Below, one piece after another: positions 1 to 32,873 of a stretch of DNA of 32,873 nucleotides. The notes under the pieces were generated by a model. It saw only the letters and a list, made by a program, of their open reading frames with translations. It did not search any database and was not told the origin of the DNA. Source of the stretch: Candidatus Rifleibacteriota bacterium (GTDB lineage Bacteria > Muiribacteriota > Ozemobacteria > Ozemobacterales > Ozemobacteraceae); the NCBI GenBank assembly GCA_012517355.1, contig JAAYVD010000002.1, positions 1 to 32,873 of the forward strand, written 5' to 3'. Position 1 is the stretch's first letter. Each line of letters begins with the position of its first letter. Both the position numbers and the translations under genes were made by a program.

Positions 1-2663
1 CCCCGCCCCCGGCCGACGCCGGTCTCGAACTCGTCGTCCTGCCCCACGGGGCCGACCTCGACCTGGTCGGGGCGGCCCGCTGCCTCCTGCTCAGCCGCCC
101 AGGGGCCAGGCTTCTGCACCCCAGCCGCCTGGCGGCCAACGCGTGGTCGCTGGTCCGCCGGGCCCCCTGGTTCCAGCCGCTGCTGTTCGCCCAGGTGCCC
201 TGGCCGGAGATCGTCATGGTCCACCTCGTCGGGGTGACCCAGGCCCCCCACTCGCCCGAACTGGTGGCCCGCCTGCCCCGCCTGGAAGCCGAGGTGGTCG
301 TCTACGCCCACGGGCCGGTGAAGCTGCCGGTCGCGGCGCGGGTGGTGCCGGTCAAGGCCTGCAGCCTCACCGCCCACTTCGTCAACGGGATCCGCCGCAC
401 CGGCGGGCCGCTGGCCATCGAGGATGCCGCCCTGCTGACGATGGCCGTCACCGAGCGGACCTGGTGTGGCCTGGCCCACCGGGTCACCCCGCTCGACCTC
501 GATGCCCTCCAGTTCCTGCGCACCTTCCCCGTCCCCGCCAAGCAGGTCGCCAACCTCGTCTGCCTCGGTCTGCGCGAAGGCCAGCGCGGCCTGCTCAACG
601 ACCTGCTCAGCCAGGCCATCGACGTGTCGGTCGGCCACTGGCCCATCGTCCTGGCCACCGCCCGCACCATCGGCAACGTGCAGGACCTCCTGCCGGTCAT
701 GGAAACCCTCTGGTCGCGGCTCGACCCCCACATTCTGGTCGCCGCCGTCAGCTTCGGCACCCGCACCCGGGTCTTCGCCCGCAGCCGCCTGCCCGAGGTC
801 GCGCTCGCCCCCTGCTTCCGGGCCTGGCAGGCCCGCGAGGAGGACCGGTGGGTCTCCTTCCAGGTGCCCCTGGGGGAACCCGACGAGGTGCGGGCCGCCC
901 TGGTCGCCGCCCTCGAGGCGGGTCTGCGGCCCGACACCACGGCCCGCGAGATCATGGCCGTCTCGCCGCGTTGCATCCGGGCCGACGAGACGGTGGCCAA
1001 CGCCCACGACATGATGTTGCGGTTCAACCTGATGTCGCTGGTGGTGACCCGCGGCGAGGACTACGTCGGCCTGATCACCCGCCGCGACCTCGACCGGGCC
1101 GTCCAGATGGATTTGTGGGACTCCCCGATCGAGCCCTACGTGCCCAGCACCACCCCGACCGTCACCCCCGACACCCCGGTGCGGGTGCTGCGGCGCCTGA
1201 TGCTGCGGCACAACGCCACGCGGCTGCCGGTGGTCGAAGGGGGAAAGGCGCTCGGCCTGATCACCGCCCGCGAGCTGCTGCGGGCCCTGCGCGACCCGCT
1301 TCCCCTGCCGCGCGAATTCCTTCCCCTGGTGGAAACCCGCGATCTGCCCAGGCCCAGCGAGATCGAAGGGCTGCTGCGCCGCCTGGTGCCGCTGCGGGTG
1401 CTGCACCTGCTGAAGAAGATCGGGGCCAAGGCCGAGGCCATGGGCCGCCAGGCCTTCCTGGTCGGGGGGTTCGTGCGCGACCTGCTGCTCGAGACCCCCT
1501 GCCTCGACATGGACATCGTGCTGATCGGCGACGCGCTGCCCTTCGTGGAAGCGCTGCAGGCCGACCTGGCCGCCGAGCCGTGCCATTTCGAGCGGTTCCG
1601 CACCGCGCGCCTGGCCGTCGACGGGTTGAAGATCGACTTCACCTCGGCCCGCATCGAGCATTATTCCCAGCCTGCCGCCCTGCCCCAGGTCGAGCTGTCG
1701 GGGCTGTCGAACGACCTGTTCCGCCGCGACTTCACGATCAACGCGCTGGCCCTCGACATCCTGCCGGGCCGGTTCCTGCGCCTGCTCGACTTCTTCGGCG
1801 GCTACCGCGACCTGCGTGAGCACAAGATCCGGATCCTGCACGCCTTCAGCTTCCTGGAGGACCCGACCCGGCTGTTCCGCGCCCTGCGGTTCGCCTGCCG
1901 GTTCCGCTTCACCCTCGAAGCCGACACCCAGCGCGCCTTCGACCTGGCCCTGCAGCGCGGCGTGGTCGGCCACCTGTCCCTCAAACGGATCGGCGCCGAG
2001 ATCGCCCACGGCCTGGAGGAAGGCGCCCCGCACCGGGTGCTGCAGCGGCTGTTCGAGACCGGGCTGATCCGGGCCCTGCACCCCGACCTGCGGGCCTTCA
2101 CCCTGTTGCCCGCCCGGTTCCGGCTGCTGCCCGGCATGGTCCGGCGCTTCGCCCCCCTGGGGGAACCCATCGACCTCGGCGCCATCCACTGGATCGGGCT
2201 GCTGGCCCCCCTGGCGCCGGGCGAGGCCGACCGCATCCTGGTGGACCTGCACTTCGCCGCCGGACGACGCCGCATCGTGGTGGAAACCCTCCGCCTGATG
2301 CCCATCCTGCCGGGAAAACTGGCCCGCCTCGCGCCCGGCGACGACGCCGGGCTGCACGCCGCCCTCAGCGGGCTGCCCCTCGAGACCCTGATCGCCCTCA
2401 TCGCCTTCAGCCTCGACAAGGGCGGGGCCCGCCGGGTCCTCGATTTCCTCGGCCGGTTGCGCGGCATCCGGTGTGAACTGACCGGGAAGGACCTGATCGC
2501 GCTGGGCATCCCGCCGGGGGCCCACATGCGCACCATTCTCGCCGACCTGCTCACCAGGCGGATCCGGGGGGAGATCACCTCCCGAAAGGACGAAGAGACC
2601 TATGTACGACAGATCGCGCATCTTCATCTTCCGCCGGCCGGAGGGGGCGGGGCTCCCGCCTGA
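1..2663 (+). CDS. cca: Multidomain tRNA nucleotidyltransferase (DHH-CBS-PAP), 5' end outside window
   Basis: Adds the 3' CCA (or only its CC or A part) to tRNAs in the cytoplasm. The reading frame is open from position 3 to a TGA at 2661, giving 886 residues in the window; the start lies upstream. From the first full codon, residues about 10-230 look like a DHH-type region (PHGADLDLVGA resembles the first DHH motif). Residues about 313-440 are a tandem CBS pair. The polymerase head follows at about 485 with GGFVRD and the metal-binding DMDIV near 502, then RRDFTINAL near 574 and FLEDPTRLFRALRFA near 616. This DHH-CBS-PAP order is known from long tRNA nucleotidyltransferases of several bacterial phyla. 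Some lineages split CC- and A-adding between two proteins, so the exact specificity is not settled by sequence alone. The next gene starts inside its 3' end. Confidence 0.88.
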   Translation, partial: PPPADAGLELVVLPHGADLDLVGAARCLLLSRPGARLLHPSRLAANAWSLVRRAPWFQPLLFAQVPWPEIVMVHLVGVTQAPHSPELVARLPRLEAEVVVYAHGPVKLPVAARVVPVKACSLTAHFVNGIRRTGGPLAIEDAALLTMAVTERTWCGLAHRVTPLDLDALQFLRTFPVPAKQVANLVCLGLREGQRGLLNDLLSQAIDVSVGHWPIVLATARTIGNVQDLLPVMETLWSRLDPHILVAAVSFGTRTRVFARSRLPEVALAPCFRAWQAREEDRWVSFQVPLGEPDEVRAALVAALEAGLRPDTTAREIMAVSPRCIRADETVANAHDMMLRFNLMSLVVTRGEDYVGLITRRDLDRAVQMDLWDSPIEPYVPSTTPTVTPDTPVRVLRRLMLRHNATRLPVVEGGKALGLITARELLRALRDPLPLPREFLPLVETRDLPRPSEIEGLLRRLVPLRVLHLLKKIGAKAEAMGRQAFLVGGFVRDLLLETPCLDMDIVLIGDALPFVEALQADLAAEPCHFERFRTARLAVDGLKIDFTSARIEHYSQPAALPQVELSGLSNDLFRRDFTINALALDILPGRFLRLLDFFGGYRDLREHKIRILHAFSFLEDPTRLFRALRFACRFRFTLEADTQRAFDLALQRGVVGHLSLKRIGAEIAHGLEEGAPHRVLQRLFETGLIRALHPDLRAFTLLPARFRLLPGMVRRFAPLGEPIDLGAIHWIGLLAPLAPGEADRILVDLHFAAGRRRIVVETLRLMPILPGKLARLAPGDDAGLHAALSGLPLETLIALIAFSLDKGGARRVLDFLGRLRGIRCELTGKDLIALGIPPGAHMRTILADLLTRRIRGEITSRKDEETYVRQIAHLHLPPAGGGGAPA

Positions 2664-3402
2664 GACCTGGCGGCGGCTGCTGTTCATCGGCGGCCTCCTC
2701 GGGGCCCTGTGGCTGGCCAACGCCCTGCTGATGGGCCCGGGGCTGGCCTTGGCCCGGGCCGTCCGGTTCGTGCTGTACGTGCCCCTGCTGCTGTTCTCGC
2801 TGTCCTTCCACGAGTATGCCCACGCCCTGATGGCCGACTTCCTGGGCGACCCGACCCCGCGCCGCCAGGGCCGGCTGAGCCTCAACCCCCTCGCCCACCT
2901 CGACGTGGTCGGCACCATCATGCTGGTCTTCTCGAACTTCGGCTGGGCCCGGCCGGTCGTCGTCGACCCGTCCAATTTCCGGGTGCCGGCGCGGGCCATG
3001 ATGTCGGTGGCCCTGGCCGGCCCGGTGTCGAACCTGCTGCTGGCCGTGGTGGCCGGCGCCGCAATGAAGGGTCTGATCATGGCCCAGGGCCTCTGGGGGA
3101 TGCCTGACCTGCCGTTCGAACTGCTGCTGGGCGTGTTCAAGGCCTTCCTGCTCGTCAACCTGGCCCTGGCCTGCTTCAACCTGCTGCCCCTGCCCCCTCT
3201 CGACGGCTCGCGGGTTCTGCGCTACTTCCTGCCCGCGCGGCAGGCCTCCCTGATGCGAACCCTCGACGACATGGGCCCCCTGCTGCTGATCCTCGCCGTC
3301 TCGCTCGGCTTCCTCGATCCCATCCTGTGGCCCATGATGGAGTTCTCGGCCAAGGCGGTCCTCGACCTGTTCGGCCTCCCCCTGTGGCTCCTGCGCCTTT
3401 GA
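2602..3402 (+). CDS. M50-family site-2-type zinc metalloprotease (membrane)
   Basis: 266-residue polytopic membrane protein. The zinc-binding HEYAH is at residues 70-74 in a hydrophobic segment, and NLLPLPPLDG near residues 193-202 supplies the second metal-site motif typical of the compact S2P/rhomboid-like M50 subfamily (often annotated as site-2 protease family). It lacks a PDZ domain, unlike RseP. The family cleaves substrates within membranes; the substrate here is unknown. The start at 2602 overlaps the tRNA nucleotidyltransferase by 62 bp. It is supported by AAAGGA about 11 nt upstream and is needed to keep the first hydrophobic segment (LLFIGGLLGALWLANALLMG). Later ATGs would cut that segment. 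It is probably co-transcribed with the upstream gene. Confidence 0.87.
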   Translation: MYDRSRIFIFRRPEGAGLPPETWRRLLFIGGLLGALWLANALLMGPGLALARAVRFVLYVPLLLFSLSFHEYAHALMADFLGDPTPRRQGRLSLNPLAHLDVVGTIMLVFSNFGWARPVVVDPSNFRVPARAMMSVALAGPVSNLLLAVVAGAAMKGLIMAQGLWGMPDLPFELLLGVFKAFLLVNLALACFNLLPLPPLDGSRVLRYFLPARQASLMRTLDDMGPLLLILAVSLGFLDPILWPMMEFSAKAVLDLFGLPLWLLRL

Positions 3403-3427
3403 GCTCCGGCACCTTTGAGCTTCGGCG
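3396..3427 (+). repeat. 16-bp tandem duplication over a stop codon
   Basis: CCTTTGAGCTCCGGCA (3396-3411) is followed directly by CCTTTGAGCTTCGGCG (3412-3427), 14 of 16 identical. The first unit contains the TGA stop of the M50 protease gene, so the second unit looks like a slippage duplication of the gene's end. No function is implied. Confidence 0.6.
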
Positions 3428-3526
3428 CCGCCGGCTTTCGGGGTCCCTGACCGCGTGCTTGCCGGACCGGAGGAGCCGGTGCCAACGGTCACCAGCCCCG
3501 CCACTCCCCGATCCGCCGGACAGGAC

Positions 3527-3605
3527 GGGCATTCCCCGTGGGAGGTTCTGGGCCCCGATCGCCGAGCCCGCCCTCCCGCGGGGCGGCATTTCCCGTGGGA
3601 GGTTC
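3527..3605. repeat. Duplicated CATTyCCCGTGGGAGGTTC motif with 11-bp hairpin
   Basis: GGCATTCCCCGTGGGAGGTTC (3528-3548) recurs as GGCATTTCCCGTGGGAGGTTC (3585-3605), one mismatch, 57 bp apart. The second copy also pairs with CCTCCCGCGGG at 3572-3582 (right arm CCCGTGGGAGG, 3592-3602, 9-nt loop, one G.T). This gap between the M50 gene and the phospholipase-like gene (3403-3714) otherwise holds only a promoter and a ribosome site; I see no gene in it. Confidence 0.6.
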
Positions 3606-3668
3606 CCTTCCGGAGAGGGGGTTCCGGTTCTGGGTGGGCCTCCCTTCCGCCCCCCCCAGAGGGGCGGA

Positions 3669-3674
3669 TATAAT
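3669..3674 (+). promoter_or_regulatory. Probable -10 box (TATAAT)
   Basis: A consensus TATAAT stands out in the GC-rich gap, 41 nt before the start at 3715. The matching -35 position (3646-3651, TCCGCC) is poor and there is no extended TGn. The call rests on the rarity of TATAAT in such DNA and on its position before the phospholipase-like gene. Confidence 0.5.
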
Positions 3675-3714
3675 GGGAGAAATCGGTACACAGATCAGCC
3701 AGGGGGAATGGGGT

Positions 3715-5772
3715 ATGCGCCGGACTTCCTCGATCGTCCTCTTTTGCGTGAGCCTGCTTCTCGCGGGGCCCGTGGCCGCCCCGGCCTGGGGCCCGATGAC
3801 CCACATGGCCGTCAACGAGCTGGCCTGGGAACAGGCCGCCGCCGAGATGGGCAGCCGCCTGTGCGTGACCCCCGACCTGCGTGACGAATTCATCGGCGGC
3901 GGCCCCTGCCCCGACATCAAGTTCACCGCCGGCGCCTCCTTCCCCATCGAGTTCCACAACTCCCCCGACGTCGCCCTGCGCATGATCGAACTGGCCCGCA
4001 CCGGCGACCGCTGGGGCAAAGCGGACCTGGCCATGGCCCTGGGCTGGGCGGGCCACATCTTCGGCGAGGTCTGGACCGCCCACGCCGACGACGGCTACCC
4101 CTCGAACAAGGTGACCCTGCCGATGCCCAACGGCAGCGGCCTGAACCACCAGGTCAACGAACTGGTGGTCGACCTGCTGAGCTACCGTGACCGGGCCCGC
4201 GCCCAGCGCAAGATCGGCCTGGCCATACCGGCCCGCCTGCTCGAGCAGGCGATGGCCGACGAGGCCGCCCGCGAAGGCAAGGGGAACCGACTCGCCGCCG
4301 AGCGGATCCGGGCCGCCGGCAACGGGTTCATGAAGACCGTGAGCGGCATCCGCGTCATCGCCGAGTATCTCCTGAAGGAACGGCCCGACCTGCTCGACGA
4401 GATGGACGAGTTCCACACCGACCGCCGCGAGGACTTCGACGAGAGCGTGTCCCGGGTCACCGGCCTGCTGCGGGAGCACGGGGGACCCTTGTCCCGCGCC
4501 GCGAAGGCCGGGTCGGCCGACAGCAAGGACAACTTCTTCCAGGTCGGGGCCACGACCTCCCTGAAAGACCAGGCGAAGATGGTCTGGCAGAACTGGTTCG
4601 GCAAGGTCCTCAATTCCGACGCCGACACCACCGTTTTCACCCTGATCGGCTACGCCGCCGTCAAGGGTTCCCTGTCCACCCCGTTCCTGCGCGAGAAATT
4701 CCTCGACGTGGCCCGGGAGATGGGCACCGCCAGCGTCTGGGGCGACCCGCGCAACAAGCAGGTGCTGGCCCGCTACGTCGAGGCGATGCTGGTCCGGGAA
4801 GACCTCACCTATCCCGAGATCCTGGCCTACGCCATGGAAGGCATCCCACCCGACCCCAAGGCCCTGGCCCGCCGCGCCGAACAGCTGAAGGCGGCCGGCC
4901 TGACCGCCGCCGGGCGCAAGCCCGTCACCACGGCCCAGGTCGCCGAGGCCTGGCGCGAGGTCGAACGCCTCGAGGCCCTGAACCGGGAATGGCCCTGGTT
5001 CTGGCCCTTCCGCCCCGGCCCGCAGAAGGCCGCCGCCGCCCGCGAGAAGGCCGGCCGCCTCCTGGCCTTCTATTTCGAAGATCACCCCCGCTCCGGGGTA
5101 TCGGCCGGCCGGGTCGCCGCCCTGCTGCAAGCCGACCGCGCCCTCCGAAGCCGGCTGTATGAGTACAAGAGTGTTCCCTGGTACAACCCCTTCCAGCTCT
5201 GGCAGAAACGGAAGGACCTGACCGCCGCCTCCGAGGCCTTCCTCAGGCAGGAACGCGAGTTCGCCGAGATCTTCCAGATCCTCAACCACCTCGCCGCCGG
5301 CGGCACCACCCTCGAACGGCTGACCGCCGACACCCGGCAGCGGCTCCAGCAGACCGAAGCCAGCCTTGCCGCGGTCAAGGCCCAGCTGGCCCGTTGCCCC
5401 GCCTGGAAGCTGCCCACCCGCCATTCCCTGAAGCAGGAGATCGACCGCCTCGAACAGGGCGCGGCCGAACTGCGCCAGCGCCTGGGCGTTCTCGAGGGTC
5501 TGGCCGCGCCCGCCGCCGCCGAGCCCGCCGCGACCACCGCCGCCGGTGGCGAACCAGGCCTGCAGGCCAAGGTCGAGCCCGACGTCACCGTCCCCGACGG
5601 GATGACCCTCGAACAGGCCCAACTCGCCTACGAGAAGGCCTTTTCCACCTACCAGCACCTCGCCCAGGCCGCCGGCACCGACGAGACCCGCATCCGCGAG
5701 GCCGCCGCCGCCGCCAACCAGGCCCGCCGCCTGCGCGACGCCGTCCAGGCGAAGATCGAAGCCGGCCGCTGA
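3715..5772 (+). CDS. Exported zinc-dependent phospholipase C-like protein with C-terminal coiled coil
   Basis: 685 residues. The start at 3715 has AGGGGG 8 nt upstream and gives a clean signal peptide (MRRTSSIVLFCVSLLLAGP). Cleavage after AAPA would leave Trp25 as the first mature residue, then WGPMTH; in zinc phospholipases C the N-terminal Trp is itself a zinc ligand. Further His/Asp/Glu clusters fit the fold: EFHNSPD, GHIFGEVWTAHADD and LNHQVNELVVD. The family hydrolyses phospholipids or related esters outside the cytoplasm. The protein is much longer than the roughly 250-300-residue catalytic domain: the rest is helical, with a probable coiled coil in the last 150 residues (LEQGAAELRQRLGVLEGL region) and an Ala/Pro stretch. 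An earlier in-frame ATG (3538) lies before the promoter and would hide the signal peptide. Substrate unknown. Confidence 0.72.
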   Translation: MRRTSSIVLFCVSLLLAGPVAAPAWGPMTHMAVNELAWEQAAAEMGSRLCVTPDLRDEFIGGGPCPDIKFTAGASFPIEFHNSPDVALRMIELARTGDRWGKADLAMALGWAGHIFGEVWTAHADDGYPSNKVTLPMPNGSGLNHQVNELVVDLLSYRDRARAQRKIGLAIPARLLEQAMADEAAREGKGNRLAAERIRAAGNGFMKTVSGIRVIAEYLLKERPDLLDEMDEFHTDRREDFDESVSRVTGLLREHGGPLSRAAKAGSADSKDNFFQVGATTSLKDQAKMVWQNWFGKVLNSDADTTVFTLIGYAAVKGSLSTPFLREKFLDVAREMGTASVWGDPRNKQVLARYVEAMLVREDLTYPEILAYAMEGIPPDPKALARRAEQLKAAGLTAAGRKPVTTAQVAEAWREVERLEALNREWPWFWPFRPGPQKAAAAREKAGRLLAFYFEDHPRSGVSAGRVAALLQADRALRSRLYEYKSVPWYNPFQLWQKRKDLTAASEAFLRQEREFAEIFQILNHLAAGGTTLERLTADTRQRLQQTEASLAAVKAQLARCPAWKLPTRHSLKQEIDRLEQGAAELRQRLGVLEGLAAPAAAEPAATTAAGGEPGLQAKVEPDVTVPDGMTLEQAQLAYEKAFSTYQHLAQAAGTDETRIREAAAAANQARRLRDAVQAKIEAGR

Positions 5773-5845
5773 CCCCGCCCTCGCCCCACCGCCCGGCGCG
5801 GGGCATCCCACCGGAACCGCCCCTGCGACAACAGGTGCGGATTCG

Positions 5846-5945
5846 GCATTCCGGCAGGTATTACGAAGACGACAGGGGAAGGGGAGAAGGAGGGGAATGG
5901 GCGAAGGGAGCCGCCAGTCGGATCGGCGAAGACAGAATCGTCGGG
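5846..5945 (+). repeat. G-rich dispersed repeat, copy A
   Basis: Begins GCATTCCGGCAGG and has the core CAGGGGAAGGGGAGAAGG, then AATGGGCGAAGGGAGCCGCCAG. It aligns along about 100 bp with the reverse complement of 6316-6414 (copy B; roughly two thirds identical by eye) and with 24677-24745 (copy C). Copies A and B face each other. Confidence 0.6.
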
Positions 5946-6315
5946 AGAAAGAGGGCAGAGGATGGATGTGTCCGCCGAAACCTTCGGCAGGCCGGCCTGG
6001 GCCCCGACCACCCCCGGCCTTCCTGAACGGCCATCGAACGCGTACCGAGATCTGAAGCTTCGCTGGGTCAAGGACTTCCCGGCGATAGGGTTTCGGCACC
6101 GGGAGGAGGTTCAACGGGATCGAACCCTGGCGGATGATGCCACCACCAATCTGGCCGGTACTGACGAAGGTTCCTTCAGCCCGGAGAACGCGCGCCAGCA
6201 AGGAGGAAGCCCGCCACAATTCTTCTGACAGAGGGACTTTCTGCCGTCAGGTGCTTTCCGCGAAAGTCGATACTCCAGCATTTCGACTGACGCATCGATC
6301 CACGTTCTTCATCCA

Positions 6316-6414
6316 CCCATCGATGCTGATTGCGCCAATCGTTCTGCCGCCCCCCTTCGCCATCTCCCCCGTTCTCCCTTTCCCCTGCAGCCCTCGAGGT
6401 TTCTGTCGAAATGC
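6316..6414 (-). repeat. G-rich dispersed repeat, copy B (inverted relative to A)
   Basis: Read on the - strand it begins GCATTTCGACAG, has the core CAGGGGAAAGGGAGAACG, then GATGGCGAAGGGGGGCGGCAG. With copy A it brackets 5946-6315 as a degenerate inverted repeat, as in a non-autonomous mobile element, but no transposase or clear target-site duplication is seen. Confidence 0.6.
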
Positions 6415-6495
6415 GGAAATCGCCAAAAGTCGGCCTGCCGCCGGGGATGTCCCGCGGAAGACAGAGGCCAGGGCGGCACCGCCTCCGTTCCCGGG

Positions 6496-7017
6496 TTACA
6501 GGGAATCGTCGAAGCGCTGGAACACGGCCAGCAGGCGGTCGCCACCCGGGTCACCGTGATGGCGGGCCGTCCGGCGGACCAGCCGCGTGGGGGCTCCGAG
6601 CCGGCGCAGAAGGCGGGCCCCGAGGATGGGGTGCGACCGGTTGGGAATGGGCAGCACCGTCTTGACCACCCGTTCGAAGAAGGTGGGGCGGGTGATGCTC
6701 TTGCCGAGATCGTGGGTGAGAGCCAGCAGGACCAGTTCCTCCCGGTCGGCGGCAGCCAGGTCGGGGTCGGTGGTGATGGCCCGGTAGAGCCGCAGCACGT
6801 GCGCCTTCTCCGAGCCGCCCAACCGGTCGAAGGGACGCCGCCAGCGGGGCGGCAGGCGGGACCGGGCCTCGGCCAGCAGCCCCGGGTCGACCTGCGGCCA
6901 CAGCACCGACCGGGCCTGCCGCAGGCGGTAGGCCACCCGCCCGAGGAACCAGGACACCCACCCGGCCGCGCCGCCATCGGGGCTCCACTCGGGCGGGAAC
7001 ACCCCCTTGCTGCTCAT
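6496..7017 (-). CDS. HD-domain protein (predicted metal-dependent phosphohydrolase)
   Basis: 173 residues. LALTHDLGK carries the HD pair of the HD superfamily, and a downstream RHHGD supplies further His/Asp of the usual H...HD...D site. A preceding helical region holds no recognised domain. HD proteins hydrolyse nucleotides or other phosphoesters; the substrate cannot be read from sequence. Its ATG overlaps the rarA stop by 4 nt (ATGA), so it is probably translationally coupled to rarA and is last in the - strand operon 8958-6496. The C-terminus ends soon after the RHH motif, so the domain is small, similar to the HDIG-like 'HDOD-free' minimal form. Confidence 0.7.
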   Translation of the reverse strand: MSSKGVFPPEWSPDGGAAGWVSWFLGRVAYRLRQARSVLWPQVDPGLLAEARSRLPPRWRRPFDRLGGSEKAHVLRLYRAITTDPDLAAADREELVLLALTHDLGKSITRPTFFERVVKTVLPIPNRSHPILGARLLRRLGAPTRLVRRTARHHGDPGGDRLLAVFQRFDDSL

Positions 7018-8369
7018 CCGCGGTCCTCGCCGTCGGGGCGGTAGCGTTCGGGCCAGAGGGTCTTCAGGCGATCGAGGGTGGCCTTCTCGCGGCCGATCGG
7101 CTTGGGCCGGTAGAAGGCCTGGGCGGGCACCCCCTCGGGAAAGTAGGTCTCGCGCAGGAACCCGCCGGGGAAGTCGTGGGGATACCGGTATTCCTTCCCG
7201 TAGTCGAGGTTCTTCATCAGGCGGGTCGGGGCGTTGCGCAGGTGCAGGGGCACCCCGGGCTCGCCCCCGGCCCGCACCTGGTCGATGACACGTTTTTCGG
7301 CCATGTACAAGGCATTGCTCTTGGGCGCGGCGGCCAGGTAGACCGCCAGGTGGGCCAGGGCGAGGTGGGCCTCGGGGGGACCGAGGTATTCGAACGCCTG
7401 GGCCGCCGACATGGCCAGGGTCAGGGCGAAGGGGTCGGCCATCCCGATGTCCTCGCTGGCGAACCGGATCATCCGGCGCAGGATGAACCGCGGGTTCTCA
7501 CCCCCCTCAAGCATGCGGTAGAGCCAGTACAGGCCGGCGTCGGGGTCGGACCCGCGCAGCGACTTGTGCAGGGCGGAGATCAGGTTGTAGTGCTCCTCCC
7601 CGCCCTTGTCGTAGCGGAGGGCCTTGTTCTGGAACACCTCGCCGACCAGGGCCTGGTCGATGCGCGGGTGGTAGGGGTCGTGCTGCCGGGCCACCTCGCA
7701 GCAGGTCTCGAGCACGTTGAGGGCGATGCGGGCGTCGCCCGCCGCCAGGGCGGCGATGCGGTCGAGGGCTTCGGGTTCCCAGGCCGGCCGCGGCTCCCGG
7801 GTGAGCTGGGGGTCGCCCCCCACCGCGTCGTCGAGCAGGGTGCGCACCGATTCGGGGGTCAGCGGGTTCAGCACCAGCACCTGGCAGCGCGACAGCAGGG
7901 CCGAGACGATCTCGAAGCTCGGGTTCTCGGTGGTGGCCCCGATCAGGATCACCGTTCCCGACTCGATGTGGGGCAGCAGGGCGTCCTGCTGCCCCTTGTT
8001 GTAGCGGTGGATCTCGTCGATGAACAGGATGGTGTTGCGGCCATGGTGGGTGCGGGAGACCCGGGCCCGCTCGCAGGCCTCCTTCAGTTCCTTCACGCCG
8101 GAGGTCACCGCCGACAGCGGGATGAACTCGGCGTCGGCCAGACGGGCGATGACCCGCGCCAGCGTCGTCTTGCCGCACCCCGGCGGCCCCCAGAAGATCA
8201 TCGAGGAGCACTTCCCGGCCCCCAGCAGCGTGCGCAACGGCTTCCCCTCGCCCAGCAGGTGGTCCTGGCCGCGGATGCGCTCGAGCGACACCGGCCGCAT
8301 GCGGTCGGCCAGCGGCTGGAAGACCGGCTGCCGCTCGTCGGGGGGGGCGGTGTCGAACAGGTCGGTCAT
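7014..8369 (-). CDS. rarA: Replication-associated recombination protein A (AAA+ ATPase)
   Basis: 451 residues, the usual length for RarA/MgsA. It acts at stalled replication forks as a tetrameric AAA+ clamp-loader-like ATPase related to eukaryotic WRNIP1. Walker A is [10 protein letters not shown] at residues 61-70, Walker B is ILFIDEIHR near 114-122, and the family signature [17 protein letters not shown] and sensor region [12 protein letters not shown] follow. The C-terminal RarA-specific region is present ([11 protein letters not shown], and YPHDFPGGF near the end). The ATG at 8369 lies 16 nt after the stop of the upstream HD gene; no strong ribosome site is visible, so coupling to that gene is likely. 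The 3' end overlaps the next HD gene by 4 nt. Confidence 0.95.
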
Positions 8370-8385
8370 GGGGGGAAGGGGCCGC

Positions 8386-8958
8386 TCAGGCCGCGGCCGC
8401 CCGGGTGATGAGGACGTCCTGGAGCGGGGCCATGGCGGCCAGCGACAGGACGATGAACTCGTCGAGCGGGATCCCGATCGTCTCGCACTCCATGATCGCC
8501 TCGCGCGACACGTTGCGGGCGAACGCCTTCTCCTTCATGCGCTTGCGCAGCGAGGAGGCCTTGACCGAGGCGATCTGCCGGTCGGGCAGGACCATCGTGC
8601 AGGCCATGACCAGGCCGGTGATGCTCTCGGCCGCGGCCAGGGCGTGGGACAGGCGGTCCTGCCGCACGGCGCCGGTCGCCTCGTTGTGGGCCCGGATCGC
8701 CTCCAGGTAGGGCTCGGGCACCCCTTCCGGCCGCAGCCAGGCGACCGTCTCGAGCGCATGCCGGGCCGGCGTGTCGCGGGTCAGCTCGAAATCGAGGTCG
8801 TGCAGGATGCCGAGGGCTTCCCAGTCGGCGACGGGTTCCCCGAACTTCGCGGCCAGGGCCTTCATGATCGCCCCGGTGGCCAGGGAATGCTTGCGCAGGG
8901 CCTCGTTGGCCCCGAGGTGCTGCTGCAGGAGCTGGTGGGCTCTCTCGAGCGTGAGCAT
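8386..8958 (-). CDS. HD-domain hydrolase-like protein
   Basis: 190 residues. HSLATGAIMKALAAKFG then LGILHDLDFE gives the H...HD arrangement of the HD fold; IRAHNEATG and LAAAESITGLV are typical of the conserved bacterial family annotated as predicted HD hydrolase. The start at 8958 is chosen because AAAGGA lies 8 nt upstream; an earlier in-frame ATG (9018) lies at or before the probable promoter. First gene of the - strand operon with rarA and a second HD protein. Substrate unknown; many relatives sit near nucleotide-metabolism genes. Confidence 0.78.
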   Translation of the reverse strand: MLTLERAHQLLQQHLGANEALRKHSLATGAIMKALAAKFGEPVADWEALGILHDLDFELTRDTPARHALETVAWLRPEGVPEPYLEAIRAHNEATGAVRQDRLSHALAAAESITGLVMACTMVLPDRQIASVKASSLRKRMKEKAFARNVSREAIMECETIGIPLDEFIVLSLAAMAPLQDVLITRAAAA

Positions 8959-9008
8959 GGCTGGATCCTTTCGCGGAAGGTGGCAGGGCAGACGCGCCGC
9001 CCGTCGCC

Positions 9009-9014
9009 ATTCTA
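9009..9014 (-). promoter_or_regulatory. Extended -10 box for the HD-rarA operon
   Basis: The - strand reads TGGTAGAATGG: a TAGAAT hexamer with an upstream TGn, about 50 nt before the start at 8958. The -35 position is weak, as expected for an extended -10 promoter. Confidence 0.5.
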
Positions 9015-9086
9015 CCATGGTCGGACCGTTCCTTGCCGGCGCCGGCCGCCAGGCAGGGGGGCCATTCCGCGGGGAACCACCCCCGC

Positions 9087-9115
9087 TCGACTTTCCCGGC
9101 CGGGTCGATTAGAAT
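9087..9115 (+). promoter_or_regulatory. Sigma-70-like promoter very close to the start codon
   Basis: TCGACT (9087-9092), a 17-nt spacer and TAGAAT (9110-9115). The ATG at 9124 is only 8 nt past the -10 box, so the transcript would start at or 1-3 nt before the start codon, i.e. be leaderless. It is divergent from the promoter at 9009-9014. Confidence 0.45.
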
Positions 9116-9123
9116 CCCGGGGC

Positions 9124-10392
9124 ATGACCACCTCCGTGGCGTCACCGACCGCGATCCCCGGATCCGGTCCCCTTCCCGGTTCGACGGGGGCGGGCGACCA
9201 GCCCCCTCCCGGCCGGGACTGGGGCGAGCCCCTTTTGCACGGTGGCCTGTATCTCTACGCCGCGGTCTGCGGGTTTTCCATTTCCGCCGGGCAGATCAGC
9301 CTCGGGCTGGCTTTTTTCGGCCTGCTCCGGCTCTTGTACACCGGTCGGCGCCGGGTCAAGACTTCCTTCCTCGACATCCCCTTCGCCTGTTTCGCCATCG
9401 CCGGGCTCTTCTCGCTGACCAACGCCGTCGAGCCGGCCCGGGCCGCCGAGGAGATGAAGAAGTTCCTGATCATCCTCGTCTTCTGGGTCGTCTACTGGGC
9501 CGACCTCGACAGGAAGACCCAGTGGCGCTGTCTCGCCGTCCTGACCGGGTTCGGGATGCTGTCGGCCGTGTCCGGCCTGCTGAAGATGGTCTACCTCGAC
9601 GAGGGGTGGCACCAGATCCGGGCCTATGGCTTCTTTTCGCTGCCCATCACCTTCGGCGAATGCCAGGCCCTGCTGGCCCTGACCGCCCTGGCCTGGCTGG
9701 GGGCCGGGGACGACCGGCCCCTGGTGCGGGTGGCCGTGCTGTTGGCCTTCCACCTGCTGCTGGCAGGGATCCTGGTCTCGCTCACCCGCGGGGCCTGGCT
9801 CGGGTTCGGGGTGGGATTCCTGGCCCTGGTGGCGACCTTTCCCCGGCGGCTGCTGCCGATCGGCCTGGTCATCGCCCTCGCCTGCGCGGGGGCGGCGCTG
9901 TCGGCCGGCCGGTTCGCCGCGCGGTTCGGCAGCTTCGACCTGGAGACCAACTATTTCCGCCTTCGCATCTGGCAGGTCGGCTACGACATCTTTTCCGAGT
10001 TCCCCGTGTTCGGGGTGGGCATGAACAACGTCAAGCCCCACTACCGGGTGCGGGCCACGGCCAAAGACTGGGCAAGGAACGAGGTCCACGGCCATCTGCA
10101 CAACACGTTTCTGCAGATCCTCGCCATGACCGGCCTGTTCGGGTTCACAGCCTTCTGTTGGGTGCTGGTGTCCGCCTGGCGGTTCTGCCGGCACGTGGCG
10201 GAACGCCTCGCCCTATCCCCCTGGCAGGCCGCGCTGGCCCGGGCCGGGCCTGCCATCTTCCTGGGGTTCCTGGCCACCGGGCTCACCGAGTACAGCTTCG
10301 GCGACGAGGAGGTGGCCATGCTGGCCTTCTTCCTGCTGGGCCTGGCCGTCAGCCCCTACACCCCCCGCAACGAGGAAGCCCAGGCCGCCTGA
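9124..10392 (+). CDS. O-antigen ligase/Wzy-like polytopic membrane protein
   Basis: 422 residues with about ten hydrophobic segments. The Wzy_C/O-antigen ligase hallmarks are present: SLTRGAWLGFGVG in mid-protein, then the large periplasmic loop with RLRIWQVGYDIF, FPVFGVGMNNV and the conserved HGHLHNTFLQIL. Such proteins transfer or polymerise undecaprenyl-linked glycans at the periplasmic face of the inner membrane; which of the two cannot be told here. The start is the first ATG after a promoter-like pair; there is no Shine-Dalgarno, which fits a leaderless message. The nucleotide-sugar epimerase at 11124 and the hexose mutase at 28600 may feed the same glycan, but they are not in the same operon. 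The 3' end overlaps the convergent gene at 10356. Confidence 0.82.
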   Translation: MTTSVASPTAIPGSGPLPGSTGAGDQPPPGRDWGEPLLHGGLYLYAAVCGFSISAGQISLGLAFFGLLRLLYTGRRRVKTSFLDIPFACFAIAGLFSLTNAVEPARAAEEMKKFLIILVFWVVYWADLDRKTQWRCLAVLTGFGMLSAVSGLLKMVYLDEGWHQIRAYGFFSLPITFGECQALLALTALAWLGAGDDRPLVRVAVLLAFHLLLAGILVSLTRGAWLGFGVGFLALVATFPRRLLPIGLVIALACAGAALSAGRFAARFGSFDLETNYFRLRIWQVGYDIFSEFPVFGVGMNNVKPHYRVRATAKDWARNEVHGHLHNTFLQILAMTGLFGFTAFCWVLVSAWRFCRHVAERLALSPWQAALARAGPAIFLGFLATGLTEYSFGDEEVAMLAFFLLGLAVSPYTPRNEEAQAA

Positions 10393-10916
10393 CCGATCAG
10401 CAGCCCGCCGAAGAAGACCAGGCAGGCCCGCAGCACCCGGACGTAGAGGGCGGGGGTGAACAGCGGAAAGACCGCGAGCAGGAACGAGGCGAACAGGATC
10501 ACCCCACCCACCGCCAGGACCGCCCCGACGCCGAGCCCGGCCTGGCGCCAGGCCTGCCGCGAGGTTGGCCGGCCCCACAGATCGAGCAGCGCAGCCCCCA
10601 CGGCCGCCAAAAAGATCCACCGCAGCCACGACCACCAGGCCAGGAACCCGTCGGTGGCGTTGGCCGCCCACAGGAAGGGAAGGGCAGTCACCAGCAGATC
10701 GGGAACCACCGCCAGCGGCCGCTCGCGCGCCCGACGCCAGGCCAGCAAACCCGCGACGGCCGCCAGCAGGACGGGCGACCGGGGGTCGCCAGCGGGAATG
10801 GAGGCCACCCCGAGGCCCAAAGCCAGCCACCAGCACCCCAGGCAGACCAGGGAGAAGACCGACGACGGCCGGCGGGGCCCCGTTGGACCGTCTCTCGCGT
10901 CTTCAGGCATGGTCAT
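10356..10916 (-). CDS. Small polytopic membrane protein of unknown function
   Basis: 186 residues from the ATG at 10916 (a second ATG at 10910). After a short Pro/Arg-rich N-terminus there are about five hydrophobic segments, including VFSLVCLGCWWLALGLGV, VLLAAVAGLLAW, LLVTALPFLWAA, WIFLAAVGAALLDLW and a long one near residues 130-160, followed by ACLVFFGGLLIGQA. No family recognised; the style resembles a fragment of an O-antigen-polymerase-type topology, but the catalytic loop is absent. It converges with and overlaps the ligase-like gene by 37 bp. An upstream extension to 11060 would run through the 10-bp repeat region and is less likely. No good ribosome site is visible. Confidence 0.6.
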   Translation of the reverse strand: MTMPEDARDGPTGPRRPSSVFSLVCLGCWWLALGLGVASIPAGDPRSPVLLAAVAGLLAWRRARERPLAVVPDLLVTALPFLWAANATDGFLAWWSWLRWIFLAAVGAALLDLWGRPTSRQAWRQAGLGVGAVLAVGGVILFASFLLAVFPLFTPALYVRVLRACLVFFGGLLIGQAAWASSLRGV

Positions 10917-11006
10917 GCCGCAGGGCTGGTGCTCTGTCACGAGTGCATTTCCGGGCGGGCGGAAGGGATGGCCAATTCCCACCGGAACGCGGACGGGATC
11001 TTGTCG

Positions 11007-11080
11007 CCGCGCAAAAACGCGGAGAAACGCCGATGCCTGGCCGCCCTCATCCGCGTCCATCCGCGCCCATCCGCGGCTGC
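11007..11080. repeat. CGCAAAAACGCGGAGAAACGC / ATCCGCG repeat block
   Basis: A small hairpin (CCGCG, six-base loop CAAAAA, CGCGG; 11007-11022) is followed by three ATCCGCG units at a 10-bp period (11049-11076: ATCCGCGTCC, ATCCGCGCCC, ATCCGCGG). This type of sequence is familiar from intergenic DNA of many environmental bacteria. It lies between two - strand genes (gap 10917-11123), where I see no other feature. Confidence 0.6.
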
Positions 11081-11123
11081 CCTTTCCCCATACGGTTTCT
11101 CCAAAGTCAAGGCTGACAAAGGG

Positions 11124-12086
11124 CTAGGCGGGGTGGTCGTCCCCGGCGGCGGCCATCGCCTGCCGGTACCAGGCCACCGTCTCGCGCAGCCCGTCGGCGA
11201 AGCTCACGCGGGGCTCGAATCCGAGCACCTCGCGGGCCCGGGTGATGTCGGCCACCGAATCGCGGACGTCGCCGGCCTGCGCGGGCGCGAAGACCGGGGC
11301 CAGGGACGTGCCGAGAACGCCGTTGAGGGTGTCGACCAGGGCCAGCAGGTCGATCCGCTTCCCCCCGGCCACGTTGACCACCTGGCCGGAAGCGGCCGGG
11401 GCGGTCGCCGCCAGCACATTGGCCCGGGCCACCTCGCCCGCGAAGATGAAATCGCGGGTCTGCCGGCCATCGCCGTAGATGGTGGGGGCCTGGCCCCGCA
11501 GCATCCGGGTGACGAACTTCGGGATCACCGCGGCATACTCGGAGGCCGGGTCCTGCCGCGGCCCGAACACGTTGAAATAGCGCAAGGCCACGGTTTCCAG
11601 GCTGCGCAGGGCGGCGAACACCCGCAGGTAGTTCTCGCTGCCCAGCTTCTGGGCCGCATAGGGGCTCATCGGGGCAGGGGGAAGGGTCTCGCGCTTGGGA
11701 AGCTCGGGGTCGTCCCCGTAGATGGCCGAGCTGCTGGCGAAGACCAACCGCCGCACTCCGGCCTCCCGGGCGGCGGTCAGGAGCTGGACCGTTCCCGTCA
11801 GGTTGACGGCATGCGTGCCCACCGGGTCGGCCACCGACCGCGGCACCGACGGGATGGCCGCCTGGTGGAAGACCACCTCGACCCCGGTCACCGCCCGCCG
11901 GCAAGCCGCCACGTCACGGACGTCACCTTCGCACACCTCGACCTCGCCACCGACCACCGCCAGGTTCTCCCGCCGACCGGAGGAGAAATCGTCGAGGACC
12001 CGGACCCGCCAACCCTCAACCAGCAGCGCCTGCACGAGGTGGGAGCCGATGAACCCGGCTCCCCCCGTCACCAGGGCGTGTCGCAT
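11124..12086 (-). CDS. NAD-dependent nucleotide-sugar epimerase/dehydratase (UDP-glucose 4-epimerase-like)
   Basis: 320 residues, normal for the extended short-chain dehydrogenase family. The NAD-binding Rossmann motif is TGGAGFIGSH at residues 7-16. The catalytic site has FASSSAIYG (116-124) and Y143-x3-K147 in SPYAAQK. RYFNVFGPRQDP and GDGRQTRDFIF are typical of UDP-N-acetylglucosamine/UDP-glucose 4-epimerases. It interconverts nucleotide sugars for surface glycan synthesis; the exact sugar is not certain. The start at 12086 is chosen for the canonical beginning MRHALVTGGAGFIG with GGGGGTT just upstream; an in-frame ATG at 12236 would add an unrelated Arg/Gly-rich leader that runs into the REP-like palindrome. 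Ends with TAG at 11124. Confidence 0.88.
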   Translation of the reverse strand: MRHALVTGGAGFIGSHLVQALLVEGWRVRVLDDFSSGRRENLAVVGGEVEVCEGDVRDVAACRRAVTGVEVVFHQAAIPSVPRSVADPVGTHAVNLTGTVQLLTAAREAGVRRLVFASSSAIYGDDPELPKRETLPPAPMSPYAAQKLGSENYLRVFAALRSLETVALRYFNVFGPRQDPASEYAAVIPKFVTRMLRGQAPTIYGDGRQTRDFIFAGEVARANVLAATAPAASGQVVNVAGGKRIDLLALVDTLNGVLGTSLAPVFAPAQAGDVRDSVADITRAREVLGFEPRVSFADGLRETVAWYRQAMAAAGDDHPA

Positions 12087-12222
12087 CGGGAACCCCCCGG
12101 CGCTGGAGTACGGCTCCCTGGCCGGCGGGATCACCCGGCCGGCAGGAGCCACGCGCGCCGGCCCATGATGCCACACCCTCCCCCCCGAGGCAAGTCCGCC
12201 CCGCCCGACAGACAACCGTGAG

Positions 12223-12282
12223 TTTCGGGGACACATGACCAGATTGACGAAAACCTGGCCATTTGGTCATGTGTCCCCGAAA
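12223..12282. repeat. REP-like perfect 19-bp inverted repeat
   Basis: TTTCGGGGACACATGACCA (12223-12241) and its exact reverse complement (12264-12282) flank a 22-nt loop. A further AATTCCCCGAAATTCC follows the right arm. Sequences ending in GGGGACACA/TGTGTCCCC are typical of REP/BIME elements and IS200-like REP-associated transposase (Y1/Transposase_17) neighbourhoods. No such transposase is in this window. It lies between the divergent epimerase and DUF885 genes, so it may also be transcribed as a hairpin. Confidence 0.75.
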
Positions 12283-12334
12283 TTCCCCGAAATTCCCTGG
12301 GATCCGGGCCGGGGGGCGGCGGGGGCGGGCGGTA

Positions 12335-12343
12335 TGGTATACT
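12335..12343 (+). promoter_or_regulatory. Extended -10 box TGGTATACT
   Basis: TATACT at 12338-12343 preceded by TGG, 37 nt before the start at 12381, in a gap of otherwise extreme GC content. The surrounding GGTATGGTATACT nearly matches the box at 14657-14668. Confidence 0.6.
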
Positions 12344-12380
12344 GGGCCTGCCAGTACCACACCCTTCAGGAGGTCTTTCG

Positions 12381-14063
12381 ATGCGTCGCCAACCCGTTTA
12401 CCGGCATCCCGGATTCCGCAAGATCGCCGAGCATTTCTCGCAGGAGATGCTGCGGCGAGATCCGCTGACCGCCACGTATATGGGCGAGCATCAATACGAC
12501 GGGCTGCTGCCCGAGGTGGGGGCCGAGGCGGTCGAGAAGGAGATCGCCTTCCACCGGTCGATGCGCGATGCCTTCCAGGCCCTTCCCGAACGGGAACTGA
12601 GCCTCGACGAGCGGCTCGACCGCGCGGTGATGGTCCAGCTCTGCCAGCAGGCCCTGTTCTTCCAGGAGGACCTGCGCCGCTGGCGGCTCGGTTCCGACCT
12701 CGCCACCACCATCGGCGACTCGCTCTTCCTGCTGTTCGTGCGGGACTTCGCCCCCCTCGCCCAGCGCCTGGAGGCGATCGTCTCCCGGCTCAGGTCGGTG
12801 CCCGTGTTCCTCATGAGCGGCCGCACCCTGTTCCAGGACGTGCCGCCCCGCTGGGGGGAGATCTACCTGGAATCGGCCGACCGCCTGCCCGACCTGTTCG
12901 ATGCCCTGGCGAAGGCCATCGCCGGCCGGGTGCCGGCCACCCTGCAGCAGGAGTTCGCCAAGGCCGCCGCCGCCGCCCGCCTGGCGCTCGAGCAGTTCCG
13001 CACCTGGTTCACCAACGCCATCATGCCCAACGCCCACGGCGACTGGGCCCTGGGCGCCGGCCCCTTCCAGGCCCTCCTGCAGCTCCGCCGCCTCGGTTTC
13101 GTTTCCGGCGAACTGCACGAACTGGGCGACGTCTGCCTGCGCCAGGCCCACGACCGGATCGACCAGATGGCCCACCGCCTGGTCGGCACCGGGGCCCGCC
13201 CCCGGGCCGAGATCCGCAAGGAAGCCTATTCCCGCGTGCAGGGCAAGGGCCCGGCGACCTTCGAACAGGCCCTCGACACCTACCGGGACGCCGTGGCCCG
13301 CAGCCGCGCCTTCGTCGAGATGACCCGGTTCGCCACCCTGCCCGACGAGGAGCGGCTGGAGATCGTCGAGACGCCTTCCTACATGGCCCACCTCATTCCC
13401 TTCGCCGCCTATCTCAGCCCCGAGCGCACCGCCCGGCCCCAGAAGGGCATCTACCTCGTGACCCGCGGACCGGCCGCCGACCTGGCCCGGCACAACTACG
13501 CCGACATCTCCAACACCTCGGTCCACGAGGGATACCCCGGCCACCACCTGCAACTGAGCGCGGCCAACCTGCACCCCGGGCAGATGCGCTCCTTCGCGGG
13601 CAGCATCGAACTGTGCGAGGGCTGGGCCTTGTACTGCGAGGAGGCGATGAAACACCGGGGGTTCGAGGCGTCCGAGGAGAACCTGTTCATCCAGGCGAAA
13701 GACGAATGCTGGCGGGCCGCGCGCGTCCTGATCGACGTGAACATCCACCAGAAAACCTGGACCTACGACCAGGGCGTCCAGTTCCTGATCGAGCATACCA
13801 GCATGGACGAGGCGGCCGCCCGGGCCGAGATGAACCGCTACACCCTGACCCCCGGCCAGCCGCTCAGCTACCTGGTTGGCAAGCACCTTTTGACGCGCCT
13901 GAAGGAAGACCTCCAACGCGAGTTCGGGGGCGACTTCAGCGACCTCGCGTTCCATGACCTGGTGCTTTACGAGGGCAGCATCCCGCTCTCCCTGGCCCGT
14001 GAGTATTATCCCCAGATGATGCGGGAACTCCTGGCGGCCGGCCCCGCCCGCCTGGGCGCCTGA
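12381..14063 (+). CDS. DUF885-family metallopeptidase-like protein
   Basis: 560 residues, the usual length of DUF885 proteins. The family hallmark TSVHEGYPGHHLQL is present, with H382, E383, H388 and H389; the downstream LCEGWALYCEEAM (about residues 410-422) carries the acidic residues of the predicted zinc site. Family members are thought to be zinc-dependent peptidases, but few have been tested. No signal peptide: the N-terminus (MRRQPVYRHPGFRKIAEHF) is polar, so it should be cytoplasmic. The start is firm: AGGAGGT at 12368-12374 with 6-nt spacing, and an extended -10 box upstream. The HIT gene follows after 16 nt. Confidence 0.88.
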   Translation: MRRQPVYRHPGFRKIAEHFSQEMLRRDPLTATYMGEHQYDGLLPEVGAEAVEKEIAFHRSMRDAFQALPERELSLDERLDRAVMVQLCQQALFFQEDLRRWRLGSDLATTIGDSLFLLFVRDFAPLAQRLEAIVSRLRSVPVFLMSGRTLFQDVPPRWGEIYLESADRLPDLFDALAKAIAGRVPATLQQEFAKAAAAARLALEQFRTWFTNAIMPNAHGDWALGAGPFQALLQLRRLGFVSGELHELGDVCLRQAHDRIDQMAHRLVGTGARPRAEIRKEAYSRVQGKGPATFEQALDTYRDAVARSRAFVEMTRFATLPDEERLEIVETPSYMAHLIPFAAYLSPERTARPQKGIYLVTRGPAADLARHNYADISNTSVHEGYPGHHLQLSAANLHPGQMRSFAGSIELCEGWALYCEEAMKHRGFEASEENLFIQAKDECWRAARVLIDVNIHQKTWTYDQGVQFLIEHTSMDEAAARAEMNRYTLTPGQPLSYLVGKHLLTRLKEDLQREFGGDFSDLAFHDLVLYEGSIPLSLAREYYPQMMRELLAAGPARLGA

Positions 14064-14079
14064 CCCCCCGCGCCGCGCC

Positions 14080-14574
14080 ATGCCCTTCCGCCGCCAACTG
14101 TTCGTGCCCGCCAAACGCGATTACATCAAGGGGAAGAGCCGCCCCCGGGTGGACTGCATCCTCTGCTCCATCCTGGCCAACGATCCCGCCGTGACCAGCC
14201 TGCTGATCTGGCAGGACGACCTGTTCGCCGTGTCGGCCAACCTCTACCCCTACAACGCCGGGCATCTCCTCCTGTTCCCCAAGCGCCACATCCTCGATCC
14301 GCGCGAGTTCGAACCCTGCGAGGAGGCCGCCTTCTTCCCGCTTCTGAAGCGATGCCTCGACATCCTCGAACATCTCTACCAGCCGCTCGGGTTCAACATC
14401 GGGTTCAACATCGGCGACGCCTCCGGCGCCAGCGTCCCCCACCTCCATCAGCACCTGGTGCCGCGCTACCACAAGGAACTGGGGTTCGTCGACGTCATCA
14501 CCGGCTCGAAGATCATCATCGAGGACCCGCAGGTCACCATGACCCGCATCAAGGAAGCCTTCGCCCGGACCTGA
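14080..14574 (+). CDS. HIT-family nucleotide hydrolase/phosphorylase
   Basis: 164 residues. The histidine triad is HLHQHLVPR (H121, H123, H125). CILC near residues 26-29 with later His residues suggests the zinc-binding subgroup related to Ap4A phosphorylase-like and FHIT-like proteins; NAGHLLLFPKRH and GFNIGDASGASVPH are family blocks. HIT proteins act on nucleoside phosphoanhydrides or phosphoramidates such as Ap4A or AMP-amidates; the substrate is not defined here. It follows the DUF885 gene by 16 nt and is probably in its operon. No strong Shine-Dalgarno is visible before the ATG. Confidence 0.88.
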   Translation: MPFRRQLFVPAKRDYIKGKSRPRVDCILCSILANDPAVTSLLIWQDDLFAVSANLYPYNAGHLLLFPKRHILDPREFEPCEEAAFFPLLKRCLDILEHLYQPLGFNIGFNIGDASGASVPHLHQHLVPRYHKELGFVDVITGSKIIIEDPQVTMTRIKEAFART

Positions 14575-14659
14575 CCCGCTGCCACCCCTTTCCACGGGAA
14601 CGCCCCTCCATTCGTCCCACACACTCCAGACATTCCCTCTACCTATGGGAAATGGGGTA

Positions 14660-14668
14660 TGCTATACT
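14660..14668 (+). promoter_or_regulatory. Extended -10 box TGCTATACT
   Basis: TATACT (14663-14668) with TGC upstream, 48 nt before the start at 14717. It probably drives the long operon 14717-24656. It overlaps the position of an earlier in-frame ATG (14645), which argues against that start. The region 14575-14650 shows no other feature. Confidence 0.65.
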
Positions 14669-14716
14669 CCCGCCATGGAAATCGGGGACCTTCCCCCTAG
14701 CAAGAGGAGATTCTTC

Positions 14717-15406
14717 ATGAAGAAGCTTTGTCGGCTGTGGTCCGTTGCGCTGGTCGCCCTCGTCGTCTGTCAGCCCGTCAGCCTGTTGGGCGCGGCCGCC
14801 GACGACATGGAATACCTGGGCTACTCCAAGGAACTCCGCGAGTTCGTGACCGACCAGGTCAAGAAGACCCACGCCCAACCCCAGAGCGGCGCCGCCCCTC
14901 TCGGCATGGCCCCCGAAACCGGACCCATCGACGAGGCCGACGCGGTGCAGGAGCAGCTCACCGAACTGGGCCGCTCCCGCTCCCTGACCCCCGAGTCCGA
15001 ACTCGCCACCGAGCAGTCCAAGGCCCGGCTCGACGAGTTCTGGACCCGCATGGGCATCCAGCCCACCCGCGACGCCGTCACCCTCAACGACGAGCAGAAG
15101 GCCTTCCTCAAGGACCGCATCAAGACCCAGCTCGAAGGTGTCGGCTACCAGGTCAAGCAGGTCGACCTGATCGACGTCCCCGCCAACCTCGGCATCCCGC
15201 AGGTGCGCGGCGTGGTCCGGGTGGTGCGGCCGCTGACCTCCCGGAACGGCTACCGCGAGATCCAGAACAACCTGGCCCAGGTCAAGGATCTCTGCCTGAA
15301 GGCCGCCACCGATGACGGCACCCAGTATCTCTGCGAGCTGACCACCTTCATCGCCGAGAATCCCAAGAACAACTACTACTACGAGAAGACCATCCTGAAC
15401 CCCTGA
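14717..15406 (+). CDS. Secreted protein of unknown function
   Basis: 229 residues. Signal peptide MKKLCRLWSVALVALVVCQP with likely cleavage near LLGAAA-DD. AGAGGAGA lies 6-7 nt before the start. The mature part is mostly helical and polar, with a second half of alternating hydrophobic pattern (VGYQVKQVDLIDVP, VRGVVRVVRPLTSRNGY) that could be a small alpha/beta domain, and two Cys near the C-terminus (C at DLC and YLC). No family recognised. First gene of the long + strand operon. Confidence 0.72.
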   Translation: MKKLCRLWSVALVALVVCQPVSLLGAAADDMEYLGYSKELREFVTDQVKKTHAQPQSGAAPLGMAPETGPIDEADAVQEQLTELGRSRSLTPESELATEQSKARLDEFWTRMGIQPTRDAVTLNDEQKAFLKDRIKTQLEGVGYQVKQVDLIDVPANLGIPQVRGVVRVVRPLTSRNGYREIQNNLAQVKDLCLKAATDDGTQYLCELTTFIAENPKNNYYYEKTILNP

Positions 15407-15432
15407 CCGCCGCGGAGGTCGGTCGTCGCTGC

Positions 15433-15816
15433 ATGAACCTCTCCGTGCAGACCGGCATCTCCACCCGTATCCTGGTCTATGCCATGACCAGCACGATCGT
15501 GGTGGCCTTCGGGAGCCTGGGCGCCCTCATCATGGGGGTGCTGGCTCCCGAAGGTTCTTTGCTGGGCCTGTTGCTGGGTTCCGTGCTTGGCGCCTTCCTG
15601 GCGGTCCACGAATCGACCATCGTCGGGTGCGTGGCCGGCATGCTGCTCGGCTTGTGCGTCTCCCCCTTCGTCTACCTCATCGTCGACCAGGAGACCGCCT
15701 TCATGACCGTGTTCCTGTGTTCCCTGCTGGGGGCCTTCCTGGGAGAACCCTTCGCCCACTTCTGGCGCGAAGCCCACGTCACCGATCCGGAGGCCGAACC
15801 CGAGGAGGGTCGATGA
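15433..15816 (+). CDS. Small glycine-rich membrane protein, unknown function
   Basis: 127 residues with about four hydrophobic segments rich in Gly and Ala (STIVVAFGSLGALIMGVL, LLGLLLGSVLGAFLAV, IVGCVAGMLLGLCVSPFVYL, VFLCSLLGAFLGEPF). The charged tail ends in Glu-rich residues. The glycine-zipper pattern suggests tight helix packing, but no family is recognised. GGAGG lies at 15414-15418, 14 nt before the ATG, which is rather far. The stop overlaps the next ATG (ATGA). Confidence 0.65.
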   Translation: MNLSVQTGISTRILVYAMTSTIVVAFGSLGALIMGVLAPEGSLLGLLLGSVLGAFLAVHESTIVGCVAGMLLGLCVSPFVYLIVDQETAFMTVFLCSLLGAFLGEPFAHFWREAHVTDPEAEPEEGR

Positions 15817-16214
15817 GCGTCATCCGGCTGGTCATGCTCGACCGCGACATCTCCCAGTCCGGGCTCATCCCCTCCCATGCCATCGGCACCGTGCTGTATG
15901 CCGTCGGGCGCGGGGCCACCGGCCTGGAGTCCTTCTGGCCCCTGGTCCGGGAGCTCGACCCCGGCCTCGAGGAGCTCTACCGCCACCAGCTCGACACGAC
16001 CCCCATCCTCGAAGGCTCCGGCGACGGCCTGCTGGTCATCAGCTGGGAACACCGCTGCATCGAGTCCTTCCAGGCCTACCAGCCGATCCGGTCCCGGGGG
16101 TTCGCCCGTCGCCACACCGGCCGGCACGCCGTCGATGAGGCCGCCGAAGTGCCCTTCGAGATTCCCGAGGGATGGCACATCATCGACCACCATTTCGAAG
16201 AGAGCAGGCATTGA
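15813..16214 (+). CDS. Hypothetical cytoplasmic protein
   Basis: 133 residues from the ATG at 15813, which overlaps the previous stop by 4 nt and has GAGGAGG upstream. No signal peptide or membrane segment. It contains GSGDGLLVISWEHRCIESFQ and a His-rich end (WHIIDHHFEESRH). The overall pattern is a compact alpha/beta protein; no family recognised. Placed between a small membrane protein and a Zn-ribbon/TPR protein in the operon. Confidence 0.65.
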   Translation: MSVIRLVMLDRDISQSGLIPSHAIGTVLYAVGRGATGLESFWPLVRELDPGLEELYRHQLDTTPILEGSGDGLLVISWEHRCIESFQAYQPIRSRGFARRHTGRHAVDEAAEVPFEIPEGWHIIDHHFEESRH

Positions 16215-16217
16215 CCG

Positions 16218-18833
16218 ATGATCAACTGTCAGGGTTGCGGGGCCGTCAACGACGAAGTCTCCTCCGAATGCGCCGCGTGCGGGCGCCTGCTGTTCCTCTC
16301 CTGCCCCCAGTGCTCCACCCGCAACCTGGCCTCGGCCCTGGCCTGCACCCACTGCGGACGGGTCCTGGCCGAGGCCAAGAGCGGCCCGGCCCGGCCGGTC
16401 GACCCGGTCAGCGAGATGCTGGCCTGGCCGGGTGGCGAGGTTCCCGACCACCCGCCGCAAGGCCCCCTGCTGAAGGCGGTGCTGGGCGGGTTCGCCTTCG
16501 CCTTCCTCCATCTCAGCCAGGCCCTGACCGGGTATCCGCTCGCCGGCATCCTGGCCGGTCTGGCCAGCGGCATGGTCACCCTGTGGGGAACCATCGAACT
16601 CGCCATCTGGTGGCTCGCGCACAGCGGGGCCCCCCGCCATCCCCACCCCAGCGCCGACCTCGAGGAGGTCCTGCCCGGGGGCCTCGACCAGTCCCTGTCC
16701 CCTGCCGACGCCTCGTTCGAGGAGACCGAGCGGGAAGCCGCCGCGACCGCGGCCCCCATCCCCCTGACCGACGTCATCCCCACCCCGGGCCGCCCCGCCC
16801 GCAAGAGCCAGGACCCGCTCGTGGCCTCGATGGTCTCCGGCGCCGTCACGTCGGTCACGGCCGCGCCGCGCCACCCCACCGGGCCGGCGGCGTCCACCCC
16901 GGCCCCCTCCCCGGACGAAACCGAGGCGGACGCGCCACCCCTGCCGCCGGCCGACGAACCGGCCACGGCCACCGCCGGCGAACTCCCCCTGCCCCCCCTC
17001 AAGAAGTCTGCCGACACCCCCCGGCCGTCCGGCAAGCCGGCCGCCGCCGCCGTCCCAGGGCGGGGTGCGGCCCGCGATGCGGCCGAGCTTCCCCGCAGTG
17101 ACGACATGACCCCCTGGCTCGACGACCTCCTGGAGACGGGCACCCAGGAACGCAAGGCCCAGACGCTGGCCGAGTTCCTCGAGGAAGGCGTCACCCAGGA
17201 GATCGAGTCGCTGCAGGCCAAGATCGCCCGTTCCCCCGAGAATTTCTCGCTCCTGGTCAAGCTTGCCCAGCTCCTCGAGGAGCGCGGCGAGACCGACCGG
17301 GCCCTGGCCACCATGGAGCGCTGCATCGGTTTCAACCCCCAGGTCGCCGAGATCCACCTGTATCACGGCACCCTCCTCCGCCGGGCGGGCCACGTGGCCG
17401 AGGCCCGGGAATCCTTCCAGACCGCACTGAACCTCAACCGGTTCCTGGCCAAGGCGCACTACCAGCTGGGCATCCTCGAGCGGGCCGAACGCCGGCCCGC
17501 CGAAGCCCGCGAAGCCCTGCAGAAGTGCATCCAGCTGGCCCCCGACGATCCCTATGCCCACTACCAGCTCGGCATGGTCTACAAGGAATCCGGCGACCTG
17601 AACCTGGCCCAGATGGAGCTGAAGCGGGCCTGCCTGCTGCATCCCACCGACTCCTACGGACACAGCCAGCTCGGCCAGATCCACGAACTCCTCAAAAACT
17701 GGGACCAGGCCGTCTTCGAGTTTTCCCAGGCCCTGAGCCTCAAACCCAACGACGCGTTCGTCCTCGAGAAACTGGGCGGTGTCATGTTCCAAAAGGGCGA
17801 GACGGCGCGCGCCTGCGACCTGTACCAGGAGGCCCTGGCCGCGCAGTTCAACCCGGAACCGCGCACGATGGTCGCCCTGGCCACTGCCCAGCACAAGCTC
17901 GGCCAGAAAGCCGAACTGAAGCCCCTGGCCGAAGAGATCCTGCGCCTGTCGCCCGACCACCCCGACGGCCTGTATTTCCTGGCCATGGCACAGCTGGCCC
18001 GCCAGGAGACCGAAGCGGCCCTCACCACCCTGGAGCGGCTGACCCAGAAGGCCCCCGAACGCTGGGAGGCCTGGCTCGAGCTGGGCCGCCTCTACCAGGC
18101 GAACGGCCTGGACGAGGAGGCGATCTCGGCGTTCATCAAGGCCTCGCCCAACGTCACCGACCAGGCGGGCCTGTGGAACTCCGTCGGCGTGCTGTATTCG
18201 AACCGCCGGCAGTTCGAGGAGGCGTTGTCCGCCTTCCGCAAGGCGGCCAGCTTCGACTACTCCGACCCGCAGATCCAGGCCAATCTCAAGGCCGTCCGCA
18301 AGCGCATCGAGAGCAGCGGCCGCAAGACCGTCGAGGCGGCGACCACCGCCCTGGCCGCCGACCCGAACCGGCTCGACCTCTATATCGAGCTGGGTCAGGC
18401 CTGCGAACTGCTGGAACGGTTCGACGACGCCATGATGGCCTACCAGCGCCTGCTGGCGTTGAAGCCCGACTCGATCCCCGGCCTGCTCGCCTACGCCCAC
18501 CTGCTGAAGCGGCGGGGCAAGCTGAAGATCGCCATCCGCTGCTACCGCGAGATCCTCAAGATCGAACACGGACACGTCGATGCCCGCGTCGAGCTGATCA
18601 AGGCCAACCTCAACCTCGGCTTCGTCAACGAGGCCCTCAAGCACGCCGTGGTCGCCCAGAAGATGGCCCCCGACGACCCGCGCGTCCATTTCCTGCTCGG
18701 CAAGATCTACTTCGCCAAGGGCCTGGCGCCCCGCGCCCTGAAGGAGTTCACCTTCGTGGCCAGCCACGCCCGCGATCCCGAGATGATCAGTTGGGCGGAA
18801 CTGATGCGCCGCCGGCTGGCCAAGACCGCATGA
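16218..18833 (+). CDS. Double zinc-ribbon, membrane-anchored TPR protein
   Basis: 871 residues. Two N-terminal zinc ribbons: C4-x2-C7...C18-x2-C21 and C29-x2-C32...C43-x2-C46. Hydrophobic segments near residues 88-135 (GGFAFAFLHLSQALTGYPLAGILAGL, then GTIELAIWWLA) form a probable membrane hairpin. A Pro/Ala/Thr-rich linker runs to about 290, then roughly fifteen TPR-like units fill 330-871 (for example AKAHYQLGILERAERRPAEA, DPYAHYQLGMVYKESGD). This looks like a protein-interaction scaffold at the inner membrane; partner unknown. It starts 3 nt after the previous stop and its own stop overlaps the next ATG by 4 nt. Confidence 0.8.
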   Translation: MINCQGCGAVNDEVSSECAACGRLLFLSCPQCSTRNLASALACTHCGRVLAEAKSGPARPVDPVSEMLAWPGGEVPDHPPQGPLLKAVLGGFAFAFLHLSQALTGYPLAGILAGLASGMVTLWGTIELAIWWLAHSGAPRHPHPSADLEEVLPGGLDQSLSPADASFEETEREAAATAAPIPLTDVIPTPGRPARKSQDPLVASMVSGAVTSVTAAPRHPTGPAASTPAPSPDETEADAPPLPPADEPATATAGELPLPPLKKSADTPRPSGKPAAAAVPGRGAARDAAELPRSDDMTPWLDDLLETGTQERKAQTLAEFLEEGVTQEIESLQAKIARSPENFSLLVKLAQLLEERGETDRALATMERCIGFNPQVAEIHLYHGTLLRRAGHVAEARESFQTALNLNRFLAKAHYQLGILERAERRPAEAREALQKCIQLAPDDPYAHYQLGMVYKESGDLNLAQMELKRACLLHPTDSYGHSQLGQIHELLKNWDQAVFEFSQALSLKPNDAFVLEKLGGVMFQKGETARACDLYQEALAAQFNPEPRTMVALATAQHKLGQKAELKPLAEEILRLSPDHPDGLYFLAMAQLARQETEAALTTLERLTQKAPERWEAWLELGRLYQANGLDEEAISAFIKASPNVTDQAGLWNSVGVLYSNRRQFEEALSAFRKAASFDYSDPQIQANLKAVRKRIESSGRKTVEAATTALAADPNRLDLYIELGQACELLERFDDAMMAYQRLLALKPDSIPGLLAYAHLLKRRGKLKIAIRCYREILKIEHGHVDARVELIKANLNLGFVNEALKHAVVAQKMAPDDPRVHFLLGKIYFAKGLAPRALKEFTFVASHARDPEMISWAELMRRRLAKTA

Positions 18834-20098
18834 CCCCCGCCGCCCCGCGCCCCGGTCGCGCCCCCGCCAGCCCCGGCGGGATGGCCCCTTGGCGATGCGC
18901 GAAACTGGCGTTTCGCCCCGCCATCCATGGCGGCAAAGGGGCCCTTCCGACATCGTGTCGGTTGGCCCTGCTGCTGGCCGCCGCCGTCGGACTGGCCCTG
19001 GCCCCGGCGCGCCCTCTTGCCGCGCAGACGGCCTTCCCCACCATCGCCGAACCCCAGACCTCCGTCCGCGACATCCTGACCGGGCCGCAGAACCGGCCCC
19101 GGGCCGACACCTATTACCTGCTCGGCCTCGCCGCGGCGCGCAAGAACAACCACGCCGAAGCCCTGCGCCAGATCGCGATCGGCCTGCGCCTCGAACCGGG
19201 CCACCTCCGCCTGCTCGGCCTGCGCGCGGCGATCTGGGCCCGCCAGGGCCACACCCAGGAGGCCATCGCCGAGTTCCGCCGGCTGGTGCGCCTGTTCCCC
19301 GACGACGATTACGTCCGGCAGTCGCTGCAGGAACTCGAGCGCCCCCTGCGCCCCCGGTTCGCCCCGGTGACCTCGGCCCTGCCCACCCCGCCCCGGCGCG
19401 ACACCCCCGTGGCGCCCGTCAGCACGGCGGCACCCGCCTCCCCGAAACGCGTCCTGGAATCGGGGTATTTCGAGGAGATGAAGCAGAAGCAGCGCTGCTA
19501 CTTCCAGATGGCGGCCATCCGACGGGCCCAGGCCGCACTCGCGGCCGCCGACCCCGCCAAGAAGGACGCCTTCGATCTGCAGGCCCTGGTTGACACCGGC
19601 CACCTCAGTGCCCCGCCAGTCTGCCCGGGCGGCGGCACCTACTCCTGGAACGGGGCCCCCGTCTGCTCCAAGCACGGGGATTTCGCCACCGCCGAGGCCG
19701 AGGTCAACACCGTCTTCAACGACTTCAACCGCGGCATGCAGGCCAAGATCGGCCGCAACTACGGCGCCGCCCTCGAGGCGTTCGACCAGGTCTGCGCGGT
19801 CTACCCGCAGTGGTCGGAAGCCCACTACCAGCGCGGCGAGACCCTGTTCCGCCTCGGCGAGGACCGCGGAGCCATCGAGGGCATCCGGCGCGCCCTCCAG
19901 TGCGACCCCGGCAATCTCGACGCCAAGCTGCTGCTGGCCAACCTCCAGTTCAAGGTCGGCCACAAGGAGTCGGCCCTGCAGCTGCTCGACGAGGTGGCCA
20001 CGGAACAGTCCGGCACCGTCTACGGCCTGTCCGCCCGCAGCCTGGCCAAGTCCATCCGCAGCGGCCGCAACTACTACCAGGTCTTCCCCCCCAACTGA
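18830..20098 (+). CDS. Exported TPR protein with zinc-ribbon-like motif; N-terminal 83-bp element
   Basis: 422 residues if it starts at 18830 (ATGA overlap with the previous gene). Residues 18-45 are encoded by an 83-bp dispersed element (APWRCAKLAFRPAIHGGKG...). Directly after it comes a signal-peptide core (LALLLAAAVGLALAPARPLAAQ), so the element separates the coupled start from the export signal. Non-ATG starts just before the core (TTG near 18961) cannot be excluded, but they lack a ribosome site. The mature protein has TPR-like units at both ends (DTYYLLGLAAARKNNHAEAL; SEAHYQRGETLFRLGEDRGA) and in between CPGGGTYSWNGAPVCSKHG, a C...C-x2-H motif like those seen near the C-termini of some type IV pilin-like proteins. 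Role unknown; probably periplasmic or lipid-free outer-surface. Confidence 0.72.
   Translation: MTPAAPRPGRAPASPGGMAPWRCAKLAFRPAIHGGKGALPTSCRLALLLAAAVGLALAPARPLAAQTAFPTIAEPQTSVRDILTGPQNRPRADTYYLLGLAAARKNNHAEALRQIAIGLRLEPGHLRLLGLRAAIWARQGHTQEAIAEFRRLVRLFPDDDYVRQSLQELERPLRPRFAPVTSALPTPPRRDTPVAPVSTAAPASPKRVLESGYFEEMKQKQRCYFQMAAIRRAQAALAAADPAKKDAFDLQALVDTGHLSAPPVCPGGGTYSWNGAPVCSKHGDFATAEAEVNTVFNDFNRGMQAKIGRNYGAALEAFDQVCAVYPQWSEAHYQRGETLFRLGEDRGAIEGIRRALQCDPGNLDAKLLLANLQFKVGHKESALQLLDEVATEQSGTVYGLSARSLAKSIRSGRNYYQVFPPN
18883..18965 (+). repeat. 83-bp three-hairpin element, copy R1
   Basis: Best-preserved copy. It folds as GCGAAACTGGCGTTTCGC, then CCGCCATCCATGGCGG, then CCGACATCGTGTCGG; an outer stem pairs GGCCCCTT (first 8 nt) with AAGGGGCC (positions 54-61). 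It lies in-frame in the 5' end of the exported TPR gene. About 83 percent identical by eye to R2, without gaps. Confidence 0.85.
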
Positions 20099-20105
20099 GC
20101 CGCCG

Positions 20106-20972
20106 ATGAAACGCCCCGTCCATCGCCTCGGCATCCTGTGCCACCCGAACCGGCCGTCGGTGCCGCCCCTGCTGCGCCGCATCGTGCGTTGGGCCGGGGC
20201 CAACGGCCTCGACCTCCGGCTCGACCGCGAGGAGGCGGCCTCGGTCGGCCACCCCGAACTGGGCGTGCCCCGCCCCGACATGGGCGAACTGGTCGACCTC
20301 ATCGTTGTGCTCGGCGGCGATGGTTCCATCCTCGAGTGCGTGCGCCAGTTCGCCGCCGAAGGCGTCCCGGTCGCCGGCATCAACCTCGGCCACCTGGGGT
20401 TTCTGACCCTCGGCGACGCCGCCAAGGCCCTGTCCATCCTCGAACGGCTGCGCGCCGGCCGGTTCCGCATCGAGAACCGGATGATGCTGCAAGCGGTGGT
20501 CCGGCGGCGCGGCAAACCGGTGTTCCGCGGCATCGCCCTCAACGACGCGGTCGTCACCAAGGGCCCCATCCTGCGCGTCATCGACCTCCACCTGTCGATC
20601 TCGGGTACCGCGGTCGCCACCTACCACGGCGACGGGGTCATCTTCTCGACCCCCACCGGCTCGACCGCCTATTCCCTGTCGGCCGGCGGGCCCATCGTCC
20701 CGCCCTGGGTCAACGCCCTCATCGTCACCCCCCTCAATTCCCACACCCTGGCCACCCGCCCCGTCATCACCTCCGACCAGGAGGTCCTCCTGGCCGACCT
20801 GTCCTGCACCCATTCGGAGGTCAACCTGGTGCTCGACGGGCAACAGGGTTTCCAACTCCTCGACGGCGACGGGATCGAGATCTCCCGGGCCCAGGAGATC
20901 GGCCGGATCGTCGTTTTCCGCCCCCATACCTTCTTCCAGGTCCTGCGCAAGAAGATGAAATGGGGAAAGTGA
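20106..20972 (+). CDS. nadK: NAD kinase
   Basis: 288 residues, typical of bacterial NAD kinases. It phosphorylates NAD to NADP in the cytoplasm using ATP or polyphosphate. The catalytic GGDGS motif is at residues 70-74 (VVLGGDGSILECV); NLGHLGFL, the substrate-binding LNDAVV, and the conserved TPTGSTAYSLSAGGPIV follow in order, then HTLATRPVI. The ATG is 7 nt after the stop of the exported TPR gene with no clear Shine-Dalgarno, so it probably depends on coupling. Its place among exported proteins is probably operon chance rather than function. Confidence 0.95.
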   Translation: MKRPVHRLGILCHPNRPSVPPLLRRIVRWAGANGLDLRLDREEAASVGHPELGVPRPDMGELVDLIVVLGGDGSILECVRQFAAEGVPVAGINLGHLGFLTLGDAAKALSILERLRAGRFRIENRMMLQAVVRRRGKPVFRGIALNDAVVTKGPILRVIDLHLSISGTAVATYHGDGVIFSTPTGSTAYSLSAGGPIVPPWVNALIVTPLNSHTLATRPVITSDQEVLLADLSCTHSEVNLVLDGQQGFQLLDGDGIEISRAQEIGRIVVFRPHTFFQVLRKKMKWGK

Positions 20973-21000
20973 CCCCATACCCCCCCCAAAGGATGCACCC

Positions 21001-21207
21001 ATGAAGATCACCTGGCACGTGGACAAGATGAAATGCGACGGCTGCGTGGAAGCCATCGCCCAGGCGTTGCTGCTCGTCGACGGCCTCGCCGACGTCACCG
21101 TCGACCTCGCCTCGAAGTCGGTGGCCTTCACCGCCGACACCCAGCAGACCGTCGATGTCGCCCGCAAAGCCATGCAGGGCGCGGGGTTCCCCGTCCGGGG
21201 GGACTGA
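21001..21207 (+). CDS. Heavy-metal-associated (HMA) domain protein, CopZ-like
   Basis: 68 residues, a single ferredoxin-like HMA domain. MKCDGC carries the metal-binding C12-x2-C15; the pattern DVTVDLASKSVAFT and the C-terminal AGFPV match copper/mercury chaperones. AAAGGAT lies 7 nt before the ATG. It delivers or buffers Cu(I) or a similar soft metal. It sits just before dsbD, a combination that fits metal handling together with thiol reduction in the periplasm. Confidence 0.88.
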   Translation: MKITWHVDKMKCDGCVEAIAQALLLVDGLADVTVDLASKSVAFTADTQQTVDVARKAMQGAGFPVRGD

Positions 21208-21282
21208 CCCCGCGCCTTTTTCCCCATCCCCCACCCCGGCCCCCGGGGCTTTCCACCCACCCGCTTTCCGGAGGAACTCCCG

Positions 21283-23277
21283 ATGCGACGCTTCTTCCTG
21301 CCCCGTTTCCCGTTGCTGGCCCTGCTGGCCTCCCTGGCGTTCGCCCTGACGGGCCCGACGGTTCCCGCCGCCCGCGGCGGCTGGCTGACCGACCCGGAAA
21401 CCGCCGGACCGTTCTCCTTCAGGCTCAGCCCGGTCGTCGAGGAGGGAGCCGGCCGCCTGGTGGGAACCCTCACCATCGCGGTGGCCCCGGACCACCACCT
21501 GTACCGGGAACGGACGAAGCTCGAGGCGGAGGCCGGCTCGCTCACCGTGGCCTGGCCGCCGGCCAAGGTCAAGGTCGATCCCTTCGAGAACAAGCCGGTC
21601 GAGATCTTCGATGCCGGAGAGCACCAGGTCGGGTTCAGCCTGACCGGTTGGCCGGTGGCGGCCTCGCCAGCCCTCACCCTCGATTGGCACGGTTGTTCCT
21701 CCCAGACCTGTTTCATGCCCGAGCGCAAAACCTTCCCGGTGGCCTGGCCTGCCGACCGGCCCACCGGAGCCCCGGCAGCGGATCCTGCCGCACCGGCGCG
21801 GGCCGCCCCCTCTTCTGAAACCAGGCCGGAGGGTCCGGCCGCCCCCCTGCCGGCCGCCGCGACGCCAGCCGGCCAGTCGAGCCAGGCCGCCCCGGCAGCG
21901 GCGGCGGCGATTCCCCCGACCGCCGCCGGGGAGGTGGGCCCCAGTGCCACGCCCGCACCTTCGAGGGGCGCCTCTGATGCCGGCGCGGTGGCCACTCCCG
22001 GCGGCACCTACGACTTCGGCCGGACCCTGCGCGAGCGGGGGCTGGCCTGGGCCCTGCTGGTGGCCTTCCTCGGCGGATTCCTGGTCAGCCTGACCCCCTG
22101 CGTCTACCCGATGATCCCCATCACCCTGTCGATCATCGGCGGCCGCCAGGAGAACACTTCGTTCGGCCGGGGGTTGGGCCTGTCGGTCACCTACGTCGCC
22201 GGCCTGTCGCTCACCTACGCCCTGCTGGGCCTCATCGTGGCCGTGTTCGGCGCCCAGGTCCGGGGCCTGTTGCAGGGGCCGACCTTCCAGTTGGGCATGG
22301 CCGTGATCTTCGTGTTGCTGGCCCTGTCGATGTTCGACCTGTTCCTGCTGCAGGTGCCCGACACGCTGCGGCAGCGGTTCGTGGGAGTCCGCTCCACCGG
22401 CCCCGGGGGCATCTTCCTGCTGGGGATGGTCTCCGGGCTGATGGCCTCCCCCTGCGTCGCCGCGCCCCTGGCCGGCATCCTGGCTTTCATCGCGGCCTCG
22501 GGCAGCCTGCTGCTGGGGTTCACCATGCTGCTCGCGTTCGCCTGGGGCATGGGCCTGATCCTGGTGCTGATCGGGGCCTTTTCCGGATCGCTGAACGCCC
22601 TGCCGCGGGCCGGCGACTGGATGGTCACGATCAAGGAATTCTACGGGTTCCTGCTGTTGGGAGCGGCCTTCTATTTCGCCCAACCGTTCATCGGGTCCCC
22701 CTGGGCGGGGTTGTTGACCGCCGCTCTGCTCGCTGCTTTTGCCGGCTTCCTGGGCCTGTTCCGGCCGGTGTCGGCCGAGGCCCGGCTCGGGGAACGGGTG
22801 TCGCGGTGCCTCGGCGTCGTCGCCCTGGCCGTGGCCTGCGCCTTCGCGGTCAGTTCGGCGGGCCAGTGGGGCCTGTGTCTCCAGCCCCCCGAGCCGGCGG
22901 CCGCGGCGGCCCCGGCCGCCGGCCTGCCCTTCTGGCATGACCGCCTGGCCGACGGCCTGGCGCAGGCGGCCCGGGAGGGGAAACCGGTCTTCGTCGATTT
23001 CCGCGCCGACTGGTGCACCATCTGCCTGGAACTGGAGAAGACCGTCTTTCCCCACCCCGATGTGGCTGGTACTTTGCAGAAATATGTGTTGGTCAAGATC
23101 GATGCCACCGACCCCGATGAGGCGACCACGGAGGTTCTCCGGCAGTTCGTCGTGGTCGGCCTGCCCACCCTGGTCGTGCTCGGGGCGGACGGCCGCGAGC
23201 GGCCCGGGCTGCGGGTGACCGGCGACGTCGCGGTGGCCGACCTGACCCGCCTGTTGCGCGAAGGACTGCGACCGTGA
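21283..23277 (+). CDS. dsbD: Thiol:disulfide interchange protein DsbD
   Basis: 664 residues. It passes electrons from cytoplasmic thioredoxin across the inner membrane to periplasmic partners. Domains in order: signal peptide (1-31); N-terminal DsbD domain about 38-155 with HGCSSQTCF (C138 and C143); an Ala/Pro-rich linker about 160-245; a CcdA-like transmembrane domain from about 253 with TPCVYPM (C273) and a second SPCVAAPLAG Cys about 120 residues later; C-terminal thioredoxin domain with DWCTIC (C578, C581) and the cis-Pro in VGLPTLVV. All three redox pairs are present. GGAGGAAC precedes the ATG by a few nt. The C-terminal site is CTIC rather than the CVAC of E. coli. It overlaps the next gene by 4 nt (GTGA). 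Confidence 0.93.
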   Translation: MRRFFLPRFPLLALLASLAFALTGPTVPAARGGWLTDPETAGPFSFRLSPVVEEGAGRLVGTLTIAVAPDHHLYRERTKLEAEAGSLTVAWPPAKVKVDPFENKPVEIFDAGEHQVGFSLTGWPVAASPALTLDWHGCSSQTCFMPERKTFPVAWPADRPTGAPAADPAAPARAAPSSETRPEGPAAPLPAAATPAGQSSQAAPAAAAAIPPTAAGEVGPSATPAPSRGASDAGAVATPGGTYDFGRTLRERGLAWALLVAFLGGFLVSLTPCVYPMIPITLSIIGGRQENTSFGRGLGLSVTYVAGLSLTYALLGLIVAVFGAQVRGLLQGPTFQLGMAVIFVLLALSMFDLFLLQVPDTLRQRFVGVRSTGPGGIFLLGMVSGLMASPCVAAPLAGILAFIAASGSLLLGFTMLLAFAWGMGLILVLIGAFSGSLNALPRAGDWMVTIKEFYGFLLLGAAFYFAQPFIGSPWAGLLTAALLAAFAGFLGLFRPVSAEARLGERVSRCLGVVALAVACAFAVSSAGQWGLCLQPPEPAAAAAPAAGLPFWHDRLADGLAQAAREGKPVFVDFRADWCTICLELEKTVFPHPDVAGTLQKYVLVKIDATDPDEATTEVLRQFVVVGLPTLVVLGADGRERPGLRVTGDVAVADLTRLLREGLRP

Positions 23278-24656
23278 GGGCCCGGGGTTTCGTGGGGGGC
23301 CGCCGCGCCGCCGCCGTCCCCACCGGCCTCACCGTCGCCGCCGGCCTGTGCTGCCTGGCGCTCTGCCTCCCCCTGACCGCGACGGCCGGAAACCAGGCGG
23401 CCCCCCAGCCCACCCTGACGGCTTCGAACCGGCGATCCCCCGCCATGGCTCCGACGGACGGCGCCCCGACACCCCCTGCCACCACGCCGACCTCCAATCC
23501 GGCGGCCGGGAACCGGGTGGATCCGGCCGTGGCGGCGGCCCCGACGGTCGGGCCGCACCTGGCCCCCGACCCCGCCCTGGACGCGCAGTTCCGCGCCATG
23601 CCCGGCTTTCTCGGCGGCGACGGGTGTTTCACCGTTCCGCTCCCCGGCCACCGCACCCTGCTCCTGTTCGGGGACACCTTCGTGGCCAGCGGTTCCTCGC
23701 CCGACCGCCGCCAAGCGGCCTTCGTCCACAACACCGCCGCCCTCGCCGAAGGAGAAGTGGAGGCGGGCACCCGGATCCGGTTCCTCGCCGGGCGGCTCCC
23801 CTTCCTGCCCTCGCCCGCCACCGACACCTGGCTGTGGCCCCTCGACGGCATCTGCCGCGACGGGCGCCTCTCGTTGTTCGCCACCGAAATCCGCCAGGTC
23901 GCCGACGACCCGTTCGGCTTCCGGGAGGTCGGCAACCATCTGTTCGTCATCGACAATCCGGCCGACCCCGTCGGGGAGTGGCGGTTCACCCGGCACCGCA
24001 TCCCGTGGGGGCGGTTCGGGCGGAAGGCCTCGCTGACCTGGGGGGGAAGCCTGGTCGCGCACGACGGGCAGACCCTGATCTACGGGGTCCATCAGCGCGA
24101 GGACGGGCGGAAATCGCTGGTCCTGGCCCGCGCCCCCGGCCGTCTCGAAGATTTCCGTTCCTGGAGCTTCTTCCGACGGACGGCCCCCTGGCGTTGCGCG
24201 AAACCGGCGTTGCCCGCCGCCATCCGTGGCGGCAAGGGGGTATGTCCGACATCGTGCCGGTCGGATGGGTGGCAGCCCGCCCCCCACGCCCCGTCCCCCC
24301 TCGTGTCACCCATCGCCAACGAGTTCACCGTGTATGCCGGGCCCGCGCCCGACGGCGGGCCCGACCGGTTCTTCCTCGTGGCTTCGGGCGAGGGTGGCCT
24401 GTCCTGGGACATCATCCGCCACGAGGCCGGCGGCCCTGACTTCGCCCGGCCGGTCACCCGGGTCCTGCACCGGTTCCCGGCCGCAGCCTTCCCCCAGGGG
24501 GTGTTCTGCTACTCCGCCAAGGCCGTCCGGCGCGGGGACGGACGCCCCCCCGACCGGGTGGTGCATTTCACCAACGCCACCACCGCCGACCCGCTGTTGC
24601 TGGACAATACGTGGTATTGGCCGGAGTTCCACCGGCTGCCCGGTCACGGCGAATGA
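23274..24656 (+). CDS. Exported DUF4185-like beta-propeller protein interrupted in-frame by an 83-bp element
   Basis: 460 residues from a GTG start that overlaps the dsbD stop (GTGA). An N-terminal signal peptide (VAAGLCCLALCLPLTATAG) and a Pro/Thr-rich linker precede a propeller-like region. Family-like features are GCFTVPLPGHRTLLLFGDTF, NTAAL, TWLWPLDGICRDGRL, SLTWGGSLVAHDGQTLIYG and NEFTVY; the FGDTF block is typical of DUF4185/glycosidase-like propellers. Residues about 304-331 (APWRCAKPALPAAIRGGKG...) are encoded by element R2 and sit where a Trp-rich strand is expected: SFFRR before, DGWQ after. The frame is kept. Function unknown; perhaps glycan binding or hydrolysis. Confidence 0.72.
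   Translation: MRARGFVGGRRAAAVPTGLTVAAGLCCLALCLPLTATAGNQAAPQPTLTASNRRSPAMAPTDGAPTPPATTPTSNPAAGNRVDPAVAAAPTVGPHLAPDPALDAQFRAMPGFLGGDGCFTVPLPGHRTLLLFGDTFVASGSSPDRRQAAFVHNTAALAEGEVEAGTRIRFLAGRLPFLPSPATDTWLWPLDGICRDGRLSLFATEIRQVADDPFGFREVGNHLFVIDNPADPVGEWRFTRHRIPWGRFGRKASLTWGGSLVAHDGQTLIYGVHQREDGRKSLVLARAPGRLEDFRSWSFFRRTAPWRCAKPALPAAIRGGKGVCPTSCRSDGWQPAPHAPSPLVSPIANEFTVYAGPAPDGGPDRFFLVASGEGGLSWDIIRHEAGGPDFARPVTRVLHRFPAAAFPQGVFCYSAKAVRRGDGRPPDRVVHFTNATTADPLLLDNTWYWPEFHRLPGHGE
24182..24264 (+). repeat. 83-bp three-hairpin element, copy R2
   Basis: Aligns without gaps to R1. The middle hairpin CCGCCATCCGTGGCGG is perfect. In the outer stem position 7 changes T to C while position 55 changes A to G, which keeps the pair. 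In-frame in the propeller gene, same reading frame as R1. Confidence 0.85.
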
Positions 24657-24676
24657 ACCCCGCCGCCGAGGCTCCT

Positions 24677-24745
24677 GCATGTTGACAGGCATTCCAGGAG
24701 GGCAGGGGAAACGGGAAATGGGGGGGGCGGGCGAAGGATGTCAGG
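24677..24745 (+). repeat. G-rich dispersed repeat, copy C
   Basis: GCATGTTGACAGGCATTCC then CAGGGGAAACGGGAAATG and GGCGGGCGAAGG; it matches the first two thirds of copies A (5846) and B (6316, reverse). It fills much of the gap 24657-24816 between the propeller gene and the next start; nothing else is visible there. Confidence 0.5.
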
Positions 24746-24816
24746 GCATCCGGGCGGGGAAAAGATGTTCGGGGTTTGAACGGAAGGGCAATGAACCCAA
24801 GCCTCCGCCGCCGGCC

Positions 24817-25965
24817 ATGAGGCGAATTGGCCGACCCACCTTGTACTACTTGGTCATTCTTGTCATGGCCGGCGGACTCTTGACCCTCGGCCTGGATGCC
24901 GCCCCCCCGCCACCCGGAGATTGGCCGGCCCCGGCTTCGCTGACCGGCGATTCTCTGTCGCCGGCTTCTGTTCCTGGCAACTTCGAGGCGGCCTGCCCAC
25001 TGGCTCCGATCTCCAGGACCGAGGACTCCGGGGCAGGCGACCGTTTGGCACCAGCCTGCGGAACCGCATCCTTCACACCGTCCGGCAGTCCGCCGGCCGC
25101 CACCGGGACCGCTCTCTTTGGGCCGAGGCGACTCCTTCCGCACGCATCAAAGACCACGCTCTCCGAGCCGGCCTCCCTCTTGCCGACCGCCAACGGGACC
25201 GCTCTCTCCGAGCCGGCCTCCCTCTTGCCGGCAGCCACCGGGACCGGCCTCTCCGAGCCGGGACAACTCTTGCCGCACGCATCAAGTACCGCTTTCTCAC
25301 AGCCGGCATCTTTCATGCCGGCCGCCACGGGAACCGCTCTCTCCCAGGCTGGGTGCTTCTTGCCGCCCACCTCGGGAACCGCCCTCCCCGAGCCGGCGCG
25401 CCTCTTGCCGTCGGCCTTGGAGACCCCGGTCTCTGAGCCGATCCTCACCCTGACGCTGGCCTCCTGTCCCGTGAGCCAGGCCCTCGTCATGGCCACCGCA
25501 GGCCGTCCCGGCGGCTTCCTGCTTCCGGCCCGCGAGCCCGAACCGTTGGTGTCGCTCACCCTGGCGCGCCGGCCGGTCCGGGACGTCATGCGCGAGATCG
25601 CCGAACTGGCCGGGTTCGGCTGCGTGGCCGAGGGCGACTTTTTCATCCTGGCCCGGCCGCAGACCGCCGCCTTCTACCGCCGGTTCGCCGACCTCGACCT
25701 GCCGCCGGGCAGCCCGGCCATCAGCCTCGCTGCCGACCGGGCCGACCTGGGCGACCTGCTGGCCACGATCGCCCGCCGCCTTCCCATCGACATCGTCTGC
25801 CATCCCGACCTCGCCGCCACCCTGACCGTCCAGGTCCGGGATGTCCCCTGGCGGGTCCTGTTCCACGGGCTGGCGGCGGCCGCCGAAGCCGATTGCCGGT
25901 TCGCCACGCCCACCGTCTTCCTCGCCCCGCGCGGCCGCCTCGGTTCCTCGTGGCGGGGGAACTGA
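24817..25965 (+). CDS. Exported STN/secretin-N-like protein with nine 15-residue repeats
   Basis: 382 residues from the ATG at 24817, which begins a signal anchor (LYYLVILVMAGGLLTLGLDA). Residues 82-216 are nine tandem 15-residue units, consensus GTALSEPASLLPAAT, rich in Ala, Pro, Ser and Leu. The C-terminal part has two STN-like halves: LVSLTLARRPVRDVMREIAE (about 244-263) and LGDLLATIARRLPIDIVCHP with VTVQVRDVPWRVLFHGLA-type spacing near 340-360, as in the N-terminal domains of secretins, PilQ and TonB-dependent receptors. It has no secretin pore domain. It could be a periplasmic partner of a secretion or pilus system, but no such genes are nearby. No good ribosome site is visible. Confidence 0.65.
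   Translation: MRRIGRPTLYYLVILVMAGGLLTLGLDAAPPPPGDWPAPASLTGDSLSPASVPGNFEAACPLAPISRTEDSGAGDRLAPACGTASFTPSGSPPAATGTALFGPRRLLPHASKTTLSEPASLLPTANGTALSEPASLLPAATGTGLSEPGQLLPHASSTAFSQPASFMPAATGTALSQAGCFLPPTSGTALPEPARLLPSALETPVSEPILTLTLASCPVSQALVMATAGRPGGFLLPAREPEPLVSLTLARRPVRDVMREIAELAGFGCVAEGDFFILARPQTAAFYRRFADLDLPPGSPAISLAADRADLGDLLATIARRLPIDIVCHPDLAATLTVQVRDVPWRVLFHGLAAAAEADCRFATPTVFLAPRGRLGSSWRGN
25060..25464 (+). repeat. 45-bp coding tandem repeat, nine units
   Basis: Nine consecutive 45-nt units, each encoding one 15-residue repeat; units 3 and 4 (SEPASLLP) are most alike and the last is diverged. The repeats are strictly in-frame, so they expanded as coding sequence. Not a CRISPR: there are no constant repeats with unique spacers. 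Confidence 0.85.
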
Positions 25966-25974
25966 CCCATCAGA

Positions 25975-26190
25975 TCACCACCCGGCCTGCCCGTCACGCT
26001 TCCGCCGGCCAGGAAAACCGGGCGGCCGAGTCACCGGCCAGCCGGCGCGACGCCCTGGCGGGTGCCCGTGAACCGGACCGGCGAGGTCACCACCCGGCCG
26101 GCCCTTCACGATTCCGCGGACCGGGGAAACCGGGCGGCCAAATCACTGACTCCCCGCCCGTCAGGATTCCGCGGGCCGGGGAAACCGGCC
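25975..26190. repeat. 60-bp direct repeat between convergent genes
   Basis: A unit starting TCACCACCCGGCC at 25975-26034 recurs at 26087-26146 (51 of 60 identical by eye), with a partial third unit at about 26152-26190 (TTCCGCGGGCCGGGGAAACC). All of this lies in the 232-bp gap between the STN-like gene (+) and the Nif3-like gene (-). CCGGCC/GGCCGG pairs within the units could form hairpins, possibly acting as a two-way terminator, but no T-runs are present. Confidence 0.7.
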
Positions 26191-26197
26191 CTCGCCG

Positions 26198-26965
26198 TCA
26201 CAACCCGGTCGGCACGTCGATGAAGCGGTGGACGAGGCCGAACTTCGCGGCCAGGTGATCGCCGAGAGCCTTCACGCCAAAGGTCTCGGTGGCGTAGTGC
26301 CCGAACGCGAACAGGTGGACCCGGCGGTCGCGGCACAGGGCCACCGCCTGGTGGATCGCCTCCCCGGTCAGCACCGCTTGCAGTTCCCCGCTCTCGACCA
26401 GCTGGTCGGTGACGGTGTCCCATCCCCCGCCCGACACGATGCCCACCGCCGAGATGCGGGCGGGGCCGTGATCGAGATGGACGAGCAGGGGGCCGATGGC
26501 CTTCTCGCAACGCTGCCGGAAGGCAGCCACGGTCAGAGGCCGGGGAAACCGGCCGACGTAGCCCACCTTCTGGCCCAGGAAATCTCCAAACGGGGCCCCC
26601 AGTCTCGCCCCGATCGCCTGCGCCAGGCGGGCGTTGTTGCCCAGCTCGGGATGCCCGTCCAGTGGCAGGTGCAGGGCATACAGCGACAGGTCGGCCGCGG
26701 CCAGGGCGGTGACCGTCGCGCGGGCGAACCGGTCGATCCGCCGCCACTCCCGGCCTTTCCAGAACAGGCCGTGGTGCACGATGGCGAACTGGCCGCCGGC
26801 CGCCGCCGCCTGCCGGAAGAACTCGCCGGTGGCATCGACCCCGGTGACCACCGTCCTCACCCGCTCCGCCCCCTCGAACTGGAGGCCGTTGTACGAGACG
26901 TCCGGCGTGGTCGGCACGTTGAACAGCTCGTCGAGATACTTCACCAGGTCCTGCCGTTTGATCAT
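26198..26965 (-). CDS. Nif3-like dinuclear metal centre protein
   Basis: 255 residues. The family blocks are clear: SYNGLQFEG (metal-region DNGLQ-like motif, here YNGLQ), VVTGVDAT, AIVHHGLFWKG (HH ligand pair), ALHLPLDGHPELGNNARLA and, near the C-terminus, LTGEAIHQ and FGHYATETFGVKAL with the conserved His/Glu. Nif3/YbgI proteins form hexameric toroids with two metals per subunit; some act as GTP cyclohydrolase-like enzymes, most have no proven function. AAAGGAAC lies about 7 nt before the ATG. Its ATG overlaps the stop of the upstream GH114-like gene (ATGA), so translation is coupled. Confidence 0.92.
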   Translation of the reverse strand: MIKRQDLVKYLDELFNVPTTPDVSYNGLQFEGAERVRTVVTGVDATGEFFRQAAAAGGQFAIVHHGLFWKGREWRRIDRFARATVTALAAADLSLYALHLPLDGHPELGNNARLAQAIGARLGAPFGDFLGQKVGYVGRFPRPLTVAAFRQRCEKAIGPLLVHLDHGPARISAVGIVSGGGWDTVTDQLVESGELQAVLTGEAIHQAVALCRDRRVHLFAFGHYATETFGVKALGDHLAAKFGLVHRFIDVPTGL

Positions 26966-27939
26966 GGTCGTTCCTTTCTGCGTATGGTCAGGGGCAGGGA
27001 AGCGACCGCCACGTCGATCCCCGCCGCCGCCGCCTCCCGGTCCAGCCGGGCCACCCGCCCGGCGGTTTCCGCCTGCTCGGCGGCCAGCACCCGCCAGCGG
27101 CGGCCCCCGGTTCCGACCGACACGACGTCGGAGCTGCCCCATGGCCGCCCTGGATGGCGGCGCGAAACCTTCGTCGCGCGCCCCACCAGGGGGTCGGCCG
27201 CCCCGGCGAGGCGGCGGGCCCGGTCCCACGGGCGCATCGTCCGTCCTCCGGGCCCGTACCACAAGCCTTCCAGGGCCACCCCGTCCACCAGGCCGGCCAG
27301 GGCAGGATCCGCCGCCAGCGCGGGATCACCCAGCAGGATGATCACCCCACCGGTCCGCAGCGCCCGGAAATCCCGCGCCAGCGTGGTCAGCAGGGCCACC
27401 ATGGCCTGGGGTCCAACCGCGTGGTCGGTGATCCACCGGTGCCCGTCGGTCCCGGCCAGGAACAGGCCGGCCGCGCCCTGGTGGGCCACCTCGCGCACGC
27501 GCCGCCGCAGGGCTTCCCGCCAGGGTTCCAGATAGAACCGGGCGCGCAGCGTGCCGGGCCGCCAGTGGCCCCCCGCCACGTTCTTCGGCAGGGCCCCCGT
27601 GACGAGGGGGCCATCGGCCGGCTCCGACACGCGCAGGAACAGGTCCTTCTCGGGCAACCCCGCCAGGCAGGCCCGGCCCGCTTCCGGCCGCGACACGTCG
27701 ATCCAGGCCAGGGGCAGCGCCCCCCGCCCGGCCGCCTCGCCGATGGCCGCCCGCCCCCAGTCGTCGGGGTCGATGACCAGGATCTCACCTGCGCCAAACC
27801 GCTCCGGCCGCCCGGGTTCGGGCAGGAACTGCCACCCCGCCGCCGCCAGGCTTTGAATGCCAAAAATGACAATGATGTACAACATGTACTTTCGCCTGGC
27901 CAAATGTCTGTTTGCGCAGCCCGCTGTTCCTTTTTCCAT
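26962..27939 (-). CDS. GH114/TM1410-like predicted exported glycosidase, with in-frame 83-bp element
   Basis: 325 residues from the ATG at 27939 (AAGGAAC upstream); a start at 27885 (MLYIIVIFGIQSLAAAG) is also possible and would give a more typical signal peptide. The mature part resembles the TIM-barrel family of endo-alpha-1,4-polygalactosaminidase (GH114, TM1410-like): GEILVIDPDDWGRAA, LPLAWIDVSRPEAG, AGLFLAGTDGH, VDGVALEGLWYGP and VARLDREAAAAGIDVAVA. Residues about 249-276 (DPLVGRATKVSRRHPGRPW...) come from element R3, placed before a predicted strand (RRWRVLAAEQAE), without frame loss. Substrate unproven; exopolysaccharide degradation is a reasonable guess. Confidence 0.65.
   Translation of the reverse strand: MEKGTAGCANRHLARRKYMLYIIVIFGIQSLAAAGWQFLPEPGRPERFGAGEILVIDPDDWGRAAIGEAAGRGALPLAWIDVSRPEAGRACLAGLPEKDLFLRVSEPADGPLVTGALPKNVAGGHWRPGTLRARFYLEPWREALRRRVREVAHQGAAGLFLAGTDGHRWITDHAVGPQAMVALLTTLARDFRALRTGGVIILLGDPALAADPALAGLVDGVALEGLWYGPGGRTMRPWDRARRLAGAADPLVGRATKVSRRHPGRPWGSSDVVSVGTGGRRWRVLAAEQAETAGRVARLDREAAAAGIDVAVASLPLTIRRKERP
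27113..27195 (-). repeat. 83-bp three-hairpin element, copy R3
   Basis: On the - strand it aligns gap-free with R1 from GACCCCCTGG to GTCGGTCGG. The middle and third hairpins (CCGCCATCCAGGGCGG, CCGACGTCGTGTCGG) are kept; the first is degraded. It is in the sense direction of the GH114-like gene, but read in a different frame from R1 and R2. Confidence 0.8.
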
Positions 27940-28138
27940 CACGTCCGTTCCTTCCTGGGGTCGAGCCCACCCCGCCCTTCCCGCCCGGTTTGCCTCGGGT
28001 CGTCCATTCCCTGGGCGGCCGACAGGTGGACCGGCAGGGCCCGTTGCCCCTGCCCCACGGAGTTGCACGGAGGCGGAGGGACCGGAGAGCGGGCGGCGTC
28101 GACGCCCCAGCCTGTCCCACCATCTCTCCTGGAGGAGA

Positions 28139-28603
28139 TCACAGGGTGAAATGCTTGATGTACACCAGGCAGCGGGAACCCTCCTGTACGATGTGGATTT
28201 CCATGTAGCCCTCCCGATATCTCCCGGTCTTCGAGAAAACCGTCGTTTCCGTGGCGATCGACCACCAGGGGCACCTAGCGTCGGCGAAGCCCTTCGGAAA
28301 GTCCGGGCAAGCCTCGACTTCCCCGGCCCGCTTGATGATCTCCCGCTTTCCTTCGTCATTGACGGCAAACCGGGCGAAAACGATCGGATCGATGGGGGGG
28401 AAATAGGCATACGTCAGGCCGACCGCCCCGGAAGGAACAGGGAACCCGGTGTCGTCCTGAAACTCGTGAATGATCCGCGCGGAGTGTTCCTCCCCGGACA
28501 ACTCGATCTTGCCGGATTTTGGATCCGCCCCGGCCAGGAGGGCTCCGCACAGAAGCAGGAGCGGCAGGAAGGGCGTCAACAAGGTTCCGAGCCAGGTGTT
28601 CAT
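28139..28603 (-). CDS. Small secreted protein of unknown function
   Basis: 154 residues. The ATG overlaps the stop of the hexose-phosphate mutase gene by 4 nt (ATGA). Hydrophobic N-terminus (LLTPFLPLLLLCGALLAGAD) looks like a signal peptide; it has a Cys but not a clean lipobox. The mature part has a pair of Cys (EACPDFPKGFADARCPWW) and several aromatic-rich strands, ending in CLVYIKHFTL. No family recognised. The 199-bp gap after it (27940-28138) shows no gene. Confidence 0.65.
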   Translation of the reverse strand: MNTWLGTLLTPFLPLLLLCGALLAGADPKSGKIELSGEEHSARIIHEFQDDTGFPVPSGAVGLTYAYFPPIDPIVFARFAVNDEGKREIIKRAGEVEACPDFPKGFADARCPWWSIATETTVFSKTGRYREGYMEIHIVQEGSRCLVYIKHFTL

Positions 28604-30024
28604 GCCGATTTCCCCCCTTCCCTGGCCGCTGCCAGGCCTTCTTCGAACACGGTCCGGTAGCTCTGCAACTGCTCGGTCGTCTCCGCCTCGAAGCGGGAAA
28701 CCAGCACCGGCTGGGTGGTCGAGGCCCGCACCATCCCCCAGCCATGGGCGAACTCGGCGCGCACCCCATCGAGGGTGTTCAGGCTGTCGATGCGGGGCTC
28801 CGCCCCCGCCTGCCGGTGCGCCTCCAACCGCGCCCGCACCGTTTCGATGACGGCAGGCTTGTCCGCAGCCGGGCAGTCGGTACGGATCTCCGGGGTGACC
28901 TGAACCGCCGGCAGGTCGGCCAGGAAGTCGGACATCTTCCACGGACCCTTCCGCTTCGCCCGGTGCAGGACACCCGCCACCTGCAGGGCGGCATGGATCG
29001 CGTCGTCGTAGCCGAAGTGGTCTTCCCCCAGGAAGAAGTGCCCATTCATCTCACCGGCCAGCAGGGCGTGTTCCTCCCGCATCTTGTTCCGGATCAGGCT
29101 GTGGCCGGTCTTCCACATCACCGCCCGGCCGCCCGCCCTTGTCACTTCACGGAACAGCCGGGAGCTGCAGGTGACACCGCCGATGACGGCCGCCCCGCGA
29201 TGCCGCGACAGCAGATCCCGGGCCAGGATGATCATGACCTCGTCGCCGCCCAGCACCACGCCCCGTTCATCGACCACCCCCAACCGGCCGGCGTCGCCGC
29301 CGAACCCGAACCCGAGATCGGCTCCCGTGTCGGTGACCGCCCGCACCAGGTCCTGCAGGTTGCCCGGCAGGGTGGGATCGGGATGATGGTGGGGAAAGGC
29401 GCCGTCGGGCTCGCAGAACAGTTCGGTCACCTCGCAGCGCAGGTCGCGGAACAGCTGCGGGGCCAGCAGGCCAGCCGTGCCGTTCCCCGCGTCGATCACC
29501 ACCTTCAGATGCGGCCGGCCGACGCCCAGGTCGGCGTGCCGCTTCCGGTGGTATTCCTGGTAGGCGGCCACGATGTTGGAATGGTGCTTCTTCCAGCCGG
29601 CCCGGGGACGGAACCGCCCGGCCTCGACCAGCTGCCGGACCTCCTGGATCTGCCTGCCGTGCAGGCTGGTGCGGTCGTGACAGAGTTTGAACCCGTTGCA
29701 TTCACGCGGCAGGTGGCTGCCGGTGACCATCACCGCCCCGTCGACGGGCAGATGGAACAGGCTGAAGTAGACCAGCGGGGTCGGGCAGACTCCCAGGTCG
29801 AGGACCTCCACTCCCATGTCGCACAGGCCCTTCACCAGCCAGTCCGACAGGGACGGGCTGCTCGGCCGCACGTCCCGCCCCACGGCCAGCACCAGGTCCT
29901 GCTTCGCGCCCTGCTGCCGGATCCAGGTGACGAAGGCCCGGCCGATGTCCCCGACCAGCGCCGCCGACAGGTCCCGCTCGGCCACGCCGCGAATGTCGTA
30001 TTCCTTGAAGATGTCCGGAACCAT
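28600..30024 (-). CDS. Phosphomannomutase/phosphoglucomutase family protein with altered metal loop
   Basis: 474 residues, AlgC-like length. Expected reaction: interconversion of mannose- or glucose-1- and 6-phosphate for surface glycans. The phosphoserine loop is VTGSHLPRECNGFK with S103, where the usual motif is TGSHNPP. The metal loop is FGGDAGRLGVVD at 241-252, where relatives have FDGDGDR: the first and third Asp are Gly (positions 242 and 246) and only D244 remains. The sugar loop GEMNGHFFLGED and the phosphate-binding RASTTQPVLVSRFEAET are intact. Codons at the altered sites are GGC, one transition from GAC. It may be inactive, need a different ion mode, or have changed substrate. GGGAGCGG precedes the start. 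Confidence 0.85.
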   Translation of the reverse strand: MVPDIFKEYDIRGVAERDLSAALVGDIGRAFVTWIRQQGAKQDLVLAVGRDVRPSSPSLSDWLVKGLCDMGVEVLDLGVCPTPLVYFSLFHLPVDGAVMVTGSHLPRECNGFKLCHDRTSLHGRQIQEVRQLVEAGRFRPRAGWKKHHSNIVAAYQEYHRKRHADLGVGRPHLKVVIDAGNGTAGLLAPQLFRDLRCEVTELFCEPDGAFPHHHPDPTLPGNLQDLVRAVTDTGADLGFGFGGDAGRLGVVDERGVVLGGDEVMIILARDLLSRHRGAAVIGGVTCSSRLFREVTRAGGRAVMWKTGHSLIRNKMREEHALLAGEMNGHFFLGEDHFGYDDAIHAALQVAGVLHRAKRKGPWKMSDFLADLPAVQVTPEIRTDCPAADKPAVIETVRARLEAHRQAGAEPRIDSLNTLDGVRAEFAHGWGMVRASTTQPVLVSRFEAETTEQLQSYRTVFEEGLAAAREGGKSA

Positions 30025-30046
30025 GCTCCGCTCCCTTCCCCGCCCC

Positions 30047-32002
30047 CTACCGCTGGAGGCGCACCCGGTAGGTGTTGTCGATCTTGACCCGGACGTCGCT
30101 GCTGGTGGAGGTGAAATCGACCCCCATCCGGGTCTTGCGGTCCTCGCTCTGGTGGTCGAACACGATCTGGTCCGACAGCAGGTTGCCGAAATAGGCCCAG
30201 TCCAGGTTCACGCCCAGCGTCGGATCGACCGGGATCCACCCCTTGTCGCGGAAGAACACCTCGCACCAGGCATGCCCGATGTTGGTCTCCCCGCGCAGGA
30301 ACTCCTCCTTGACCAAAAACCCCGTCACCACGCGGGTGGGAATGCCCCGTTTCAGGCAGAGGGCGGCCAGCAGCCGCGCGAACTCGGTGCAGTCGCACGC
30401 GTCGGGATGCTCGAGCGCCCACTGCACCGACTGGTCCTCGAAGTTCTCCCGGTAGGACAAGCCCCGCCCCACGGCCAGGTAGGCATTCTGCAGGAAATTC
30501 CCGCTCTCGCGCGACAGCCGCCGGAAGACCTGGTCGAGCCGGCCGTCCTCCAGCGAGAGCTTGTCGTCGTTGCGCAGCCGGTCGAGATCCGGGGCGGAGG
30601 CGGGCAGGAACGGCCCCCGGGAGCCGAGCCAGGGCTTGACCGACAGCCGGTAGCGCACCCGCAGGGTCACCTGGTTCCCCGGCGGGGCGGGACATTCGAA
30701 CGAATGGCGGCCGTCGGCGTCGGGCCCCACCCCCTTCACCGCCGTGACCCGGCCCTGCGACTCGATCTCCGCCCCGAGCACCTGCACCGACTGGTGATGG
30801 GGCACCTCGGGGGGATACCGCAGCAGAAAATGGAAAGAGTGGATCTCGGACGGGTTGGCGATCTGCACGTTGACCTGGTCGGTGAACTCGTACTCGTGGG
30901 GGACCAGGCAGAACCGGATCCGCTCCAGGCTCGCCCGGTTGATGATGCCCGGGAACCGCCGCAGGGCGGCCTCGCACTCCTGGGCGAGCCCGTCGAGCGC
31001 CCCGCCGGCGAACCGCGCCCGGATGTAGGCATCGTGGGCAAACCCCTCCTGGTCCATGGCCATCGCCGACTGCAACGCCCGCTGCGCCGCCGGGAACTCC
31101 TTGCGTTCGGTCAGCAGGGTGCCCAGCACGTAGAGCGGATAGGGGTCGTCCCGCACCTCGGGAGCCTTCTCGCGCAGAATGGCCAGGGCCTGGTCGGGGA
31201 AGCCCGCCTTGTTCCAGGCGTTGGCCAGGGCCACCGCGAACCGGGTGTCGCCCGGCTGCCGCCGCGCCGCCTCGTCGAGGAAGGCGAGGGCCGCCCGCGG
31301 CTGCCCGAGCTTGTCGAGCATGGCCATGCCCGCGGCGTAGGGGGCCATGGCGTCGGTGGCATCCATGGCCATCACCTGCAGCGCGGTCCGGACGATCTCC
31401 CGCGGGACCCGGCCCTCCTTCCGCTGGGCCGCCAGCAGGTTCTTCCAGAGACCCACCTCGTGCGGGTTGATCCCGGTGGCCCGCTCGAACAGGGAGGCGG
31501 CCCGGGCGGCATCCCCCGCCTCGAGGGCGGCGACCCCCTGGTTGTTGAGGCGCACCGCCTCGTTGTGCTGGTCGACCCCGACCCGGCCGGGTATGACCGC
31601 CGGGAGGTCGGGCAGGGAAAGGACGGGCGTCGGGGTGGCCGCCGCGGCCGGCGGGAAGAACCTGTCGAGAAGCGGTTCCGCCCCCGCGGCCGGCCGCGGT
31701 GCGGCCCAGGACCACCACCCGGACAGGAGCAGGATCACCAACACGGCCCCCTGGCCTGGCGCGAAACGGGGGGATCGCGTCGCCGGATATGGCGGCAAGG
31801 GGGTCTGGCCGCCAGCGTGCGGTTCGGCCCCGTGGCGATGCGCGCAACGGGCGTCCCGCGCGGCCATCCGTGGCGGCAAAAGGGAAGCCCTTCCGACGTC
31901 GGGTCGGTCGGCCCCGTTGCCATGCGCAAAACGGGCGTTTCGCGCCGCCATCGGTGGCGACAAAGGGAAATGGCCGACGTCGTACCGGTCGGGTCGGGTC
32001 AT
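30047..32002 (-). CDS. Exported TPR/transglutaminase-like cysteine protease-fold protein with N-terminal repeat array
   Basis: 651 residues if it begins at 32002, where its ATG overlaps the upstream stop (ATGA). The C-terminal transglutaminase-like domain has the triad: C538 in DCTEFARLLAALCLKRGIPTR, H577 in IGHAWCEVFF, and Asp in PVDPTLG. A middle TPR region (about 170-330, for example VALEAGDAARAASLFERATG) precedes a beta-rich region before the catalytic domain. Residues 1-86 come from three antisense copies of the 83-bp element, followed by a hydrophobic signal segment (VLVILLLSGWWSWA). A GTG at about 31743 would skip the array and give a normal signal peptide, so the true start is uncertain. 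The hexose mutase gene follows by 22 nt. Confidence 0.8.
   Translation of the reverse strand: MTRPDRYDVGHFPLSPPMAARNARFAHGNGADRPDVGRASLLPPRMAARDARCAHRHGAEPHAGGQTPLPPYPATRSPRFAPGQGAVLVILLLSGWWSWAAPRPAAGAEPLLDRFFPPAAAATPTPVLSLPDLPAVIPGRVGVDQHNEAVRLNNQGVAALEAGDAARAASLFERATGINPHEVGLWKNLLAAQRKEGRVPREIVRTALQVMAMDATDAMAPYAAGMAMLDKLGQPRAALAFLDEAARRQPGDTRFAVALANAWNKAGFPDQALAILREKAPEVRDDPYPLYVLGTLLTERKEFPAAQRALQSAMAMDQEGFAHDAYIRARFAGGALDGLAQECEAALRRFPGIINRASLERIRFCLVPHEYEFTDQVNVQIANPSEIHSFHFLLRYPPEVPHHQSVQVLGAEIESQGRVTAVKGVGPDADGRHSFECPAPPGNQVTLRVRYRLSVKPWLGSRGPFLPASAPDLDRLRNDDKLSLEDGRLDQVFRRLSRESGNFLQNAYLAVGRGLSYRENFEDQSVQWALEHPDACDCTEFARLLAALCLKRGIPTRVVTGFLVKEEFLRGETNIGHAWCEVFFRDKGWIPVDPTLGVNLDWAYFGNLLSDQIVFDHQSEDRKTRMGVDFTSTSSDVRVKIDNTYRVRLQR
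31745..31827 (+). repeat. 83-bp element, copy R4 (tandem array)
   Basis: Same length as R1, gap-free. The outer stem CCCCCT/AGGGGG keeps the R2-type pair at positions 7 and 55. The first hairpin is rebuilt as CGCGA...TCGCG and the middle is CGCC...GGCG. Antisense to the transglutaminase gene. Confidence 0.75.
31826..31911 (+). repeat. 86-bp element, copy R5 (tandem array)
   Basis: Three nt longer than the other copies, inserted after AAAAGGG. It keeps GCCATCCGTGGC and CCGAC...GTCGG hairpins. Shares its first GG with the end of R4. Confidence 0.75.
31910..31992 (+). repeat. 83-bp element, copy R6 (tandem array)
   Basis: Gap-free match to R1: AAAACGGGCGTTTCGCG, GCCGCCATCGGTGGCGAC and CCGAC...GTCGG. 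It abuts the coupled start codon of the transglutaminase gene at 32002. Confidence 0.78.
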
Positions 32003-32850
32003 CAGCCCTCCTTGAGCTCGAGACGTTCGTACAGGATGGCGGTCTGCCTGGCCTCGGGGACGGCGAAGACGATCCGTTCCCCGTTGAAGGTGAAGTAGGG
32101 GAACAGGCCCAGCGCCTCGCCGCGGTCTTTCGACAGCAGGATGATTTCGCCCGGCGGCAGGTCGAGGCCGGGCCGGTCGGCCGGCTTGAGCGGCGCCGCG
32201 CGCGGGCCCGAGAGGTCGAAGAAGGCTTCCCGCGCGCCGGGAGCGCTCTTCATCACGAGGGGGTTGTGGAGCAGGCCCTTGAACGCCATCAGCACCTGGG
32301 GCAGCGCTTCCACGGCCTGGGGAAGGGTCTCCTGGAGGGGGTCGACCGGGGTCAGCACGAACTCCCACAGTTCCTTCAGCACCATCAGCGGGTTCGCCTC
32401 GCCGGCCTCGGTCATGGCGCGGGACAGGGCGAAGGTGAAGAAGGAGTCGGTGCCGGTCACGTTCTTCACCACCAGGGCGAGGTGGTGCAGCGAGCGGACC
32501 GCCGAGGGGCCTCCCAGGTGGCATTTCAGGCAGTCCATCACCACCTGGTCGCCCTTCGGGGAGCGGGTGCCGTAGAACAGGTAGGTCTGCAGGAAGGTGA
32601 AATTCAGAAACCCCAGCAGCGCCTCCAGCAGGTTGCGAAGGGTCTCCAGATGCCCCTGCGGGGTGTCCGGCTCGAACAGGCGGCCGAACGGGGCGGTCAG
32701 GAAACTGGGATACCTGGCCATGATGGACTCGGCCACCCGGGGCGGCTCCAGGGTCATCTGCCCGGCGGCGGGGGCTGGCGGCGGCGGAGCGGAGACGGCG
32801 GGGGCAGGTGCCGCAGCTCCCGAAGCGGGTTTCGGGGAAGGGGGCGTCAT
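32002..32850 (-). CDS. Uncharacterised protein with Ala/Pro-rich N-terminus and CxxC motif
   Basis: 282 residues from the ATG at 32850; the frame stays open to the window edge with Ala/Pro-rich codons, so the true start may lie outside. After an Ala/Pro-rich segment (about 1-30) the rest is mainly helical. Notable: DCLKCHLGGPSAVRSLHHLAL, a CxxCH-like motif that could hold a metal, though its setting does not look like a cytochrome c signal. The C-terminal part (GEIILLSKDRGEALGLFPYF, ERIVFAVPEARQTAI) is a short beta-rich stretch. No family recognised. Its stop overlaps the transglutaminase ATG (ATGA). Confidence 0.6.
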   Translation of the reverse strand: MTPPSPKPASGAAAPAPAVSAPPPPAPAAGQMTLEPPRVAESIMARYPSFLTAPFGRLFEPDTPQGHLETLRNLLEALLGFLNFTFLQTYLFYGTRSPKGDQVVMDCLKCHLGGPSAVRSLHHLALVVKNVTGTDSFFTFALSRAMTEAGEANPLMVLKELWEFVLTPVDPLQETLPQAVEALPQVLMAFKGLLHNPLVMKSAPGAREAFFDLSGPRAAPLKPADRPGLDLPPGEIILLSKDRGEALGLFPYFTFNGERIVFAVPEARQTAILYERLELKEG

Positions 32851-32873
32851 CGGCGCGGTGGGCGGTGGCGCGG

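Follow-up and report, generated by a model that had tools for sequence, protein, structure and literature searches.

Introduction

Rickettsia palindromic elements (RPEs) are repeats of about 150 bp, nearly half of which lie in open reading frames (ORFs) and some of which are translated as an extra peptide (PMC10969869). REP sequences span 20-65 nt and carry a GT[AG]G foot (PMC6006769, PMC3733652), and IS200/IS605 elements are flanked on the left by a target tetranucleotide and terminate on the right in an equivalent one (PMC6006769). Here, we compare with these systems a repeat from a stretch of 32,873 nt (the window), which constitutes contig C101 of a 7.11-Mb MAG of 184 contigs (the source genome, G000). 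Two congeners, G001 and G002, were compared with this genome. Our preferred reading, to which we assign a probability of about 0.62, is that the element represents a family of non-autonomous, miniature mobile repeats that bear hairpins.

Results

Six copies of the element in the window

A first-pass annotation of the window had placed six copies of an 83-bp sequence (86 bp in one case) within four genes. We recovered all six independently in a repeat search, at the same positions and with the same lengths, and then aligned them, nearly free of gaps, and folded them. Matches to a sequence model in the window scored 38-133 bits, while the best match in locally shuffled sequence scored about -56, so chance can be excluded for the six copies.

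R1 (18883..18965, plus strand) is a type A copy with a score of 133 that consists of an 81-bp unit plus a shared GG, and the tetranucleotide GGAT forms its left flank (18879..18882, plus strand). R2 (24182..24264, plus strand) is an in-frame insertion of 27 codons in the ORF at 23274-24656, with GGAC on its left (24178..24181, plus strand), and R3 (27113..27195, minus strand) follows a GGCC flank and lies in a variable linker close to the C-terminus of a minus-strand gene (26962-27885 or longer). The remaining three copies, all on the plus strand, form a tandem triplet that is opened by R4 (31745..31827), continued by R5 (31826..31911), which is 86 bp long and carries an 84-bp-unit variant, GGGAAGCCCTTCC, and closed by R6 (31910..31992). 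R4 is degenerate and has no GG target on its left, an observation that speaks against the mobile-element reading.

The unit has a conserved fold

The 81-bp type A consensus reads GGCCCCTTTGCGATGCGCGAAAC(G/T)GGCGTTTCGCGCCGCCATCCGTGGCGGCAAAGGGGCACTTCCGACATCGTGTCGGTC. When folded as a single strand, the unit has a 10-bp stem that encloses a 9-bp and a 5-bp hairpin and is followed by a 6-bp hairpin ending in GGTC. The three perfect hairpins that had been noted in R1 are indeed present, although the enclosing outer stem, which produces a three-way junction, had been missed. The DNA fold of one near-consensus copy had a z score of -4.7.

To quantify structure conservation, we used an ungapped, sequence-only alignment of 76 distinct copies. 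Standard pairs occupied 93% of pair cells compared with 38-46% when the partner was slid, and divergence was 6.5% at paired compared with 15.7% at unpaired positions. The same alignment contained 27 Watson-Crick double changes, against a mean of 10.9 and a maximum of 20 after shuffling; pairing in the element is kept through compensatory changes. Covariation was weak in the first 30, young copies, and older copies were needed to reveal the signal. A model-based alignment that included more divergent copies agreed on structure conservation, although alignments of this kind lean towards structure and this one should be read with caution. Among one-sided changes on the written strand, G-U outnumbered A-C by 71 to 49, and by 111 to 73 in the model-based set.

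RNAalifold indicated that the 5' arm of the last hairpin, CCGAC, has a second possible partner in the terminal GTCGG, which extends across the junction between units; that this predicted pairing might act as a guide is speculation. Openness in all six reading frames was considered as an adaptation of the element and rejected, since it also occurs in 19% of dinucleotide shuffles and in 15-22% of genomic 81-mers.

The element is abundant in the source genome and absent from a close congener

A 21-nt pattern of the 3' end of the element, allowing up to 2 mismatches, identified 330 ends in G000, 20 in G002 and none in G001, and the same pattern occurred at most once per genome in 34 other Riflebacteria. 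A backward control of this pattern had no sites in G000, G001 or G002. When R1 was used as the query of a DNA search, 61 matches were returned. A covariance model (CM) was built on 30 copies, and all of the 150 candidates scored with it were matches. The first-pass annotation had proposed such a model for searching the source genome and its relatives, and the search yielded many copies, with 81 at E <=0.001 in 0.79 Mb of G000, whereas 1.57 Mb of G001 contained no copy. The element is restricted to the source species and one congener, G002.

The largest contig sampled from G000 (C34) holds about 24 CM copies in 220 kb, and extrapolation from this density gives roughly 700-800 recognisable copies in the source genome, ranging from perfect to decayed. 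An overall density taken from the other sampled stretches would be biased upward because some of these were chosen for their copies. Identical 83-bp copies were found in different contexts. The earlier description of a dispersed, hairpin-forming and apparently mobile repeat is supported.

Copies mostly follow a GGWC target and form exact arrays

We analyzed the left flanks of 64 first copies, defined as single copies and the leading copies of arrays; the detection matrix did not include the flank columns. GG was present at positions -4 and -3 in 55 of the 64, compared with a background of 12% (p ~1e-40). The commonest left tetranucleotides were GGTC, GGAC, GGAG and GGAT, which corresponds overall to GGNN and mostly to GGWC, and the right end of the element itself was GGTC, constant across copies. 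Because the sequence on the left differs among copies and GGTC on the right does not, GGWC represents a target preference, and the target is not duplicated.

Same-strand neighbours 60-110 bp apart were spaced by exactly 81 bp in 16 of 16 cases. A second form, type B, is 60 bp long, has one enclosed hairpin and has its 3' module in common with type A; its arrays are spaced by 60 bp, and it is also joined end to end with type A. Arrays sit at several contig ends (C30, C64 and C168), so their actual lengths may be greater. Features beyond those of the first-pass annotation are the outer stem, the GGWC target, the tandem arrays with their 81-bp spacing, and the shorter, 60-bp sub-type with its common 3' module.

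Another conceivable account, which we consider rather improbable, is that of a modular single-strand mobile repeat in which the conserved 3' hairpin and GGTC would be recognised, the 60-bp and 81-bp 5' modules would be swapped, the end would serve as its own target and so give arrays in phase, and the mover would be an enzyme of an unrecognised type.

Empty sites in congeners and the genes that host the element

The window region is collinear with contig C36 of G001 and contig C213 of G002. As the first-pass annotation had suggested, we compared orthologues with and without the element. At R2, the site is empty in both congeners, and the window exceeds each of them by exactly 81 bp, which makes R2 a clean insertion of 27 codons. 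The window protein (SFFRRTAPWRC...TSCRSDGWQPAP) accordingly has 27 extra residues within a stretch that is conserved in the G001 gene (WTFWQRSRGWQPAP). An intergenic locus, L060, likewise lacks the element in G001, where the flanks are 76-83% identical. The element was absent in the congeners at every orthologous site examined, and the empty site is exact to the base at R2 only, most other flanks being too diverged or rebuilt. At R1, R3 and R4-R6, the window has the element where the congeners have unrelated variable sequence, which apparently forms disordered linkers or N-terminal tails. An alignment that seemed to span another locus, L097, proved to match unrelated GC-rich sequence and does not represent a shared copy.

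R1 lies in the N-terminal tail of a TPR protein whose ATG at 18830 overlaps the stop of the preceding gene. The R4-R6 triplet occupies the N-terminal tail of a minus-strand gene with TPR and transglutaminase-core regions, whose ATG at 32002 also overlaps the stop of the preceding gene. In both cases, the copies sit between this stop/start overlap, which is kept in both congeners, and a signal/TM segment. No Pfam match was found for the host proteins of R2 and R3. A codon-usage gene caller begins the R1 and R4-R6 genes downstream of the element; nonetheless, the frame is open throughout. This open frame and the stop/start overlap, which both congeners keep, make it likely, though not proven, that R1 and R4-R6 are coding.

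Most copies lie between genes

To place the copies relative to genes on a larger scale, we applied the gene caller to 0.79 Mb of G000, which it called as 86% coding. There were 44 element loci with a score of at least 50, of which 32 were intergenic, 11 were within genes and 1 was at an edge. The intergenic share (73%) compares with 16% of random positions (p ~1e-16). Intragenic copies occur in both orientations and in several frames, with the reading frame kept. The earlier claim that all copies lie in coding sequence is therefore defensible locally, given the conserved coding context of R2, the linker position of R3 and the likely status of R1 and R4-R6, but it does not extend to the genome. 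In-frame insertion, as had been claimed, holds for the 27 codons of R2 and for the other genic copies.

These data bear on two alternatives. The first holds that the repeat is an ordinary protein motif or linker of four genes. At least R2 and R3 would be translated if the gene calls are right; nevertheless, copies lie on either strand and their frames differ, nucleic-acid pairing is conserved, and congener orthologues do without the element. The first-pass annotation had named confinement to the four loci as a normal protein motif as grounds for abandoning its view, and both the number of 3' ends in G000 and the mostly intergenic loci contradict this, so we effectively discount such a motif.

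The second alternative is a functional structured RNA or DNA site (a terminator, an mRNA stabiliser or a domain organiser) that is selected by the host and has spread by duplication rather than through mobility of its own. The strong conserved fold, the preponderance of intergenic loci and the excess of G-U over A-C changes on the written strand would suit such a site. In contrast, the element is absent in one close congener and nearly absent in another, was not found near the orthologous genes of other genomes and has no Rfam match, while copies at all stages of decay, a specific target motif and both orientations inside genes also argue against host selection. We judge this explanation very unlikely. 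The element is most simply regarded as selfish.

Candidate mobilising enzymes

We searched for enzymes that could move the element. A single intact Y1 transposase gene is present in G000, on contig C109. Its counterpart in G002 is likewise single-copy and intact, and the two proteins are 61% identical; no Y1 transposase gene was found in G001. The flanks of the C109 gene carry a repeat of their own, GAGTTCCGGGGACATGATACCGAA, which is unrelated to the element and occurs once in 0.79 Mb, and a CM search near the Y1 gene detected no element in either G000 or G002. These flanking repeats resemble GGGG[AT][CG]A[CG], the terminal repeat motif of subclass 2.1 / TIRYT enzymes, near which REP-like sequences were not identified (PMC6006769).

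The co-occurrence of the Y1 gene with the repeat in G000 and G002, and the failure to find it in repeat-free G001, would fit mobilisation of a REP/REPIN-type repeat by the one Y1 (RAYT-like) transposase encoded at C109. However, this correlation draws on three genomes, the repeat beside the gene is unrelated to the element and resembles those reported for subclass 2.1 / TIRYT (PMC6006769), and the element lacks the GT[AG]G foot, which makes this explanation quite unlikely.

A site-specific recombinase, such as an IS607-like serine enzyme, could instead move the element as a double-stranded circle, recombining the GGTC-GG joint of this circle with GGWCGG targets. A crossover with a 2-bp core would account for GG at both ends, for the net gain of 81 bp and for the lack of any longer duplication, and tandem integration at the element's own end would follow naturally. 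Nevertheless, no serine recombinase above the Pfam family cut-off was found in G000, which has one 40-aa fragment, or in G002, and the mechanism does not require strongly conserved hairpins. We consider a recombinase unlikely.

Y2 (IS91) transposases were not found in G000, where IS110 is represented by one fragment only. RAYT, IS91, IS110 and serine recombinase enzymes were thus rejected as mobilisers, either because their ends do not match or because no intact gene is present in the element-bearing genomes. No autonomous parent with matching ends was found, split copies having been sought in about 11% of the genome, and this speaks against the mobile-element reading. Searches for phage, plasmid and viral-contig carriers of the element gave no matches.

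Since a left target, an equivalent right end, hairpins and the lack of duplication together make up the IS200/IS605 pattern (PMC6006769), we favour an HUH-like enzyme. The mobiliser would most likely be an HUH/Y1-like nuclease, possibly lost by now or not recognised, a view that we hold with modest confidence.

Discussion

The element has been mobile in the evolutionary sense, with a choice of target, a conserved structure and a capacity to form arrays. Under our preferred reading of a non-autonomous mobile repeat, it would move as a folded single strand or circle, and an enzyme acting in trans would join both of its ends, the 3' one being GGTC, at GGWC targets. New copies would insert beside old ones and so build arrays, since the 3' end of the element carries its own target, GGTC. 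Hits in coding sequence would survive in variable parts, where 81 (or 60, or 84) bp keeps the frame.

For the phylum Riflebacteria, this provides a miniature element that is well defined and has amplified recently, and for which close relatives offer natural empty sites. The match between left target and right end, the exact arrays and the two unit lengths lead to a specific, testable model of how targets are chosen and how arrays grow. The element also shows a route by which such repeats place extra stretches of 27 residues in protein tails and linkers.

The first-pass annotation did not recognise the sequence, and neither did our comparisons. Rfam gave no match at E up to 1, a tRNA finder reported no tRNA at the element loci, and the open literature searched yielded no description of a repeat of this kind from the phylum Riflebacteria. 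MIRU, BOX and ERIC repeats differ from it in sequence, fold, target and host phylum, and we set them apart by their descriptions. These repeats and MITE-like ones nonetheless resemble it in being small, dispersed, sometimes tandem, and located between and occasionally inside genes (in part from PMC10969869).

The likeness to RPEs that had been proposed stands as an analogy: both are small, palindromic and lineage-specific repeats with many copies, some of them in-frame in unrelated genes, and palindromic entry into genes in-frame is seen at R2 and in further genic copies. In contrast, 11 of 44 loci are within genes rather than about half, and the units of 81 or 60 bp, the three-way junction with its additional hairpin, the GGWC target, the exact arrays and the mainly intergenic location set the element apart from RPEs as described.

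REP/REPIN sequences resemble the element in that they bear hairpins, reach high copy numbers, lie mainly between genes and are non-autonomous, with a single-copy Y1 gene in the genome. However, the element is longer and multi-branched, has a defined left target and forms head-to-tail arrays. No GTAG or GTGG is present at the 5' foot of a hairpin in its consensus, whether from 30 or from 76 copies, and the cognate repeats that flank a REP transposase gene are not seen at C109.

IS200/IS605 elements have subterminal hairpins and a flanking target without target duplication, and our element likewise has a fixed short 5' target with no duplication, together with conserved subterminal hairpins that may serve in single-strand recognition. 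In contrast to IS200/IS605, the motifs on its two sides are alike (GGWC on the left, GGTC on the right), and this likeness would account for the head-to-tail arrays. No autonomous relative with the same ends was found for it: the sole Y1 gene of G000 has different ones, and no TnpA-IS200 with matching ends and no guide tetranucleotides were identified. Taken together, these comparisons suggest that the element looks previously undescribed and is analogous to the RPE and REP families rather than a member of either.

The source genome and one of its two congeners each carry a single-copy Y1 (IS200-like/TIRYT) transposase gene (L112:1171-1962 on G000:C109 and L195:1162-1965 on G002:C123, respectively); none was found when the gene was looked for in the other congener, G001. 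The two proteins share 61% identity, and each gene is bordered by its own flanking repeats.

Another structured repeat of ~130 bp, distinct from the type A element (the main 81-bp hairpin repeat), was observed in the sampled stretch L090 at 17613-17753 and 5264-5403. It contains the perfect hairpins GCGAGGGGAACGCGTCAGCGTTCCCCTCGC and GAAGGGGCAAAGCCCCTTC, and more than 10 G002 contigs match it, on both strands. Beside this second repeat is a type A copy (L090:17808-17904) in which the 5' module is whole and other sequence takes the place of the 3' hairpin, possibly through truncation or module exchange.

Within the window, a GC-rich unit around GATTCCGCGGRCCGGGGAAACCGG occurs as three degenerate copies (25950-26188), which are spaced 112 and 55 bp apart and adjoin the end of ORF 25315-25965. 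ORF 24226-25965 contains a degenerate ~25-residue repeat, ASLLPxATGTxLSEP (25000-25440), and this region is a variable linker.
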